From: Leucobacter chromiisoli
GTDB taxonomy: Bacteria > Actinomycetota > Actinomycetes > Actinomycetales > Microbacteriaceae
NCBI RefSeq assembly: GCF_016522505.1
Contig: NZ_JAEHOH010000011.1
Coordinates: 1 to 64,000, forward strand
Direction of reading: 5' to 3'
Length of the DNA stretch: 64,000 nt
In this document: in pieces, positions 1 through 64,000 of the stretch
Layout of the letters: each line of letters starts with the position of its first letter
Position numbering within the stretch: the first letter of the stretch is position 1
Position numbers and translations under genes: made by a program
Notes under the pieces: generated by a model
What the model saw: the letters and a program-made list of their open reading frames with translations, nothing else
The model's database searches: none
Told to the model about the DNA's origin: nothing

Positions 1-78
1 CTGATCTCGAGCGTGGAATAGCCCTGCACCAAGAGGTGCAAGAGTGACTCGATAGTAGACCAAGGCCAGAACTTCATG
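1..78 (-). CDS. 5' end of an unidentified protein, cut by the window edge
   Basis: Only the first 26 codons are inside the window. The ATG at 78 is preceded by a very good ribosome binding site, GGAGGT, seven bases upstream on the minus strand. The visible residues start MKFWPWSTIESLLHLLVQG and remain open to base 1. The stretch looks helical, with a Leu-rich segment. No family can be named from so little, so this is called a gene only because of the start signal and the open frame. Confidence 0.5.
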
Positions 79-466
79 ACAGCACCTCCGGGTAAAAGAG
101 GTGTTGCGTTAGCCCCCTGAAACCACCGGGCGAAATGAGCACCTACTGACGAGCGGAGGAGCGGTCTCTCGCTCGACCTCTCGAGGGCAGTCTCAGGCCG
201 AGCAGAGCGATCTCGAGCACACCCGGACTCTTGAGAGCGCCGAGAAGGGCTCGCGGGCCCGCCGGCCCACCAGCCCGCCGGCCCGCCGGCCCGCCGGCCC
301 GCCGGCCCGCCAGCCCGCCAGCCCGCCGGCCCGCCAGCTCGTCAACCCGCGGGCCCGCCGGCTCCCGCTCAGGACGACGGGCCTCCCCGGGAGTACCCGC
401 GGACGCCCGGAGTGGTGTGGTGGGCCCCGCACACCTCTCCCCCGGTGTCAAGGACTATGCACGCCT
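79..466. other. Non-coding stretch between the edge gene and the TetR gene
   Basis: I see no supported gene here. The frames that are open owe their length to the GC-only octamer repeat at 258-361, and their translations are low-complexity Ala/Gly/Arg/Pro strings without a ribosome binding site. The left part (79-140) must hold the promoter of the edge gene on the minus strand. The right part holds the 3' flank of the TetR gene. Confidence 0.6.
258..361. repeat. 8-bp GC minisatellite, 13 units
   Basis: Thirteen head-to-tail octamers of consensus CCCGCCGG occur. Variants are CCCGCCAG, CCCACCAG, CTCGTCAA and CCCGCGGG. The central units (274-305) are four perfect copies in a row. Because 8 is not a multiple of 3, the translated pattern repeats every 24 bases in every frame, which explains the Arg-Arg-Ala-Gly-Gly strings of the open frames across it. 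Such arrays are prone to slippage and copy-number change. Confidence 0.9.
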
Positions 467-880
467 CTACGCGGGGTCTGCCGCGGGCGCCATGAGCGAC
501 TCGGCGGCCTCCAGGAGCAGCGCATCGAAGCGAGGCCCCGCGACGGCTCTCAGCTCGTGCAGATCCTCTGCGAGCGCATCGTGCAGTGCAGGATCCCCGA
601 GGGCGGCGACAGCCTGGTAGATGACCCGCCGCTGGTGGAGGGAGAGGTCGACGCCGTGGCGTTCGAGGGCGGCCTCGCGGGAGGCCTGGAAGCAGGCGAC
701 GAAGAGATCCCGCTTCGCACGGAAGCTCGCGTAGACGTGCGGCTGCGGAACGTCGGCCCTGGCCGCGATGGACGCGGTACTCGCCCCGTGATAGCCGAAG
801 AGGCCGAACTCGATGAGTCCGGCCTCCAGGAGACGCTCCCGGTTCTCGCCGGGCCTACGCCGTGGTCGACGCTCGGGCAC
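467..880 (-). CDS. TetR/AcrR family transcriptional regulator
   Basis: This is a predicted DNA-binding repressor of 137 residues, which is short for TetR proteins (usually about 190-210). Residues 12-58 match the N-terminal TetR helix-turn-helix: LLEAGLIEFGLFGYHGASTA, then IAARADVPQPHVYASFRAKR. The rest is a short helical ligand domain that ends early, so dimerisation or ligand binding may differ from the norm. The start is a GTG at 880, three bases after the stop of the GNAT gene, so the two are co-transcribed. It probably controls its own operon; the ligand is unknown. Confidence 0.85.
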   Translation of the reverse strand: MPERRPRRRPGENRERLLEAGLIEFGLFGYHGASTASIAARADVPQPHVYASFRAKRDLFVACFQASREAALERHGVDLSLHQRRVIYQAVAALGDPALHDALAEDLHELRAVAGPRFDALLLEAAESLMAPAADPA

Positions 881-883
881 GCG

Positions 884-1327
884 CTATCCCAGGTCGAGGA
901 TCTTGCGGTAGTGCTCGCCCATCGGGGCGAACCCGCGGTGGTTGTAGAAGGAGCCGATACGAGACGTCGACGCCGACAGCTGACGGACACCGCGCCCCAT
1001 GCAGTAGTGCTCGTTGGCCTGCATGAGCCGATCGCCGATACCGTGCCCGCGCGCGGCCTCGTCGATGACGATCTCCTGCAGGTGAGCGGTCAGCCCGGGA
1101 GCGTGCAGCAGGCGGGAGACCGTCATCAGCGAGTAGCCGACGACCTTGCCGTCCGACTCCGCGACGAAGAGCACGTTGGTCTCCTGGTCGCGATGGCGCA
1201 GCACGTTGTCGAGGGCGACCGAGAACTCATCGCGGCCGATCGGCTCGCGACCCGTCTGGTACTGGCGGGCCAGATCGAAGAGCACGGCCGCGTCCTCGAT
1301 TTGCCCCCTTCGAATCGTGATGCTCAC
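884..1327 (-). CDS. GNAT family N-acetyltransferase
   Basis: This 147-residue protein has the GNAT fold. Residues 3-20 form the first strand and helix. The acetyl-CoA loop is seen around residues 87-103 (EIVIDEAARGHGIGDRLM, the R-G-H-G-I-G version of the Q/RxxGxG/A motif). A C-terminal FYNHRGF segment is typical of the last GNAT strand and helix. The substrate cannot be told. It starts with GTG at 1327, 12 bases after ctaF stops, and is followed by the TetR gene after 3 bases. These two are therefore probably read through from the oxidase operon or from a local promoter inside ctaF. Confidence 0.85.
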   Translation of the reverse strand: MSITIRRGQIEDAAVLFDLARQYQTGREPIGRDEFSVALDNVLRHRDQETNVLFVAESDGKVVGYSLMTVSRLLHAPGLTAHLQEIVIDEAARGHGIGDRLMQANEHYCMGRGVRQLSASTSRIGSFYNHRGFAPMGEHYRKILDLG

Positions 1328-1339
1328 GTGACGCCCGCC

Positions 1340-1762
1340 TTACCGCGCGAAGTTGCCGCGGTAGTACTCGTAGACCCAGCCGACCACGCCGACGAGCACG
1401 AGGGGAACCGAGATGAACGAGAGCCAGAAGTTGAAGCCGATGCAGAGACCGAGCACCACGACCGAGGCGGCGAAGGCCAGGAAGATGGGCCACCAGCTCC
1501 AGGGGCTGAACTCACCGAGCTCGGGATCCCCGTCGTCGATGTCGGCATCCTCGCGGTCCTCGACGAAGACGCCGCCCGCCTTCTTCCGCACGAGTCCGAG
1601 ATAGAAGGCGATGAACGCCGCCAGCGCTCCCGACAGCAGGATCGCGGTGGAACCCACCCACTCGAGGTACTGGTGCTCGATGAGGTTCCATCCCGTGTAG
1701 ACCGCTGCGAGCAGGAAGAAGTAAGCCGCAAGGATCCAAAAGATGACGATGTTGGATTTCAC
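1340..1762 (-). CDS. ctaF: Cytochrome c oxidase subunit 4, actinobacterial type (CtaF)
   Basis: This small membrane subunit of the aa3-type oxidase is 140 residues long. Four hydrophobic helices are visible, roughly residues 5-25, 35-55, 85-105 and 110-130. A charged loop rich in Asp/Glu (about 60-78, EDREDADIDDGD) lies between helices 2 and 3, as in actinobacterial CtaF. It has no metal ligands of its own and is thought to stabilise the complex. The ATG at 1762 lies 18 bases after the ctaD stop, and the order ctaC-ctaD-ctaF matches other actinobacteria. ctaE and the qcr genes are not in this window. Confidence 0.92.
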   Translation of the reverse strand: MKSNIVIFWILAAYFFLLAAVYTGWNLIEHQYLEWVGSTAILLSGALAAFIAFYLGLVRKKAGGVFVEDREDADIDDGDPELGEFSPWSWWPIFLAFAASVVVLGLCIGFNFWLSFISVPLVLVGVVGWVYEYYRGNFAR

Positions 1763-1780
1763 TGTCTGAATCTCCTCGGA

Positions 1781-3439
1781 CTACTTCGTGCCGGCGAGCT
1801 CGCGCGAGTCGCCCTCCTGGCCGACCTGCTTGATGCCGCTGATCTCGGGGTGGTTGAGATCGAAGGCGGGCGACTCCGTGCGGATGCGCGGGATCGAGGT
1901 GAAGTTGTGGCGGGGCGGCGGGCAGGAGGTGGCCCACTCGAGCGAGCGGCCGTAGCCCCACGGGTCGTTCACGGTGATCGCCGGCGCGCGGCGCGCGGTG
2001 ACGTACACGTTCAGCAGGAACGGGATCATCGATGCGCCGAGGATCATCGCCCCGACGGTCGAGAGCTGGTTCATCCAGGTGATGCCGTCCTCGGGCAGGT
2101 AGGTGTAGTAGCGACGGGGAGCCGCCATGACACCGAGCCAGTGCTGCACGAGGAAGGTCATGTGGAAGCCGATGAAGAGCACCCAGAAGTGGATCTTGCC
2201 GAGACGCTCGTTGAGCATCTTGCCGGTCCACTTCGGCCACCAGAAGTAGAAGCCGGCGAACATCGCGAACACCACCGTTCCGAAGACGACGTAGTGGAAG
2301 TGCGCCACGACGAAGTAGGTGTCGGAGAGGTGGAAGTCGAGAGCGGGCGACGCGAGGATCACGCCGGTCAGGCCGCCGAAGACGAAGGTCACGAGGAAGC
2401 CGAGCGACCAGAGCATCGGGGTCTCGAAGGTGATCGAGCCGCGCCACATCGTGCCGAGCCAGTTGAAGATCTTCACGCCCGTGGGGACGGCGATGAGCAT
2501 CGTCATGAGCGCGAAGAATGGCAGCAGCACCGAGCCGGTGACGTACATGTGGTGGGCCCACACGGTCATGGAGAGCGCCGCGATGGCGATCGTCGCGTAG
2601 ACGAGCGTCTTGTAGCCGAAGATCGGCTTGCGGCTGAAGACCGGGAAAATCTCGGAGACGATGCCGAAGAACGGCAGCGCGATGATGTACACCTCGGGGT
2701 GGCCGAAGAACCAGAAGAGGTGCTGCCAGAGGATGGCGCCGCCCTCGCCGTTGTAGATGTGGGCGCCGAAGATGCGGTCGGCCGCGAGACCGAACATCGC
2801 GGCCGCGAGCACCGGGAAGACCAGCAGCACCAGGATCGATGTGATGAGGGTGTTCCAGGAGAAGATCGACATGCGCCACATGGTCATGCCGGGGGCGCGC
2901 ATCGTGATGATGGTCGTGATGAAGTTCACGCCGCCCATGATCGTGCCGAAACCGCTGACGCCGAGGCCGAGCACCCAGAGGTTGCCGCCGACGCCGGGCG
3001 AGAAGGTCATCTCGGAGAGCGGCGCGTAGGCGAACCAGCCGAAGGACGCCGCACCCTGCGGGGTGAGGAAGCCGCCGACCGCGATGAGCGAGCCGAAGGT
3101 GTAGAGCCAGAACGCGAAGGCGTTCAGACGCGGGAACGCCACGTCGGGAGCGCCGATCTGCAGGGGCATGATCACGTTGGCGAAGCCCGCGAACAGGGGC
3201 GTCGCGAACATGAGCAGCATGATCGTGCCGTGCATGGTGAACAGCTGGTTGTACTGCTCCTTCGTCGCGATGACCTCGAGGCCCGGAGCGAAGAGCTGCG
3301 CGCGGATGATCAGGGCCATGAGCCCGCCGATCAGGAACCACACGAAGGAGGAGATCAGGTACATGTACCCGATGACCTTGTGATCCGTGGACGTCAGCCA
3401 CGAGACAACGACGTTGCCTTTCTTCATGATTTCGCTCAT
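1781..3439 (-). CDS. ctaD: Cytochrome c oxidase subunit I (CtaD)
   Basis: This is the catalytic subunit of the terminal oxidase (reduction of O2 to water with proton pumping) in the plasma membrane, 552 residues with about 12 transmembrane helices. Visible family marks are the haem ligand region [10 protein letters not shown] (about residue 70), the CuB and cross-linked Tyr motif [10 protein letters not shown], the HH pair in WAHHMYVTG, and [10 protein letters not shown] with the two haem-ligand histidines. The listed ATG has a purine-rich site directly abutting it, so a second in-frame Met four residues on (MKKGN) could be the true start. It lies six bases after ctaC and 18 before ctaF. Confidence 0.97.
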
Positions 3440-3445
3440 CCCTCG

Positions 3446-4321
3446 TTACTCGTTCTGGGCCAGAGACTGGTCGTTGTCGGGTGCGACGTAGTCCTGGTTC
3501 GGGTTGAACTCGAGCCCCTGGAACCCGTCGTTCTCGCCGGTAGCCTTCAGCGACTCGATGTACGCGTCGTATTCGCCCTGCTCGACGACCTTCACCTCGA
3601 ACAGCATCATGGAGTGGTACTCGCCGCAGAGCTCGGCGCACTTGCCCATGAACGTGCCGGTCTTGGTCGGCGTGAAGGTCATGTAGTTCGTCTGACCGGG
3701 GATCATGTCCTTCTTGTAGAGGAACTCGACCACCCAGAAGGAGTGGATGACGTCGCGGGTCTCGAGACGGATCTCGGTCGTCTTGTCCACCGGCAGGTAG
3801 AGTGTCGGCATGGTCTCGGGCTTGGCCGAGCCGTTCTCGTCGGTCTGCACCTGCACGCCCGAGAAGTGCACGTCGTCGTTCAGGTAGTTGAAGTCCCACG
3901 CCCAGCGCTTGCCGATGACCTCGACCACGTTCTCGGGGTTCGCGTCGCGGGCCTCGATCTTGGACTGCTCCTGAGCCGTGAAGGCGAAGAAGCCGAGCAC
4001 GAGGATGACGGGGACCACCGTGAAGAACGTCTCGATGGGCATGTTGTAGCGCATCTGCACCGGGATGCCGGTCTGCCCCTTGCGGCGGCGGTAGGCGATC
4101 GTCGCCCAGATGATGAGCCCCCAGGTGATGACGCCCACGGCGAGCAGCACGATCCAGGAGGTCACCCAGAGGCCGGTGATCCCGTCCGTGTGGTTCGTGG
4201 CACCCTCGGACCCAGCGGGGAGGAAGCCGCGCTGCTGCTCCGCAGTGCAGCCCGCGAGCACCAGCGCCACTGTCAGCGCGACGGGCGCCGCGACCCATTT
4301 CATTCGACGATTGGAACGCAC
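3446..4321 (-). CDS. ctaC: Cytochrome c oxidase subunit II (CtaC)
   Basis: This is the CuA-carrying subunit that takes electrons from the bc complex, 291 residues from the GTG at 4321. The GTG is chosen because GAAAGG sits six bases before it. The alternative ATG at 4303 is six codons further in. A lipoprotein signal with the lipobox LAGC is followed by two membrane helices (about 60-80 and 100-120 in the GTG numbering) and an extracytoplasmic cupredoxin domain. The CuA site is seen as GKCAELCGEYHSMM, with two Cys, His and Met in the classic order. It is first in the ctaC-ctaD-ctaF operon; the longer open frame upstream is a shadow. Confidence 0.95.
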   Translation of the reverse strand: MRSNRRMKWVAAPVALTVALVLAGCTAEQQRGFLPAGSEGATNHTDGITGLWVTSWIVLLAVGVITWGLIIWATIAYRRRKGQTGIPVQMRYNMPIETFFTVVPVILVLGFFAFTAQEQSKIEARDANPENVVEVIGKRWAWDFNYLNDDVHFSGVQVQTDENGSAKPETMPTLYLPVDKTTEIRLETRDVIHSFWVVEFLYKKDMIPGQTNYMTFTPTKTGTFMGKCAELCGEYHSMMLFEVKVVEQGEYDAYIESLKATGENDGFQGLEFNPNQDYVAPDNDQSLAQNE

Positions 4322-4458
4322 CGCATACCTTTCGAAACGTTGTCTCGCCGCCGTTCTAGGCAGGCGAAGCTGATGACTACCTGACAGCTTAGCGTGATCC
4401 TGAGCGCCGTTCGAACACACGCCGGGGGGTCGCGGAATCCGGCTCGGGCTTTTGCGGA

Positions 4459-4842
4459 TCAGCTGAAGCTGTCGCCGCAGGCGCAGCTCCCCTGGGCGTT
4501 GGGATTGTCGATCGTGAAGCCCTGCTTCTGGATCGTGTCCTCGAAGTCGATCGTTGCACCATTGAGATACGGGATGCTCATCATGTCGACCACGACCTCC
4601 ACTCCCCCGAAGTCGACGACCGCGTCGTTGTCGAGCGTGCGCTCGTCGAAGAAGAGCTGGTAGATGAGGCCCGAGCAGCCGCCCGGCTGCACGGCGATGC
4701 GGAGCCGCAGGTCGTCGCGCCCCTCCTGCGCGAGCAGGCTGCGCACCTTCTCCTGCGCGGTCTCCGTGAGAGCGACTCCGTGGGCGCGCTCCTCGGCGGC
4801 CACGTTCCCCTGGGTCTCGGTACTGATGGTGTCGGCGCTCAT
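4459..4842 (-). CDS. erpA: A-type iron-sulfur cluster carrier (HesB/IscA/ErpA family)
   Basis: This protein carries and inserts Fe-S clusters into apo-enzymes in the cytoplasm. It has 127 residues. The three conserved cysteines are present: one in QPGGCSGLIYQ and the pair in the C-terminal GSCACGDSFS. The start is set to the ATG at 4842 because AGGAGG lies six bases before it. The GTG two codons upstream would touch that site and cannot be used. It stands alone, about 140 bases upstream of ctaC and divergent from the DUF3043 gene. A link to maturation of oxidase-chain Fe-S proteins is inference from position. Confidence 0.93.
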   Translation of the reverse strand: MSADTISTETQGNVAAEERAHGVALTETAQEKVRSLLAQEGRDDLRLRIAVQPGGCSGLIYQLFFDERTLDNDAVVDFGGVEVVVDMMSIPYLNGATIDFEDTIQKQGFTIDNPNAQGSCACGDSFS

Positions 4843-4918
4843 GTGCACCCTCCTTGCTCACGCACTGGCATGGTCTCGCGTCTCGAGTGTCGCCCTCAGT
4901 CTACGCCGTGCGGCTGCT

Positions 4919-4947
4919 CATGACCCGAGTGCTCGGCACGGTATTCT
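4919..4947 (+). promoter_or_regulatory. Likely promoter of the DUF3043 gene
   Basis: TATTCT at 4942-4947 is a good -10 and has CATGAC 17 bases upstream (4919-4924) as a weak -35. The transcript would start near 4954 and have a leader of about 60 bases. The opposite strand of the same 170-base gap must hold the promoter for the Fe-S carrier gene. Confidence 0.45.
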
Positions 4948-5015
4948 GGTGTGGGTCCGGCGCATCGCCGGAGTTGACGGGCGCGCGGGTCGCGCATCGA
5001 ACGAGAGGGTCAGGC

Positions 5016-5597
5016 GTGGCGAAGAAGAGCACTGCGGAGACGTCGAGCGAGGGCGAGCAGCCCGAGGACGGCTCCCAGGGCCCCGTCGGCAAGGGCCGTC
5101 CCACGCCCTCCCGCAAGCAGGCGCAGGCGGCCAGGGCTCAGCCGCTCGTGGGTTCCCGCGACAAGGCGGCGCTGAAGGCCCAGCGCCGCCAGGAGCAGGA
5201 GCGCCGGGAGCGCGCCCGCGTCGGCATGATGCAGGGCGACGAGCGCTTCCTCACCTACCGCGACAAGGGGCCGCAGCGCCGGTACGTGCGCGACTACGTC
5301 GACGCGCGCTGGAACGTCGGTGAGATGCTGATCCCCATGATGCTCGTCGTGCTCGTCATGACCTTCATCCCCGGCCCCGTGCAGGTCGTGAGCCTGTTCG
5401 TCATCTGGGCCTTCGTGGCGATCGCGATCGTCGACGCGGTGCTGCTCGGCACGGTGCTCAAGCGCAAGCTCGGCGCGAAGTTCGGGGCCGACAAGGTGCA
5501 GCCCGGGTTCCGCTGGTACGCCGCCATGCGGGCGCTGCAGTTCCGCATGCTCCGCATCCCGAAGCCGCAGGTGAAGCGCGGGCAGTACCCGAGCTGA
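5016..5597 (+). CDS. DUF3043 membrane protein
   Basis: This 193-residue protein belongs to an actinobacterial family of unknown function (DUF3043). The first 70 residues are hydrophilic and rich in Lys/Arg/Gln/Ala. The segment GDERFLTYRDKGPQRRYVRD is typical of the family. Two transmembrane helices follow (about residues 105-125 and 128-148) and then a basic C-terminal tail. The GTG at 5016 is chosen since GAGAGG lies eight bases before it; the longer open frame upstream has no such signal. It is convergent with pyrD and ends at a shared terminator. Confidence 0.85.
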   Translation: MAKKSTAETSSEGEQPEDGSQGPVGKGRPTPSRKQAQAARAQPLVGSRDKAALKAQRRQEQERRERARVGMMQGDERFLTYRDKGPQRRYVRDYVDARWNVGEMLIPMMLVVLVMTFIPGPVQVVSLFVIWAFVAIAIVDAVLLGTVLKRKLGAKFGADKVQPGFRWYAAMRALQFRMLRIPKPQVKRGQYPS

Positions 5598-5613
5598 TCG
5601 GTTCGGGATCGCG

Positions 5614-5651
5614 GAGGGCCCGGCAGTTCCACTCGGATCTGCCGGGCCCTC
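5614..5651. terminator. Bidirectional terminator between the DUF3043 gene and pyrD
   Basis: A perfect 13-bp stem, GAGGGCCCGGCAG with CTGCCGGGCCCTC, is separated by a 12-base loop. It lies between two convergent genes, so it can serve both strands. There is no long T run, as is common in actinobacteria. Confidence 0.85.
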
Positions 5652-5707
5652 TTCCGTCGCCGGTCGCCCGCCCGGAGCTCCGACCCGGCTCCGCGGGAGG
5701 GCGCGGG

Positions 5708-6754
5708 TCAGGAGGCGGCGTTGCCCCGCCATCCGGCGCGCACGAGCCCGCGGTTGATCTCGCCCGCCCAGGCGGGCCCCTCGTAGATGAAGGCCGTGTA
5801 CCCCTGCACGAGATCCGCTCCCGCCTCCAGCCGCGCGAGCACGTCGGCGGCGGTCGTCACCCCGCCGACGGAGATCACGCAGAACCCCTCGGGGGCCGCG
5901 GCGCGCGCCCGGCGCAGCACCTCGATCGCGCGGTCGCGCAGCGGAGCTCCGGAGAGCCCGCCGGCGCCCATGGCCTCGACCTCGGTCGCGGGCGTCGCGA
6001 GCCCCTCGCGGGAGATCGTGGTGTTGGTCGCGATGACGCCGTCGAGGCCGAGCCTCGCGGCGAGCCGGACGATCCCGTCGACCTGCTCGTCGCCCATGTC
6101 GGGGGCGATCTTCACGAGCAGCGGGGTCTTCCCCGCGGCGTCGCGAACGGCGGTGAGCAGCGGCTCGAGCATCTCGAGCTCCTGCAGGCCGCGCAGGCCG
6201 GGCGTGTTCGGGGAGCTGACGTTCACGGCGAGGTAATCGGCGATCGGGGCGAGCCGCTGCGCGCTCCAGACGTAGTCCTCGACGGCGTCCTCGACCTCGG
6301 TGGCGCGGCTCTTACCGATGTTCACGCCGATGATCGGCCGGTGACGCCGCATCCTGGCGCGCTCGATCCGGGGCACGGCGGCCGCGGAGCCCCCGTTGTT
6401 GAACCCCATCCGGTTGATGAGCCCCCGGTCGGCGACGAGGCGGAACAGGCGGGGCTTCGGATTGCCGGGCTGCGCGTGCCGCGTGAGCGTGCCCACCTCG
6501 ACGTGCCCGAATCCGAGGGCGCCGAGGCCGGCGATGCCCTCGGCGTTCTTGTCGAATCCCGCCGCGAGGCCGAAGGGGCTCGGGAAGTCGAGCCCCAGGG
6601 CGCGCACCCTCAGCCCGGGATCCGGGGCGCACAGACCCCGCAGCGCGCGCTCGAGGGCCGGGGCGATCCGGATCGCGCTGAACGCCAGATGGTGCGCGGT
6701 CTCGGGATCCATGTGCCGGAGCACCGTGGTGAAGAGCGTCGGATAGAGGCGCAT
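5708..6754 (-). CDS. pyrD: Quinone-dependent dihydroorotate dehydrogenase, class 2
   Basis: It oxidises dihydroorotate to orotate in pyrimidine synthesis and passes electrons to quinone at the membrane. It has 348 residues. The N-terminal helical pair (residues 1-40, with HMDPETAHHLAFSAIR) is the class 2 membrane-binding extension. Visible marks are the FMN/substrate segment NRMGFNNGGS, NVSSPNTPGLRGLQ with the catalytic Ser, TNTTISR, and the phosphate-binding ISVGGVTT near the end. The ATG at 6754 lies eight bases after the nrdR stop, so hisD-nrdR-pyrD read as one unit. Confidence 0.96.
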   Translation of the reverse strand: MRLYPTLFTTVLRHMDPETAHHLAFSAIRIAPALERALRGLCAPDPGLRVRALGLDFPSPFGLAAGFDKNAEGIAGLGALGFGHVEVGTLTRHAQPGNPKPRLFRLVADRGLINRMGFNNGGSAAAVPRIERARMRRHRPIIGVNIGKSRATEVEDAVEDYVWSAQRLAPIADYLAVNVSSPNTPGLRGLQELEMLEPLLTAVRDAAGKTPLLVKIAPDMGDEQVDGIVRLAARLGLDGVIATNTTISREGLATPATEVEAMGAGGLSGAPLRDRAIEVLRRARAAAPEGFCVISVGGVTTAADVLARLEAGADLVQGYTAFIYEGPAWAGEINRGLVRAGWRGNAAS

Positions 6755-6762
6755 GGGTGCGG

Positions 6763-7266
6763 TTACTCCTTGGAGATGGAAGGGGCGGCTTCGGCGGGAT
6801 CGCCCGGGAGGCGCCCGGCCCTCGGATGATCCCGCAGCTCGGCGATCGCGGAGTCGAAGTCGGCGAGGCTGTCGAAGGCCTGGTAGACGCTCGCGAAGCG
6901 CAGGTAGGCGACCTCGTCGAGCTCGCGCAGGTGGGGCAGCACCGCGAGGCCGATGTCGTTGGCCTCGAGCTGGGCGACGCCCGTGGCGCGCACCGACTCC
7001 TCGACCTGCTGCGCGAGCAGCGCGAGATCGGCGTCGGTGACGGGACGCCCCTGGCAGGCCTTGCGCACGCCCGCCATCACCTTCTCCCGGCTGAACGGCT
7101 CGACCACGCCGGAGCGCTTGATCACCGTGAGACTGGCCGTCTCGGTGGTGCTGAAGCGGCGGCCGCACTCGGGACACTGGCGTCGGCGTCGGATCGAGAG
7201 CCCGTCGTCCGAGGTGCGCGAGTCGATGACGCGCGAGTCGGCGTGACGGCAGAAGGGGCAGTGCAT
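6763..7266 (-). CDS. nrdR: Transcriptional repressor NrdR
   Basis: This nucleotide-sensing repressor of ribonucleotide reductase genes has 167 residues. The N-terminal zinc ribbon is complete (CPFC at residues 3-6 and CPEC at 31-34, followed by GRRFSTTE). An ATP-cone domain runs from about 46 to 136 ([16 protein letters not shown] and the rest). The C-terminal 20 residues are variable. It starts two bases after hisD in the direction of transcription terms (hisD stop at 7269, ATG at 7266) and is followed by pyrD. Confidence 0.96.
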
Positions 7267-7268
7267 CG

Positions 7269-8597
7269 TTACTCCTCTCCGGCTACCGGGCCCGGCGAGG
7301 GGAAGCGAGCGCTGACGGCCTCGCCGTGGGCGGGCAGCCCCTCCGCCGCCGCGAGCGCGAGCAGAGGCGCGTGCACCTCCGCCAGGGCGGCGCGGTCGTA
7401 GCCGATGATCTGCTGCGGGCGCAGGAAGGTGTGGGCCCCGAGGCCGGCGGCGAAGCGGGCGGTCCCGCCGGTGGGCAGCACGTGGTTCGACCCCGCGAGG
7501 TAGTCGCCCAGGCTCACCGGCGTGTAGCCGCCCACGAAGATGGCGCCCGCGTCCGTGATGCCCGCGAGCACCGACTCGTCGTCGCGGGTCTGGATCTCCA
7601 GGTGCTCGGGCCCGTACGCGTTGCTCAGGCGCGCCGCCGTCGCGAGGTCGTCGACCAGGATCACTGCGGACTGGGGACCGCCGAGGGCCGTGCGCACGCG
7701 CTCTGAGTGGCGCGTGCGCGGGGCGCGCCGGGCGACCGCGGCGAGCACCTCGGCCGCGAAGGGCTCGGAGTCGGTGACGAGCACCGACGCCGCGGCCTCG
7801 TCGTGCTCGGCCTGGCTGATGAGGTCGGCGGCGACGAACTCGGGGTCGGCGCCGTCGTCCGCGATGATCAGGATCTCGGTCGTGCCGGCCTCCGAGTCGA
7901 TGCCGACGAGACCGTTGACGACGCGCTTGGCCGCCGCGACGAAGACGTTGCCGGGGCCCGTCACCACGTCGACGGGGTCGAGTCCGATGCTCGGCACGCC
8001 GTGCGCGAACGCGGCGATGGCGCCCGCCCCGCCGATCGCGTAGACCTCGGTGACGCCCGCGAGCGCCGCCGCCCACAGGACGGCGGGGTGCACGGAGCCG
8101 CCGTGCTCCCGCTGGGCCGGCGACGCGAGCGCGAGGCTCGGCACGCCGGCGGTCTGCGCCGCGACGGCGTTCATGATGACCGACGACGGATAGGCGGCCT
8201 TGCCGCCGGGCGCGTACAGGCCGACCCGCGAGACCGGCTGCCAGCGCTGCCGGATCACGGCCCCGTCGGCGAAGCGGGTGACCTGCTCGGCCGGCACCTG
8301 GGCGGCGGATCCGCGGCGCAGCCGGGCGACGAGCTCCTCGAGCGCTCCTCTGACCTCGGGCGGGCAGTCCGCGAGCGAGGCGGCGATCGTCTCCTCGGGC
8401 ACGCGGAGCGCGTGCCCCTCCGCGCCGTCGAAGTCGCGGGCCTGCTCGCGCAGCGCAGCCTCGCCCCGCGCGGCCACGTCGGCGACGAGCGGGCGCACCC
8501 GCTCCACCGCCGTCTCCGCGTCGACGGCGGCGCGCGGAACGAGCCCGAGCAGCTCGGATCGGGAGAGGTCGCGCCCTCGGAGGTCGATAGTTCGCAT
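7269..8597 (-). CDS. hisD: Histidinol dehydrogenase
   Basis: It catalyses the last two steps of histidine synthesis, histidinol to histidine with two NAD+. It has 442 residues. The family signature is seen as [17 protein letters not shown], the zinc and catalytic region as [10 protein letters not shown] followed by [17 protein letters not shown] (Gln, Glu-His pair), and the C-terminal [10 protein letters not shown] zinc loop. The ATG at 8597 is used; a GTG one codon upstream is equally possible. The upstream gene on the same strand ends with 12 bases to spare. The other his genes are not here. Confidence 0.96.
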
Positions 8598-8609
8598 CAC
8601 CCGACCATT

Positions 8610-10175
8610 CTACGCGGCGGGGGCGAGCATCCCGAGCCACACGAGCTCGCGGACGCCGTCGCAGAGCGCCTCGGCGGCGGCCTCGCCGTCCACCTCGAGC
8701 AGGGTCGCGAGCGCGTCGGCGATCTGCCCCAGAGTCAGCTCGCCGTCGCAGGCGCCGACAGCCGCCGCGAGCAGCGGGTCCGCCGCGACCCGTCGCGCGA
8801 TCCCCCGGGCGCTCGTCAGGGCGATGTCGCTCGGAGCCTCCTCGCCCGGCCGGTGCCGGCGCTCCTCCTCGACCGCGGGATCCAGCAGCCACCGCGTCGC
8901 GAGCAGCTCGCCGTCGCTCCGACCCGCCCACGCGATGGCGACGTCGAATGCCCGCTGCAGCGCGCGGCCCGGCGCGACGTCGAAGGCGCCGCCGGCGCGC
9001 TCCAGCCGGATCGGCGGGGCCTCGCTGCCGGGCTCGAGCCGTTCGACGCGGATCGAGCCGAGACCGACCGCGGAGACCCGCCGCGCGGAGAAGTCGTCGA
9101 TCCAGGCCTCGACGAGGCGCTCGAACTCCGCCTCACCAGGTCGGGCCCCTCCATCGCGGGCCCAGGTCTCGGCGTACCGGGCGGGATCGACCCGGTCGCG
9201 TTCGACGACCCAGGCGGCGAGCGGCCCCGCGACGGCGTCGGCGTCCGCGATCCAGCCGCGCACGCGCTCGAACCCGTCGCTGCCCCACGGGGACTCCCAG
9301 TTCGCGAGGCACAGCAGCACGCCGCCCTCGGCCAGGTGCTCGGGCGCGCTCCGCACGACGGCTGCCGCGAGTTCGTCGCCGGTGCGGCCGCCGTCGCGGT
9401 ACTCGTAGACCGGGGCGTCGGCGTCGCCGCGGGGCGTGATCACGAACGGAGGGTTCGACAGGATCAGGTCGAACCGCTCGCCGGCGACGGGCCCGAAGAG
9501 GTCGCCGCGCCTGAACTCGATGCGCTCCTCCAGCCCGTTCAGTCTCGCGTTCGCCCGGGCGAGGGCGAGGGCGCGCTCGGAGATGTCGGTGGCCACGACC
9601 CGACCGCTCGTCAGGCCGGCCAGGTGGAGGGCGACGACGCCGCAGCCGGTGCCGAGATCGAGCGCGCTCGCGACCGGCCGGGTCGGGGCTTGCGCGAGCA
9701 GGGAGCGCGTCGCGCCCCCGACGCCCATCACGTGGTCGGGGCGAGCCGGGCCCCGGCGCAGCTGGTCGTCGAGATCCGACAGGATCCACCACTCGTCGGC
9801 GCGTTCGTCGGCGCCCTCACGGCCGCGCTCCACGGATACCGGGTTCAGGGAGAGGGCCGCGCGCAGCGCACGCTGCCCCGCGCCGCCCGCACCCGCGGCG
9901 GCGACGAGGCCGAGCGTCGCCGCGCCCGCGCTCCCCAGGCGGGGAAGCGCGGCGTCGAGCTCCCCGGCGGGCAGCCCCTCGCCGAGCAGGAACAGGCGGA
10001 CGAGCGACGCGATCGGGCTCGGACCGCGCTCGCGCAGCACGCGTCGCGCGGGGGCGAACACGCCCCGCTGCCGCGCCGAGTCGGCGGGGGCGCCGAGCAG
10101 GGCGGTCACGGCCGGGCCGCGGTACCCGGCTTCGGCCAGGTCGGCTCGGAGGAGGTCGATGAGTCGGGAGTCCAC
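8610..10175 (-). CDS. Class I SAM-dependent methyltransferase, RsmC/PrmC-like core
   Basis: This 521-residue protein has an N-terminal helical domain (1-150), a methyltransferase core (about 150-330) and a C-terminal domain (330-521). The SAM site is [16 protein letters not shown], then [22 protein letters not shown] is the NPPF motif that marks enzymes methylating an amide or exocyclic amine (rRNA guanine or adenine, or release-factor Gln). The substrate cannot be decided. It starts with GTG at 10175, ten bases after the neighbour stops, and ends 12 bases before hisD. Similar genes occur widely in Microbacteriaceae. Confidence 0.85.
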
Positions 10176-10184
10176 CGCACCAGG

Positions 10185-10829
10185 CTAGTACGCGACGGTG
10201 AAGCGGGCGCGGCGGTGCCGCGGCTCCTCGATCTCGTCGACGACGGCGATGCCGAAGTCGGCGCCGGAGATCTCCGACGCGCCGTTCTCGTCGGTGAGGA
10301 TCACGTCGCCGCCCACCCGGTACTCGTCGCGGAATGTGCCGGCGGCCCACGGGCCGAATCCTCCCGCCGGGCTGACGTAGAACCAGTCGAGGGAGTCGGG
10401 GGTCGCGCGCAGGTCGTCGAGCACGCCGGCCATCTCCGCGGCCTCGGGCTTGATCTCATCCGGGAAGTCGGGGCCGTCCATCACCAGCGGGCCGCCCGCG
10501 CTCTGCAGCAGCGATCCCGCGCCGCCCACCACGCCGAGACGCACGCCGGCGGCCCCGGCCTCGGCGGCGAGCTCCGCGATGGCCGGGCGCAGCGCTCCCG
10601 CCATCTCGCCGCGCGGGGACACCGCCACGATCACCACCTCGGCGCCGTCGAGGGCCCGGGCGCGGTCCTCGGCACGCCCGATCGCCCCCTCCAGATAGCG
10701 CACGCCCGCCATCTGCTCGGCGGCCTCCCGTCTGGTCATGCTCGTCACCGAGTGGCCGCGCACCGCCGCCGCCTCGACGATGTGCGATCCCGCATAGCCG
10801 CTTCCGCCGATCACCGTGATGTCCGCCAT
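10185..10829 (-). CDS. NAD(P)-binding Rossmann protein (NmrA/atypical SDR type)
   Basis: This 214-residue protein starts with a clear dinucleotide-binding loop, ITVIGGSGYAGSHIVEAAA. It continues with the strand-helix order of atypical SDRs: VVIVAVSPRG after strand 4, LGVVGGAGSLL, and DWFYVSPAGGFGPWAAG. No YxxxK catalytic pair is visible, so it is more likely a cofactor-binding reductase-like or sensor protein than a classical SDR. It is close in pattern to proteins annotated as NAD(P)H-binding, YwnB-like. Its partner is unknown. The ATG at 10829 is the natural start. Confidence 0.8.
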   Translation of the reverse strand: MADITVIGGSGYAGSHIVEAAAVRGHSVTSMTRREAAEQMAGVRYLEGAIGRAEDRARALDGAEVVIVAVSPRGEMAGALRPAIAELAAEAGAAGVRLGVVGGAGSLLQSAGGPLVMDGPDFPDEIKPEAAEMAGVLDDLRATPDSLDWFYVSPAGGFGPWAAGTFRDEYRVGGDVILTDENGASEISGADFGIAVVDEIEEPRHRRARFTVAY

Positions 10830-10912
10830 GCCCGTCCCGTCCTCTCAGTGCCTCTCCCCCGGTGCAACTCCGGGCGCTCGCCCCGTATTCCGGCGACCCG
10901 CCCGGCACCGCG

Positions 10913-12361
10913 CTACGCGAACGCGCGATCGTGCGCGGTCACGGGGGCCGGCAGCACCGTCTCGCCCGTGAGATAGGCGTCGGCGGAGGCGGCTGCGGCC
11001 CGCCCCTCCGCGATGGCCCAGACGATGAGCGACTGCCCGCGCCCGGCATCCCCGGCGACGAAGACGCCCGGGAGGGAGGTCGAGTAGTCCCTCCGCCGCT
11101 CGAACGCGCCGCGTCGCCCGTGGGGCAGCGCCAGCCCCGGATCCTCGATCGGCTCCGGCCCCGAGAAGCCCATCGCGATCAGCACGAGATCGGCGTCGAT
11201 CAGATGCTCCGTTCCCGGGATCGGCTCGCGTCCGCGCTCCGTGAAGCCCGTCTCGGCCACCCGCAGCGCCCGCACCGATCCCCCGTCCCCGACGAACTCG
11301 ACGGTCGAGGCGAGGTAGCGCCGCTCGCCGCCCTCCTCGTGCGAGCTCGTGACCTCGAACAGCTTCGGGTGCACGGGCCACGGCTCCGCGTCGCCGCGCG
11401 TCTCGCCGGGTCGACGCCCGATCGCGAGGTTCGTCACCGACGCCGCGCCCTGGCGGTGCGCGGTGCCGATGCAGTCGGCGCCGGTGTCGCCGCCGCCGAT
11501 GACGACGACGTGCCTGCCCGCCGCGTCGAACGGGGTCGCCTCGAGGGATCCGGAGCTCACGCGGTTGGCGGCGCTGAGGTAGGGCATCGCGTACATGATG
11601 CCGTCGAGGTCGCGGCCGGGGAGGCTCAGCTCCCGGGGGACGGTCGCGCCCGTCGCCACGATGACGGCGTCGAAGCGGCGGCGCAGCTCCGTCCAGCTCA
11701 TGTCGCGACCGATCTCGATGCCCGTGCGGAAGCGGGTCCCCTCGGCCTTGAGCTGCGCGACCCGACGCTCGACGAGCGCCTTCTCGAGCTTGAAGTCCGG
11801 GATGCCGAACCGCAGCAGGCCGCCGGGCTCCTCGTCGCGCTCGTACACCGCGACGGTGTGCCCCGCCCGTGTGAGCTGCTGCGCCGCGGCGAGACCCGCG
11901 GGGCCCGAGCCCACCACGGCGACCGTCTTGCCGGTGAGGCGCTCGGGCGGTCGCGGCTCGACCCAGCCGTTCGCGAACCCCTGGTCGATGATGCTGTTCT
12001 CGACCTGCTTGATGGTGACGGCCGGCTGATTGATGCCGAGCACGCAGGCCGACTCGCAGGGCGCCGGGCAGGCGCGTCCGGTGAACTCCGGGAAGTTGTT
12101 CGTCTGGTGCAGACGGTCGAGAGCCTCCCGCTCGCGGCCCCGCCACACGAGGTCGTTCCACTCCGGGATCAGGTTGCCGAGCGGGCAGCCCTGGTGGCAG
12201 AACGCCACACCGCAGTCCATGCACCGCGAGGCCTGCCGCGCGACGACGGTCGGGTCGGCGGGGTCGACGACCTCGCGCCAGTCCTGCAGCCGGATCGGCA
12301 CGGGACGCTTCGGAGCGAGCTCGCGCTCGCGCACCTTCAGAAAACCACGGGGATCAGCCAC
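10913..12361 (-). CDS. gltD: Glutamate synthase small subunit
   Basis: This is the beta chain of NADPH glutamate synthase. It takes electrons from NADPH to FAD and passes them via Fe-S centres to the large subunit. It has 482 residues. The N-terminal cysteine cluster is CMDCGVAFCHQGCPLGN, the FAD loop AVVGSGPAGLAAAQQL, and the NADPH loop VVVIGGGDTGADCIGTAH. The GTG at 12361 overlaps the gltB stop by eight bases (GTGGCTGA), which shows translational coupling. The open frame extends far upstream, but that part is antisense to the gltB frame logic and is not used. Confidence 0.96.
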   Translation of the reverse strand: MADPRGFLKVRERELAPKRPVPIRLQDWREVVDPADPTVVARQASRCMDCGVAFCHQGCPLGNLIPEWNDLVWRGREREALDRLHQTNNFPEFTGRACPAPCESACVLGINQPAVTIKQVENSIIDQGFANGWVEPRPPERLTGKTVAVVGSGPAGLAAAQQLTRAGHTVAVYERDEEPGGLLRFGIPDFKLEKALVERRVAQLKAEGTRFRTGIEIGRDMSWTELRRRFDAVIVATGATVPRELSLPGRDLDGIMYAMPYLSAANRVSSGSLEATPFDAAGRHVVVIGGGDTGADCIGTAHRQGAASVTNLAIGRRPGETRGDAEPWPVHPKLFEVTSSHEEGGERRYLASTVEFVGDGGSVRALRVAETGFTERGREPIPGTEHLIDADLVLIAMGFSGPEPIEDPGLALPHGRRGAFERRRDYSTSLPGVFVAGDAGRGQSLIVWAIAEGRAAAASADAYLTGETVLPAPVTAHDRAFA

Positions 12362-15300
12362 GGGTCGCCTCCAGAATCTCGGTCCACACCTGGTCGCCGT
12401 CGGGGTCGATGCCGTTCCGCGTCGCACGCTCGCGGATCTCGAGCACGCGCGAGTAACCCTGCGGGACGAGCCTCGTGAAGCGGGCGAACACCCGATCCGG
12501 GTCGGTCTCGATCTCGGCGAGCAGATCCTCGGCGACCGCCGATCCGGTCTGCTCGACGTGCCGCCGGAGCAGGGCGCGCACGCGCTCGCGCAGCGCCAGC
12601 TCCTCCGCCGTCCCGGCCCCGAGGGGCCGCAGCGCCAGCGCGCCCGAGGCGAGCTCGGCCGAGTTGACGTTGTCGGGATCGAGGTCGAGCAGCACCGCCT
12701 CGCCGCCGGACATGCCGGCGCCAATGTTGCGCCCCGTCGGCCCGAGCACGAGGGCGAAGCCGCCCGTGAAGTACTCGAGCGCGTGGTCCCCCACCCCCTC
12801 GACCACGGCCGTCGCGCCCGAGCCCCGCACGAGGAAGCGCTCGCCCACGACGCCCGCGATCCAGATCGAGCCGCTCGTCGCGCCGTAGCCGATCACGTTG
12901 CCGGCGATCACGTTGCCGGCGGCCTCGTGGCCGGCGTCGGCGTGCGGCCGGATGACGATCTCGCCGCCCGAGAGCCCCTTCGCGACGTAGTCGTTCGCGT
13001 CGCCGATGAGCCGCAGCGTCATGCCGGCCGGCATGAATGCGCCGAGCGACTGGCCGGCCGACCCCGTGAGCGTGATGTCGATCGTCTCGGGCGCGAGTCC
13101 CTCCGCGCCGAACCTGCGCGTGACCTCGTGCCCGAGCATGGTGCCCACGGCGCGGTCGATGTTGCGGATCGGCAGGTCGATCACCACGGGCTCGCGGCGC
13201 TCGAGCGCGTCGCCGGACATCTCGATGAGCGCCCGGTCGAAGTGCTCGCCGAGCTCGTGATCCTGCTCGCGGCCCCAGCGGCGGGGCGCCGTGTCGGGGA
13301 ACGACGGCCCGCGCAGGATCGGAGTGAGGTCGAGCCCCTCGGCCTTCCAGTGCCGGATCGCCTCGTCGACGTCGAGCGCGCGGGTGTCGCCGACCGCCTC
13401 GTCGAGGCTGCGGTAGCCGAGCGAGGCGAGCAGCTCCCGCACCTCCTCCGCGATGAAGCGGAAGAAGTTGACGACGTGCTCGGCCCGCCCCGTGAAGCGC
13501 TCGCGCAGCTCGGGGTTCTGGGTCGCGACGCCGACGGGGCAGGTGTCGAGGTGGCAGACGCGCATCATGATGCAGCCGGAGACGACGAGGGGGGCCGTGG
13601 CGAAGCCGAACTCCTCGGCGCCGAGCAGCGCGGCCACGACCACGTCGCGCCCGGTCTTCAGCTGGCCGTCGACCTGCACGACGACGCGGTCGCGCAGCCC
13701 GTTGAGCATCAGCGTCTGCTGCGCCTCCGCGAGGCCGAGCTCCCAGGGCGCGCCGGCGTGCTTCAGCGAGTTCATGGGGCTCGCCCCGGTGCCGCCGTCG
13801 TGCCCCGAGACGAGGACGACGTCGGAGAGCGCCTTGGCGACGCCCGCCGCGACCGGCCCGATCCCCGACTGCGAGACGAGCTTGGTGCTGATCCTGGCTC
13901 CCGGGTTCGCCCGTTTCAGGTCGAAGATGAGCTGCTTGAGATCCTCGATCGAGTAGATGTCGTGGTGCGGGGGCGGGGAGATGAGCCCGACGCCCGGGGT
14001 GGCGTGGCGGGTCGCCGCGATCCAGGGGTACATCTTGCCCGGAGGCAGCTGCCCGCCCTCGCCCGGCTTCGCGCCCTGGGCCAGCTTGATCTGGATCTCG
14101 TCGGCGTGCGTGAGGTACATGCTCGTCACGCCGAAGCGGCCCGACGCGACCTGCTTGATGGCGCTGCGGCGCTCGGGATCGAGCAGACGGTCCTCGCGCT
14201 CGCCGCCCTCGCCGGTGTTGGAGCGGCCGCCGAGCCTGTTCATCGCGATCGCGAGCGTCTCGTGCGCCTCGGGCGAGATCGAGCCGTAGCTCATCGCGCC
14301 GGTCGCGAAGCGCTTCACGATGGAGCTCACGGGCTCCACGTCGGCGAGCGGCACGGGCTCGCGATAGGGCGAGAGGCGGATCAGGCCCCGCAGGGTCATG
14401 AGCCGCTCCTGCTGCTCGTTGACGCGACGGGTGTACTCGGAGAATATCTCGCTGCGCCCCGTCCGGGTGGCGTGCTGCAGCTTGTAGATCGTCTCGGGGT
14501 CGAAGAGGTGGGGCTCCTCGCCGCGGCGCCAGCGGTACTCGCCGCCGGTCTCGAGCCGCTGGTGCGTCAGGGCCGCCGGGTCGTCGGGATAGGCGCTGCG
14601 GTGCCGCGCCGCGACCTCGCGGGCGATCACGTCGAGCCCGACGCCGCCGAGGCGGGTGCTCGTCCCGGTGAAGAAGCGGTCGACGACGTCCTGCGCGAGG
14701 CCGATCGCCTCGAAGGTCTGCGCGCCGCAGTAGGACGCGACGGTCGATATGCCCATCTTGCTCATCACCTTGAGCAGCCCCTTGCCGAGGGCCTTGATGA
14801 GGCGCGCGACGGCCTCGGCCTCGGTCACGCCCTCGATCGACCCGTCGCGCACGAGGAGGCCGACCGTCTCCATGGCGAGGTACGGGTTCACGGCGGCGGC
14901 GCCGTAGCCGATGAGCGCCGCGACGTGGTGCACCTCGCGCACGTCGCCCGCCTCGGCGATGAGGGCGACCCGCATGCGGGTGCCCTGCCTGATGAGGTGG
15001 TGGTGCACGGCCGAGACGGCGAGAAGGGACGGCACCGGGGCGAGATCCTTGTTGCTGTCGCGATCGGACAGGATGATGAACTCCGCCCCGGCGTCGATCG
15101 CGGCGCTCGCCTCCCAGCACATCGCCTCGAGCCGATCGGCGAGGCCCCTGGCGTCGTAGTCGACCGGATAGAGGCCGCGGATCGTCACGGCCCGCTCCCG
15201 CTCCGGATCGTCCCCGAAGTGCTGGATCCTGGCGAGGGCGTCGTTGTCGATGACGGGGAAGTCGACGATGACCTGGCGCGCGTGCTCCGCCGACTGGGCG

Positions 15301-16958
15301 AGCAGGTTCGCCTGCGGGCCGATGCTGGTGGCGAGGCTCGTCACGAGCTCCTCGCGCAGGGCGTCGAGGGGCGGGTTCGTGACCTGGGCGAACTGCTGCA
15401 CGAAGTAGTCGAACAGCAGCCTGGGGCGCTCGGAGAGCACGGCGATCGGCGTGTCGGTGCCCATCGCCGCCAGCGGTTCGGCGCCCTCGCGGGCCATGGG
15501 CGCGAGCAGCAGCCGCAGCTCCTCCTCGGTGTAGCCGAAGGTGCGCTGGCGCCGCGTGATGGATGCCGGCGGGTGCACGAGGTGCTCGCGCTCGGGCAGG
15601 TCGGAGAGCCGGATCCGCCCCTCCTCGAGCCACTCCCCCCAGGGGGCGAGCGCGGCGAGCTCCTCCTTCACCTCGGAATCCTCGCGGATCGCGCCCGTCT
15701 CGAGGTTCACGGCGAGCATGCGGCCGGGCTGCAGGCGGCCGCGGCGCACCACCCGCTCGGGGGCGAAGTCGAGCACGCCGGTCTCGCTCGCGATCACGAG
15801 CAGGCCGTCGGCGGTCACCTGGTAGCGGCCGGGGCGCAGCCCGTTGCGGTCGAGCAGGGCGACGAGCTCGCCGCCGTCCGAGGCGATCATGGCCGCCGGA
15901 CCGTCCCAGGGCTCCATCACGAGCGAGTGGTACTCGAGGAAGTCGCGCAGCTCGGGGCTGAGCGCGCTCTCCGACTCCCAGGCCTCGGGGACCATCATGG
16001 CGAGCGCGTGGGGCAGGGAGCGGCCGGCCATCACGAGCAGCTCGAGCACCTCGTCGAAGCTGGCGGAGTCGCTGCCCCCGTCCGAGCAGATCGGCTGCAG
16101 CCGGCGCAGGTCGCCGAGTGCGCTCGATTCGAGCTGCGATTCGCGGGCGCGCATCCAGTTGCGGTTGCCGCGCACCGTGTTGATCTCGCCGTTGTGCGCG
16201 ACCATCCGCAGCGGCTGCGCCAGGTGCCACGAGGGGAAGGTGTTGGTCGAGTAGCGCGAGTGGACGATGGCGAAGCGCGACGCGAAGCGCACGTCCGACA
16301 GCTCCGGGTAGAACCCGGACAACTGCAGCGTCGTGACCATGCCCTTGTACACCAGGGTGCGCGCCGAGAGCGACGGGAGGTAGACGCCGGTCTCGCGCTC
16401 GATGCGCTTACGGGTGCGGAAGGCGCGCCGCTCGAGCTTCAGCGTGTCGACGGCCCCCGCCTCCCGTGCGACGAGGATCGGCTGCTCGATGACGGGGCTC
16501 GCCTGACGGGCGCGCTCCCCCAGCACCTCGGGTCGCACCGCGACCGGGCGCCAGGCGAGCAGCCGCAGGCCCTCCTCGGCGGCGATCGCGGCGATCCGGT
16601 AGCGCGCGGCGCGGCGCGCGGATGTCTCCTGCGGCAGGAACGCGAGGCCCGCCGCGTACCGGCCGGCCTCGGGCAGCTCGAGCGCGGGATCCCGCTCGGC
16701 CAGCACCGCGCGGATGAAGTCGTCTGGCATGTCGCAGAGGATGCCGGCGCCGTCGCCCGTGCCGGCGTCGGAGCCCACGGCCCCGCGGTGCTCCAGGTTC
16801 TCGAGCGCCTCGAGCGCGAGGCTCACGATGTCGTGGCTCGGGGTGCCGGTGAGCGCCACGACCGAGGCGAGGCCGCACGCGTCTCGCTCGTCGGCCGGGT
16901 CGTAGAGGCCGATCCGGCCGGGGGCGGTGCGCTGCGGGCTCGCTGGTCTGACGCTCAT
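12354..16958 (-). CDS. gltB: Glutamate synthase large subunit
   Basis: This alpha chain makes two glutamates from 2-oxoglutarate and glutamine. It has 1534 residues. A short propeptide ends before Cys28 (DERDACGLAS), which is the N-terminal nucleophile of the glutaminase domain after cleavage. The central domain, the FMN barrel with AHGGTG-type core (SGHDGGTGASPMNSLKHAG), the 3Fe-4S cysteines (C-x5-C-x4-C in CIMMRVCHLDTCPVG) and the C-terminal beta-helix with GG repeats are all present. The ATG at 16958 is chosen because AGAGG lies six bases before it and because the propeptide length fits. Assimilation of ammonia in concert with glutamine synthetase is known for the family. Confidence 0.97.
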   Translation of the reverse strand: MSVRPASPQRTAPGRIGLYDPADERDACGLASVVALTGTPSHDIVSLALEALENLEHRGAVGSDAGTGDGAGILCDMPDDFIRAVLAERDPALELPEAGRYAAGLAFLPQETSARRAARYRIAAIAAEEGLRLLAWRPVAVRPEVLGERARQASPVIEQPILVAREAGAVDTLKLERRAFRTRKRIERETGVYLPSLSARTLVYKGMVTTLQLSGFYPELSDVRFASRFAIVHSRYSTNTFPSWHLAQPLRMVAHNGEINTVRGNRNWMRARESQLESSALGDLRRLQPICSDGGSDSASFDEVLELLVMAGRSLPHALAMMVPEAWESESALSPELRDFLEYHSLVMEPWDGPAAMIASDGGELVALLDRNGLRPGRYQVTADGLLVIASETGVLDFAPERVVRRGRLQPGRMLAVNLETGAIREDSEVKEELAALAPWGEWLEEGRIRLSDLPEREHLVHPPASITRRQRTFGYTEEELRLLLAPMAREGAEPLAAMGTDTPIAVLSERPRLLFDYFVQQFAQVTNPPLDALREELVTSLATSIGPQANLLAQSAEHARQVIVDFPVIDNDALARIQHFGDDPERERAVTIRGLYPVDYDARGLADRLEAMCWEASAAIDAGAEFIILSDRDSNKDLAPVPSLLAVSAVHHHLIRQGTRMRVALIAEAGDVREVHHVAALIGYGAAAVNPYLAMETVGLLVRDGSIEGVTEAEAVARLIKALGKGLLKVMSKMGISTVASYCGAQTFEAIGLAQDVVDRFFTGTSTRLGGVGLDVIAREVAARHRSAYPDDPAALTHQRLETGGEYRWRRGEEPHLFDPETIYKLQHATRTGRSEIFSEYTRRVNEQQERLMTLRGLIRLSPYREPVPLADVEPVSSIVKRFATGAMSYGSISPEAHETLAIAMNRLGGRSNTGEGGEREDRLLDPERRSAIKQVASGRFGVTSMYLTHADEIQIKLAQGAKPGEGGQLPPGKMYPWIAATRHATPGVGLISPPPHHDIYSIEDLKQLIFDLKRANPGARISTKLVSQSGIGPVAAGVAKALSDVVLVSGHDGGTGASPMNSLKHAGAPWELGLAEAQQTLMLNGLRDRVVVQVDGQLKTGRDVVVAALLGAEEFGFATAPLVVSGCIMMRVCHLDTCPVGVATQNPELRERFTGRAEHVVNFFRFIAEEVRELLASLGYRSLDEAVGDTRALDVDEAIRHWKAEGLDLTPILRGPSFPDTAPRRWGREQDHELGEHFDRALIEMSGDALERREPVVIDLPIRNIDRAVGTMLGHEVTRRFGAEGLAPETIDITLTGSAGQSLGAFMPAGMTLRLIGDANDYVAKGLSGGEIVIRPHADAGHEAAGNVIAGNVIGYGATSGSIWIAGVVGERFLVRGSGATAVVEGVGDHALEYFTGGFALVLGPTGRNIGAGMSGGEAVLLDLDPDNVNSAELASGALALRPLGAGTAEELALRERVRALLRRHVEQTGSAVAEDLLAEIETDPDRVFARFTRLVPQGYSRVLEIRERATRNGIDPDGDQVWTEILEATRG

Positions 16959-17295
16959 CGACGTCCTCTCTCTCGGCGGGACGTCGGCGGCCCGAGGGTG
17001 GCAAGGCCTGGAACGCCGATGCGGTCGAAGCGCCGTTGCTCCGGCCGGACGTCGAGACCGGGAGATCCCAGAATACACTCGTTTATTCGGTCGAACGAAT
17101 CATCTGACGCACCTTATACGTTGAGTTCGAGATATATCGGAGTTTCGACGAATAATATTCGGCAACCCTTGCGCTTCGCCGCACACTGTGATTCGGAAAA
17201 ACGTACCGGAAATGGGCGCGAAACACTCCCGAAACACAGCGCACCGACGCGTGCCGGCCGCGCTGCGGGCGCCCGCCTCGCCGGTCGCGCAGGAG
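16959..17295 (-). promoter_or_regulatory. AT-rich upstream region of gltBD with two inverted repeats
   Basis: This 337-base gap is clearly less GC-rich than its surroundings between 17060 and 17210 and holds no supported gene. Two inverted repeats share the half-site CGAAT: ATTCG-n6-CGAAT at 17085-17100 and CGAATAATATTCG at 17149-17161. On the minus strand TATTCT (rc of 17070-17075) and TATAAG are possible -10 elements. The arrangement suggests a regulated promoter for gltB, plausibly nitrogen control, but no known operator consensus is matched with confidence. Confidence 0.5.
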
Positions 17296-17337
17296 CACGA
17301 CGGCCCCGCTCCCGGGGGCGGGAGCGGGGCCGTCGTG
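17296..17337 (-). terminator. Strong hairpin, probably the SDR gene terminator
   Basis: A perfect 18-bp stem (17296-17313 with 17320-17337) closes a six-base loop. It lies just downstream of the SDR stop at 17360 on the minus strand. No T run follows. It also insulates the gltB promoter region from the SDR gene. Confidence 0.85.
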
Positions 17338-17359
17338 GGGGGCCGGCCTGATGCGCCGC

Positions 17360-18121
17360 CTACCCCGCGAAGCTCGAGGTGTCCCCCGTCAGACGGGTGT
17401 GGTCCTCGGGAACCGGCTCGGTCGCGGCGAGGGCGACCTCGGCCGCGAACTCCGAGACGTTGTAGAGCCGCCCCGCCTGCTCCCGGCGTTCCTCGATGGC
17501 GCCGGGGTTCATCCGATTGAGCAGCGTCGCCGTCACGGTGCCCTCGATCATGTCGCCCGAGACGACGACGAACTCGACGCCCCGCTCGGCGAGCTCGGGG
17601 ATGCGCTCGCGCAGCGCGTCCTCGCCCGCCCGCTTCGAGAGCGCGACGGGCTCGTACTCGGGCATGGTCGGCGTGGTGCGGATGAAGTGCGCCTGGTGGC
17701 TCGTCACGAAGACGACGCGCGATCCCTCGCCCATGAGCGGGAGGGCGGCGTCGAGCACGGTGAGCTGCGCATCGCGGTTCAGCTTCAGGGCGTAGTCCTC
17801 CTCCATCCCGCTCTCCATGCCGCCGGAGGCGTTGAGCACGAGGATGTCGAGCCCGCCGAACTCGGAGCGCACCGCGTCCATCATCGCCCCCACCGAGGCC
17901 GGGTCGGTGAGATCGGCGCCCTGCACGAGCGCCCGAACGCCGAGTTCGCGCAGCTGCCCGGCGAGCTTCTCGGCCCGGGGCGCCTTGTTACGGAAGTTGA
18001 TGACGACGTCGGCTCCCGCCTCGGCGAGGTAGCGCACGGTGTCGGCGCCGATGCCGCGGGACGAGCCGGTCACCAGGGCGCGGCGGCCTGCCAGGCTGTT
18101 GGGTTCGAGGGGCTGGGACAC
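17360..18121 (-). CDS. Short-chain dehydrogenase/reductase
   Basis: This NAD(P)-dependent oxidoreductase has 253 residues. The cofactor loop is VTGSSRGIGADTVRYL (about 16-31), the structural motif LNASGG replaces the usual NNAG, and a catalytic Tyr-x3-Lys pair is plausible in PEYEPVALSKRAGEDAL, where Tyr and Lys are five or more residues apart, so the active site is atypical or shifted. The substrate is unknown. The GTG at 18121 is chosen because AAGGAG stands five bases before it; the frame is open further upstream, but that part is the antisense of rbpA. Confidence 0.88.
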   Translation of the reverse strand: MSQPLEPNSLAGRRALVTGSSRGIGADTVRYLAEAGADVVINFRNKAPRAEKLAGQLRELGVRALVQGADLTDPASVGAMMDAVRSEFGGLDILVLNASGGMESGMEEDYALKLNRDAQLTVLDAALPLMGEGSRVVFVTSHQAHFIRTTPTMPEYEPVALSKRAGEDALRERIPELAERGVEFVVVSGDMIEGTVTATLLNRMNPGAIEERREQAGRLYNVSEFAAEVALAATEPVPEDHTRLTGDTSSFAG

Positions 18122-18323
18122 GGGTGCTCCTTCATGTCTGTTGCGGGACGCCGACCGCGGCGCGGAAGCCCGGCGGCCGACGTTTCCCAGCGTACTGGAA
18201 GCGGGCTGTGCCCTCGGGCGCGGGGGTATCGCCGCGGCTGGGGAGGGAGTACGCTGCCAACTGAGGAGGGGTCGGCTCGGATCTCCGGGGCCGGCTCGAC
18301 ACTTGCGAGGCGAGGAGGATCCT

Positions 18324-18683
18324 ATGGCCGAACGCACGCTCCGAGGCGCACGCATCGGCTCGACCAGCCTGCAGGGCGACGAGGGCATCGAGCTCTCGCC
18401 CCGGCAGCGCGTCGAGTACCTCACCGAGAAGGGCCGGCGATTCACCGTCATGTTCGACGGCGACGCCGAGCCGCCGCCCGAGTGGACGGACCAGCGCACC
18501 GGCGAGCTCGGCTTCCTCGACGACGAGGCCGGCCGCACGGCCCGCGCCGAATTCGAGGAGAAGGAGTCGACGCAGCGCACCCACTGGGACATGCTCATCG
18601 AGCGGCGCAGCCGTGAGGAGCTCGAGGAGCTGCTCGAGGAGCGGCTCCGGCTGCTCAGGGAGCGTCGCGGCGGGAAGAAGTAG
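18324..18683 (+). CDS. rbpA: RNA polymerase-binding protein RbpA
   Basis: This actinobacterial general transcription factor binds the primary sigma factor and RNA polymerase and stabilises open promoter complexes. It has 119 residues. Marks are the N-terminal tail and core (MAERTLRGARIGSTSLQGDE, then LSPRQRVEY) and the C-terminal sigma-interacting helix THWDMLIERRSREELEELLE, which is nearly the same as in mycobacteria. No cysteine is present, so the zinc site of the Streptomyces form is absent, as in other RbpA proteins with a non-metal fold. The ATG has GAGGAGG in front at good spacing. Confidence 0.96.
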   Translation: MAERTLRGARIGSTSLQGDEGIELSPRQRVEYLTEKGRRFTVMFDGDAEPPPEWTDQRTGELGFLDDEAGRTARAEFEEKESTQRTHWDMLIERRSREELEELLEERLRLLRERRGGKK

Positions 18684-18695
18684 GCCCGCACGCGC

Positions 18696-20390
18696 TCACG
18701 CGGCCGCGCGGCCCGCCCGTCGGGCGACGAGCAGTGCGCCGGCGCCGGCACCGGCGAGGCCCAGGACGATCCACCCGCCGGCGACGGCCGCGCCGAATCG
18801 CAGAGCGGGCGTCTCCCCCGCCGCCAACGGCACATCGGCCACCATGGCATCGGCGGTGTAGGGCTCGAGGCGATCGAGATCGGAGCCGTCCGGGGAGACG
18901 ATGGCGCTCGTGCCGACGGTCGAGACGTTCACGACCGACCGGCCCATCTCGATCGCGCGCAGCCGGGCGATGTGCAGCTGCTGCGCGCTCTCGTCCGTGC
19001 GTCCGAAGTCGGCATTGTTCGTCTGGGCGAAGACGACCTCCGCGCCGTCCCGCTGCATCGCCACCGCGTGATCGTCGAAGATGATGTCGAAGCAGATGGC
19101 GATGCCCGCGCGCACGCTCGCCGGGGTTCCCGGCTCGGCGCCTCCGGTCGTCAGCGGCACGTCGAACGCGGCCGGGCGCGTGCCTGCGGCGTACTCGAGC
19201 TGCACGAGGTCGATGAGGTCGGGGACGATGGCGTGGTAGAAGTCGCGGTGCGGCATGTACTCGGCGAAGGGCACGGGCCTCCGCTTGTCGTACCGCTCCC
19301 CCTCGTCGCCTCGCGGCCCCCACACGAGGGAGCTGTTCGTGTAGCTGCCGTCGGGGTCGCGCAGAATCGACCCCACGACGATCGGCGCGTCCGCCCGCTT
19401 CGCGAGCCGTGCGACGCGGAAATCGTTGAGCACGGTTCCGGGCAGATCGAACTCGCCGCTGTTCTCCGGCCACACGATCACGTCGACCCGGTCGCCCGAC
19501 TCCTCCAGCCGGTCGAGCAACTCTCGCGTGGCGTCGATGTGGGTGCGGATCACGTCGCCCGACTCGCGATCGTCGAAGATGCCGGCCTTGGCATTGCCCT
19601 GCACGGCGGCGACCCGCAGCGTGCCGGTGCGCTCGAGCGGCGCGGCGGGCACGAGCGCGAGCAGGGTCAGCACGACGAGGGCGCCTGCGACGGCGGGCGC
19701 GGCGCTCCGGACCCGCGCGTCCGACCGCCCGCGAGCGGAGAACCACACCGCCACGGGCACGGCGCAGGCGAGCGCCAGCATCCCAGAGAGCCCGGCGAAG
19801 CCGGTCCAGGAGACGAGCTGGGCGAGCGGTCCGTCGGCCTGCGTGTGCGCGAGGCGGCCCCAGGCGAAGCCGCCGTACGGCCACGTCGACTGCAGCTGCT
19901 CGCGCACGACCCACAGTCCCGCCGCCGCCAGGCTCTGCGCCGCGACCCCGGCGGCGACCGCGCGGTCGCCCCCGCGGCGGGCCAGGGCCGAGAGGCCGCG
20001 CGTCGCGATCGCCGCGAGCAGACCGAACAGGGTGAACCAGACGACCATCATGCAGCTGAGCGCCAGCCACGGGATCGGGCCCAGGTAGAGCGTCAGCCAC
20101 GAGATGTGCGGCAGCCAGAAGGCCGCTCCCGCGACGGCGCCGGCCGCGGCCCCGGCGCCGGGGCGCTGCTGCCAGACGGCGGCGAGCACGAGCGCCGCGC
20201 CCGGGAATGCCGCGGGCCACCAGGCCACGCCCGGGCCCGAGAGGTCGAGCAGGAGGCCGCCGGCGGCCGCGGCCAGCAGGGCGAGCCACCAGCGCAGCCG
20301 CGCCGGCGCCGCGCGGCGGGCCGCCGTCTCCCCCGTCACGGTGTCAGCGGCGGCGACTTCGTCGGCGGCGGTCTCGCGGTCGGCGCTCAC
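18696..20390 (-). CDS. lnt: Apolipoprotein N-acyltransferase
   Basis: This enzyme adds the third acyl chain to lipoproteins at the outer face of the plasma membrane. It has 564 residues. About eight membrane helices occupy the first 230 residues plus one at the very C-terminus. The periplasm-side nitrilase domain (about 240-510) has the Glu-Lys-Cys triad: VIVWPENSGEF, the Lys in DKRRPVPFAEYMPHRDF, and GIAICFDIIFDD. The GTG at 20390 overlaps the helicase stop by four bases (GTGA). Substrates in this window include CtaC, the FKBP-like lipoprotein and the metal-binding lipoprotein. Confidence 0.93.
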   Translation of the reverse strand: MSADRETAADEVAAADTVTGETAARRAAPARLRWWLALLAAAAGGLLLDLSGPGVAWWPAAFPGAALVLAAVWQQRPGAGAAAGAVAGAAFWLPHISWLTLYLGPIPWLALSCMMVVWFTLFGLLAAIATRGLSALARRGGDRAVAAGVAAQSLAAAGLWVVREQLQSTWPYGGFAWGRLAHTQADGPLAQLVSWTGFAGLSGMLALACAVPVAVWFSARGRSDARVRSAAPAVAGALVVLTLLALVPAAPLERTGTLRVAAVQGNAKAGIFDDRESGDVIRTHIDATRELLDRLEESGDRVDVIVWPENSGEFDLPGTVLNDFRVARLAKRADAPIVVGSILRDPDGSYTNSSLVWGPRGDEGERYDKRRPVPFAEYMPHRDFYHAIVPDLIDLVQLEYAAGTRPAAFDVPLTTGGAEPGTPASVRAGIAICFDIIFDDHAVAMQRDGAEVVFAQTNNADFGRTDESAQQLHIARLRAIEMGRSVVNVSTVGTSAIVSPDGSDLDRLEPYTADAMVADVPLAAGETPALRFGAAVAGGWIVLGLAGAGAGALLVARRAGRAAA

Positions 20391-22681
20391 GATGTGCTCG
20401 ACGCCTCGACGATGCCGCGGCGCACCGCCCGCTTCGCATCCCTCGCGAGCCGCGAGAGGCTCTCCAGCCGTTCGGCGTCGGCCGCGTCGATCCCCGCCTC
20501 ATGCGCCCCCGCCCCGAGCTGCGACAGCTGATCGAGCAGGTCGATGGTCTGCTTCGCCCAGCGCACGAAGTCGCCCGGACCGCAGCCCGCGACCTCGAGC
20601 ACGCGCTCGAGGCTGCGCCCCGACGCCCACGCGTGCATGGCGGCGGCGAGCCCGGCGTGCGGCATCTCGGTGCGCGGCAGCCGGTGGCGGTCGGCGAGGT
20701 CGTCGAGCTCCACCCACACGTCGAGGGTCGACTCGTACACGCGCGCGAAGGCGCCCCCGGGGAGCCGGGGCTCGCCCTCGTCGTCTCGCCTCGGCTCGTA
20801 GCTGAGCGCGCAGCACAGCGCCGCGAACCCAGCCGCGTCGAGGCCGGCCCAGACGTCGCGCCGCAGGCACTCGGCGACGAGCAGATCGCGCTCGCCGTAG
20901 ATGCGGCGCAGCAGGCCGCCCCACGGCGTCACGTCGATGGCGTCCGACCCGGCCGGCGAGAGGTAGTCGAGCTCGATCAGCATCTCCACGACACGGTCGA
21001 ACGTGCGGGTGATCGTGCCCGTGCGCGAGGCGATCTGTCGACGCCCGCGCTCGATCCGGCGGCGCAGCTTCCGTGCGCGGTCCTCCCAGCGCTTCCGGTC
21101 GGAGCCCTGGGCCCGCGCGACGGCCGCCTCGTAGCCGGCGAGCGACTCCTGCTCGGCGCGCAGCTCCCGCGCCTGGTCCACCACGGCGCGATCGGCCTGG
21201 AACTGCGCGAAGGAGAGCTCGAGCGTCTCCCGCGCCCGCGTCGCGCTGAGGCGCTGCAGCAGGTTGACGGCCATGTTCGGCGTCGGCCTGAAGCTCGACC
21301 GCACGGGGAAGGCGCGCGCCCCGGCGAGCTGCGCGAGCTCCTCGACGTCGACGCCGTCGCTCCAGACGACGACCGCGTGCCCCTCGGTGTCGATGCCGCG
21401 CCGGCCGGCGCGGCCCGTCAGCTGGGTGTACTCGCCCGAGGTGAGCGGCACGCGCTCGACCCCGTTGAACTTCTCGAGGCTCTCGATGACGACGGCGCGG
21501 GCGGGCATGTTGATGCCGAGCGCGAGCGTCTCGGTGGCGAACACGAGCTTCACGAGGCGGCGCTGGAACAGCCGCTCGACCACCGTCTTGAACACCGGGA
21601 GCAGGCCGGCGTGGTGGGCGGCGATCCCCCGCTCGAGGCCGGCGATCCACTCCCGCACCCCGAGCACCCTCAGATCGTCCTCGTTCATCCCCTCGAGCGC
21701 CGCGCGCGCGACCGCCCGGATCTCGTCGCGCTCGTCGCGGGTCGTGAGGCGGATGCCCTCGAAGAGGCACTGGTTCACCGCTTGGTCGCAGCCGTTGCGG
21801 CTGAAGACGAAGACGATCGCCGGCATCAGCCCGGTCTCGTCGAGCGCGCGGGCGACATCGGCGTGCGAGATGCGCCGACCGCGCCGCTGCGGAGGCCGCC
21901 CGCGGCTCCGCTCCCGCCGCCGGTCCCGGCCGGGGCGGCCGTCGAGGGCGGAGCGCCCGCCCCGCACCGGCCCGCCCTCGAGCATGCGCAGCTCGGGGTT
22001 CACGCGCCCGCGCGACGCGAGCTCGCCATCGCCGTCCACGATGAGCGGCAGCAGCGCCTTCGACGTGAGCACGTGCTGGTAGAGGGGCACGGGCCGGTGC
22101 TCGGAGAGGATCACGTCGGTGTCGCCGCGCACCGTGTGCATCCAGTCGCCGAACTCCTCGGCGTTCGACACGGTGGCCGAGAGCGCGACGATCCTCGCGG
22201 TGCGCGGCAGGTGGAGGATGATCTCCTCCCACACCGCGCCCCGGAAGCGGTCGCCGAGGTAGTGGACCTCGTCGAGCACGACGAACGCCAGGTCCGAGAG
22301 CGCCGTCGAGTCCGCGTAGATCATGTTGCGCAGCACCTCGGTGGTCATCACCACGATCGGGGCGTCGCCGCGCACGTTCACGTCGCCGGTGAGCAGGCCC
22401 ACCTCGTCCTCGCCGTACTCCGCGCAGAGCTCGTGGAACTTCTGGTTCGACAGCGCCTTGATCGGGGCCGTGTAGAAGATGCGCGCGTCTCGCTCGCGCC
22501 GGGCCAGCACCACGGCGAACTCCGCGACGGTCGTCTTGCCGGAGCCCGTCGGCGCCGCGACGAGCACGCTCCGCCCCTCCTCGAGCCGCTCGCACGCCGT
22601 GCGCTGGAAGGCGTCGAGCGGGTAGCCGCGGCCCGCGGCGAAGTGATCGAGCGCCGGATGCGAGGAGGCCTCGCCCGTCAC
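20387..22681 (-). CDS. helY: Ski2/Mtr4-like DEAD/DEAH RNA helicase (HelY type)
   Basis: This predicted RNA helicase has 764 residues. Motif I is APTGSGKTTVAEFAV (about 40), motif II LDEVHYLGD, and motif III LSATVSN. The second RecA domain has the Ski2-family TLALGINMPARAVV and QLTGRAGRRGIDT. A long C-terminal helical part follows, as in HelY and Mtr4. It is shorter than the roughly 900 residues of mycobacterial HelY. A low-complexity Arg/Gly insert (GRPGRDRRRERSRGRPPQRR) sits between the two RecA domains. The GTG at 22681 overlaps the tatC stop by four bases. Confidence 0.93.
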   Translation of the reverse strand: MTGEASSHPALDHFAAGRGYPLDAFQRTACERLEEGRSVLVAAPTGSGKTTVAEFAVVLARRERDARIFYTAPIKALSNQKFHELCAEYGEDEVGLLTGDVNVRGDAPIVVMTTEVLRNMIYADSTALSDLAFVVLDEVHYLGDRFRGAVWEEIILHLPRTARIVALSATVSNAEEFGDWMHTVRGDTDVILSEHRPVPLYQHVLTSKALLPLIVDGDGELASRGRVNPELRMLEGGPVRGGRSALDGRPGRDRRRERSRGRPPQRRGRRISHADVARALDETGLMPAIVFVFSRNGCDQAVNQCLFEGIRLTTRDERDEIRAVARAALEGMNEDDLRVLGVREWIAGLERGIAAHHAGLLPVFKTVVERLFQRRLVKLVFATETLALGINMPARAVVIESLEKFNGVERVPLTSGEYTQLTGRAGRRGIDTEGHAVVVWSDGVDVEELAQLAGARAFPVRSSFRPTPNMAVNLLQRLSATRARETLELSFAQFQADRAVVDQARELRAEQESLAGYEAAVARAQGSDRKRWEDRARKLRRRIERGRRQIASRTGTITRTFDRVVEMLIELDYLSPAGSDAIDVTPWGGLLRRIYGERDLLVAECLRRDVWAGLDAAGFAALCCALSYEPRRDDEGEPRLPGGAFARVYESTLDVWVELDDLADRHRLPRTEMPHAGLAAAMHAWASGRSLERVLEVAGCGPGDFVRWAKQTIDLLDQLSQLGAGAHEAGIDAADAERLESLSRLARDAKRAVRRGIVEASSTS

Positions 22682-23514
22682 GTCGCGTCGCCCCTCGGGG
22701 TCGCCCCTCCGGGCCCGGGTTCGAGGTCGTAGTCGGCGAGCTCGGTCGCTCGTCGCTTGTCCGCCCGTCTGTCGTGCAGGATCGCGATCGCCACCGCGCC
22801 GAAGTAGAGCAGCACGATCGGCAGCGCCAGCAGGAACATGCTCAGCAGGTCGGCCGCAGGGGTCGCCATCGCGGCGAACAGCACGATGCACAGGATCGCG
22901 ACCCGCCAGCTCTTGAGCAGCGTCATGCCGCGCAGCACGCCGAGGAAGTTCAGCAGCACGAGGAGCACCGGCATGACGAACGCGACGCCGACGGCGAGCA
23001 GCAGCTTCACCGAGAAGTCGAGGTACTGCCGCGCGTTGATGAAGGCCGCATCCTCCTCGGGGGCGAAGCTCGTGAGCAGCCGCACGATGTTCGGGATCAC
23101 GAGCCAGCCGGCGAAGGCGCCGCCGAGGAAGAGCGGCACGGCGCTGCCGATGAAGGCGATCGCGTACCGCTTCTCCTTGCCCGTGAGACCGGGAGCCAGG
23201 AATGCCCAGATCTGATAGAGCCAGACCGGGCAGGCGATGATGATCGCGATGAACAGCGCGATCTGCAGCTTGGTGTCGAACGCGCTCGTGATGTCCTGGT
23301 AGTTGATGGTGGCGTCGCGCCCCTGCTGCTCCTGGATGTCGATCACCGGCTGGCGCAGCATGTCCCACACCCAGTCGGCCAGGAACCAGCCGGCGACGAG
23401 GCCCACGAGGATCGCGATCGCCGCGATCATCAGGCGCTTCCGCAGTTCGACGAGGTGCTCGCCCAGGCTCATCCGCCCGTCGGGGTTGCGCGTACGCCTG
23501 GTTTTCACAGCCAC
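22678..23514 (-). CDS. tatC: Sec-independent protein translocase TatC
   Basis: This twin-arginine signal receptor of the Tat export pathway is 278 residues long with six membrane helices. The N-terminal segment (RMSLGEHLVELRKRLMIAA) is the cytoplasmic signal-recognition region, and LYQIWAFLAPGLTGKEK is the conserved loop. The GTG at 23514 is the start. Many actinobacteria have tatA directly before tatC. Here only 35 bases separate pafC and tatC, so tatA must be elsewhere. It is co-transcribed with helY and lnt. Confidence 0.96.
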   Translation of the reverse strand: MAVKTRRTRNPDGRMSLGEHLVELRKRLMIAAIAILVGLVAGWFLADWVWDMLRQPVIDIQEQQGRDATINYQDITSAFDTKLQIALFIAIIIACPVWLYQIWAFLAPGLTGKEKRYAIAFIGSAVPLFLGGAFAGWLVIPNIVRLLTSFAPEEDAAFINARQYLDFSVKLLLAVGVAFVMPVLLVLLNFLGVLRGMTLLKSWRVAILCIVLFAAMATPAADLLSMFLLALPIVLLYFGAVAIAILHDRRADKRRATELADYDLEPGPGGATPRGDAT

Positions 23515-23549
23515 CCGCTCAGTCTAGACCAGCCGGGCGGGAGACGCCG

Positions 23550-24518
23550 CTACGCGTCGTACTGCGCGAGCGCACGCTCCGCCCACGTGCGCACCGCCTC
23601 GCGCGCCTCGGCCGGCTCCTCGACGATCACCTCTCCCGGAGCGTGCTGCACGAGCGCCACCGCCGTGCGCGGGTGCCCGAGCTCGACCCGCACGCTCACC
23701 CACCCGGGATCCGCGGCCCGCACGACCTGCGGGCCGAAGCCGGCGATGCGCGCGAGCGCGGTCTCGCGCACCCGGGCGAGGACGCCCGCCCGGCCCTCCG
23801 AGCGGGGCGACGGCGTCGGGTCGGGGGCGGCGGCCGGGTGATGCTCGGCGGCCTCGGCCAGCACCCGCGGGTCGGTCATCCGGTCGACCCGGAAGGTCCG
23901 CTCGCCGTCGCGATCGCGGCAGAAGGCCCGCAGGTACCACACGCCCGCGCCCTGGGAGAGGCGCAGCGGGTCGACGGTCCTGCGGGTCTCCGCGCCGAGG
24001 GCGTCGCGGTACCCGAAGGCCACCTGCCGCCCGGCGTCCATCGCCGCCACGAGCACCGGGACCCGCGCGTCCTGCGGATCGGCCGTCACCGAGATCGCGG
24101 TCGGCCGGTCGGGGGCGTCGAGGGCGGCGCCGAGCTTCGCAGCGGTGCGCCTGGCGATCTCCGCGTCGGCCTCGGGCAGCATGGCCGTGAGCGACTGCAG
24201 CCCGGCGATCAGCGCCGCCGTCTCGGCCGGCGCGAACCTCGGCGCGTCGTCGACCGCGACGATGCGGGTGAGGCTCACGACGTCGTGATCCTCGAGCGCC
24301 GACCAGTCGATGTCGAAGAGGTCCTCGTGCTGATAGCTCAGCGTCTCGCCGGGAACCCCCGCGGTGCCGAGGAAGCGCACGAGCCCGCGCAGCTGCTCCG
24401 CGTCGACGTCGAACGCCTCCGCGAGCTCGGCGAGGGGCGTGGGGCCGTGCTCGTCGAGGTACGGCACCAGGGCGAGCAGCAGCACGACCCGGTCCGCCGT
24501 GGTGAGGTCGTCACGCAC
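23550..24518 (-). CDS. pafC: WYL-domain regulator PafC
   Basis: This is the second subunit of the PafBC activator of DNA-damage genes. It has 322 residues. It begins with a winged helix-turn-helix (about 7-60, LALVPYLDEHG and EAFDVDAEQLRGLVRFLGT), and the WYL domain has the signature VWYLRAFCRDRDGERTFRVD near 215. A C-terminal WCX extension follows. The GTG at 24518 overlaps the pafB stop by eight bases. In mycobacteria PafB and PafC act together; the same order here supports that. Confidence 0.9.
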   Translation of the reverse strand: MRDDLTTADRVVLLLALVPYLDEHGPTPLAELAEAFDVDAEQLRGLVRFLGTAGVPGETLSYQHEDLFDIDWSALEDHDVVSLTRIVAVDDAPRFAPAETAALIAGLQSLTAMLPEADAEIARRTAAKLGAALDAPDRPTAISVTADPQDARVPVLVAAMDAGRQVAFGYRDALGAETRRTVDPLRLSQGAGVWYLRAFCRDRDGERTFRVDRMTDPRVLAEAAEHHPAAAPDPTPSPRSEGRAGVLARVRETALARIAGFGPQVVRAADPGWVSVRVELGHPRTAVALVQHAPGEVIVEEPAEAREAVRTWAERALAQYDA

Positions 24519-25581
24519 GATGCTCCTCCCCCGGGGCGCTCGTCCGCGCCGATCCGCCCGTGCCGCCCGCCTCCTCGGCCTCCCGCCGGTGCCGCTCGGC
24601 GATGGAGCGCAGCCGGTCGATCACCGCGGCGCGCAGCGGCTCGGGATCGAGCACCGTCACGTCGCCGCCGTAGCCCGCCAGCTCGTCGGCCAGCGCGTGC
24701 TCGTAGTAGTCGAGCGTGCCGAGGACGATCCGTCCGCCCTCGGAGACCTCGACGGCTCGGGGCACGAGCCGGGCCTCGGCGACGGTCCCGGGCAGCACCC
24801 GCACGACGGCGAGCTGCTCCCGCTCCCGGCGGAGGAGCTCGGCGACCACCTCGTCGGCGCCGCGCAGCAGCCCGGGATCGTAGCGCCGCGAGGTCGGTCT
24901 CACCTCGCCGACGATCCTGGAGAGCAGGAACACCCGATCGGCGTCGCGGTCGAGATCGTGCGCGATCAGGTGCCAGCGCCCGTCGGCGCGGTGCAGGCGC
25001 AGGGGCGCGACCGTGCGCGCGAGCGGGACGTCCCGACCGGGCATCAGGTAGTCGAAGCGGGTCACCCGGCCCTCGTCGATCGCCCGCCGGAGCGCGGGCG
25101 CCGCTGGATCGGTGATCTCGATGCGCGGTGCGACCCCGAGGTGCTGCACGTCGAGTCCGGCGCCGAGCGCCTCGAGCTTCATGGTCGCCCGCCGCGCCTC
25201 GGCGGTCAGGCTCCCCTCCCGCCACGCGAGCGCAGCGAGGCGCAGCAGCGTGAGCTCGCGCTCGGTGAAGCGGAGGCCGCTCGGGATCTGCAGCCGCTCC
25301 TTCGAGATGCGGTACCTCGTCAGCTGGGTGTTCCCGGGCTCCAGCGGGGAGTCCAGCGTGTCGATCGGGATCCCGAGGCTGCGCAGCTGATCCTTGTCGC
25401 GCTCGAACTGCCGCTCGAGCGCGACCATCTTCTCTCCGTGCCTGAACCGGTCGGAGTACCCGTAGACGCTCGAGAGCAGGCCGCGCTTCGTGACGCCCTC
25501 CGGGCTCGCCACCAGTGCGAGCACGAGGCTGAAGACCCGTTGCTCGCCCGGAACCGTGCTCCGTGTCGCGGCTGCCGCCAC
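24511..25581 (-). CDS. pafB: WYL-domain regulator PafB
   Basis: This is the partner subunit of PafC, with 356 residues. An N-terminal HTH domain (about 14-75) is followed by the WYL domain, where the motif reads WHLIAHDLDRDADRVFLLSR, that is WHL in place of WYL, and then a WCX domain. The GTG at 25581 follows AAGGAG at normal spacing. It starts 40 bases after the FKBP-like lipoprotein gene, and the set continues to pafC-tatC-helY-lnt. Confidence 0.9.
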   Translation of the reverse strand: MAAAATRSTVPGEQRVFSLVLALVASPEGVTKRGLLSSVYGYSDRFRHGEKMVALERQFERDKDQLRSLGIPIDTLDSPLEPGNTQLTRYRISKERLQIPSGLRFTERELTLLRLAALAWREGSLTAEARRATMKLEALGAGLDVQHLGVAPRIEITDPAAPALRRAIDEGRVTRFDYLMPGRDVPLARTVAPLRLHRADGRWHLIAHDLDRDADRVFLLSRIVGEVRPTSRRYDPGLLRGADEVVAELLRREREQLAVVRVLPGTVAEARLVPRAVEVSEGGRIVLGTLDYYEHALADELAGYGGDVTVLDPEPLRAAVIDRLRSIAERHRREAEEAGGTGGSARTSAPGEEHRA

Positions 25582-25621
25582 CGATCTCCTTCAGTTCTGC
25601 AGAGGTGGGCCCTCTGGTCCG

Positions 25622-26569
25622 TCAGCCGATGCCGAGGATGTTGACGACGCTGACCCGCGATCCCTGCTCGTCGTTCTCGACGACCACGACCTGCGAGCCG
25701 ACCTTCTTGCCCGTGATCTCGTCGCGGAAGGTCACGCCCGACTGCCCCATCTGGTCCTCGGTGTAGAGGGGGCGAGGCGTACCGCTCTCCCAGGAGTTGA
25801 AGGGCTGGCCCGTCGCGGGGTCGGTGGCGACGGCGCCGGTCTCGGCGTCCACCACGAGCACGTCGGCGATGACCGAGTCGTCGGCGCGGACCTCGGGTCC
25901 GTCGCCCGCGATGCGCGTCGCGGAGTGCTTGCCCGCGGGCAGATCGCGCGGCGGCAGCACCACGCCGGGCTGCCCGCTGTCGTCGGTCACCACCGCGGGG
26001 AAGCCCGACGGCAGGCCCTTCGCCCGCCCGTCGATCTCCGGCTCGCTCAGCGCCACGACGTCGACGACCGAGACGAGGGACGCGCCCTCGCTGAGGCCGA
26101 ACTGCGCGCCCATCTGGGCGCTGTCCTCGGGTGACATCGCGACGACGACGCGGTCGCCGGGCGCCGCGCAGCGCACGGCCTCGCCGATCGGGTTCGGCAC
26201 GTCGCGATCCACCAGCACGAAGCTCGCGCCGCGCTCGGCGTCGCGGCCGATCGCCTCGTCGAGCAGCTCCCCGCTCTTCGAGTCGAAGAACGCGAGGTTG
26301 ATGGTGGCGAGGGAGCCCTCGGTCGCGACGGCGCTGCGATCCTCGCCCTCGGAGACGACGGTGCGCTGCCAGTTCGTGATCACCATGTCGTCGGGGATCG
26401 TCACCTCGGGCGTCGCGCCGACCTCGCCGAGCACGGTCACGTTGTCGCTCAGCGCGCCGGGCTCCAGCGTCGGCGCGCAGCTCTCGGCCGGGGTGGCTGA
26501 GCTGCAAGCGGTGGCCCCGCCCAGCAGCAGTGCAATCGCAGCGGTGGCGGGCACGATTCGACGTCGCAT
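25622..26569 (-). CDS. Lipoprotein with FKBP-like domains
   Basis: This 315-residue exported lipoprotein starts with MRRRIVPATAAIALLLGG and has a lipobox ending at the Cys of ATACSS (Cys22). The body resembles two FKBP-type peptidyl-prolyl isomerase halves: TEGSLATINLAFFDSKSGELLD, of which the aspartate-rich active-site pattern is poorly kept, and a C-terminal SWESGTPRPLYTEDQMGQ stretch leading to QVVVVENDEQGSRVSVVNILGIG, where the final isoleucine-glycine end is typical of FKBP. Activity is uncertain since key aromatic residues are hard to find. Position before pafBC is common in actinobacteria. GAGAGG precedes the ATG. Confidence 0.75.
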   Translation of the reverse strand: MRRRIVPATAAIALLLGGATACSSATPAESCAPTLEPGALSDNVTVLGEVGATPEVTIPDDMVITNWQRTVVSEGEDRSAVATEGSLATINLAFFDSKSGELLDEAIGRDAERGASFVLVDRDVPNPIGEAVRCAAPGDRVVVAMSPEDSAQMGAQFGLSEGASLVSVVDVVALSEPEIDGRAKGLPSGFPAVVTDDSGQPGVVLPPRDLPAGKHSATRIAGDGPEVRADDSVIADVLVVDAETGAVATDPATGQPFNSWESGTPRPLYTEDQMGQSGVTFRDEITGKKVGSQVVVVENDEQGSRVSVVNILGIG

Positions 26570-26656
26570 GTGAACCTCTCGCGTGAGTGTAAGAACCCGG
26601 CTATCCTATCCGCGCGCGGGCGCCCACGGCAAAGCTCGGGCGCACGCGCCGCGGCG

Positions 26657-28420
26657 TCACTCGCCCGCGGCGGCGGGGCCGGCGCCCGCGTCCGCTCCGG
26701 GGCCCGCCTCCGCTCCGGCGCCCGGCTCCCCGTCCCGGCCCTGCTCGGCGAGACGCCGCGCCTCGCGCACCTTCTTCCGCAGCACCCTGTCGCTCTTCCC
26801 GCGCTCCCCCACGACGTCCGGGGTCCAGATGCTGCCGTCGCCGTCCACCAGGTCCGGCGTCCACGAGGCGAGATCGGCGTCGTCGAAGTCGCTCTTGGAC
26901 GCGCGTCGCTTGAGATCGGGCAGCACGGTCCCCGGGGCGAGCCGGCGCGCGGTGACGAGGAAGCCGGTGTGCGCGACCATGCGGTGGTCGGGGCGCACCG
27001 CGAGCCCCTCGACGTGCCAGCCGCGCACCATCGTCTCCGAGGACTGGGGGTGGGTGAAGCGGCCCGAGCGCCGCAGCTCCTCCACCGTGCGGGAGAGCTG
27101 GGTGACCGTGGCGACGTAGCAGATCAGCACGCCCCCCGGCTTGAGCGCGTCCGCGGCCGGGGCGACGCACTCCCACGGGGCGAGCATGTCGAGCACGACC
27201 CGGTCGACCGATCCCTCGGCGCACCGCTCGGGCAGCGCCTCCTGCAGATCGCCGACGGAGACCGTCCAGTTGCGCGGGGCGCCGCCCGCGAACGCCTCGG
27301 CGTTGGCCTTCGCGATCTCCGCGAACTCCTCGCGCCGCTCGAACGAGAACAGTTCCCCCTCGGGTCCGATCGCCCGCAGCAGGTGCAGCGAGAGCGCGCC
27401 GGAGCCGACGCCGGCCTCGACGACCCGCGCCCCCGGGAAGACGTCGGCCAGCGAGAGGATCTGCGCGGCGTCCTTCGGGTACACGATCGCCGCGCCCCGC
27501 GGCATCGACATCACGAAGTCGGACAGCAGCGGCCGCAGGACCAGGTACTCCTCGCCGCTGCTGTTCTCCACCACGGAGGCGTCGGGGAGGCCGACGATGG
27601 ACTCGTGCCGGACGACGCCGCGGTGGCTGTGGAACTCGCCCTCGCGCACCAGCGTGATCGTGTTCAGGCGGCCCTTCGGACCGGTCAGCTGCACGCGATC
27701 CCCGTACCGGAACGGGCCGCTCAGGGCCGGAGCGTCCGCCGGCAGCGGCTGCCGCTCGCGCAGCTCGGCGAACCGATGACGCAGCGCCTCCGCGTCGACG
27801 CCGTCGAGAGAGGTCCAGCGCGCGTGCGCGGGCGCCTCGTCGAGGCTCACGAGGTTCGGGATCCCGATGGCGACGGCTCCTGACGCCGCGGCGGCGCGCA
27901 GGCCGGTGCGGGAGTCCTCGAGGGCGATGCACTGCTCGATGGGCACGCCCAGGCCCTCAGCGCCGCGCAGGTAGGGATCCGGGTGCGGCTTCTCGTGCTC
28001 GACCTCGTCGCCCGGGATCAGCAGGTCGAAGCCCCCGGCCGGCAGCAGCGAGATCACGTGCTCGGCGAGGGACCGGACCGACATGGTGACCAGCGCGCAC
28101 GGGATCCCGGCCTCGCCGAGGGAGGCGAGCAGCTCGACCGCGCCGGGGCGCCACTCGGGGCCCTGGCGGTCCAGTCCGGCGATCACGCCGTCGACCCACT
28201 CGGCGACGATCTCGTCGGCCTCCAACGGCACGCCGGCCTCGCGGAAGCGCTCGGCGGCCGACCACAGCCCCGAGCCGATCAGCTCCTCGCGGAGCGCGTC
28301 GCTCAGCTCGATCCCGTAGCGGGCGAGCATCGAGAGCTCGGCCTCCAGCCACAGCGGCTCGGTGTCGATCAACGTGCCGTCCATGTCCCAGAGCACGGCG
28401 GAGAGTTGCGTGGCAGTCAT
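26657..28420 (-). CDS. trmI: Fusion of a HAD-family phosphatase and tRNA m1A58 methyltransferase TrmI
   Basis: One 587-residue frame holds two complete enzymes. Residues 1-225 are a HAD hydrolase of the beta-phosphoglucomutase type: WDMDGTLIDTEP (nucleophile Asp12), LVTMSVRS, EHEKPHPDPY, and IALEDSRTG. Residues 234-545 are a TrmI methyltransferase that makes m1A58 in tRNA: SGPFRYGDRVQLTGPKGRLN, the SAM site EAGVGSGALSLHLLRA, and LDMLAPWE. A Pro/Ala tail ends the protein. I find no stop or start signal in the linker (225-234). A GTG two codons upstream of the chosen ATG is possible. In relatives the two are usually neighbours, so this fusion is the odd feature. Confidence 0.88.
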   Translation of the reverse strand: MTATQLSAVLWDMDGTLIDTEPLWLEAELSMLARYGIELSDALREELIGSGLWSAAERFREAGVPLEADEIVAEWVDGVIAGLDRQGPEWRPGAVELLASLGEAGIPCALVTMSVRSLAEHVISLLPAGGFDLLIPGDEVEHEKPHPDPYLRGAEGLGVPIEQCIALEDSRTGLRAAAASGAVAIGIPNLVSLDEAPAHARWTSLDGVDAEALRHRFAELRERQPLPADAPALSGPFRYGDRVQLTGPKGRLNTITLVREGEFHSHRGVVRHESIVGLPDASVVENSSGEEYLVLRPLLSDFVMSMPRGAAIVYPKDAAQILSLADVFPGARVVEAGVGSGALSLHLLRAIGPEGELFSFERREEFAEIAKANAEAFAGGAPRNWTVSVGDLQEALPERCAEGSVDRVVLDMLAPWECVAPAADALKPGGVLICYVATVTQLSRTVEELRRSGRFTHPQSSETMVRGWHVEGLAVRPDHRMVAHTGFLVTARRLAPGTVLPDLKRRASKSDFDDADLASWTPDLVDGDGSIWTPDVVGERGKSDRVLRKKVREARRLAEQGRDGEPGAGAEAGPGADAGAGPAAAGE

Positions 28421-28513
28421 TCTCACGAGTCTACCGACTCGTGAGGACTATCCTGAGAGCAGCGCCCCGTCGCGCCGCTGAGAACCCGCCCGAGTCAAGG
28501 AGCCCCGCCAGAC

Positions 28514-29470
28514 GTGACCACGCCCTCCGAGATCCCCGCCGCTCCGCCGCGCGTGCTCATCGCCGCGTTCGAGGGGTGGAGCGACGCCGGAGCCGCCACG
28601 ACCACCGTGCTGCAGCACCTCGGCGAGCTCATCGACGCCGAGGTGCTGCACACGATCGGTTCGGAGGGGTACGTCGACTTCCAGGTGCACCGCCCGAAGA
28701 TCGCCTTCGACGAGGACGGCAACCGCGTGCTCGACTGGCCCGACACGAGGCTCTACGGCTCGGTGCAGCGCCCGGCCGAGCCCGAGGACCCGGCGGCGGA
28801 GACGGTGCGGCGCCTCGACGGCACCCGCGTCACCGACCTGTTCCTGCTCGCGGGCGTCGAGCCCGCGCGGGACTGGCAGTCGTTCGCCGAGCAGGTCGTC
28901 GAGGTCATCGACATCTGGGGCATTGACACGGTCATCCTGCTCGGCGCGATGTACTCGGACGCGCCGCACTCCCGCCCCATCGTCACCTCGATCTCGACCG
29001 AGAGCGCGAAGCGCCGCGCCGAGACCGGGGCGAAGCGCAGCAGCTACGAGGGCCCGGTCGGCATCGCCACCGTCGTGGACCTCGCGCTCGCCGAAGCCGG
29101 CATCTCGGCCGTCTCCCTCTGGGCCCAGGTGCCCCACTACGTGCACAGCGCCCCCTCCCCGAAGGCGACGCTCGCGCTGCTCGACAAGCTCGAGGAGCTG
29201 CTCGACGTCGTGATCCCGCGCGGGGCCCTGCTCGACGAGGCGACCGAGTGGGAGGCGAACATCGACCGCATCGCCGCGACCGACGAGGAGATGACCCAGT
29301 ACATCCGGCGGCTCGAGGAGTCGCGCGACGAGGCGCTCGCCGCGGAGACGACCGGGGACGCGCTCGCCCTCGAGTTCGAGAAGTTCCTCGAGCAGCCCGA
29401 CCAGCACTCCGCGCGGCTCGAGGATCCCGAGGACCCGGAGCAGCGGGGCGAGCCGGGCGAGGAGGAGTAG
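28514..29470 (+). CDS. PAC2 family protein
   Basis: This 318-residue protein belongs to the PAC2 family, named after an archaeo-eukaryotic proteasome assembly chaperone. Marks are the start VLIAAFEGWSDAGAATTTVL, the central VIDIWGIDTVILLGAMYSDAPHSRP, and VPHYVHSAPSPKATLALLDKL. Function in actinobacteria is not firmly known. The GTG at 28514 has AAGGAG 12 bases upstream, a long spacing. It is divergent from the HAD-TrmI gene and convergent with mshC. The last 40 residues are acidic and disordered. Confidence 0.9.
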   Translation: MTTPSEIPAAPPRVLIAAFEGWSDAGAATTTVLQHLGELIDAEVLHTIGSEGYVDFQVHRPKIAFDEDGNRVLDWPDTRLYGSVQRPAEPEDPAAETVRRLDGTRVTDLFLLAGVEPARDWQSFAEQVVEVIDIWGIDTVILLGAMYSDAPHSRPIVTSISTESAKRRAETGAKRSSYEGPVGIATVVDLALAEAGISAVSLWAQVPHYVHSAPSPKATLALLDKLEELLDVVIPRGALLDEATEWEANIDRIAATDEEMTQYIRRLEESRDEALAAETTGDALALEFEKFLEQPDQHSARLEDPEDPEQRGEPGEEE

Positions 29471-29487
29471 CTCCGCGGCCCTCGCGC

Positions 29488-30756
29488 TCAGGGCGCGACG
29501 GGCTCCCGCTCGACCAGCCGGACTCCGAGCAGCGCTTCGACGGCGTCGGCGATCAGCTCCGGCCGGTCGACCCCGCGGTCGAGGGCGGCGTCGAGGATCG
29601 CGAGCATCACCGGTGTGTCGAGGTCGTTGGCGAGGGCGGCGCGCAGCTGCGCCAGCACGGCGGTCGCGTTCGCCGGATCAGCGCTCGCGCGCTCGAGCCC
29701 GGCCTTCCAGGCGTCCAGCCTCCGCGCCGCGACGCCGAGGTCGCCGTCGCGCCACTCCCACTCGGAGCGGTAGTGGTGCGCGAGCAGGCCGAGCCGGATC
29801 GCCGACGGATCTGCTCCACCGTTCAGCAGCTTCGAGACGAACACCAGATTGCCCCGCGACTTCGACATCTTGTGGCCGTGGTAGCCCACCAGGCCGGCGT
29901 GGCAGTAGGCGTGCGCCAGCGGGGTGCCGGAGAGAGCGGTGGCGTGCGCCGCGGTGTACTCGTGGTGCGGGAAGACCAGGTCTGCGCCGCCGCCCTGCAC
30001 CGTGAAGGCGCTGCCGAGGGCGTCCGTCGCGATGACGGAGCACTCGATGTGCCACCCGGGACGGCCCTCGCCCAGCACGGTCTCCCAGCTGGGCTCGCCC
30101 TCGCGGGCGGCGCGCCACAGCAGCGGGTCGAGGGGGTCCCGCTTGCCCGGTCGATCCGGATCCCCGCCGCGCTCGGCGCTGAAGCGCTCCATGGTCTCGC
30201 GGTCGTAGGGCGCGACGTCCCCGAGGCGCCACTGCGTGGCGCGCTCGGCCCCGGCGGTGTCGAAGTAGAGGTCGTCCCCGGCCGCGCCCTCAGTGGGCAC
30301 CGGATAGGCGAGCCCGATCTCGCGCAGCCGGTCCACCCCTGCCGCGATCTCGTCGATCTGCTCGGTGACGGCGACGAAGTGCTGCGGCGGGATCATCCCC
30401 ATGCGGTGCATGTCGGAGCGGTAGAGACCGATCTGCTCGTCGGCGAGCTGCCGCCAGTCGACGCCGGTGTCGTTCGCGCGCTCGAGCAGCGGGTCGTCGA
30501 TGTCGGTGATGTTCTGGGCGTAGACCACGTCGAGCCCGGCGTCCCGCCAGGCGCGCTGGAGCACGTCGAAGGCGAGGTAGGTGAAGGCGTGCCCGAGATG
30601 GGTCGCGTCGTAGGGGGTGATGCCGCAGACGTACAGCGTCGCGCGGCCCTCCGGGATGGCCGGGTGCTCGAGCCTTCCCGTGGCGGTGTTGAAGAGGCGT
30701 GGGGCGACGCCCTCGCCGGGGAGCTCGGGCACTGCGGGCGGGGTCCAGGTTCTCAC
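29488..30756 (-). CDS. mshC: Cysteine:glucosaminyl-inositol ligase MshC
   Basis: It joins cysteine to GlcN-Ins in mycothiol synthesis, with ATP. It has 422 residues and is related to cysteinyl-tRNA synthetase. The nucleotide site is [19 protein letters not shown], the zinc and adenylate region [17 protein letters not shown], and the KMSKS loop is [12 protein letters not shown]. The GTG at 30756 overlaps the uppP stop by four bases (GTGA), and the longer open frame beyond is antisense to uppP. Together with mycothiol chemistry this supports an actinobacterial host. Confidence 0.96.
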
Positions 30757-31616
30757 TGCGCACCTCCGGCGGCCTCGGCGACCGACGCGCCGCTCTCCGG
30801 CGACAGCACGCCCGTGCTGAGCAGCACGATGATCGCGATCCCGAGCAGCACCCGGTACACGACGAAGGGCATGAAGCTGCGCTTGGAGATGTACCGCATG
30901 AAGAACCCGATCACCACGAGCGCCACGAGGAAGGCGACCACGGTCGCCACGAGCGTCTCGAGCATCGGCGTCGCGGCGGGATCGCCCACCGACTTGACCA
31001 GCTTGTAGCCGCCCGACCCGAGCACCGCCGGGATCGCGAGCAGGAAGGAGTAGCGCGCCGCGGCCTCGCGGGTGTAGCCCATGAGCAGGCCGGCCGTGAT
31101 GGTGCCGCCCGAGCGCGAGACGCCGGGGATCAGGGCCATCGCCTGCGCGAAGCCGTAGATGAGGCCGTGCTTCCACGTCAGCTTCTCGAGGGGGCGGGTC
31201 TTGCGGCCGACGCGGTCGGCGAGGCCGAGCAGCAGGCCGAAGAAGATGAGCGTGAAGGCGACGAACCACAGCGACCGGAGGGTCGTGTCGATGGCGTCCT
31301 CGAAGAGGAGGCCGCCGACCACGATCGGCAGGCTGCCGAGGATGATCCACCAGCCCATGAGCGCGTCGGGGTCGCGCCGCGGCACGGAGCCCGCGAGCGA
31401 GCGGAACCAGCGCCCGATGATGCGCACGATGTCGCGCCAGAAGAAGACGATGACCGCCGCCTCGGTGCCGATCTGCGTGATCGCGGTGAAGGCGGCCCCG
31501 GCGTCGCCGATCCCCAGCAGCTCGCTCGAGATGCGCAGGTGCGCGCTCGACGAGATCGGCAGGAACTCGGTGAGCCCCTGGATGATGCCGAGGATGATCG
31601 CCTCGAAGATACCCAT
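30753..31616 (-). CDS. uppP: Undecaprenyl-diphosphatase UppP/BacA
   Basis: It removes phosphate from undecaprenyl diphosphate so that the lipid carrier can be reused for wall synthesis. It has 287 residues and about eight membrane helices. The two catalytic motifs are seen: [20 protein letters not shown] near residue 5 and [10 protein letters not shown] near 165. GAAGGG precedes the ATG at 31616. It is coupled to mshC by four bases, though no metabolic link is obvious. Confidence 0.97.
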
Positions 31617-31673
31617 GCTTTCCCTTCCAGTGGCGCGCCCGTCTCAGCGCAGGCCGCCGTCCACCCTACAGCG

Positions 31674-33044
31674 TCAGTAGCTGCGAAGCAGGTCGACGAG
31701 CACGCGGTGCCCGAAGTCGAGCGCGTCGAGCGGTACCCGCTCGTCGACGCCGTGGAACATGCCGGGGAAGTCGAGATCGGCGGGCAGGCGGAGCGGCACG
31801 AATCCGTAGCCGGTGATCCCGAGGAGGGAGAGCGCCTTGTTGTCGGTCCCGCCCGAGAGCAGGTATGGGAGGACGCGGGCCTCGGGGTCGTGCCGACGCA
31901 GGCTGGCGGTCATCGCCTCGACGAGCTCCCCGGCGAACGGGACCTCGAGCCCGATGTCGGAGTGCACCGCCTCGATCTCGATGTCGTCGCCGACGATGCT
32001 CTGCACGCGCGCCAGCACATCGGCCTGGTCCTCGGGGAGGGAGCGGACGTCGACGAGCGCCTCGGCCGTGTCGGGGATCACGTTGTGCTTGTAGCCTGCG
32101 GCGAGCACGGTGGGATTCGTCGTGTTGCGCAGGCTCGCGTGGATGAAGCCGGCGCCCTTGCCCGCCCGCAGCACCAGCTGCTCGGCGTCGGTCTGCGCGT
32201 CGATCTCGGCCGGGTTCTCGCCCAGGATGCGGGCGATCTCGGTGACCAGCTCGCGGGTGGTGTCGCAGAGGGCGACGGGCCACTCGTGCCGGCCGAGGGC
32301 CGCGACGGCCTCCGCGAGCCGGGTGACCGCGTTGTCGTGCCACACGCGGGAGCCGTGGGCGGCGGTGCCGCGGGCCCGCAGGCGGATCCAGTCGAGGGCT
32401 TTCTCGCCCGTCTGGATGAGGTAGGCGCGGGTGCCCTCGAGGTCGATGGAGTAGCCGCCCACCTCGCTGATCGCGGTCGCCGCGCCCGCGAAGAGCTCGG
32501 GGTGGTGCTCCACGAGGTGGTGCGACCCGAAGACGCCGCCGTTCTCCTCGTCGGCGAAGAATGCGAGGATGACGTCGCGCCGCGGACGCTCGCCGGCGCG
32601 CAGCAGCTCGGCGACCGCCGTGAGCATCATCGCGTCCATGTCCTTCATGTCCACGGCGCCACGGCCCCACAGCATGCCGTCGCGGATCTCACCGGCGAAC
32701 GGGTCGACGCTCCAGTTCGCCGGGTCCGCCGGCACCACGTCGAGGTGGCCGTGCAGCACCATCGCCGGCAGCTCGGGGTCGGCGCCCGGGACCCTGGCCA
32801 CCACGCTCGCGCGGCCGGGGGCGGACTCGACGATCGTCGGCTCGAGCCCGAGCTCGCGCAGGAAGGCGGCGACGTAGTCGGCCGCCGGCCGCTCGGGGTT
32901 CGCGTCGCCTCCGCCGCGGTTCGACGTGTCGAAGCGGATGAGATCGCGCGCGATGCGCGCCGTCTCGGAGAGGTCGGGGCGATGCGCCCGCTCGCGCCGA
33001 TCGGCCTGCTCGTCGTGCTCCTGGCGCTCGGTCTCGCTGCTCAT
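31674..33044 (-). CDS. M20 family metallopeptidase
   Basis: This is a zinc-dependent peptidase or amidohydrolase of 456 residues. The first 25 residues are charged (glutamine and glutamate rich) and disordered. The metal sites are visible: VLHGHLDVVPADP (His, Asp), GRGAVDMKDMDAMM (bridging Asp), ADEENGGVFGSHHL (Glu-Glu general base), and GGTDNKALSL near the end. The dimerisation lid domain lies at about 200-310. It resembles the M20/M25/M40 dipeptidase group; the natural substrate is not known. The next gene upstream is 57 bases from it (uppP at 31616). Confidence 0.93.
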   Translation of the reverse strand: MSSETERQEHDEQADRRERAHRPDLSETARIARDLIRFDTSNRGGGDANPERPAADYVAAFLRELGLEPTIVESAPGRASVVARVPGADPELPAMVLHGHLDVVPADPANWSVDPFAGEIRDGMLWGRGAVDMKDMDAMMLTAVAELLRAGERPRRDVILAFFADEENGGVFGSHHLVEHHPELFAGAATAISEVGGYSIDLEGTRAYLIQTGEKALDWIRLRARGTAAHGSRVWHDNAVTRLAEAVAALGRHEWPVALCDTTRELVTEIARILGENPAEIDAQTDAEQLVLRAGKGAGFIHASLRNTTNPTVLAAGYKHNVIPDTAEALVDVRSLPEDQADVLARVQSIVGDDIEIEAVHSDIGLEVPFAGELVEAMTASLRRHDPEARVLPYLLSGGTDNKALSLLGITGYGFVPLRLPADLDFPGMFHGVDERVPLDALDFGHRVLVDLLRSY

Positions 33045-33144
33045 GCCTCCAGCGTACCGAGCCCGGGCGCGGCCCGGGCTGAGATGACGCCCCGCGACGT
33101 CGCGCCCCGCCCCCGTTCCGGCCGCGATCCCGAACGCCGTCCGC

Positions 33145-33150
33145 TAGACT
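33145..33150 (+). promoter_or_regulatory. -10 element of the SRP RNA gene
   Basis: TAGACT lies five bases before the likely 5' end of the SRP RNA. A clear -35 is not seen in the GC-rich stretch before it. Confidence 0.55.
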
Positions 33151-33154
33151 GGTG

Positions 33155-33245
33155 CGGCCCCCTGCGCGGTGGCATCTCCGGGAACTCCCCCAGGGCAGAA
33201 ATGCAGCAAGGGCACCGGGGCTCTGCCAGGTGCGCAGGGGGTCTT
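33155..33245 (+). ncRNA. ffs: Signal recognition particle RNA, small bacterial (4.5S) type
   Basis: The end stem pairs 33158-33167 (CCCCCTGCGC) with 33232-33241 (GCGCAGGGGG). Within it the apical hairpin has the conserved asymmetric loop, with CCCAGG on one side and GCAGCAAGGG on the other, which is where Ffh binds. The tip reads GCAGAAATGC rather than the usual CGGAAG tetraloop. About 90 nucleotides long. The RNA guides ribosomes translating membrane proteins. The stop of ppk2 on the other strand falls right at its 3' end. Confidence 0.93.
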
Positions 33246-33246
33246 G

Positions 33247-34116
33247 TCACGGCCAGGTCAGGTCGAGGGTGCGCTCCACCCGCGCCCGCTGCTCGGCCAC
33301 GTCGAAGTCGGCCTCGGGCCAGTCGGGGCTCATCCTCCGCAGCTCCGTCACCACGAGCCGCTGCACCGCGGCGCGCGCGTACCACTTGGCGTTCGCGGGC
33401 ACCACGAACCAGGGCGCGTGGGGCGCGTCCGTCCGCTCGATCGCGATCTGGAACGCCTCCATGTACTCCGCCCAGAAGGCCCGCTCGTCGACGTCGCCGG
33501 CGTTGTACTTCCAGTGCTTCTCGGGGTCGTCGAGCCTCGCGAGCAGGCGCTCCCCCTGCTCCTCGGGCGAGATGTGCAGCATGATCTTCAGGATCCGCAC
33601 GCCGTCCTCAGCGATGCGCCGCTCGAATTCGGCGATCGCCCCGTACCGCCGCTCGATCTCCTGCGGCGGGGCGAGGCCCCGCACCCGCTGCACGAGGACG
33701 TCCTCGTAATGCGAGCGGTCGAACAGTCCGATGACGCCCGGCCCCGGGACTCGCGACTCCACGCGCCAGAGGAAGTCGTGCTCGCGCTCCTGCGCGGTCG
33801 GGGCCTTGAACGCCGTGAGCTCGAGCCCGTACGGCTCGAGCTGCGCGAAGACGTGGTTCACGATGCCGCCCTTGCCCGCGGCGTCCATGGCCTGCAGCAC
33901 GACGAGCAGGCGATCCCGCGCCCCGGACCGGCTCTGCGCGAAGAGCTTCTCCTGCAGTTCGCGCAGCTCCTGTGCGGCGCGGGCCAGCTCCGCTTCCCCC
34001 TGTTTGCGATCGGCACCCGTGCCCGGCGTCGAGTCGGGATCGATCTCGCGCAGCCGGACACCCGGGCCAACGCGCAACAGCTCCGCGACCTCGGCACTCC
34101 AGAACGATGCGGACAT
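33247..34116 (-). CDS. ppk2: Polyphosphate kinase 2 family protein
   Basis: It transfers phosphate between polyphosphate and nucleotides. It has 289 residues and a P-loop-like fold: Walker A LQAMDAAGKGG, Walker B region FDRSHYEDVLVQRVRG, and the lid Arg segment LDDPEKHWKYN. The ATG at 34116 is chosen since GGGAGG precedes it with good spacing, although the frame is open upstream through the transglycosylase region. It fits the PPK2 nucleotide phosphotransferase group; whether it makes or uses ATP cannot be said. Its stop touches the 3' end of the SRP RNA gene. Confidence 0.94.
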   Translation of the reverse strand: MSASFWSAEVAELLRVGPGVRLREIDPDSTPGTGADRKQGEAELARAAQELRELQEKLFAQSRSGARDRLLVVLQAMDAAGKGGIVNHVFAQLEPYGLELTAFKAPTAQEREHDFLWRVESRVPGPGVIGLFDRSHYEDVLVQRVRGLAPPQEIERRYGAIAEFERRIAEDGVRILKIMLHISPEEQGERLLARLDDPEKHWKYNAGDVDERAFWAEYMEAFQIAIERTDAPHAPWFVVPANAKWYARAAVQRLVVTELRRMSPDWPEADFDVAEQRARVERTLDLTWP

Positions 34117-34310
34117 GCGGCCTCCCAGTTCGTCCCCCTCACTGTAGCGCGGCGCGCGCTCGGCAAGAACACTCGCCTCGGCCGACCCGATGCAGGCGAC
34201 GCAGAACTCTCCGACGCGCTCGCCGCGAGGGTAGTCGTCGAGAGGAAGGCGCTCAGCGCTCGTCAGAGGCGGCCCCCTGGAACGAGGGCGTCGTACCGAT
34301 GAGGCTCGGT

Positions 34311-35189
34311 TCACCCGACCGACGCGTAGTGATCCGCGGCGTCGGCGACCCGGTTGTTGTACTCGACGGTGTCGTTGTACGCGGCGACGGCCGCGATCCA
34401 GTTCTCCGGCTGCCGCAGGTCGCCCCCGACCTCGCACAGATACCGGGCTGCGGCGAGCGCGCTGTCGTCGATGTGCTGCGGGTCCTCGATCCCATCGCCG
34501 TTGCCGTCGGCGCCCCAGGTCGCCCAGGTGGAGGGGATGAACTGCATCGGACCCACGGCGCGATCCCACACCGGGTCGCCGTCGAGCGCTCCCTCGTCGG
34601 TGTCGTGGATGCGGTCGGTGCTCGTGCCGTCGAGCGGGATGCCGACGATCGGCGGGGAGGCCCGTCCGTTCCCGGCGATGCTGCCGCCGTCGATCGTGCC
34701 GTGCTCGGATTCGACCCACCCGATGCCGGCGAGCGTGTTCCATCCGATGCCACATCCGGGTTGTTCGGTGGACATGTGGACAGCGGCTCCCGCGTACGCG
34801 CGCATGGCCCGATACGAGATCCCCGCCTGCTCGGCGAGCGGATCCGACCACGACGTGTTCACGAGGGCCGTGATGCTGCCCTGCTCTTCCGGCGTCTCCC
34901 GGTCGACTCCCTGATCGGGCGGGATCACCGACGTCGGTGCTGCGGCATCGTCGGATTCCTCGGTGACCTCAGCAGGGGCGGGGGCGGCTTCGGTACGCCC
35001 GACCTCGTGGAGGGCGATCCCCGCGCCGGCGACCAGGCCGACCCCGAGCACGGCGACGCCGGCGGCCGTCACGAGCCCCCAGGCGTTCCCTCTCCGTCTC
35101 GGTTCCCGCGAGCGGAACGCAGACGGTCGCCTGGTCTCCTCCTCACGCGCGGCTTCCGCGATGACGCGGTCGAAGTCGCCGTGCGTCAT
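34311..35189 (-). CDS. Membrane-anchored lytic transglycosylase (SLT/MltB-like)
   Basis: This predicted peptidoglycan-cleaving enzyme has 292 residues. A basic cytoplasmic N-terminus (1-34) is followed by one membrane helix (about 36-60), an acidic Pro/Ala/Glu linker and an extracellular catalytic domain (about 115-290). The domain shows IGWNTLAGIGWVESEHGT with the catalytic Glu, GPMQFIPSTWATWG, and AAVAAYNDTVEY, as in MltB-type muraminidases. The ATG at 35189 overlaps the stop of the anchored surface protein by four bases (ATGA), so it belongs to the transporter operon. An opening of the wall for that system is inference. Confidence 0.9.
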   Translation of the reverse strand: MTHGDFDRVIAEAAREEETRRPSAFRSREPRRRGNAWGLVTAAGVAVLGVGLVAGAGIALHEVGRTEAAPAPAEVTEESDDAAAPTSVIPPDQGVDRETPEEQGSITALVNTSWSDPLAEQAGISYRAMRAYAGAAVHMSTEQPGCGIGWNTLAGIGWVESEHGTIDGGSIAGNGRASPPIVGIPLDGTSTDRIHDTDEGALDGDPVWDRAVGPMQFIPSTWATWGADGNGDGIEDPQHIDDSALAAARYLCEVGGDLRQPENWIAAVAAYNDTVEYNNRVADAADHYASVG

Positions 35190-37684
35190 ACCGCCGACAC
35201 CGCGCCGTCCGGCACCGCACCCGGCGACCCGTCGCCCGGGATCGTCCTTCTCAGTCTGACCACATACCAGACGGTGCCACCGGTGATCCCGGCGAGGGCG
35301 AGACCGCCGCCGAGTCCCAGGAGACCGGCGAGCAGAGCCGGGCTCGGCCCGTCACCCCCGAAGAGGTCGTCGAGGAAGCCGCCGGCGGCGTCGCTCCCCC
35401 CTCGGCCGCCCGCGCGCGAGCCCCGAGCGTTCCGCTTCCGGTCCTCTTCCGATTCGGCCTCCGCGTCCGCCTGCGCGGCCGCCAGGGCTTCCTCGGCGTA
35501 GTCGTGGACGGCCGCGTTCACCGCTGCGGCCTCGCCGGCATTGTGCGCGTTCAGCCCGCAGAAGGCGTCGCCGAGCGGAGCGTCGCCGACCTGGAAGACG
35601 TACGTGTGCGTCGCGGTCTGCAGCGATTGGCCGGTGCCGGGGTTGGTGACCACCGCGTTGGCGGTCAGCTTGTAGATGCCCCTGTCGCTGAACACCCAGT
35701 GCGCGTGCGTGTGCGCGGGCTCCGGAACTCGGATGGTGCCAGGGAGGTTGTACCGGCCGCCGTTCAGCAGCGGCTTCTTCCCGCCCCATTTGTCGTCGGT
35801 GTACAGGCTCACCGTGCCGGGGCCGTCGACTCCGGTGATGTTGATCGAGACATCGGTGTGGCCGCTGGGCCGTGTGGTGTTGGTATCCCATCCCGGCCAG
35901 ATCAGGTTCATGTCCTGACTGAGCGGCAGCCAGTATCCGCGGCCCGGGACGCCGGACGGGGCGCCGCCGACGGTGCCGAGCGCAGATTCCTTCACCTTCA
36001 TCAGCGTGGTCTCGGGCGCGCGCATCACACGGTGCCCGGTGACGTCCTCCATCAGCTGCATGACCGCGGTCCCGTTCGCGGACGACACGTAGAACGCGTC
36101 GATGTGGCCGTGGTCCAGGGTCACATCGGGGCGGCAGTCCTGGGCCGGGGCGCGGTTGCCGGCGGATCCGCCACCGCCACCGCCTGGGGTGTTGCCGCCT
36201 CCGCCGGGGTTGTTCCCGCCCCCACCCGGGTTATCGCCGCCACCAGGGTTGTTGCCGCCGCCGCCGGAAGGATCGACGATATCGAACGTGTCCCAGCCGA
36301 CGAAGTTTCCCTCGGCGTCTTTCACGACGAACTGCTGGTCCTTCTGCGCTTTCGCACCCTGCAGGTTCACGGTGAACGCACCTCGCTGATCGGCCTGCAC
36401 CCAGCCGCGCCAGGCCGGATCCTGGCCCGTCAGCCAGACGGACACCCAGTGTCCCGCGAGCGCGGAGTTCTCGAGTTGGGCACTGACGTCGTATCCGGTG
36501 ACCACTTCGGGGCTGGTGACAGTGACGTTCGCGCCGGGCTGCTGCTTGCCGATCTCCCCCGGCGGCACCGGGGTGGTGTCGTCGTGCGATGGTCGCTGCT
36601 GCGCCTCCCCATCGACTCGCAGGTTCACCGAGCCCGAGCTCGACGGATCGAAGTCGGTGCTCCAGGTGGGGACGAACTCGGCGACGATCTGGTGGTTGCC
36701 GGGGTTCAGCGCGTCGGCTCTGAACTGCGCCTGCCCGTCGACGACCGGGGTGTGCCCGAGCACGGTACCCGTGGAGTTGTCGCGGAACTGCACGGCGCCC
36801 GCGGCGTTCGCCGGATCGACGTTCGCGGTGAGCAGCACCGGTTCCCCCTGCTCGATGCTCCGGCTGCCCGCCTCGAGCGACACCGAGGTCGGCTGCGTGT
36901 GCTCGGCGAGGTCGCCGACGACGAAGGTGTAGTCGTTCTGTGCTTTCTGGCCGTTCGCGGTGAGCTCGAAGGTGAGCGTGTAGGTGCCGGGCTGCGTGAA
37001 CACCCAGAAGGCGTGCACGTGGCGAGGGACGTTGAGCCGCCAGGCGCCGAGATCCTCCTCGGAGCTGAAGAGGCGGTCGATTCCGCCGCGAGGTGCGCCT
37101 GCGGCGAGCTCGACGCGACCCGGCCCTTCGAGGTTCGCCAGGCGCACGTCGACGTGCGTCACGCCGCCTGCGGCGAGTTTCGGGTCTTCGGTGCTGAATC
37201 CCGGCCAGATGATGCCGCTCTCACGCACTTCCGGCGCCATCCAGTACTCGTCGCCGACCTCGCCGATGAACGCCCAGCGGTCCTGCGCGTTCCGGATGGT
37301 GTCCTTCCCCGCGTCGCTGAGGTGGAACAGGAGCTCTTCGGTCTCCAGACGCTTGGCGACCTCCCCGTCCACATCGGCCTGGCTCCCCGCGACCAGTGTG
37401 CCGCTGTCGAGGAACGCCGACACCGCGTCGGTGTGCACGTCCTCGAGCACGCGCTTCTCTCTGCTCGCGGGAGCCGGCTGATCCGACTGGCCGGCCGGGA
37501 CGGGGATCTCGGCCGAGGGGTCGACCGCGTTCAGGAGCGAACCGGCCCCGGTCCCGTCGTCCGTGTCGATCGCGGTGGCGGCGGTGGGAGCGCCGCCGAG
37601 TCCGACGATCACGAACAGGAAGGCGAGGAGGATCGTGGGCACGACGCGCATCCGCGCGTTGCGGAGCGACGACGTCGCACTCAT
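35186..37684 (-). CDS. Surface protein with two actinobacterial anchored-repeat domains
   Basis: This 832-residue exported protein has a signal peptide (1-38) and two 'P_ac_wall_RPT' type domains (TIGR03769). The first spans about 75-255 (GVTHVDVRLANLEGPGRVEL, then VPRHVHAFWVFTQPGTYTL), and the second about 545-720 (TDVSINITGVDGPGTVSLY, then AHTHAHWVFSDRGIYKL). Between them lie an Ig-like repeat (about 260-370), another beta domain and a Gly/Asn/Pro spacer (GGGNNPGGG units). A C-terminal membrane helix (about 795-820) with a short basic tail anchors it; no sortase motif is seen. It overlaps the permease stop and the transglycosylase start by four bases each. Metal handling is inferred. Confidence 0.88.
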   Translation of the reverse strand: MSATSSLRNARMRVVPTILLAFLFVIVGLGGAPTAATAIDTDDGTGAGSLLNAVDPSAEIPVPAGQSDQPAPASREKRVLEDVHTDAVSAFLDSGTLVAGSQADVDGEVAKRLETEELLFHLSDAGKDTIRNAQDRWAFIGEVGDEYWMAPEVRESGIIWPGFSTEDPKLAAGGVTHVDVRLANLEGPGRVELAAGAPRGGIDRLFSSEEDLGAWRLNVPRHVHAFWVFTQPGTYTLTFELTANGQKAQNDYTFVVGDLAEHTQPTSVSLEAGSRSIEQGEPVLLTANVDPANAAGAVQFRDNSTGTVLGHTPVVDGQAQFRADALNPGNHQIVAEFVPTWSTDFDPSSSGSVNLRVDGEAQQRPSHDDTTPVPPGEIGKQQPGANVTVTSPEVVTGYDVSAQLENSALAGHWVSVWLTGQDPAWRGWVQADQRGAFTVNLQGAKAQKDQQFVVKDAEGNFVGWDTFDIVDPSGGGGNNPGGGDNPGGGGNNPGGGGNTPGGGGGGSAGNRAPAQDCRPDVTLDHGHIDAFYVSSANGTAVMQLMEDVTGHRVMRAPETTLMKVKESALGTVGGAPSGVPGRGYWLPLSQDMNLIWPGWDTNTTRPSGHTDVSINITGVDGPGTVSLYTDDKWGGKKPLLNGGRYNLPGTIRVPEPAHTHAHWVFSDRGIYKLTANAVVTNPGTGQSLQTATHTYVFQVGDAPLGDAFCGLNAHNAGEAAAVNAAVHDYAEEALAAAQADAEAESEEDRKRNARGSRAGGRGGSDAAGGFLDDLFGGDGPSPALLAGLLGLGGGLALAGITGGTVWYVVRLRRTIPGDGSPGAVPDGAVSAV

Positions 37685-38652
37685 GTGGTCTTCTCCTGCT
37701 CCGATGCTCGAGGAGGCGACGGAAGGATCACCGGCGTCTCCGGGACGTGCTCGCCCGACGCCAGTGTGCTCGGCATCGGCGTGCGCTCCTCGGACGTCCG
37801 GCTGCGCAAGCGCCTCGCGAGCAGGCCGTGGCGCGGCGCGAAGAACCACGCCAGCAGGAACACGACCGTCGCGACGAGCACGATCATGCCGCCGACGGGC
37901 AGGTCGAAGCTCCACGACACGTACATGCCCACGAGTGCCGACAGCCCGCCGATGATCGGGGCGAGCAGCATCATGACCGCCAGCCGGTCGGTGAGCAGCC
38001 GGGCCGCAGCCGCGGGGGTGATCAGCAGCGCGAGCACGAGGATGTTGCCGATGGTCTGGATGGAGATCACGATCGCGATCGCGACCATGACGTACAGCAG
38101 CAGGTCGAGCACGAACACCGGGATTCCCGTCGCCCGCGCCATCTCGCGGTCGAGAGTGACGGCGACGAACTCCTTGTGGAACAGGAACAGGACCAGCAGG
38201 AGTACGACGCCGGTGATCGCGACGGTGTAGAGGTCCTCGTCCGGGATGCCGGTGATCGAGCCGAACAGGAACTGCTGCAGAGAGCCGGAGTAGCCGGGTG
38301 ACATCGAGATGATCACGATGCCCAGGGCGAACGCGGCGACGAAGAAGACGCCGATGATGGAGTCCTCCTTGATCCGGCGGTTCTGCGAGAACACGGCGAC
38401 GAGGATCGCGGTGAGCACGCCCGCGACGGCGCCGCCGAGCACGAGGTTGCCCTGGATCACGAACGCGACCGCGAGCCCGGGGAAGACGGCGTGGGCGACG
38501 GCGTCGCCGATGAACGCCATACCGCGCAGCACGACGTAGCAGCCGATCACCCCGCACACGACGCTCGACATGACGGCGATGACGAGCGCCTTCGGCAGGA
38601 ACCGCAGGTCGGGATTGAGCAGATCCTGGATGAAGTCGACGGGCGAGAGCAT
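37681..38652 (-). CDS. Anchored-repeat type ABC transporter permease (ZnuB-like)
   Basis: This is a metal-type ABC permease of 323 residues with eight or nine helices. FLPKALVIAVMSSVVCGVIG, RGMAFIGDAVAHAVFPGLA and LTDRLAVMMLLAPIIG are typical of ZnuB/MntB/TroC permeases. The ATG at 38652 shares one base with the ATPase stop (TGATG), so translation is coupled. A cytoplasmic C-terminal tail of about 50 residues rich in Arg, Pro and Ser is extra for the family. The ion is probably zinc or manganese, judged from the binding protein and the Zur-like box. Confidence 0.92.
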   Translation of the reverse strand: MLSPVDFIQDLLNPDLRFLPKALVIAVMSSVVCGVIGCYVVLRGMAFIGDAVAHAVFPGLAVAFVIQGNLVLGGAVAGVLTAILVAVFSQNRRIKEDSIIGVFFVAAFALGIVIISMSPGYSGSLQQFLFGSITGIPDEDLYTVAITGVVLLLVLFLFHKEFVAVTLDREMARATGIPVFVLDLLLYVMVAIAIVISIQTIGNILVLALLITPAAAARLLTDRLAVMMLLAPIIGGLSALVGMYVSWSFDLPVGGMIVLVATVVFLLAWFFAPRHGLLARRLRSRTSEERTPMPSTLASGEHVPETPVILPSPPRASEQEKTT

Positions 38653-39473
38653 CAGCCGGCCACCCCCAGTGTCCTCAGCACGGGGTTCGACGCCCTGATC
38701 TCGAACGTGCGCATCCACGCTTCGGGTTCCCGCAGAGCCGAAGGCGGGGCATCGGCGATGATGGTGCGGTTGATGAGGCACAGGCGCGAGCACTCGTGGA
38801 TCGCGCCGACGAGGTCGTGTGTGGTCATCAGCACCGCCTTGTCCTCCTGCGAGAGCTGCTGGAAGAGCTCGAGCAGGAGTTCTTGGGTCGGCATGTCGAG
38901 CCCGGTGAAGGGTTCGTCGAGCAGCAGGAGCGCCGGATACAGCGCGAGCGCCCGCGCGACGAGCACACGCTGACGCTGCCCGCCGGAGAGCTCGCCGACC
39001 GGTCGCTCGGCCAGGTGGCTCATGTGGACGCGGTCGAGTGCCTCGGCGGCCGCCTCGAAGTCGACGGCTTTCGGCCGCCGGAACCAGCCGATGCGACGAA
39101 TGCGGCCCGTCATGACCGTCTCTTCGACGGTGATCGGCAAGTCCCAGGCGAACTCGTGCCGCTGCGGCACGTATCCGATGCGGGATCTGGCCGCGTGGCC
39201 GGTGCTGCCGTCGACCCGGATCTCACCGGTGCGGGACCGGATCAGGCCGAGAACGGCCCGGATCGTGGTGGTCTTCCCCGCCCCGTTGGGGCCGATGAGC
39301 CCCATGAACTCTCCCCGGTCGAGGGTGAAGTTCACGTCGTCGAGCACCTCGCGTCCGCCGAGGCGCACACCCAGCCCGCTGACCTGCAGTGCGCTGGGCT
39401 CCGTTGCACGCCTCCCGGCGGAGACCGTCGTCGGGCGCTCCGATTCGGAGCTTCGCAGGTCTACGGCGGTCAT
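38652..39473 (-). CDS. Anchored-repeat type ABC transporter ATP-binding protein
   Basis: This 273-residue ATPase drives the metal permease. Walker A is GLIGPNGAGKTTTIRAVLGL, the signature is GELSGGQRQRVLVARAL, Walker B ALLLLDEPFTGLD, and the H-loop TTHDL. The first 28 residues are a disordered extension. The order ATPase before permease, with overlapping stop and start, matches metal ABC operons. The ATG at 39473 overlaps the stop of the preceding repeat protein by four bases (ATGA). Confidence 0.95.
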   Translation of the reverse strand: MTAVDLRSSESERPTTVSAGRRATEPSALQVSGLGVRLGGREVLDDVNFTLDRGEFMGLIGPNGAGKTTTIRAVLGLIRSRTGEIRVDGSTGHAARSRIGYVPQRHEFAWDLPITVEETVMTGRIRRIGWFRRPKAVDFEAAAEALDRVHMSHLAERPVGELSGGQRQRVLVARALALYPALLLLDEPFTGLDMPTQELLLELFQQLSQEDKAVLMTTHDLVGAIHECSRLCLINRTIIADAPPSALREPEAWMRTFEIRASNPVLRTLGVAG

Positions 39474-40465
39474 CGTTCGGTCTCCTGCGCGGCTCGGGCG
39501 GCTCGGGCACGGGACTTGGCTCTGCGTGTGCTGACGATGACGACGAGGATCGCGATCACGAGGCCGACCCCGACGGCACCGACCACGATCCAGATGAGCA
39601 GGCTCAAACCGCCGTCGCCCTCGGACTCCGTCGCCGGTCCATCAGGGAGGGTGTCCTCGGGCGCGGCATCCGCGACGAGGGCCTCGTCGATCTCCGCTCC
39701 GAACGCTTCCTGCGGGTCGGTGGCGTCGCCCACCGAGAAGCGGAGGGTGTCGCGTGCCGAGACCATCTCTCCGGAGGCGAGCTCGCCGTCGATCTGCACC
39801 TCCACGAGGTAGATGCCCGGTTCGCTGAACACCCAGTTCGCGTGGGTGTGGGTGTTCACCTCGATCCAGGTGTCCTGGGGGAAGGCGTCGAGCGTCGACC
39901 ACAGGGGTTCGGTGTCTCCGAAGTTGCCGCTCTGCAGGAAGACGGTGAGCTCCCCGGGCCCCTCGACGCCGAGCATGCTGAGCGTCACCCCGAGATCGAG
40001 GTTCTCGAGCACGGTCGGCTCCTGGGTGTTCCATCCGGCCCAGATGACGTCGGGTTCCTGGACCTGCGGGACGATCCAGACGTCGCTTCCCGGGTCGAGG
40101 CCGAGGAAGGCGAACTCCTCGGAGTCCGGCACCTGGCTGATCGAGGCATCGTTCACCTGCAGCACGACGTCTTCGAGGTTGCGCCACAGGCGGGGCACGT
40201 CGGTGTCGTCGTGGATCTGGATGCGCCACTCGCCCGTGTTGAGGGTCGGGCCGAAGTCGACGTGCCCGGCGTCGCGCACCACCTGGCCGGTGCCCTGAGC
40301 CTGGTCGGGATCGAGGACCTGGGCGAGCCCGTCGTCCTCCTGCGCGTGAGCGGCTCCTCCCATGAGCGCCACCGGCAGCAGCGCAGCGGCGGCGATCGCA
40401 CCGGCGAGGCCTCGTGCCGCGCGCCTGAGCCGGTCGCGTCGCTGGGTCACTGGTGTGCGCGTCAT
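39470..40465 (-). CDS. Membrane-anchored surface protein with one repeat domain (choice-of-anchor M)
   Basis: This 331-residue exported protein has a signal peptide ending near residue 41 (LMGGAAHAQ) and one anchored-repeat domain, about 55-225. In it NLDLGVTLSMLGVEGPGELT and NTHTHANWVFSEPGIYLVEV show the family pattern with a His-x-His-x4-F run. A spacer and a C-terminal membrane helix (about 282-310) with a basic tail (RRAKSRARAARA) follow. Both ends overlap the neighbours by four bases. The domain resembles those in the other surface proteins of the operon. The conserved histidine cluster may bind a metal. Confidence 0.88.
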   Translation of the reverse strand: MTRTPVTQRRDRLRRAARGLAGAIAAAALLPVALMGGAAHAQEDDGLAQVLDPDQAQGTGQVVRDAGHVDFGPTLNTGEWRIQIHDDTDVPRLWRNLEDVVLQVNDASISQVPDSEEFAFLGLDPGSDVWIVPQVQEPDVIWAGWNTQEPTVLENLDLGVTLSMLGVEGPGELTVFLQSGNFGDTEPLWSTLDAFPQDTWIEVNTHTHANWVFSEPGIYLVEVQIDGELASGEMVSARDTLRFSVGDATDPQEAFGAEIDEALVADAAPEDTLPDGPATESEGDGGLSLLIWIVVGAVGVGLVIAILVVIVSTRRAKSRARAARAAQETER

Positions 40466-42093
40466 GGTTCCGGGGTCTCCTCTGCAGTGCCGGTGTCGGC
40501 GGTATCGGTGTGGCCGCTACCGCCGCCTGTGCCGAGGCAGTCGCGGAGCGAGTTCGCGTTGAATCGCATCATCTCGATGTAGGTGGTGACGTTCTGATCG
40601 AACGCGTCCCCGTAGATGGGGCACACCTCGATCCCCTGCTCCTTGGCGACCTCGACGAGGGTCGACGACCGGGAGGCGAGGTTCGGCTCGAGGAACACGG
40701 CGGGTACATGGAGGTTGCGGATCGTCTCGGTGAGGCGCTTGCGTTCCGCCAGCGACGGTTCGACCGCCGGATTGGGGGTGACGAATCCGGAGATCTGCAC
40801 GTCGTAAGCCTGGGCGAGGTATCCGAACGCGTCGTGCGTGGTGACGAGCGTGCGTCTGCCCTCGGGCACATCGGCGATCGTGTCCCGCACTTCCGCGTCG
40901 AGCGCCTCGAGTTCCTTCAGGTAGGCGTCCGAGTTCCTACGGTACTCGGCCCCGCCGTCCGGATCGACTTCGATGAGGGTGTCGCGGATGATCTCGACGT
41001 ACGACATGGCGTTGCCGACGTTCTGCCACAGGTGCGGGTCGATCTCGCCGTGCACGTGCTTGCCGAGCACCGCTTGCGGGAGCTGGTAGACCGGATCGCC
41101 GGCGCGCCCGAGGAAGCGGTAGGCGGGGTCTCCGGGAATCTCGTGCCTTGCCGTGTTGGGCACCTCCACGACGACGTCGTCGACGGGGAAGAACTCCTGG
41201 TGCACGTCGCCGGACCCGTGCTCGTGGTCGAGGAGCACCTCGAACTCCCGGGCGTCGAGGTCGACGGTGAGATCGGAGTGACCGGCGTTCAGCACGTACG
41301 CGTCCTCCTTCCCGGGCACCGAGTACGGATCCACACCCACGGCGAACACGACCCGTCCGGTCGCGATGGGGACGGGTTTCTGGTCGGCGGAGACCTGCAG
41401 CTTCGCCTGCAGGTCGAGCGTGTAGATGCCCGGCTCGGTGAAGGCCCAGCTGAGGTGCGTGTGCGCGGCAGGCGGCAGGATCACCGAGTCGTCGCGGTAG
41501 CCGCCCGAGGCGTCGAAGCCGTCGCTGGAGTCGAAGTAGACATCGATGTCGCCGAAGCTGCCGGTCAGGTATGCGGTGAGCTCCCCCTGGCCCCGCACGT
41601 TCGTAGCCGAGAGGTAGACGTCGGAAGCGCGGGTCGCCCCCAGGTCGGCGCCGTCGCCTTTGACGCGCAACCCGAGCCAGATGGTGTCGAGCGACACGTC
41701 CTCGACGAGCGGGATGATCTCCGCGGCGTATTTCACCGCGTCCTCCGCGAGCGCCACGTTCGGAACGTCGTCGGGGAGGTTGGTGTCGAGGGCTGTGATG
41801 AGGTTCTGCTCCTCGAGCATGAGGTAGTTGGAGAGGGCGACGTCGGCGTACACGATGTCGCGGATGTCGCGGAGCGTGGGCTCGTAGCTGTGCGGGTCGC
41901 CGCCCTCGGGGACGAGCGCGGTGACGTTCGCGCGATCGCCGGCGACGTTCCGGGTCAGATCGGCGAGGATTCCGGTCGTCGTGACGACGTTGACGCGCCC
42001 GTCGTCATCGCCTCCCGCGATTGGAGACGACGCACAGCCGGCGAGCAGCGCTGTCGCGAGCACTGCGGCCGTGCCGAGGGTGAGGGGTCGCAT
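40462..42093 (-). CDS. Metal ABC transporter substrate-binding lipoprotein with an inserted repeat domain
   Basis: This 543-residue ZnuA-type lipoprotein has lipobox LLAGC (Cys20). The N-terminal half (30-125) includes the metal-binding His68 in GGDPHSYEPTL. Residues about 130-345 are an insertion with an anchored-repeat domain (TNVRGQGELTAYLTG, then AAHTHLSWAFTEPGIYTLDL) and a His/Asp-rich stretch (LLDHEHGSGDVHQEFF). The ZnuA fold then resumes at about 346, with GEIDPHLWQNVGNAMSYVE, TTHDAFGYLAQAY and CPIYGDAFDQ. The usual length of ZnuA is about 310. The whole arrangement matches the 'anchored repeat ABC transporter, substrate-binding protein' group. A GTG two codons upstream is also possible as start. 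Confidence 0.9.
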   Translation of the reverse strand: MRPLTLGTAAVLATALLAGCASSPIAGGDDDGRVNVVTTTGILADLTRNVAGDRANVTALVPEGGDPHSYEPTLRDIRDIVYADVALSNYLMLEEQNLITALDTNLPDDVPNVALAEDAVKYAAEIIPLVEDVSLDTIWLGLRVKGDGADLGATRASDVYLSATNVRGQGELTAYLTGSFGDIDVYFDSSDGFDASGGYRDDSVILPPAAHTHLSWAFTEPGIYTLDLQAKLQVSADQKPVPIATGRVVFAVGVDPYSVPGKEDAYVLNAGHSDLTVDLDAREFEVLLDHEHGSGDVHQEFFPVDDVVVEVPNTARHEIPGDPAYRFLGRAGDPVYQLPQAVLGKHVHGEIDPHLWQNVGNAMSYVEIIRDTLIEVDPDGGAEYRRNSDAYLKELEALDAEVRDTIADVPEGRRTLVTTHDAFGYLAQAYDVQISGFVTPNPAVEPSLAERKRLTETIRNLHVPAVFLEPNLASRSSTLVEVAKEQGIEVCPIYGDAFDQNVTTYIEMMRFNANSLRDCLGTGGGSGHTDTADTGTAEETPEP

Positions 42094-42203
42094 TCGCACG
42101 GGGATCTGGTGGCTCTCTGTCTCTACTCGAGGCGATCGACGGTCGTTCCGCCGCGGGCGGGCTCTCTGATCGGTTCTGTTCGGTTCTGTTCCGAATGGAT
42201 GTC

Positions 42204-42240
42204 GGTGTGGCCGATGCCGGGGGATGGCACCGGCCACACC
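42204..42240 (-). terminator. Hairpin between the LASTG surface gene and the transporter operon
   Basis: A 10-bp stem GGTGTGGCCG with CGGCCACACC encloses a 17-base loop, right after the stop of the upstream surface protein gene (42267). On the minus strand it may end or reduce read-through into the binding-protein gene. The 173-base gap 42094-42266 also contains a duplicated CGGTTCTGTT just left of the stem. Confidence 0.55.
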
Positions 42241-42266
42241 GGACGATGCTCGCGCGAGGGCGCCGA

Positions 42267-44933
42267 TTACTCGGCGGTGCCCCGCAGCGAGCGCTTGCGG
42301 GCCGCGAGCACGGTTCCGGCGCCTGCGACGAGGAGCAGGGCTCCCCCGAGCACGTAGCCGGTCAGCTCGCCGCCGGTGCTGGCGAGGCCGCCTGCACCGC
42401 CCCCGGCACCGTTGCCGTTCCCGTTCTCGCCCTCGTCGCCCGGGCCCTGGCCCGGGTCGTCGCCGACGTTGAGGGTGACGGCGTCGGACTCCGCGACCAC
42501 GGCGTGATCGTGGTCGTAGAGCACGGCCTTGATCTGCGCGCCGTCATCGCCGTCGACGATCTCGTACTCGAGGGCGTCGCTGAGGGCGCCGTTCAGAACG
42601 GAGAACTCGTCATCGCCTGAGCGCTGGATGAACCAGTGCCAGTGATCCTCACCGGTCTCGGGATCCTGCACCGCGTTCAGCGAGGCGACGTCACCGATCT
42701 GATACTCGTCGGCCAGGCCCTCGATCGTGATCGAGGTCTGCGGGGCCGGCTCGGAATCCTCGGCCACGTTGAGCGAGACCGGGTCGGACTCGGCGACCAC
42801 CGCGTGATCGTGGTCGTAGAGCACGGCCTTGATCTTCGCATCGTGGTCGCCCTCGGCGACCTCGTACTCGAGCGCGTCGGTCGACGCCCCCGAGATCACG
42901 GAGAACTCCTCATCGCCCGCGCGCTGGATGAACCAGTGCCAGTGATCCTCACCGGTCTCAGGGTCCTGCACCGCGTTCAGCGACGCGACGTCGCCGATCT
43001 GATACTCGTCGGCCAGACCCTCGATCGTGATCGAGGTCTGCGGCTCGGGCTCTTCGCCGTGATTCTCGACGTGGATGGTCACCGGCTCGGAGGAGACGTA
43101 CTCCTCACCGTTGTCGTAGGTGAGGCGGGCCATCACCCGGGCGCCGTCGAACTCGTCGGAGACCTCGAACGCGTACTCGGCCGAGTTCTCGCCTTCCACG
43201 GTGGTCCACTCGTCTTCACCCGGCAGCTGCACGAGCCACTCGAAGCGGGTGAGGACCGACTCCGGGTCGACGCTCGCCGTGAGGGTCGCGGTGTCGCCGG
43301 AGTGGTAGTGGTCGGAGAGGCCGCCGACCGTCACCTGCTGGTGCGCCGGGGCGCCGTGGTCGTCCACCTCCACGGTGACCGCGTCGGCTGCGAGCACGTT
43401 GCCGTCGGCGTCCAGCAGTTCCGCGGTGACCTCGGCGTTGTTCAGCGCCTGCTCGGCGATCATCTGGAGCTGGGCTCCGGCAGCGCCGTCGACGCGGACG
43501 GGCTCGTCCTGGTCCACGCGCTGCACGTACCAGCGGAAGCTGCCGCCTTCGACGGCGGGCTCGGCGTTGGCGGTCAGGGTGATGGGGTTGCCCTGGTGGT
43601 AGTGATGCGCGAGGCCCGAGATCGTCAGGTCGTACTCCGGCGCCGGAGCCTCGCTGGGAACGTTCAGCGCCACCGGGTCGGACTCGGCGACCACGGCGTG
43701 ATCGTGGTCGTAGAGCACGGCCTTGATCTTCGCATCGTGGTCGCCCTCGGCGACCTCGTACTCGAGCGCGTCAGTCGACGCCCCCGAGATCACGGAGAAC
43801 TCCTCATCGCCCGCGCGCTGGATGAACCAGTGCCAGTGATCCTCACCGGTCTCAGGATCCTGCACCGCATTCAGCGAAGCGGTGTCGCCCACCTCGTATG
43901 CATCGGCCAGGCCCTCGATCGAGATCGTCGTCGCGGGGGTCTCGTCGCCGCTCGCCTGGATCGTCACGGGCTCCGATACGACCTGGATCGGCGGCAGGTC
44001 GAATCCGTCGACGCCGAAGTCGCGGCCGCCCGAGACGGTCGCACGGTACTGCGCGCCATCAGCTGCTGCGACGGTGAGTGCCGCCGCGGTCTCTCCGTCG
44101 AGCAACTGCCACTCGGCATCGTCCGAGGCGCGGGTCTCCCAGGCGAAGCTGCCGAAGTTCGCACCCTCGGGTGCCTGGACAGCGGACAGGGTGACCTGCT
44201 CGCCGCTCTCGAACTCGCCGTCGGCGCCGGAGATCGACAGACTCTGCGGTGCGGGGACCACGGTGAAGGTGTAGGTGGCCGAGTTGGTGGTGCCGGTCTT
44301 GCTGCCGTCGGCGCTCGCCACGTCGGCCTGGGCCGACAGCGTGTAGGTGCCGGGCTGGGTGAAGCCCCAGTTGATGTGCTCGTGGTTGAGCGAGGACTGG
44401 TGGATGGTGCCCGGGAGCTTCCAGCCCTCATTCAGTCGCTGGACAGGCGTGCCCCCGCGTCCGGTGGTCCACAGGTAGGCCTCTCCCCCGTCCGGCGCCG
44501 CCTGCACGTCCACGTTGATGTCCACGGTCGCGTTGGAGCCGAAGTGGGACTGCAGGTTCATGCTGTCCCAACCGGGCCACAGGAGATCGGGGTCGTCGAG
44601 CGGGGTCAGCGGCAGGTAGTACAGATCCTGCGGCGCGTCGGCGGGGGCATCTGCGGAGGTCAGATTGATGGCGTAGGCATCGCTCTTGACCTGCAGGTTC
44701 ACGTTCTCGGGACTGCGGAGCACGCCGTTTCCGGTGACGTCCTCCTTCAGCATGAGCTGCGGATTGTTGTCCTCATCGAGGTTGAGGAAGAAGGTGTCGA
44801 CGTGGCCGCGGTCGAGGGTGACCGGATCGTCGAGCACCTCCGCCGCGAACGCCGGGGTCGGAGCTGCCAACCCGGCGAGAAGCGCGAGGGCGCCGACTGC
44901 GGCGCCACCTCGCAAGCGGGAAGAGACGGTCAT
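42267..44933 (-). CDS. Sortase-anchored surface protein with a repeat domain and His-rich Ig-like repeats
   Basis: This 888-residue protein has a signal peptide (1-30, ends APTPAFA), an anchored-repeat domain (about 32-220: LDRGHVDTFFLNLDEDNNP, then HEHINWGFTQPGTYTLSAQ), and about six Ig-like repeats. Three nearly identical repeats carry HWHWFIQRAGDEEFSV and KAVLYDHDHAVVAES; two others carry LAHHYHQGNP and LSDHYHSGDT. The end is LASTG (about 850), a membrane helix and RKRS, a class E sortase (LAXTG) signal. AAAGG precedes the ATG at 44933. The histidine pairs suggest a surface metal store that feeds the downstream transporter (inference). Confidence 0.9.
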   Translation of the reverse strand: MTVSSRLRGGAAVGALALLAGLAAPTPAFAAEVLDDPVTLDRGHVDTFFLNLDEDNNPQLMLKEDVTGNGVLRSPENVNLQVKSDAYAINLTSADAPADAPQDLYYLPLTPLDDPDLLWPGWDSMNLQSHFGSNATVDINVDVQAAPDGGEAYLWTTGRGGTPVQRLNEGWKLPGTIHQSSLNHEHINWGFTQPGTYTLSAQADVASADGSKTGTTNSATYTFTVVPAPQSLSISGADGEFESGEQVTLSAVQAPEGANFGSFAWETRASDDAEWQLLDGETAAALTVAAADGAQYRATVSGGRDFGVDGFDLPPIQVVSEPVTIQASGDETPATTISIEGLADAYEVGDTASLNAVQDPETGEDHWHWFIQRAGDEEFSVISGASTDALEYEVAEGDHDAKIKAVLYDHDHAVVAESDPVALNVPSEAPAPEYDLTISGLAHHYHQGNPITLTANAEPAVEGGSFRWYVQRVDQDEPVRVDGAAGAQLQMIAEQALNNAEVTAELLDADGNVLAADAVTVEVDDHGAPAHQQVTVGGLSDHYHSGDTATLTASVDPESVLTRFEWLVQLPGEDEWTTVEGENSAEYAFEVSDEFDGARVMARLTYDNGEEYVSSEPVTIHVENHGEEPEPQTSITIEGLADEYQIGDVASLNAVQDPETGEDHWHWFIQRAGDEEFSVISGASTDALEYEVAEGDHDAKIKAVLYDHDHAVVAESDPVSLNVAEDSEPAPQTSITIEGLADEYQIGDVASLNAVQDPETGEDHWHWFIQRSGDDEFSVLNGALSDALEYEIVDGDDGAQIKAVLYDHDHAVVAESDAVTLNVGDDPGQGPGDEGENGNGNGAGGGAGGLASTGGELTGYVLGGALLLVAGAGTVLAARKRSLRGTAE
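42474..42743 (-). repeat. Ig-like repeat, copy A
   Basis: This is a 90-codon unit, third of a set inside the surface protein gene and the most C-terminal. It lies exactly 300 bases from copy B. It shares long identical DNA runs with B and C but has diverged in the middle, where codons for the unit's GDDGAQIKAV differ. Confidence 0.85.
42774..43043 (-). repeat. Ig-like repeat, copy B
   Basis: The DNA is nearly identical to copy C over most of its length (about 42781-43000), including synonymous positions. This points to recent duplication or gene conversion within the gene. Confidence 0.88.
43672..43935 (-). repeat. Ig-like repeat, copy C
   Basis: The DNA is nearly identical to copy B but separated from it by two diverged HYH-type repeats. 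It diverges only toward its N-terminal side on the protein (about 43880-43935). Confidence 0.88.
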
Positions 44934-44980
44934 TGATGTGCCTTTCTCATCCGGAACAGCGGGTTCCGAATAGTTAATAA

Positions 44981-44995
44981 CAAGAATCATTATCG
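44981..44995 (-). promoter_or_regulatory. Zur/Fur-like box upstream of the surface-protein gene
   Basis: Read on the minus strand the site is CGATAATGATTCTTG, which matches the actinobacterial Zur consensus TGAAAATGATTTTCA at 10 of 15 positions, with the left half strong. It is 47 bases upstream of the ATG at 44933, a place where a repressor could block transcription. Confidence 0.55.
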
Positions 44996-45281
44996 ATACA
45001 CACTCAGGAAGCGGCCAGGATCGAATCATCCGGCGGAGCTTCACCCCGGCGGCGCCGGCCCTGAGCGGGGCATGCGGTCTACTGCTGGTTGTCAACCTCC
45101 TCACGATGTCGGAGCGACTCGAGCCCTTCGGGCCCGCAGCCGCAGCGCGGCGCTCCCCCTGCGGCAAGATGGTCGAGCCGGTGGGAGTGGCCGGAAGCGG
45201 AACGACCGGGAGACCCCGCACGGTCTCTCATCGCCATGGTTCGCAGCCACCTCCCTGGCCGGCTCATTTACCAACCATAGA

Positions 45282-45296
45282 TGATATTGATTCTCA
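45282..45296. promoter_or_regulatory. Zur-like box beside a plus-strand -10
   Basis: TGATATTGATTCTCA agrees with the Zur consensus TGAAAATGATTTTCA at 12 of 15 positions and is near-palindromic. It sits just upstream of TATAAT at 45299-45304. It might act on the divergent surface-protein gene as well, about 350 bases away. Confidence 0.6.
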
Positions 45297-45423
45297 TTTA
45301 TAATTAGACCTCAGCCTAATCAGATCCCCAGTGAACGTCAATATGGGGGGGTTCTTGCGCGTCACGGCGCACGCACCCACCGGCGATAGGCTGGGACGAC
45401 TCGCAGACGAGAAGGGGGACGGC

Positions 45424-45906
45424 ATGAGCACGGAACGAGTAGCGGTCGTCACAGGAGCGGCGCGGGGCATCGGTCGCGCGACGGCGATCGCGTTCGCGCG
45501 TGCGGGGTATCGCGTCGCGGGCGTCGATATCGCGGCTCCCGCCAGCTCCGCGATGGACTACGGCCCCGCCACCCCCGAGGATCTCGTGCAGACCGGGAGG
45601 CTCGTGGAGGATGCCGGTGGCGAGTGGCTGCCGGTCATCCTCGATCAGCGGGATCGTGCGGCGGTGAGCGAGGGGTTCGCGCAGATCGTGGAGCGGTTCG
45701 GCGGCGGCGAGCCGACCGGCGACGTCGAGCAGGACGAGCGGACCGCGGCGGATGCGCAGCGGAAGAAGCTCCCCCTGGGTGTCCCGTGGATCGAGCCCGA
45801 GGACGTCGCCCCGCTGGTGGTGTTCCTCGCCTCCGAGGAGGCGCGCATGGTCAGCGGCACGAGCTTCGCCGCGACCGGAGGCGACAGCGCCAACTTCACG
45901 GCGTGA
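45424..45906 (+). pseudogene. SDR oxidoreductase with an internal in-frame deletion
   Basis: This 160-residue frame keeps the SDR N-terminus (VAVVTGAARGIGRATAIAFA) and the C-terminus (PWIEPEDVAPLVVFLASEEA, then VSGTSFAATGGDSA) but lacks about 110 residues between FGGGEPTGDV and the tail. The lost part includes the NNAG strand, the catalytic Ser and the YxxxK pair, so no SDR catalysis is possible. Full-length relatives of this type are about 270 residues. GAAGGGGGAC precedes the ATG, and the stop overlaps the MFS start (GTGA). It may persist as a leader for the MFS gene. Confidence 0.75.
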
Positions 45907-47201
45907 GGGCGAGCCCCGGCCGCCCCCCCGCGCTCCTCGGCGCCCAGCTGCTCTTCAACGTCGGCTTCTACGCCGTCGTCCCGTTCATCGCGGTGGTGCT
46001 CACCGAGGACTTCGGAGTGGGCGGAGCGGCCGTCGGACTCGTCCTCGGCGTGCGCACCTTCGCGCAGCAGGGCATGTTCCTCGTCGGCGGCGCGCTCACC
46101 GACCGGATCGGCGCCCGGACGACGATCCTCTGGGGCTGCGCGGTGCGCATCGCGGGCTTCCTCGCGCTGGCGGCCTCGCTCTGGACGGAGGAGCCGCGTC
46201 TCGGCCTGTTCATCGGCGGGACGGTGCTCACGGGGCTCGGCGGGGCGCTCTTCTCGCCCGGTCTCAACACGCTCGTCGCCGAGGCCGAGCTGGCGCGGTC
46301 CCGCGCGGATCCCGCTCCGGGACGGCGAGCCGCGCTCTTCGCCTGGCTGAGCGTGACCGGCGAGGTCGGCGCCGTCGTCGGGCCGCTGATCGGCGCGGCG
46401 CTGCTCGACTGGGGGTTCGCCGCCGTCGCGGGCTCGGGCGCCGGTTTCTTCGCCGCGATCAGCGCGTTCCTGTGGTGCGCGCTGCCGCGGGAGCCGGATC
46501 GGCGGCAGTCCGCGAGGCGGGACCCGAATGGTCGGCGGCGCCATCGGAATCGCGACGCGACGCGACGCGCACCGGGGTCGCCGCGACCGGGCTGGGCCTC
46601 GCTCAGGGATCGCCGCTTCGCGGCGTTCGCCGCGCTGCACGCGGCGGATCTGCTCGCCTACAATCAGCTCTACCTCACCCTGCCGCTCGAGCTGCGCAGC
46701 ATCGACTCCGCCCCGCAGCTCGTCGGCCTCATGTTCGCCTGGGTCTCGATCCTCACGATCGTCCTGCAGCTGCCGATCGCCCGCTGGTGCGCGAGGGTCG
46801 GATCGGCGACGGCGCTGCGCACCGGGTACCTCACGGGTGCCGCCGGCTTCCTCGTCCTCGCCACGGGCTCCGCCGCCCGCATCTCCCCGCAGGCGCACCT
46901 CCTGGCGGTGGTGCTCGCCGTCTCGTGCCTCACGCTCGGGCACCTGACGGTGAACCCGACGGCACTGGGGCTCGTGCCCGGCTTCGCGCGCGGCGGCCCC
47001 ACCGGCTCCTACTTCGGACTCCTCGCGAGCTGCGGAGGCGTCGCGGTGCTCGTCGGCAACCTCGCCGCGGGCGGGCTCTTCGCGTTCGCGTCCGCGACTC
47101 CGGCGCCGTCGGCGGCGGCCGCGCTCCCCTGGGTGTTCATCGCGGCGCCGCTCCTCCTGTCGGCGACGCTCGCCCCGCGGCTCGTCAGACCCCGGGTCTG
47201 A
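45903..47201 (+). CDS. MFS transporter (multidrug-efflux type)
   Basis: This 432-residue membrane protein has 12 helices of the major facilitator type. Motif A-like loops are seen: FLVGGALTDRIGARTTILWG after helix 2, and the cytosolic centre loop (about 195-235) is Arg-rich. The GTG at 45903 overlaps the preceding stop by four bases, so it depends on translation of the deleted SDR frame. The substrate is unknown. The sequence pattern is of the MdtH/Rv1258-like drug exporter class. It ends at a terminator and tRNA on the other strand. Confidence 0.85.
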   Translation: MRASPGRPPALLGAQLLFNVGFYAVVPFIAVVLTEDFGVGGAAVGLVLGVRTFAQQGMFLVGGALTDRIGARTTILWGCAVRIAGFLALAASLWTEEPRLGLFIGGTVLTGLGGALFSPGLNTLVAEAELARSRADPAPGRRAALFAWLSVTGEVGAVVGPLIGAALLDWGFAAVAGSGAGFFAAISAFLWCALPREPDRRQSARRDPNGRRRHRNRDATRRAPGSPRPGWASLRDRRFAAFAALHAADLLAYNQLYLTLPLELRSIDSAPQLVGLMFAWVSILTIVLQLPIARWCARVGSATALRTGYLTGAAGFLVLATGSAARISPQAHLLAVVLAVSCLTLGHLTVNPTALGLVPGFARGGPTGSYFGLLASCGGVAVLVGNLAAGGLFAFASATPAPSAAAALPWVFIAAPLLLSATLAPRLVRPRV

Positions 47202-47216
47202 CCGCCGCGCATGCGA

Positions 47217-47259
47217 AACGGCCCCGACCGCGGGAATCACTCCCGGGCCTGGGGCCGTT
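47217..47259. terminator. Terminator between the MFS gene and tRNA-Leu
   Basis: The outer stem AACGGCCCC pairs with GGGGCCGTT; an inner hairpin of GCGGGA with TCCCGG-like bases adds to it. It follows the MFS stop by 15 bases and lies just 3' of the tRNA on the opposite strand, so it may serve both. Confidence 0.75.
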
Positions 47260-47269
47260 CTCATTCGCG

Positions 47270-47355
47270 TGCGCGAGGGGGGACTTGAACCCCCACGCCC
47301 TAATACGGGCACTAGCACCTCAAGCTAGCGCGTCTGCCAATTCCGCCACCCGCGC
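47270..47355 (-). tRNA. tRNA-Leu (GAG anticodon)
   Basis: The acceptor stem pairs GCGCGGG (5') with CTCGCGC (3', one G-U), followed by discriminator A at 47270. The D-arm GGCGGAATTGGCAGACGC, the anticodon arm GCTAGCTTGAGGTGCTAGT with GAG in the loop, a long class II variable arm (GCCCGTATTAGGGC) and the T-arm GGGGGTTCAAGTCCCCC are all in place. CCA is not encoded. The long variable arm is as expected for Leu. Confidence 0.97.
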
Positions 47356-47517
47356 GAATGTTGCTGCTTCGGCCGATCCGCTCTCGCTCACCGGCCGAAC
47401 AGATAATAACTTAGCACGGATCACCCGCACCTCACGAATCGGGTCGGGCCCGCCGGGCGCGTCGCCCCCGATCGGGCTGATCCCGCCCACGGGATCCCGG
47501 CCCGCGGCCCAGCCTGG

Positions 47518-49338
47518 TCAGCCGTCGCTCATGCGCAGGCGCCGGCGCAGCAGTTCGATCCGCTTCTGCAGCTGGGTCACGCTGGCCTGGGCCACCGCTG
47601 GGCCGCCGCATACGCGGCGCAGCTCGGTGTGGACCGCGCCGTGAGGCTCGCCGGAGACCTTCGACCACATGCCGACCAGGCTGTTCAGCAGCTTGCGCTG
47701 CTCGCCGAGGGTGCGGTGCAGCGCCTCGGGCGCCTGAGCGCGCTCGGGCGGGTGCTCCAGCAGGCCCTGCTTGGTGGCGCTGCGCTTCGCCTGCCTCGCC
47801 TGCCGCTGCTGCAGCAGCGCCCGCACCTCCTGCGGCTCGAGCAGCCCGGGGAAGCCGAGGAAGTCGAGCTCCTCCTCGCTCTCGACCTCGGCGTAGCCGC
47901 CGAACTCGGCGCCGTCGAACACGGCGCGGTCGAAGTGCGCGTCGGATCCGAGCGCCTGGTATCTGAATTCCTCGCCCTCCGCGAGCTCGGACGAGGCGCG
48001 ATCCTCGCGCTCCGCCTCGGCCATGAGCGCGGCCTCAGCGTCCCACATCTCCTCGGCCGATTTCGGCCCCTCGAGCACGTGGCCGCGCTCCTTCTCGAGC
48101 TCGGCGGCGAGCTGCATGAGGGCCGGCACGTTCGGGATGAACACCGAGGCGACCTCGCCGCGCCGCCGCGACCGCACGAAGCGGCCGATCGCCTGGGCGA
48201 AGAACAGCGGGGTCGACGAGCTGGTCGCGTAGACGCCGACCGCGAGGCGCGGCACGTCGACCCCCTCCGACACCATGCGCACGGCGACCATCCATCGGGA
48301 GTCGCCCTTGGAGAAGGCGTCGATGCGGTCGGAGGCCCCCGCGTCGTCGGAGAGGATCAGCGCGACCTCCTCGCCGGTGAGCCGGTGCAGCTGCTGCGCG
48401 TAGGCCTTCGCGGAGGCGTGGTCGGTCGCGATGACGAGGCCTCCGGCGTCGTGGATCTGATGCCGCACCTCGGTGAGGCGGCGGTCCGCCGCCTGCAGCA
48501 CCTTCGCGATCCACTCGCCGGACGGGTCGAGCGCGGTGCGCCAGGCCTGGGAGGTCACATCCTTGGTGTTCCCCTCCCCCAGCGCGGCCTCCATCTCCTC
48601 GCCCGCCGAGGTCTGCCACCGCATCTTGCCCGCGTAGACCATGAAGATCACGGGGCGCACGATGCCGTCGGCCAGCGCGCGCCCGTATCCGTAGTCGTAG
48701 TCGGTCATCGAGATCTTCGAGCCGTCGCCCTGCGGGGCGTACTGCACGAACGGGATCGGCGCGTCGTCCGAGCGGAACGGCGTTCCCGTCAGGGAGAGCC
48801 GGCGCTTCGCGGTGCCGTAGGCCTCGCGGATCGCGTCGCCCCAGCTGAGGGCGTCGCCGCCGTGGTGCACCTCGTCGAGGATCACGAGCGTGTCGGTGGC
48901 CTCCGTGAGCAGGCGGTGCTGCACGGGCTTCATCGCGACCTGCGCGTAGGTGACGGCGACGCCGTGGAAGTGGCCGCCGTAGCCGAGGCCGTCCCCGTTC
49001 GCATAGTGCGGGTTCAGCCTGATCCCGGCCCGTGCCGCGGCGTCGGCCCACTGCGTCTTCAGATGCTCGGTCGGCGCGACCACGATCACCTGGTCGACGG
49101 TGCGGTTGGCGCGCAGGATCGACGCGAGCCTGAGCGCGAACGTCGTCTTGCCCGCGCCGGGCGTGGCGGACGCGAGGAAGTCGCGCGGCTCGGTCTCGAG
49201 ATAGCGCCGGATCGCCTCCTCCTGCCACGCCCGGAGCGTGCCCGCCGTTCCGTGCGCGGCGCGCTCCGGATACGCCGGAGGGAGGTGTTCGGCGGCACTC
49301 GTCCCGGGGAGGTGGAGGCCGTGGTCCGAATCTGTCAC
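47518..49338 (-). CDS. SF2 DEAD/DEAH-box helicase
   Basis: This 606-residue ATPase has the SF2 helicase fold. Walker A is ATPGAGKTTFALRLAS (about 60), motif II DEVHHGG, motif III-like SLTGTPFR, and the second RecA domain has VRMVSEGVDVPRL and QAIGRFVRSRR. The C-terminal third (400-606) is helical and charged. It resembles actinobacterial helicases near the RadD/XPB type; the substrate is not clear. It starts with GTG at 49338 and is divergent from the SGNH gene. The region 47360-47517 between it and the tRNA is otherwise empty. Confidence 0.88.
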   Translation of the reverse strand: MTDSDHGLHLPGTSAAEHLPPAYPERAAHGTAGTLRAWQEEAIRRYLETEPRDFLASATPGAGKTTFALRLASILRANRTVDQVIVVAPTEHLKTQWADAAARAGIRLNPHYANGDGLGYGGHFHGVAVTYAQVAMKPVQHRLLTEATDTLVILDEVHHGGDALSWGDAIREAYGTAKRRLSLTGTPFRSDDAPIPFVQYAPQGDGSKISMTDYDYGYGRALADGIVRPVIFMVYAGKMRWQTSAGEEMEAALGEGNTKDVTSQAWRTALDPSGEWIAKVLQAADRRLTEVRHQIHDAGGLVIATDHASAKAYAQQLHRLTGEEVALILSDDAGASDRIDAFSKGDSRWMVAVRMVSEGVDVPRLAVGVYATSSSTPLFFAQAIGRFVRSRRRGEVASVFIPNVPALMQLAAELEKERGHVLEGPKSAEEMWDAEAALMAEAEREDRASSELAEGEEFRYQALGSDAHFDRAVFDGAEFGGYAEVESEEELDFLGFPGLLEPQEVRALLQQRQARQAKRSATKQGLLEHPPERAQAPEALHRTLGEQRKLLNSLVGMWSKVSGEPHGAVHTELRRVCGGPAVAQASVTQLQKRIELLRRRLRMSDG

Positions 49339-49407
49339 AACGTTCTAGACTAGCCGGTAGAAGCGACAGGTCCCATCACGACCGCGCTCGAGAGAGGGAG
49401 GGACCAG

Positions 49408-50244
49408 TTGCCCGAGGAGCACTCGACGACCACGCCCGAGGAGCAGGGCATCGAGCTGCCGTGGTCGCGTTTCGTCGCGATCGGCGACTCGTTCACCGAG
49501 GGCGTCGGCGATCCCGAGGCCGAGAGCCCGGGCGGGCTGCGCGGGTGGGCCGACCGGTTCGCCGAGGTGCTGGATCGCTACGACGACGAGTTCGCCTATG
49601 CGAACCTCGCGGTGCGCGGCAAGCTCATCAAGCAGGTCGCCGAGGAGCAGGTGAACCAGGCCCTCGATCTGCGCCCCGACCTCATCTCGGTGTGCGCCGG
49701 CGGCAACGACGTGATCCGGCCGGGGTCCGACCCCGACGAGGTGACGGCTCTGCTCGAGCGGGTGGTGGAGCGCCTGCGCGAGGGAGGCGCGACGGTGCTG
49801 ATGTTCACGGGCGTCGACGTCGCGTTCCAGCCGGTCTTCCGGTCGATCCGGGGCAAGGTCGCGATCTTCAACGAGAACGTGCGCAAGATCGCGCAGAAGC
49901 ACGACTGCGTCGTCGTCGACCAGTGGGCGATCGAGGAGCTGCAGGACAGCCGCTACTGGGCCACCGATCGGCTGCACCTGAACGCGCTCGGCCACCACAC
50001 GATCGCCCGGGCGGCGCTCGACGCGCTCAACGTGCCTCACGAGCTCCGGCCGCTCGACCCGCCTCCCCTGCCCGTGCGGAGCTGGCGGCAGGCCCGCAAG
50101 GAGGATGTCGTGTGGGCCCGCGAGCACCTCGTGCCGTGGGTGATCCGCCGCATCAAGCATCAGTCGTCGGGCGACCACGTGCAGCCGAAGCGCCCGGAGG
50201 CCGTGACGATGCGCGCGCCCCGCCACGGCGGCGCCGCGGAGTGA
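49408..50244 (+). CDS. SGNH/GDSL-family hydrolase
   Basis: This 278-residue esterase or lipase-like enzyme has the GDSL nucleophile block (AIGDSFTEGVGDPEAE, Ser at about 26), the oxyanion GGNDV, and the catalytic TDRLHLNALGHHTIA (Asp-x2-His). No signal peptide is seen, so it is cytoplasmic. The start is TTG at 49408 with GGGAGGGA nine bases before it. The stop overlaps the MFS start by four bases (GTGA). The last 80 residues are extra and basic (RSWRQARKEDVVWAREHL). Confidence 0.9.
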   Translation: MPEEHSTTTPEEQGIELPWSRFVAIGDSFTEGVGDPEAESPGGLRGWADRFAEVLDRYDDEFAYANLAVRGKLIKQVAEEQVNQALDLRPDLISVCAGGNDVIRPGSDPDEVTALLERVVERLREGGATVLMFTGVDVAFQPVFRSIRGKVAIFNENVRKIAQKHDCVVVDQWAIEELQDSRYWATDRLHLNALGHHTIARAALDALNVPHELRPLDPPPLPVRSWRQARKEDVVWAREHLVPWVIRRIKHQSSGDHVQPKRPEAVTMRAPRHGGAAE

Positions 50245-51464
50245 CCGCCCGCGAACGGACCGTTTCAGGATCGCGCGGCGCGACGGCCGCGCTGCTCGCC
50301 CTCGCGCTCGGCGGCTTCGGGATCGGCGCCAACGAGTTCGCCGCGATGGGCCTGCTGCCCGAGATCGCCCACGACCTGCTGCCGGCGCTCAGCGCGCGTG
50401 CGCCCGAGGAGGCCTACGGCCGCACGGGGATCCTGATCTCCGCCTACGCGCTGGGCGTGGTGGTCGGCGCGCCGACGATCGCCGCGTGGGTCGCGAAGTA
50501 CCCCAGACGGCGCGTGCTCGTCTGGCTGACGGCGGCCTTCGCGATCTTCACCGCGCTCTCCGCGATCGCGCCCACCTTCGAGACGGCCGCCGTCGCCCGG
50601 CTGCTCGCGGGGATCCCGCACGGAGCGTACTTCGGGATCGCCTCCCTCGCCGCTGCGGACCTCATGGGGCCGGGTCGGCGCGGGCGCGGCGTCGCGGCGG
50701 TGCTCTTCGGGCTGACGGTGTCGAACGTGGTCGGCGTGCCGGCGGTCACCTCGCTGGGCCAGTCCTCCGGCTGGCGGGTCGCGTTCCTCGCGGTCGCCGG
50801 GCTGTTCGCCCTCGCCGCCGCTGCGATCGCCGTCTCCCTGCCCCGCATGCCGGGCTCCGCGGGGGCGACGATCCGCTCCGAGCTCTCGGCGCTCGGCAAC
50901 GGCCAGGTGTGGCTCGGCATGGGGATCGGCGCGATCGGTTTCGGCGGCTTCTTCGCGGTCTACAGCTACGTCTCGCCGCTCGCCACCGGCTACACCGGCC
51001 TGCCGACGGCGTCGGTGCCCTGGATCCTCGCCACGATCGGACTCGGCATGACCCTCGGCAACCTGTTCGGCGGCAGGCTCGCGGATCGGGACCCGTTGGC
51101 GTCGCTCGCGAGGATCCTCCCGCTGCTCGGGCTCGCGCTCGCGGGCCTGGCCCTCACCGCCCGGTTCCCCGCTGCGCTCGTCGCGGGGCTGTTCCTCGTC
51201 GGCATGCTCTGCTGCGTCATGACGCCGTCGGTGCAGGTGCGCCTGATGGACGTCGCGGGATCGGCGCAGACGCTCGCCGCCGCCATCAACCACTCCGCCC
51301 TCAACATCGGCAACAGCCTCGGGGCGGCGCTCGGCGGGGCCGTGATCGCCGCGGGGTGGGGTCTCGTCTCCCCCGTCTGGGTCGCCGTGGCGCTGAGCGC
51401 GGGCGGGTTCCTGCTCGTCGTGCTGAGCCGCGGGCTCGAGCGCCGCGCGCAGGCGAGGGGATAG
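50241..51464 (+). CDS. MFS transporter, DHA1/AraJ-like
   Basis: This 407-residue membrane protein has 12 helices. The stretch GGFGIGANEFAAMGLLPEIA at the first helix is characteristic of the AraJ/ChlR group of drug or arabinose exporters, and SAYALGVVVGAPTIAAWVAK follows in helix 2. GTG at 50241 overlaps the SGNH stop. Its cargo is unknown. Confidence 0.9.
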   Translation: MTARERTVSGSRGATAALLALALGGFGIGANEFAAMGLLPEIAHDLLPALSARAPEEAYGRTGILISAYALGVVVGAPTIAAWVAKYPRRRVLVWLTAAFAIFTALSAIAPTFETAAVARLLAGIPHGAYFGIASLAAADLMGPGRRGRGVAAVLFGLTVSNVVGVPAVTSLGQSSGWRVAFLAVAGLFALAAAAIAVSLPRMPGSAGATIRSELSALGNGQVWLGMGIGAIGFGGFFAVYSYVSPLATGYTGLPTASVPWILATIGLGMTLGNLFGGRLADRDPLASLARILPLLGLALAGLALTARFPAALVAGLFLVGMLCCVMTPSVQVRLMDVAGSAQTLAAAINHSALNIGNSLGAALGGAVIAAGWGLVSPVWVAVALSAGGFLLVVLSRGLERRAQARG

Positions 51465-51488
51465 CTGTCGCTCGGAGCCCCGGGCGCG

Positions 51489-51494
51489 TACCCT
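51489..51494 (+). promoter_or_regulatory. -10 element for a leaderless transcript
   Basis: TACCCT ends six bases before the ATG at 51501, and no ribosome binding site is present. The distance fits a leaderless mRNA, which is common in actinobacteria. Confidence 0.5.
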
Positions 51495-51500
51495 GGGGCT

Positions 51501-51842
51501 ATGGCGAATCTCACGAAGGAACTTGCAGACACCGTGACCTCGGTCGGCGTGCACGCCGCCTACGGCGACGCCGTCGAGGTGGAGGGCACGACCATCATCC
51601 CCGTCGCGGCGACCTGGTACGGCTTCGGGGCCGGCGAGGGCGGCGCCGGCGGCTCGGCGGCCGAGGGCGAGGGATCGGGCGGCGGTGGCGGCGGCGCGTC
51701 GCTCCCGGTCGGCGCCTACGTCACCCGCGACGGCTACACCCGCTTCGAGCCGAACACCATCGCCCTCCTCGTCGTCGGCGTGCCGTTCGTGTGGGTCGCG
51801 GGACGCGTCATCGCGCGGATCGTGCGCGCGCTCAAGCGCTGA
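51501..51842 (+). CDS. YtfJ/GerW-like small membrane protein
   Basis: This 113-residue protein has the YtfJ (GerW) fold segment, VEGTTIIPVAATWYGFGAGEG, then a Gly/Ser/Ala loop, then PVGAYVTRDGYTRFEPN. A C-terminal membrane helix (about 86-108) is extra. The family is named from spore proteins but is widespread in actinobacteria that make no spores; its role there is not known. The ATG is the only start. It ends without a gap to the gluQ gene (convergent). Confidence 0.85.
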   Translation: MANLTKELADTVTSVGVHAAYGDAVEVEGTTIIPVAATWYGFGAGEGGAGGSAAEGEGSGGGGGGASLPVGAYVTRDGYTRFEPNTIALLVVGVPFVWVAGRVIARIVRALKR

Positions 51843-52817
51843 TCACCCGACCCCGTCGCTCCCCGGCGTCCAGACCCACGGCCGCCGGGGCAGCAGCTCC
51901 GGGTCGAAGCGGTCGATGAGGAGCCGGGCGCTCGGGCGCTCCCCCCGGGAGGCGAGCCCGAGCGACTCGGCGAGCATGCCGCGTGCGGCGCCGGCGTCGG
52001 TGCCGCACTCGCGGAGCTCCGCGAGCGTCACCGCTCCGTCGCGCTTCGCGAGGCGAGCACCGTTCGGCCCCAGCACGAGCGGTACGTGGGCGTACTCGGG
52101 GGTGTCCAGTCCCAGCAGCCGCTGCAGCAGGATCTGTCGGGGCGTGGACGGAGCGAGGTCGTCGCCGCGCACCACCTGGTCGACGCCCATCGCGGCGTCG
52201 TCCACGACGACCGCGAGGTTGTAGGCGACGGTGCCGTCGCCGCGCCGCAGCACGAGATCGTCGACGGCCCCCGACATCGGCCCGAGCAGGGCGTCGTCGA
52301 AGCCCAGCTCCGAGAGGCCCTCCGGCGCGCGCAGCCTGAGCGCCGGGCGTCGCGGCGCGATGGCCTCCCGAGCGGCGGCGCGCTCGGCGTCCCCGCGGTT
52401 CCTGCAGGTGCCGGGGTAGGCGCCCGGCGGCGCATGGGGTGCCGTGGGCGCCGCGAGGATGTCCCGGCGGGTGCAGGTGCACTCGTAGACGAGGCCGCGC
52501 GCGTCGAGGGAGGCGATGGCCGCCTCGTGGTCGACGGCTCGATCGGTCTGGATCACGGGGTCGCCGTCCCAGTCGATCCCGATCGCGGCGAGGTCGCGGA
52601 GCTGGGAGGCCGCGGCGCCGGCGTCGCGGGCCCGGTCGAGATCCTCGATCCGCATGAGGAAGCGGCGCCCGCTCGAGCGGGCGAAGAGCCACGCCACGAG
52701 CGCCGTGCGCAGGTTGCCCAGGTGGAGGTCGCCGGAGGGGCTCGGCGCGTAGCGGCCGGCTCCGACGCCGTCGCCGGTGCTGCCGCCCCCGAGAGTAGAT
52801 CGCTCCGATTCCCGCAT
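51843..52817 (-). CDS. gluQ: Glutamyl-Q tRNA(Asp) synthetase
   Basis: It adds glutamate to queuosine at position 34 of tRNA-Asp. It has 324 residues and lacks the anticodon-binding half of GluRS. The HIGH signature is YAPSPSGDLHLGNLRTALVA, the zinc site YECTCTRRDI and GTCRNRG, and the KMSKS-like loop is ARLAKRDGAVTL. ATG at 52817. It is convergent with the YtfJ-like gene. Whether queuosine is made in this organism cannot be seen here. Confidence 0.92.
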   Translation of the reverse strand: MRESERSTLGGGSTGDGVGAGRYAPSPSGDLHLGNLRTALVAWLFARSSGRRFLMRIEDLDRARDAGAAASQLRDLAAIGIDWDGDPVIQTDRAVDHEAAIASLDARGLVYECTCTRRDILAAPTAPHAPPGAYPGTCRNRGDAERAAAREAIAPRRPALRLRAPEGLSELGFDDALLGPMSGAVDDLVLRRGDGTVAYNLAVVVDDAAMGVDQVVRGDDLAPSTPRQILLQRLLGLDTPEYAHVPLVLGPNGARLAKRDGAVTLAELRECGTDAGAARGMLAESLGLASRGERPSARLLIDRFDPELLPRRPWVWTPGSDGVG

Positions 52818-52869
52818 CCCGCGATTCTCCCACGTCGGCCGCCCCGTCCGCAGAGGATCGCCGCCTGTG

Positions 52870-52905
52870 TTGGTCCATCGCGGAAGCCCCGCATTGGTCC
52901 ATCGC
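52870..52905 (+). promoter_or_regulatory. Direct-repeat operator of pdxY
   Basis: TTGGTCCATCGC occurs twice in the same direction (52870-52881 and 52894-52905), 24 bases apart, ending 25 bases before the pdxY ATG. A direct repeat of this spacing fits the binding of a MocR/GntR-type PdxR regulator, which is known to control pyridoxal genes. No pdxR gene is in the window. Confidence 0.6.
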
Positions 52906-52930
52906 CCGGACCGGTGGAAGGATCGGTGCC

Positions 52931-53782
52931 ATGCGCGTTCTCTCCATCCAGTCTTCGGTCTCCTACGGGCACGTCGGCAACTCGGCGGCCGTGTTCCCCC
53001 TGCAGCGCCTCGGCATCGAGGTCATGCCCGTCTTCACGGTCTGCTTCTCGAACCACACCGGCTACGGCTCCTGGCGCGGGCCCATGCTGACCGGGGACGA
53101 CGTGCGGGAGATCGTCACCGGCATCGAGGAGCGCGGCGGGCTCGACGGCGTGGACGTCGTGCTCTCCGGCTACCAGGGCGGCGACGACATCGGCGACGCC
53201 ATCCTCGACGCCGTCGCCCGTGTGAAGCGCCGCAGCCCCGATGCGATCTACGCCTGCGACCCGGTGCTCGGCAACGCGAAGTCGGGCTGCCATGTGGCGC
53301 CGGAGGTGCAGGACCTGATCCGGGATCGGGTCGTGCCGCGCGCCGACCTCATCACCCCGAACCAGTTCGAGCTCGGATTCATCACGGGTACGAGCCCGGA
53401 CACGCTCGACTCGACGCTCGAGGCCGTCGACCGCGCGCGCGAGCTGGGGCCGAGTACGGTGCTCGTGACGAGCGTCGAGCGCCCGGATCGCCCCGACGGC
53501 ACCATCGAGATGCTCGCCGCGGCGGGCGAGGAGGCCTGGATCGTCCAGACCCCGCACCTGCCCTTCACGGTGAACGGCTCGGGCGACGTGACCGCGGCCC
53601 TGTTCTCGGCGCACTTCGCGCGCACCGGCGACGCCGCCGATGCGCTCGCCCGCACCGCGTCCAGCGTGTTCGAGCTGCTGGAGAACACCCTCGCCGCGGA
53701 GAGCCGAGAGCTGCGGCTCGTCGAATCCCAGGAGGCGTACGCCCGCCCGAGCATGCGCTTCGAGCCGCGCCGACTGCGCTAG
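52931..53782 (+). CDS. pdxY: Pyridoxal kinase
   Basis: It phosphorylates pyridoxal to make pyridoxal phosphate, in the cytoplasm. It has 283 residues. RVLSIQSSVSYGHVGNSAAV at the start is the PdxY/PdxK signature; YACDPVLGNAKSGCHV and ITPNQFELGFITG follow, and the anion-hole and base are in NGSGDVTAALFSAHF. GGAAGG precedes the ATG. It stands alone, convergent with the CinA-like gene, with a tandem operator upstream. Confidence 0.95.
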   Translation: MRVLSIQSSVSYGHVGNSAAVFPLQRLGIEVMPVFTVCFSNHTGYGSWRGPMLTGDDVREIVTGIEERGGLDGVDVVLSGYQGGDDIGDAILDAVARVKRRSPDAIYACDPVLGNAKSGCHVAPEVQDLIRDRVVPRADLITPNQFELGFITGTSPDTLDSTLEAVDRARELGPSTVLVTSVERPDRPDGTIEMLAAAGEEAWIVQTPHLPFTVNGSGDVTAALFSAHFARTGDAADALARTASSVFELLENTLAAESRELRLVESQEAYARPSMRFEPRRLR

Positions 53783-53798
53783 TCTCGCGCGGGCGGCT

Positions 53799-54311
53799 TC
53801 AGCGCAGCTCGCCCGCCTCCATGCACGTGAGGAGGGCTTCGAGCGCGCGCAGCACGGTCTGGCGGAGCACCTCCTGCGGATCCGCGTCGAGCTCCACGAG
53901 TTCGATGTTCTGCCGGCCGCTCCTGCCCACCGTGCCGATGTAGACCGTGCCCGGCGGCCGCCCGTCCTGGGAATCGGGTCCGCCGGCCCCCGTCACCGCG
54001 ACGGCGTAGTCGGCGCGCAGCAGCTGCCGCACCCCCACCGCCATCCGGGCCGCGGCTCGCGCCGAGACCACGGGACCCTCCGGAACGCCCAGCACCTCGT
54101 GCTTCACGCTGCGGGCGTAGGCGACGAGACCGCCCCGGAACCACTCGGATGCGCCCTCCGCCGCCGCCAGGTGCGAGGAGAGCAGGCCTCCCGTGAGCGA
54201 TTCGGCGCTGGCGACCGCGAGCTCCCGGTTCCTCGAGACCTCCGAGATCGCGGCCAGCACCGAGAGCGCCTCGGGCAGGGGCGAGGCCAGGTCGGTCGAC
54301 TGCTGACTCAT
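53799..54311 (-). CDS. CinA C-terminal family amidohydrolase
   Basis: This 170-residue protein corresponds only to the C-terminal domain of CinA (PncC, nicotinamide mononucleotide deamidase). SAESLTGGLLSSHLA contains the active Ser/Lys region, and AVAVTGAGGPDSQDGRPPGT is the second motif. The N-terminal molybdopterin-like domain of full CinA is lacking, as is usual in actinobacteria. It starts with ATG at 54311 seven bases after the flavoprotein gene stops, so both are probably co-transcribed. Confidence 0.92.
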   Translation of the reverse strand: MSQQSTDLASPLPEALSVLAAISEVSRNRELAVASAESLTGGLLSSHLAAAEGASEWFRGGLVAYARSVKHEVLGVPEGPVVSARAAARMAVGVRQLLRADYAVAVTGAGGPDSQDGRPPGTVYIGTVGRSGRQNIELVELDADPQEVLRQTVLRALEALLTCMEAGELR

Positions 54312-54318
54312 GCGCGGC

Positions 54319-55002
54319 TCACTCGCCGGGAGCGGGGTAGCCGCGATCAGACAGCAGCCGCGCGAGGTGCGCCGCGTTCGCCGCCGCCGTGCGCGTGGCC
54401 GACGCCGTCGCCTGGGGGGTCTCCTCCAGGTCGAGGTAGTCCGTCTTCTGCATGGCCTCTCCGTTCCAGTAGGTGCAGCCCTGGGCGGGGATGGTGCAGC
54501 CGAAGTCGTCGAGCGCCTGGAAGAGCTGCGCGACGCAGGCGTGCGCTCCGTCCTCGTTGCCGACCACCGCCACGAGCGCGACCTTGTCGAAGAGGCTCGG
54601 CCGCCCGTCGGCCTGCGTCTCCGAGAGCTCTGCGTCGAGCCGCTCCACCACCCGCTGGGCGACGCTGGAGGGCCGGCCGGCCCACGTCGGAGTGCTGATG
54701 ACCAGGATGTCCGCGGCCATCACCCGTTCGCGGATCGTCGGCCACTGATCGCCCTCGCCCATATCGGTCTCGACGCCCGGCGCGACGTCGTGGTCGACCA
54801 CCCGGATCTCGGCCCCCGGAATGCCCAGCTCACCGAGCTCGGAGAGGATCTGCTGGGCGATGCGCGAACTGCTGGACGGAGCGGGCGACGGTTTGAGCGT
54901 GCAGGTGAGCGCGACGGCGTTGAGGCCGTGCGGGGATCCTGCGGAGGAACCGCCCGCGGCTCCCGTGCTCGTCGGTTCGGGGTTCGGGTTCGAGGTACTC
55001 AT
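54319..55002 (-). CDS. NADPH-dependent FMN reductase-like flavoprotein
   Basis: This 227-residue protein has the flavodoxin-like fold. After a low-complexity first 26 residues, AVALTCTLKPSPAPSSSSRI forms the FMN phosphate loop. STPTWAGRPSSVAQRVVERLD is the second FMN contact, and AVVGNEDGAHACVAQLFQAL follows. It belongs to the NAD(P)H oxidoreductase group of FMN reductases. The electron acceptor is unknown. Confidence 0.88.
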   Translation of the reverse strand: MSTSNPNPEPTSTGAAGGSSAGSPHGLNAVALTCTLKPSPAPSSSSRIAQQILSELGELGIPGAEIRVVDHDVAPGVETDMGEGDQWPTIRERVMAADILVISTPTWAGRPSSVAQRVVERLDAELSETQADGRPSLFDKVALVAVVGNEDGAHACVAQLFQALDDFGCTIPAQGCTYWNGEAMQKTDYLDLEETPQATASATRTAAANAAHLARLLSDRGYPAPGE

Positions 55003-55080
55003 GTCTCCGAGTCTGCCCGTGCGAGCCGACCGGGCAAGCGGCTTGACGAGAAGGTCGGCCGTGGTCTACGGGCGCGGCAG

Positions 55081-56097
55081 TCACCCGTCGATGTCGGTCC
55101 GGAGCAGCCTCAGCGTGCACTGCTCGTCCACGCTGAGGTAGCGGCGGGGGCGCATCCGCTTCCGGGCGGCGCGCACGCGGTCGAACGCGTCCCCCCGCTC
55201 GTAGGCGGCGAGGATTCTCGGGTCGATGTACGAGGAGCGCGTCACCTCGGGCGTGTTGCCGAGGCGCTCGGCGACCTGCTTCACGACCCGCCGCGCGGCG
55301 TCTGCGCGGTCGGCTCCCCCGTCGCGCCCGTCGTCCGTCTCCTCGAGGAGCGCCGCGGCCGCCAGCACCGTGCCTCCCCACGTGCGGAAGTCCTTGGCCG
55401 AGAACTCCTCTCCCGCGTACCGCTTCACGTAGGCGTTCACGTGACGGCTGTTGACGTCGTGCCAGCTCCCCTCGTCGTCGATGAAGCGGAAGACCTCGTA
55501 GCCGGGCGCATCCCGCAGCTCCCCGAGAATGCGCGCCATCCGCGGATCCCGCACCTCGATGCGGTGCCGCTTGCCGCTCTTGCCGATGAAGTCGAAGGAC
55601 GCCTTCGTCGAGGTGGTCCGCACATGCTTCCTCCGCAGCGTCGTCGCCCCGTAGCTGCGGTGCCGCTCGGCGTACACGTGGTTGCCGACGCGCAGCAGGT
55701 GGCGGTCCAGCAGCGTCACGACGCACGCCACCACCTTGTCGCGCCCCGGCCTCCTGCGGCGCAGATCGCGCTCGACCTGGCTGCGCAGCTCGGGGAGCCG
55801 CTCGGCGAAGCGCTGGAGGCGGTCGAACTTGGCCCGCTCCTGCTTTCTGCGGAAGGCCGGATGGTAGATCGCCTGAGTGCGGCCCGCCGCATCGGTTCCC
55901 CGTGCGAGGATCTTGGCGGACGGCGAGCGGGAGATCTCGACGTCGGTCCACGCCGGCGGGATCGCGAGCTTCTCGATCCTCGCGATCTCGCGTTTCGAGG
56001 TGATGAGCCTGCCGCGCAGGCGGTACGCGAAGCCCTCATCGACGGCCTCCCGCGAGATCGACAGGCGGGCGCGTCGCGATCGAGTCCCCCGAGCCAA
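55081..56097 (-). CDS. DNA topoisomerase IB (poxvirus-like)
   Basis: This 338-residue enzyme relaxes DNA by a 3'-phosphotyrosine nick. The catalytic Tyr is in EVTRSSYIDPRILAAYER near the C-terminus; KASFDFIGKSGKRHRIEV and FSAKDFRTWGGTVLAAAAL hold the Arg/Lys/His ligands. The N-terminal domain has FAYRLRGRLITSKREIARIE. The start is TTG at 56097 with a GGGAG purine site before it. Bacterial type IB enzymes of this size are common in actinobacteria. Confidence 0.93.
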   Translation of the reverse strand: MARGTRSRRARLSISREAVDEGFAYRLRGRLITSKREIARIEKLAIPPAWTDVEISRSPSAKILARGTDAAGRTQAIYHPAFRRKQERAKFDRLQRFAERLPELRSQVERDLRRRRPGRDKVVACVVTLLDRHLLRVGNHVYAERHRSYGATTLRRKHVRTTSTKASFDFIGKSGKRHRIEVRDPRMARILGELRDAPGYEVFRFIDDEGSWHDVNSRHVNAYVKRYAGEEFSAKDFRTWGGTVLAAAALLEETDDGRDGGADRADAARRVVKQVAERLGNTPEVTRSSYIDPRILAAYERGDAFDRVRAARKRMRPRRYLSVDEQCTLRLLRTDIDG

Positions 56098-56237
56098 CGG
56101 CTCTCCCCTCCCCGCAGCCCGTGGGCTAGCATGAGTTCATCATCAGACGTGCGTCGGATATGCGATGTATCGAGTATGCACGCTCGGGGCCGGACACGCC
56201 CGGCCCTTGCGGAACGGAGAAGGCTGGTGCTGAGAAT

Positions 56238-57107
<870 letters not shown>

Positions 57108-57158
57108 GGCCGGCCTCCGGTGCGGGAGCGGGACGCCGACGCGCCCGAGCCCCTGCGC

Positions 57159-57647
57159 CTACTCCGCGAAGTGGGAGAACAGGAACCAACGGTCCTTGTC
57201 GAGTTGCTGAGCGATCGCGATCGCGATGTCCTGGCTCACCGGGTCGACCTCCTCGAGCCCCCGAACGGCGGCGTAGACGGTCTCGAGCGTCGCGTCGATC
57301 TGCGCGACGACCTCGCGAACGGTCACCTTGGACTGCTGGAACCCGGCGCTCAGCGCGGGGGTCGAGGCGCGCTCGGCGACCGTTCCCAGTCGGGCGTCGA
57401 CCGGCAGGCCGAGAGCGACGATCCGCTCGGCGACCGTGTCCGCTCCGTCCTGGGCATGCTCCACTACGACGTCGAGGAACTCGTGCACGCCGATGAAGTT
57501 CTCGCCCCGCACATGCCAGTGCGCCTGCTTGCCGTTGACCGCGAGGGCGACGAGATCGTGGACTACCGGGCTGAGGTAGTGCTCGACGCCGGTGGGGCGG
57601 CTGTAATCGCCCTGGGCTGCGGGAACCTGAATCTGCTTGGTGGCCAT
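57159..57647 (-). CDS. dps: Dps family DNA-binding ferritin
   Basis: It stores iron and protects DNA from oxidative damage as a 12-mer. It has 162 residues and a four-helix bundle. The ferroxidase ligands are seen in KQAHWHVRGENFIGVHEFLD and then VVEHAQDGADTVAERI (His, Asp, Glu). The ATG at 57647 follows GAAGGGACC. The frame is open further upstream, but the residues there are not Dps-like. Two IdeR/DtxR-like boxes lie 91-141 bases upstream. Confidence 0.96.
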   Translation of the reverse strand: MATKQIQVPAAQGDYSRPTGVEHYLSPVVHDLVALAVNGKQAHWHVRGENFIGVHEFLDVVVEHAQDGADTVAERIVALGLPVDARLGTVAERASTPALSAGFQQSKVTVREVVAQIDATLETVYAAVRGLEEVDPVSQDIAIAIAQQLDKDRWFLFSHFAE

Positions 57648-57736
57648 GTCGCTGGTCCCTTCTGTGATCGATGATGACGATCCGTGTGATCTGACACTCT
57701 CAAAGATACGCCGATTTCCGCACCGCGCAAGCAAGG

Positions 57737-57755
57737 TGAGGCTAGGCTAAACCCC
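57737..57755 (-). promoter_or_regulatory. IdeR/DtxR-like iron box 1
   Basis: TGAGGCTAGGCTAAACCCC (plus strand) matches the consensus TTAGGTTAGGCTAACCTAA at 13 of 19 positions. It lies about 90 bases upstream of the dps ATG. Confidence 0.65.
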
Positions 57756-57769
57756 AGATCAAGGGCAGG

Positions 57770-57788
57770 AAAGGTAAGGCTAAGCTGT
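57770..57788 (-). promoter_or_regulatory. IdeR/DtxR-like iron box 2
   Basis: AAAGGTAAGGCTAAGCTGT matches the same consensus at 13 of 19 positions. It touches the stop codon of the HerA-like gene. Two boxes in tandem upstream of an iron-store gene fit activation or repression by iron-loaded IdeR. Confidence 0.6.
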
Positions 57789-59641
57789 CACCGGCGCCGG
57801 GTGCCGAAGATCGTCCGGGTGATCTCCCGGCCGATCTGGGTCCCGGCCGAGCGCAGCGCCGAGCCGATCGCCTGCTCGATGGTCCCCCTGCGCCGCTGCG
57901 CCGCCCGCTCGGCCGACCGACGGGCCCGCTCCGCTTCGGCCTCGGCCCGCTTCTGCGCCTTCGCCGCGGCGGCGGCCTCCTCCCTGGCCCGCTTCTCGGC
58001 GGCGGCCGCCGCCTCGGCCGCCTGCGTGTCGCGCTGCCGCTGCAGCTCGGCCGCGGCGGCCCGCTCGGCCAGCTTCTCGGCGGCCGACACCGGATCCACG
58101 GCCTTCGCGTACTTCTCCGTCAGCGGGGAGGCCGCGGCCAGCGCGCGGACGGTCGCCTCCTGCGCCGAGCCCATGACGGAGGCCGGCGCCCAGATGCTCG
58201 CCGCCGCCACCGGTGTGGGCCGTCCATCCGGCCCGAGCACCGTGACGACGGCCTCGCCCGTGCCGAGCGTCGTGAGCACCTCGGCGAGATCCAACTCCGT
58301 GCTCGGAAAGGTGTTGACGGTCTGCCGGAGCTTCTTCTCGTCGTCGGGCGTCGAGGCGCGCAGCGCGTGCTGCACGCGGGAACCGAGCTGGGCGAGCACG
58401 TCGGCGGGGATGTCCTTCGGCGTCTGGGTCACGAACACGACCCCCACCCCCTTGGAGCGGATCAGTCGCACGGTCTGCACGACCTGGCGGAGGAACTCCT
58501 TGGTCGCATCCGCGAAGAGCAGGTGCGCCTCGTCGAAGAAGAACACCAGCTTCGGCCGTTCGGGGTCGCCCACCTCCGGCAGTTCGGAGAACAGATCGGC
58601 CAGCAGCCACATGATGACCGTCGTGACGAGCGCGGGCCTGCGCGACATGTCGCCCACGCCGAGCAGCGAGATCACGCCCCGACCGTCGACCAGGCGCATG
58701 AGATCGGCCGTGTCGAAGCCCGGCTGCCCGAAGAACTCGCCGCCGCCCTGGGCCTCCAGGGCCGTGAGGGCCCGCAGGATCACGCCGGCGGTGGCCTTGG
58801 AGACCCCGCCGAGGGAGGCGAGCACCTCCTTGCCGTCCTCGGACGTGAGGTGCGCGATCACCGCGCGCATGTCCGAGAGGTCGACGAGCTCGAGGCCCTG
58901 CGCGTCGGCCCAGGCGAAGATCAGCTGCAGCGCCTGCTCCTGCGTGGTGTTCAGGTCGAGGGCGCGCGCCAGCAGGATCGGGCCGAAGTCCGAGATCGGC
59001 ACGCGCACCACGGCACCGGGGGCCTCGGACTCCACGCCGCTGAGCCCGAGCAGCTCGACCGGGAAGGCGTTCGGCTGCCACGCCTGGCCGTTCTGGCCGG
59101 TGCGCTGCTGCAGCTTCTCGGAACTCGCGCCCGGTTCCGCGAGGCCCGTGAGGTCGCCCTTCACATCGCACAGCAGCACCGAGCTGCCGGCGGCGGAGAG
59201 CCCCTCGGCGAGCAGCTGCAGCGTGCGGGTCTTACCTGTGCCGGTCGCGCCGGCGACCAGCAGGTGCCGGTTGAAGACGGCGAGCGGCATGCTCACGGTG
59301 ACGTCGGGGACGGGCACTCCCCCGTCGAGCAGCGTGCCGATCGTGATCGAGGGATCATCGAAGGCGTACCCCTCGGCGACGCCCCGGGCGAAGGACGAGG
59401 TCTCCCCCGCGACGGAGGGCGCGACGGGGCCGGTCTCCTGCGGCGCTTCCGGCGCCGCCTGCGCCTCCGCCGCCTCGACGTGCGGCGCGCCTCCTGCCTG
59501 CCCTGCGTCGTTTCCCTCCGCCTGCGCGAGCGCGGCGCGGGCGGCCTCGGCTTTCGCGCGAGCGGCCTCCGCCTCCGCCTCCTTCGCCCGGGCCTCCGCC
59601 TCGGCCAACCGGATGCGCAGGGTCTCGACGTCGTCGCTCAT
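57788..59641 (-). CDS. HerA-like ATPase (DUF853 family)
   Basis: This is a 617-residue P-loop ATPase of the helicase HerA-like C-terminal type (DUF853). Residues 1-100 are a coiled coil rich in Ala/Glu (AEAEARAKEAEAEAARAKAE). Walker A is VAGATGTGKTRTLQLLAEGL; Walker B is KLVFFFDEAHLLFADA. A second charged coil follows at 500-600. Function is not settled; DNA pumping or segregation-like roles are proposed for relatives. The ATG at 59641 is the first that follows the intergenic gap; the longer open frame upstream is antisense to the next gene. Confidence 0.88.
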   Translation of the reverse strand: MSDDVETLRIRLAEAEARAKEAEAEAARAKAEAARAALAQAEGNDAGQAGGAPHVEAAEAQAAPEAPQETGPVAPSVAGETSSFARGVAEGYAFDDPSITIGTLLDGGVPVPDVTVSMPLAVFNRHLLVAGATGTGKTRTLQLLAEGLSAAGSSVLLCDVKGDLTGLAEPGASSEKLQQRTGQNGQAWQPNAFPVELLGLSGVESEAPGAVVRVPISDFGPILLARALDLNTTQEQALQLIFAWADAQGLELVDLSDMRAVIAHLTSEDGKEVLASLGGVSKATAGVILRALTALEAQGGGEFFGQPGFDTADLMRLVDGRGVISLLGVGDMSRRPALVTTVIMWLLADLFSELPEVGDPERPKLVFFFDEAHLLFADATKEFLRQVVQTVRLIRSKGVGVVFVTQTPKDIPADVLAQLGSRVQHALRASTPDDEKKLRQTVNTFPSTELDLAEVLTTLGTGEAVVTVLGPDGRPTPVAAASIWAPASVMGSAQEATVRALAAASPLTEKYAKAVDPVSAAEKLAERAAAAELQRQRDTQAAEAAAAAEKRAREEAAAAAKAQKRAEAEAERARRSAERAAQRRRGTIEQAIGSALRSAGTQIGREITRTIFGTRRR

Positions 59642-59688
59642 GCCTGCGATGCTACCGCGAGTCGGAGGCCGTGCGACCGCCGCCGAGC

Positions 59689-60297
59689 TCAGCGGATGTA
59701 GACGTCGAGATGGTTGCCGAAGGTGCCCCGGTCGTAGATCTTGCCTCGGGAGCCGAAGGGCGTGTCCACGACGGTGCCCTTCGGAGCCGAGCCCGCGAGC
59801 ACGATGTAGCCGTCGCCGTCGCTGACGTACCCCGCCGCGTTGACGTGGCGACCCGGGATCTGCAGCCCCTGCCCCGGGAGCACCTGCTGACTGTAATAGG
59901 TGAACTTGTACCCGCCCCAGTTGACGACTCCGCTGAACATGAACTGCTCCAGCGTGTAGAGAGCGTCGGACGGCGGCTCGTCCTCCGACGCCGCGCCGGC
60001 CGATCCCGAGTCGCCGGCACCCGCCCTCGGCACCTCTTCCACCGCGGAGACGTCGACGTCGAACCCGGGCTCCGACGCATCCGCGGAGGTCAGCCCCTGG
60101 GCGTTCCGGCTGTCGTGCACCGCCGCTCGACCCTCGTCGGCGAACGCCGTCGACATCGAGAACGGCGCGGTGACGACGCTTCCGAAGAACACGAGGGCCG
60201 CGGCGGCCGCCCCGACGCCGCGGGCGCGGGACCACGGGGACGAGGCGGAGCGGGAGACCGGGAGAACGACAGGCACAATGTAACGATTGTATCTCAC
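59689..60297 (-). CDS. Secreted protein with a DPBB-like C-terminal domain
   Basis: This 202-residue protein has an N-terminal signal peptide (cleavage near residue 53, SMSTAFA-DEG), a Ser/Ala/Glu spacer (about 55-110), and a compact domain of about 85 residues. The domain pattern is LPGQGLQIPGRHVNAAGYVS, then GDGYIVLAG, then KGTVVDTPFGSRGKIYD, which recalls the 3D/double-psi beta-barrel domains of wall-associated proteins in many Gram-positives. Enzymatic activity cannot be shown. The GTG at 60297 is used; a small inverted repeat ACAAT-n6-ATTGT lies over codons 3-8. Confidence 0.75.
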   Translation of the reverse strand: MRYNRYIVPVVLPVSRSASSPWSRARGVGAAAAALVFFGSVVTAPFSMSTAFADEGRAAVHDSRNAQGLTSADASEPGFDVDVSAVEEVPRAGAGDSGSAGAASEDEPPSDALYTLEQFMFSGVVNWGGYKFTYYSQQVLPGQGLQIPGRHVNAAGYVSDGDGYIVLAGSAPKGTVVDTPFGSRGKIYDRGTFGNHLDVYIR

Positions 60298-60580
60298 GCT
60301 GTCGCCCCTGGGCTCGGATCACCGCGCCGGCGGGAACACGCGCCGCTCGCCGACGCGGACTTCGATCGTGCCGTCGCCGCGGACCCCGCTTGGTAGAAGT
60401 GCTGGCGCGCACGCCGCCCCGCACTCATTTTCTGCAGGGGCCGGCAGCCGTGCGGCCAGCGGGGGCGTCCCCGGCGACCGCGTCGACACGGGGTTGCCCA
60501 CGCCCATGCGGGCTTCGCAGTGGCGATGCGGTCGGCCGATTCGATCAGGAGAGTTCCGTCTCACCGAGCCGCTGTACCTG

Positions 60581-60859
60581 ATGAGCCTGATCGGAACAGC
60601 ACTGCTCTTCGCCATCGGCCTCCTGACGCTACTGTTGCCGAGCCACGATGACGGGGACACTCGGAAGGCCGTGACGATTCTCGGCACGATCACCGCGTTC
60701 GTCGCCGCTGCCTGGGTGGTGCCCGCGGGAGCCACCTTCTACGCGGAATCGGTAGAACAGGCCTCGCTCGGGACCTGGATGCTGGTGTTCGTCGTGACGC
60801 TCTGGTACGGGCTGATCCCGAGGTTGCTGATCCCGCGCGAAGAACAGCCCTCCCGCTGA
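60581..60859 (+). CDS. Small membrane protein, unknown function
   Basis: This 92-residue protein has three hydrophobic helices: about residues 2-20 (LIGTALLFAIGLLTLLLP), 30-52 (TILGTITAFVAAAWVVPAGA) and 62-80 (GTWMLVFVVTLWYGLIPRLL). The ATG at 60581 has no ribosome binding site; an AGGAGAG lies far upstream at 60547-60553, so the start is uncertain. No family is recognised. The 283 bases before it (60298-60580) hold no other supported gene. Confidence 0.5.
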   Translation: MSLIGTALLFAIGLLTLLLPSHDDGDTRKAVTILGTITAFVAAAWVVPAGATFYAESVEQASLGTWMLVFVVTLWYGLIPRLLIPREEQPSR

Positions 60860-60863
60860 TTCT

Positions 60864-61034
60864 TCACCCCCGCCGGTACTTCTCGCGAGTGTCCGTGGCG
60901 ATGCCGCCGAGCAGGCCGTTCTCGGGGTCGAGAAAGCACCGAACCCGCTCTCGGAGCGTCGCCGGCCGCCGATGCGGAACCTCACCCGCCAGGACAGACC
61001 CGTCCCTGTTGGTGCGGGAACGAACGGAAACCAT
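60864..61034 (-). CDS. Small orphan protein, 56 residues
   Basis: A short frame is supported by a good ribosome binding site (AGGAG, eight bases before the ATG at 61034). It is Arg-rich (TNRDGSVLAGEVPHRRPATL, then LRERVRCFLDPENGLLG) and ends right after the small membrane gene on the other strand. No family is recognised. It may be a remnant of a longer gene or a real small protein. Confidence 0.4.
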   Translation of the reverse strand: MVSVRSRTNRDGSVLAGEVPHRRPATLRERVRCFLDPENGLLGGIATDTREKYRRG

Positions 61035-61129
61035 GAGCACATCTCCTGCCGATATTGGCGAAGATGTTGGCACAGGATGAAACCCTGTCACAGTATCCGG
61101 GAAATGCCTGCTCATGAGGCGATTTAAGA

Positions 61130-61576
61130 GTGGGGCTCCTACGCCACTACTGCAATCTTGAATTTACGACCCGTCAAATTGATGACCTAATCATCAAAGC
61201 ACAAGCGCAACTTCAGCCCATCGCCCCCGTAAGAGCACCGCTCCCTCCGCGCGCGGCCAGGGCGGGGAAGCACCTGCCGCGGGAGACTGAATCATCGATC
61301 ATCTCAGACTATGAATCAGGGCTGGCTATGAATCAGATCGCCGAGAAATACGGGATCCACCGTGTGACAGTGAGCATCGTGCTCGGTCGCAACGGCACCT
61401 CTAAGCGCCCGAAAGGCCTCAACGATCATCAGAAAGCCAGAGCTGTTGAACTTTACGAGTCCGGGCTCTCGTTAGCGACAGTGGGTAAGCAACTCGGCTT
61501 CAACGCCACGACGATTCGGGCGGCCCTCCTTAAACAGGGTGTCTCCATGCGCGATCCCCACGGCCGGGCACGGTAG
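61130..61576 (+). CDS. Double helix-turn-helix protein, recombinase-like C-terminus
   Basis: This 148-residue protein has two HTH motifs of the resolvase/invertase type. The first is SDYESGLAMNQIAEKYGIHR with VTVSIVLG (about 58-85) and the second is VELYESGLSLATVGKQLGFN with TTIRAALL (about 104-132). The N-terminal 45 residues are not the recombinase catalytic domain, so there is no serine nuclease. It could be the DNA-binding half of a lost recombinase or a regulator. It starts with GTG at 61130 in an AT-richer stretch. Confidence 0.7.
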   Translation: MGLLRHYCNLEFTTRQIDDLIIKAQAQLQPIAPVRAPLPPRAARAGKHLPRETESSIISDYESGLAMNQIAEKYGIHRVTVSIVLGRNGTSKRPKGLNDHQKARAVELYESGLSLATVGKQLGFNATTIRAALLKQGVSMRDPHGRAR

Positions 61577-61638
61577 CTAGTATCTGCTGTGATCCACGCG
61601 TTCGAGAGTGTCCAGGCTCACGGCAAGGGTTCAGAGCT

Positions 61639-62652
61639 TCAATCAGAATCAGTTCCTGAAACTAAGCGGTTACCGTACTTATCGACACCGTGGTGATCGT
61701 ACATTGCAGAGAGATCTTCCGTGGCCGCTCCCTCAAAACGATATCCGCGTTTGATCGGCAAGACATGGACGGTAACGTGTGAGGCGTCACGTCGTGCCTC
61801 CCACGCGCCATCTTCTCCCACCACCTTCTGCACGGGCTCGGGTTCAAGTAGCGCGAGGATCGTGTCGATGACGCCATTGTCGCGCGGGTCAAAGGCGACG
61901 ATCCACTGCCAGATCGCGCTTCCCGGAGGCCGCTCCTGAAAGCGCTGATGTCCGTCGATCCATTCATGGAGGGGCTTTCCGGCACCCCACATAAAACGTG
62001 CCTGAGCGCCCGGTGGCAGAACGGCTTCCTGCATCGCTGAGAATGTGACGGTCTTCGGAAGCGGTAGTCGTGGGCTTCCCTGGTCGTCTTCCTCGACAAA
62101 CACTGCCTCGCTCGGCAGCCTTACGCGCGCGCTCGTACGTCCTTCATTGGTCAGGACGGCAAACCCTCGATACCAAATGAAGGTATCTCTATTCCGAGGC
62201 CATGCGAGCATGCGGTCCCCGAGCGGCTGGGAGCGCTCGATCGATTGCGGATCCAATAGGCGAAGCTGGCCCGCATTCGGCATTCCGTCCCTGTGTCCAT
62301 CGACAAGCGGGCCTATCGCGGGTGAGAAGTCAACGGTGACTCTCGGGGCGTCTTGATCAGCTCGTGCGCGGATAGCTTCCTGCTGCACCTCGAGCGCTAC
62401 CTTGACGGAATCAGCAGAGTTCTTAGCCTGCGCTTCTGCGGTAGCGGCTTGGCGTTCGCCCAACTTGATGAGTCGTCTGTTGTCTCGAGCCTGACGGAAT
62501 GCGAAGAAGGCGAGCGCGAGCGTTCCCAGTCCTGTCAACAGATTTATCAAGTTTCCGATATCCGTAGCGGTCAGGCTGCGAAGCCAGTCGCCAAGGCCTA
62601 GCAAGAGAGATGCATGCAGAGCGTCGAGTGCTAGGGCAAACTGATTTTGCAT
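61639..62652 (-). CDS. Membrane protein with a coiled coil and an unknown beta-domain
   Basis: This 337-residue protein starts with a hydrophobic N-terminus and one clear membrane helix (about 32-52, NLINLLTGLGTLALAFFAFR). A charged coiled coil follows (about 55-100) and then a mostly beta, soluble part (VTVDFSPAIGPLV and so on). I do not recognise a family. Base composition is lower in GC than the core genome and codon use is less biased, which fits transfer. The next gene toward the window end is a GIY-YIG protein on the same strand, 74 bases away. Confidence 0.65.
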   Translation of the reverse strand: MQNQFALALDALHASLLLGLGDWLRSLTATDIGNLINLLTGLGTLALAFFAFRQARDNRRLIKLGERQAATAEAQAKNSADSVKVALEVQQEAIRARADQDAPRVTVDFSPAIGPLVDGHRDGMPNAGQLRLLDPQSIERSQPLGDRMLAWPRNRDTFIWYRGFAVLTNEGRTSARVRLPSEAVFVEEDDQGSPRLPLPKTVTFSAMQEAVLPPGAQARFMWGAGKPLHEWIDGHQRFQERPPGSAIWQWIVAFDPRDNGVIDTILALLEPEPVQKVVGEDGAWEARRDASHVTVHVLPIKRGYRFEGAATEDLSAMYDHHGVDKYGNRLVSGTDSD

Positions 62653-62726
62653 GACTCCATCATGCCCTCTCGATGGCTACCACTTCGGACTCCTGTGACA
62701 CTTCGAGGCCTGCTGCTGCGGTGTAT

Positions 62727-63536
62727 CTAGTTCCTGTTCAGCCCGTGCCTGCGAGTATCGAGCGCGGTCTTGAAGTGGCTCTCGGCAGCATCAATAACCG
62801 AAGCCGGTGTCGCCGGGTCAAACACTCGTAGCAGCGAGAAGCGGAAGCTTGCCGGGTTGAGGCTTCGTAGTTCCACGTTCCCGCCGTGCCCATTTGCGGC
62901 GTAGACGTTCCATCGTTGCCGAATGCTCTCCGCCCCGTCGGCCTTACCGACGTATTGGCGGCCATCGCGCGTATCCGTGATGAGATATACGCCCATGACC
63001 GAAGACAATGCGGTGCGCCATGAGGCGTAGCGGTGTTCGCGCATCACCGCTTGGAGCAGCGCATAGTCAAGGATGAGGTGATCGAACCCCGGGAAGGGTA
63101 CTGGTTCCGCGTCGGCGATGCCCATGACGGCGTAACTCGCCGCTGTCGCGGCCCGCATCCACCAACTGCGCGGCGAGCGCCACTCGATCACCAAGCGATG
63201 CTGGAGATCCTCCATGTGCTCCGATGCAACAAGATCGAAGACTCGTCGCTCGCCATCGTTAGTGACCTCTCCTCGGTTCTCAAGCACCGACCAGAGCCGC
63301 GCCTGGTCACCGCCCTCCTTGACGAAGACGACCCAGAAGCGCGGTGGCACCGAAGGGAACCGTTGGGGGTCCGCTGCCTGATTCCAGGTGTACTCGAGGA
63401 TCTCCTGGTCGGTCGAGTCTGCGTGGATGCCGGAGAAGCCATTTTCGTGCTGTTTCACGTACGCATGCCGAATGACAAGCGCGTCGGCTAGGTCGATACC
63501 CGCGTCGCTCAGAATCGGGCCAAACGTCAATGCCAT
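62727..63536 (-). CDS. GIY-YIG nuclease family protein
   Basis: The C-terminal 90 residues form a complete GIY-YIG domain: GVYLITDTRDGRQYVGKADG with GVY at 182-184 and YVG at 195-197, a catalytic Arg206 (SIRQRW), Glu242 (AAESHFKTAL) and Asn267/269 at the end (HGLNRN). Residues 1-175 form an unknown domain (FGPILSDAGIDLADALVIRH), probably for substrate or partner recognition. Stand-alone GIY-YIG nucleases with a fused N-terminus occur in mobile elements and in some defence genes. The role here is not known. ATG at 63536. Confidence 0.75.
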   Translation of the reverse strand: MALTFGPILSDAGIDLADALVIRHAYVKQHENGFSGIHADSTDQEILEYTWNQAADPQRFPSVPPRFWVVFVKEGGDQARLWSVLENRGEVTNDGERRVFDLVASEHMEDLQHRLVIEWRSPRSWWMRAATAASYAVMGIADAEPVPFPGFDHLILDYALLQAVMREHRYASWRTALSSVMGVYLITDTRDGRQYVGKADGAESIRQRWNVYAANGHGGNVELRSLNPASFRFSLLRVFDPATPASVIDAAESHFKTALDTRRHGLNRN

Positions 63537-63669
63537 AGATGAGAGTTTCTTCCTGTCCGAGGCGCACCAGAGGTGTCATGTACCAGCTTGCCACGAGACG
63601 CAGACAGGCTTGCCAAGGCGGTACGGGAATGGATCCACGTCGAGGAAAACGGAGTGATGACTGTCACCC

Positions 63670-63698
63670 TTGACTTCTTTTGCCTCTTGGCGCATAGT
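63670..63698 (+). promoter_or_regulatory. Promoter of the right-edge gene
   Basis: TTGACT at 63670-63675 and CATAGT at 63693-63698 are separated by 17 bases. The predicted start of transcription, near 63705, is 6-7 bases before the ATG at 63712, so the transcript is nearly leaderless. Confidence 0.55.
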
Positions 63699-63711
63699 CA
63701 GACGCTGAAGT

Positions 63712-64000
63712 ATGACGGAACGCAATTCTCACCCCTCTACAACACCTCTCGACCAGAACAGGTCGTTCCCTTCTGGCGTCACGGTCCTGCGATTAGAAAT
63801 GCTCAACGGCGCCGACGGCATGGCCGAGTTCTATTCGCCGGCCCCTCAGAAGATCAAAGCGGTTCTCCCGCGGGCAGCGTTTCAGCAAGTCATGGAGAAG
63901 CTGCCAGAGGTCTTCGATGATGCGGCGTGGTTGGAAGTCACGCTACTCAAGGACGTCGGCGGGATCCTGGAACTAGCCGTGGAGGATCAGCTGAAGCATC
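63712..64000 (+). CDS. 5' end of an unidentified protein, cut by the window edge
   Basis: The frame is open from the ATG at 63712 to the last base (96 codons). Residues begin MTERNSHPSTTPLDQN and continue with VLRLEMLNGADGMAEFYSPA and FQQVMEKLPEVFDDAAWLEV. No stop is seen. A good promoter sits directly before it but no ribosome binding site is obvious. The protein is not recognised; the composition is that of the AT-richer right segment. Confidence 0.6.
   Translation, partial: MTERNSHPSTTPLDQNRSFPSGVTVLRLEMLNGADGMAEFYSPAPQKIKAVLPRAAFQQVMEKLPEVFDDAAWLEVTLLKDVGGILELAVEDQLKH

Follow-up and report, generated by a model that had tools for sequence, protein, structure and literature searches.

Gene content and family assignment

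The window, a stretch of 64,000 nucleotides from Leucobacter chromiisoli, holds seven intact genes on its minus strand that are read in the same direction and in the order listed by an earlier note on this DNA. The first one (42267-44933) encodes a wall protein of 888 amino acids composed of an N-terminal signal, one M domain, six Ig-like repeats, and a LASTG sorting signal (42372-42386, minus strand, counted from the translation), after which come a hydrophobic segment and a basic tail. It is followed by the genes for a ZnuA-type lipoprotein of 543 amino acids, the substrate-binding protein (SBP) of the system (40462-42093), a ZnuE-like membrane protein with a single M domain (39470-40465), an ATPase (38652-39473), a permease (37681-38652), a ZnuF-like membrane protein with two M domains (35186-37684), and a membrane-anchored lytic transglycosylase of 292 amino acids (34311-35189). 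The LASTG signal agrees with the earlier description of three anchored surface proteins for the first of them; the other two, the ZnuE-like and two-M proteins, carry a C-terminal hydrophobic segment with a basic tail and no sortase-type signal. From the lipoprotein gene onward, the junctions overlap by the one to four bases reported before (4, 4, 1, 4, and 4 bases). The gap of 173 bases between the wall and lipoprotein genes contains a GC-rich stem-loop without a T-run (42204-42240, minus strand), with a z-score of -3.43 for the 180-base stretch around it; this stem after the wall gene is matched by 4% of shuffles.

Membership in the TIGR03769-03773 group, also put forward earlier, is confirmed by NCBIfam profile matches over cut-off, including all four models named for such a search (TIGR03769, TIGR03770, TIGR03771, and TIGR03772), and the earlier reading as a metal importer with a probable metal-binding repeat is likewise supported. 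The likeness to the NCBIfam "anchored repeat" ABC system lies in the SBP, which matches all 486 positions of TIGR03772 with 748.8 bits (cut-off 350.45), the ATPase (TIGR03771, 352.5 bits, cut-off 268.8), and the permease (TIGR03770, 453.9 bits, cut-off 296.8). It extends to the choice-of-anchor M model NF038134/TIGR03769 (cut-off 55 bits), which is passed by the wall protein (125.3), the SBP (83.8), the ZnuE-like protein (187.7), and the ZnuF-like protein (248.4). The difference is that the cut-off of TIGR03773 (190.3) is passed here by the two-M protein only (205.6), with the ZnuE-like protein at 172.5 and the LASTG wall protein at 90.5.

Of 80 named loci, 75 contain binding protein, M protein, ATPase, and permease together; among the remaining five, four are contigs of 3.1-8.3 kb, and in the last (L121) the permease was not recognized. 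The transglycosylase, which matches the Pfam families SLT_2 (29.1, cut-off 24.3) and SLT (24.5, cut-off 21.3), was rejected as an obligate member of the operon: in 16 of the 80 named loci a same-strand homologue follows the permease, and 72 of the 80 have more than 4 kb of downstream sequence. Homologues occur in 16 of 32 chosen genomes, some of them without the operon, and in some of the operon-bearing ones the homologue is encoded elsewhere or missing.

The M domain, its permuted form, and the Ig-like repeats

A repeat with an H-x-H-x4-F pattern had been reported in all four exported proteins. Five copies are indeed present, with the qualification that the halves of the one in the lipoprotein stand in reverse order. 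The other copies, all on the minus strand, are located in the wall protein (44259-44816, GHVD ... HEHINWGF), the ZnuE-like protein (39731-40273, matching NF038134), and the ZnuF-like protein (36920-37450 and 35588-36118, with a Big_3_5 Ig-like domain between them). Among 396 full M domains outside the window, partial domains being excluded and rows counted irrespective of kinship, looser motifs find HxD and HxH both present in 360, neither in 34, and HxD alone in 2; with tighter motifs, both are present in 339, HxD only in 1, HxH only in 21, and neither in 35. In the looser count the two motifs are present or absent together in nearly all copies, which fits one shared site.

In the lipoprotein, the C-terminal half of the M domain comes first (41338-41688, minus strand, HTHLSWAF, NF038134 positions 77-184) and the N-terminal half second (41071-41295, minus strand, GHSD, positions 1-73). 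Directly after this insert lies HVHGEIDPHLW (41026-41058, minus strand), a conserved, histidine-bearing part of the ZnuA zinc site, in which H315 and H317 (counting from the glycine at 42000) are invariant in 34 of 34 rows. One binding-protein alignment drew on 31 loci, from which a text pattern recovered 28 proteins and 24 were aligned; for another (A2), 38 of the 80 named loci passed the text pattern and 33 were aligned. The order HxH, GHxD, HxHGExDP holds in all 81 binding proteins examined: a strict pattern for the first two elements finds it in 61, the other 20 differing in spelling, and a widened pattern in 81. The order of the profile matches also shows the reversal of the M halves in the binding protein.

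The idea that the reversed motif reflects chance or two broken domains was rejected by doubling the insert and comparing it with a 188-position M model, built from 150 canonical M domains with binding proteins excluded. The doubled insert gives one unbroken match over positions 2-186 with 117.9 bits, whereas 100 shuffled and doubled inserts reach at most 3.9 bits. Judged from its sequence, the M domain of the lipoprotein is circularly permuted and placed at the position of the His-rich, zinc-receiving loop of classical ZnuA. No description of a permuted M domain in a binding protein was found in the literature searched, and this arrangement is apparently new.

The Ig-like repeats of the wall protein carry a histidine pattern separate from the M domain, HxHW ... 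DH, seen on the minus strand in repeats 2 (43659-43931, DHWHW ... YDHDH), 5 (42762-43037), and 6 (42462-42737). From 177 Ig repeats, 172 were retained after removal of gappy or identical rows and counted irrespective of kinship; HxH and the last histidine are both present in 51 and both absent in 117, with 4 discordant cases. This three-His family was found in 17 of the 23 operon-bearing genomes examined and in 0 of 34 that lack the operon, both groups being hand-picked (the former being 23 of 31 genomes with a known binding protein). Repeat 2 alone had no Pfam match up to an E-value of 0.01; the whole wall protein gives a weak lectin-type match over part of this repeat (29.8 bits) in which no individual segment passes. 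A profile search with the M and Ig parts gave two matches (E-values of 4e-4 and 0.49), both reaching the Ig part, and no relative of known structure for the M part; the comparisons made with a structure predicted for the M+Ig protein of a relative likewise cover the Ig part only. In the literature searched, no description of the three-His pattern was found, so that it also looks undescribed. The three-His repeat, which has no Pfam name and is present in many actinobacteria, is a candidate zinc module.

Zur-type sites and the identity of the metal

Before the first gene lies a Zur-type box, TGATATTGATTCTCA (45282-45296), that agrees with TGADAATNATTHTCA at 14 of 15 positions. It is the top-scoring site in the window, and none of 20 mononucleotide shuffles scored above 12. 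It matches published actinobacterial Zur boxes and is a candidate operator. A weaker, 12/15 Zur-like site (44981-44995) is located about 48 bases upstream of the ATG of the wall gene; 0.3 sites of 12 points are expected per shuffled window. One more site with 12 points (28411) has no connection with the operon.

In the whole genome (3.35 Mb), only four sites lie within one mismatch of TGANAATNATTNTCA, compared with 0 for the reversed-pattern control. Besides the box at 45282, these are found just before a classical znuA with a His-rich loop, before the gene for a cysteine-free type B ribosomal protein L36 (80.3 bits, cut-off 70), and at the start of ABC-transporter ATPase genes. The genome has two other ZnuA-type proteins; the one labeled C36 has neither the insert nor a His-rich loop. 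Among relatives, upstream zones totalling 182 kb hold 61 sites scoring at least 10/12, compared with 57 in 1,410 kb of other sequence, and the 77 boxes counted compare with a mean of 4.0 over 60 permuted-palindrome controls, one of which reached 58. In the zones scanned for 37 of the 80 loci, no site of at least 10/12 was found.

These Zur-type sites, one of them before the first gene, narrow the metal down, and the one imported is very probably zinc. Since Fur-type boxes look alike and the genome has two Fur-family genes, one of them about 4 kb from the znuA box, we infer control of the operon by Zur from the target genes that accompany the sites.

A proposed route for zinc and its relation to known systems

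We take the operon to be a genuine zinc uptake system of a familiar type, whose new anatomy is informative. We consider it likely, with a probability of roughly 0.8, that it scavenges zinc under the control of Zur and belongs with ZnuAECB/ZnuFG (TIGR03769-03773), the steps proposed from wall to importer included. In this model, Zur would let go when zinc is short and the operon would be made. The sortase-held wall protein would then collect zinc through its M domain and three-His Ig repeats, and the two membrane M proteins would keep it at the membrane. The M domain of the lipoprotein, at the position of the His-rich loop, would take the zinc and hand it over a short distance to the ZnuA site, and the ABC permease would import it from there. 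The transglycosylase may open the peptidoglycan so that the complex can assemble. A more specific proposal, which we advance tentatively and with less than even confidence, is a Gram-positive wall-to-membrane relay built on a single zinc-carrying domain that would occur unpermuted in the wall, ZnuE, and ZnuF donors and circularly permuted in the acceptor, taking the place there of the His-rich loop of ZnuA; the three-His Ig repeats would be the outermost collector and a peptidoglycan-cutting enzyme would clear the way. These questions bear on how Gram-positive bacteria move scarce zinc across a thick wall to a membrane importer. The two undescribed-looking structural details suggest how zinc may be passed inward, and the permuted domain makes the chain testable, by asking if the M domain in the binding protein does the job of the His-rich loop.

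The earlier statement that this family lacks a worked-out mechanism is out of date, since ZnuAECB and ZnuFG of Corynebacterium diphtheriae were analyzed in 2025 (Peng et al., PMC12445094). There, thermal shifts indicate zinc binding by ZnuE, ZnuF, and ZnuG, and ZnuE with its three histidines is required for the full level of growth in low zinc. The earlier idea of a chain from wall to importer is strengthened by the permuted M domain of the binding protein and weakened by the single deletions of znuF or znuG, which leave growth unimpaired when the transporter is present. Deletion of the whole znuF-445 operon lengthens the lag, deletion of znuA has a mild effect, and the His-to-Ala forms retain their response to zinc in thermal shifts (PMC12445094). 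Because of these deletion phenotypes and this retained response, a strict relay is less than proven.

The surface proteins might instead be a store or sink of zinc that does not feed the importer, a reading that we regard as rather unlikely. ZnuF and ZnuG of C. diphtheriae reduce growth at low zinc in cells that lack the transporter, cells that possess it tolerate their loss, sequestration and storage are named as possibilities by the authors (PMC12445094), and the numerous M and Ig sites would fit a surface pool. However, expression is expected under zinc shortage rather than excess, the same M domain is present in the binding protein and in ZnuE, which is required for uptake, and their genes share overlapping junctions with the importer genes. 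It is improbable that the M domain is a scaffold joining SBP, ZnuE, and ZnuF through M-M contacts, with structural histidines: while His-to-Ala ZnuE is less stable and still shifts with zinc (PMC12445094), and the motif is flanked by invariant Trp and Gly, HxD and HxH are gained or lost as a set and ZnuE function requires the histidines (PMC12445094). A plain manganese importer was rejected on the Zur-type sites and the genes they accompany, and manganese or mixed manganese and zinc import under a metal regulator is very improbable: the closest solved sequence is MntA from Listeria, and matches below cut-off link the SBP to MntC (163.3 bits), the permease to SloB-type proteins (211.6), and the ATPase to MntA (230.9, ahead of zinc AztA at 181, cut-off 220), but the SBP and permease score higher, also below cut-off, with zinc AztC (204.2, cut-off 350) and AztB (224.8, cut-off 280), the operator fits published actinobacterial Zur boxes, two of the three other genomic copies precede zinc-stress genes, and the C. 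diphtheriae relative is under zinc and Zur control (PMC6711530).

The zinc-scavenging reading is best compared with this relative, in which SBP, M protein, ATPase, and permease are encoded in the same order and a two-M protein, ZnuF, comes next (PMC12445094; PMC6711530). The HxD/HxH motif is common to both systems and reversed in the SBP, where it was published as reversed with a shorter spacing (PMC12445094); the zinc and Zur control there has its counterpart here in a predicted Zur-type box. The locus described here differs at both ends: it opens with the gene for the LASTG wall protein, with its six Ig repeats, and closes with that for a lytic transglycosylase. The text of PMC12445094 yielded no mention of permutation, loop, Ig domain, or transglycosylase.

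Three other systems show partial likeness. AztABCD of Paracoccus denitrificans, whose AztA, AztB, and AztC models are matched below cut-off only, combines a cluster A-I zinc SBP with a partner that hands over zinc, and the flexible zinc-receiving loop of AztC (residues 117-133) precedes the same conserved histidine as the M insert (PMC7463823); the difference is that no AztD is among the family matches of the seven genes. ZepA of Anabaena and its homologues are described as Zur-controlled exported zinc proteins with a predicted Ig-like sandwich domain, whose three-His site with the H-[FY]-H motif (H-x2-9-H-F/Y-H) resembles HxHW ... DH of the Ig repeats (PMC10957091). ZepA, however, is a PEP-CTERM protein of cyanobacteria, Proteobacteria, Nitrospirota, and PVC bacteria, and its third histidine precedes HxH instead of following it by about 40 residues as in the Ig repeats here (PMC10957091). 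Finally, streptococcal AdcA, with its ZinT domain, and the Pht proteins pair an accessory zinc domain on the SBP with His-motif surface proteins (PMC7858048; PMC12445094). Unlike in the lipoprotein described here, the accessory domain of AdcA is C-terminal rather than inserted, and a His-rich loop of its own is retained in AdcA.

Operon architecture and genomic surroundings

The operon consists of seven intact open reading frames on the minus strand, running from 44933 to 34311 in the order that the earlier note had read from the sequence: a wall protein, a ZnuA-type lipoprotein, a membrane protein of 331 residues, an ATPase, a permease, a membrane protein of 832 residues, and a transglycosylase. 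The overlapping junctions reported from the lipoprotein onward were also recovered, with 4, 4, 1, 4, and 4 bases shared among the last six genes, while 173 bases separate the wall gene from the lipoprotein gene. The HMM searches that had been suggested as a check place the binding protein (TIGR03772), the ATPase (TIGR03771), and the permease (TIGR03770) well above the NCBIfam cut-offs. The repeat domain noticed in all four surface-exposed proteins, lipoprotein included, is the choice-of-anchor M domain (NF038134), and these four exported proteins indeed match it. The wall protein, the lipoprotein, and the 331-residue protein hold one copy each, and the 832-residue protein holds two. A profile search of the genome revealed no M domain beyond the operon, two of its six matches being the two halves inside the lipoprotein. 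At its C-terminus the wall protein carries LASTG and a hydrophobic tail, and the three sortase genes are all located elsewhere in the genome.

A strong GC-rich stem-loop without a T-run lies immediately 3' of the wall gene (42204-42240), in a region with a z-score of -3.43 over the surrounding 180 bases. At least 11 paired bases are found at the equivalent place in 36 of 67 regions, the window included, with stem sequences that differ between relatives. Stems at the wall-gene end are matched by at most one of 50 shuffles in 22 of the 67 regions, and that of the window by 4% of shuffles. This structure may make the wall-protein message exceed that of the importer. Divergent from the operon, a short-chain dehydrogenase of the mycofactocin type (45424-45906) lacks around 100 middle residues and is probably a decayed gene. 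Of the 271 positions in TIGR03971 it matches the first 92, and its matches to other short-chain dehydrogenase models are confined to roughly the final 50 positions. Past the operon end, a bacterial small SRP RNA is encoded on the plus strand (33153-33249). The G+C content drops to 0.634 and then 0.595 in the final two 2-kb blocks of the window (60001-64000), perhaps another acquired stretch.

Probable Zur-type control and distribution

The best box in the window for Zur, the zinc-responsive repressor of the Fur family, is found at 45282-45296, about 350 bases upstream of the wall gene ATG, and a weaker one at 44981-44995, about 48 bases upstream. Sites with at most one mismatch from TGANAATNATTNTCA occur only four times in the whole genome, and the reversed pattern does not occur in it. 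One precedes the present operon. Another lies 19 bases upstream of the earliest possible start for a ZnuA-type gene whose product carries a long His-rich loop and has AztC as top model (225.4 bits, under the cut-off of 350); a Fur-family gene is found about 4 kb from this box. The third, on contig C1 (locus L154, 3781-3934), lies about 17 bases upstream of a gene for a cysteine-free type B ribosomal protein L36 (80.3 bits, cut-off 70). The fourth, on contig C13 (locus L155, around 2811-4352), stands where a group of ABC ATPase genes begins. The second gene of the group is closest to NikE (139.9 bits, cut-off 332.55), and these genes are candidates for a zinc-complex importer of the same regulon. 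Judged by its sequence, the window box is consistent with published actinobacterial Zur boxes, namely TGAAAATGATTTTCA and a 21-base palindrome (PMC2823685), and tGaNNatSatNNtCa (PMC5472717). Across the 80 named loci of relatives, upstream zones totalling 182 kb contain 61 sites that match at least 10 of the 12 fixed positions, versus 57 in 1,410 kb elsewhere, and 43 of the 80 loci have at least one such site in an upstream zone.

Of 150 genomes from the family, 10 encode a binding protein that scores above cut-off, and at class level the figure is 22 of 296; both counts include the present genome. The protein is missing from both other genomes of the genus among the 150. The named relatives, the best 80 of 307, belong to Microbacterium, Leucobacter, Micromonospora, Streptomyces, Jiangella, Nocardioides, and Conexibacter, and 61 of their 80 loci encode one or more M proteins whose ending is of the LxxTG type. 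This patchy spread would suit horizontal transfer or repeated loss.

Histidine sites of the M domain and the Ig repeats

In the lipoprotein of the window, positions 77-184 of the M profile precede positions 1-73. When doubled, the insert gives a single unbroken match to a canonical-only M model (2-186 of 188, 117.9 bits), versus a top score of 3.9 bits among 100 inserts shuffled and doubled. The C-terminal half comes first in all 81 binding proteins, those of the window and the 80 loci (cleanly in 77; in four the first half is longer), and all 81 also show their motifs in the order HxH, GHxD, HxHGExDP. In the predicted structure (mean pLDDT 72.7), confidence is mostly good in the insert, around residues 107-306, but not in much of the ZnuA N-lobe; by structural comparison the model is closest to AztC and other cluster A-I proteins. 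The plain M domain of a relative (mean pLDDT 93.6) shows, by eye, the same succession of predicted strands in unpermuted order.

The insert ends immediately upstream of the conserved HVHGEIDPHLW. Of the two other ZnuA-type proteins of the genome, that on contig C37 has a His-rich stretch at the insert's position, and that on C36 has neither. AztC has a flexible loop at the equivalent place (residues 117-133), and this loop and each of its three histidines are essential for zinc uptake from its partner AztD (PMC7463823). Because the insert occupies the loop position and the AztC loop is essential for receiving zinc, the M domain of the lipoprotein may, by analogy, substitute functionally for a His-rich receiving loop.

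A count over the 396 full M domains found outside the window gave 360 with both HxD and HxH, 34 with neither, and two with HxD alone; under a stricter motif, 339 hold both, one only HxD, 21 only HxH, and 35 neither. Both residues of HxD and both histidines of HxH are invariant in 39 aligned proteins with M and Ig domains. In Micromonospora and Salinispora loci (L076, L083, and L095 among others), the M protein upstream of the binding protein has one M domain without GHxD (e.g., GADL), and in most such domains HxH is gone too; from their sequences, these are apparently natural metal-free forms, useful for comparison.

The wall protein carries six Ig-like repeats, with DHWHW and YDHDH in repeats 2, 5, and 6. 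Of 172 distinct repeats drawn from the window and its relatives, 51 carry both HxH and the last histidine, 117 carry neither, and four are discordant. In the predicted structure of a relative, HxH (235, 237) opens strand 235-241, and the last histidine (281) sits in the turn following strand 271-277; in an Ig fold these positions would adjoin. Such a fold is supported by Z-scores of 10.3-11.9 among the 50 matches listed, with alignments spanning 81-94 residues apart from a single exception, and repeat 2 on its own matched no Pfam family. A hand-picked set of 57 genomes comprised 34 without the operon's binding protein and 23 of the 31 in which it had been detected; the M domain exceeds its cut-off in exactly the 23 operon-bearing ones, with a weak match in one operon-less genome. 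The repeat profile, which also matches repeats of the same family without the three histidines, is positive in 17, all operon-bearing, and the stronger matches compared by eye share a reading frame with an M domain.

Proposed zinc route and known systems

Under low zinc, Zur would let go of the operon, and the wall protein would gather zinc at the surface; the membrane M proteins would keep it close to the membrane, the lipoprotein would accept it through its permuted M domain, and import would follow by way of the ZnuA site and the permease. The zinc response and the requirement for ZnuE have been demonstrated in the C. diphtheriae relatives (PMC12445094); what we infer here is which way the zinc flows, what the Ig repeats do, and that the permuted domain hands zinc over. 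In the main rival explanation, the surface proteins would instead be a zinc store or sink. ZnuF and ZnuG restrain growth of C. diphtheriae in the absence of the transporter, and full growth in low zinc requires ZnuE and its histidines (PMC12445094).

The operon is real and its core was already known: in studies by Peng, Lyman, and Schmitt, the C. diphtheriae cluster is under zinc and Zur control (PMC6711530) and had earlier been placed within a predicted Zur regulon (PMC2823685). Added here are the zinc assignment for the present genome, the permuted domain at the position of the receiving loop, and the covarying three-His Ig module. The ZnuA motif of C. diphtheriae was described by its authors as having reverse order and shorter spacing; the available text of that study mentions neither permutation, His-rich, nor loop, nor immunoglobulin, Ig-like, or transglycosylase (PMC12445094), and the term circular permutation is absent from ten papers that a search of open-licence PubMed Central listed. 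The zinc protein ZepA from Anabaena, which is exported and under Zur control, combines an Ig-like domain with an H-x2-9-H-F/Y-H site; although its histidine order differs from that of the wall-protein Ig repeats, it offers an independent precedent for a zinc protein of the surface that has an Ig-like domain and three histidines (PMC10957091).
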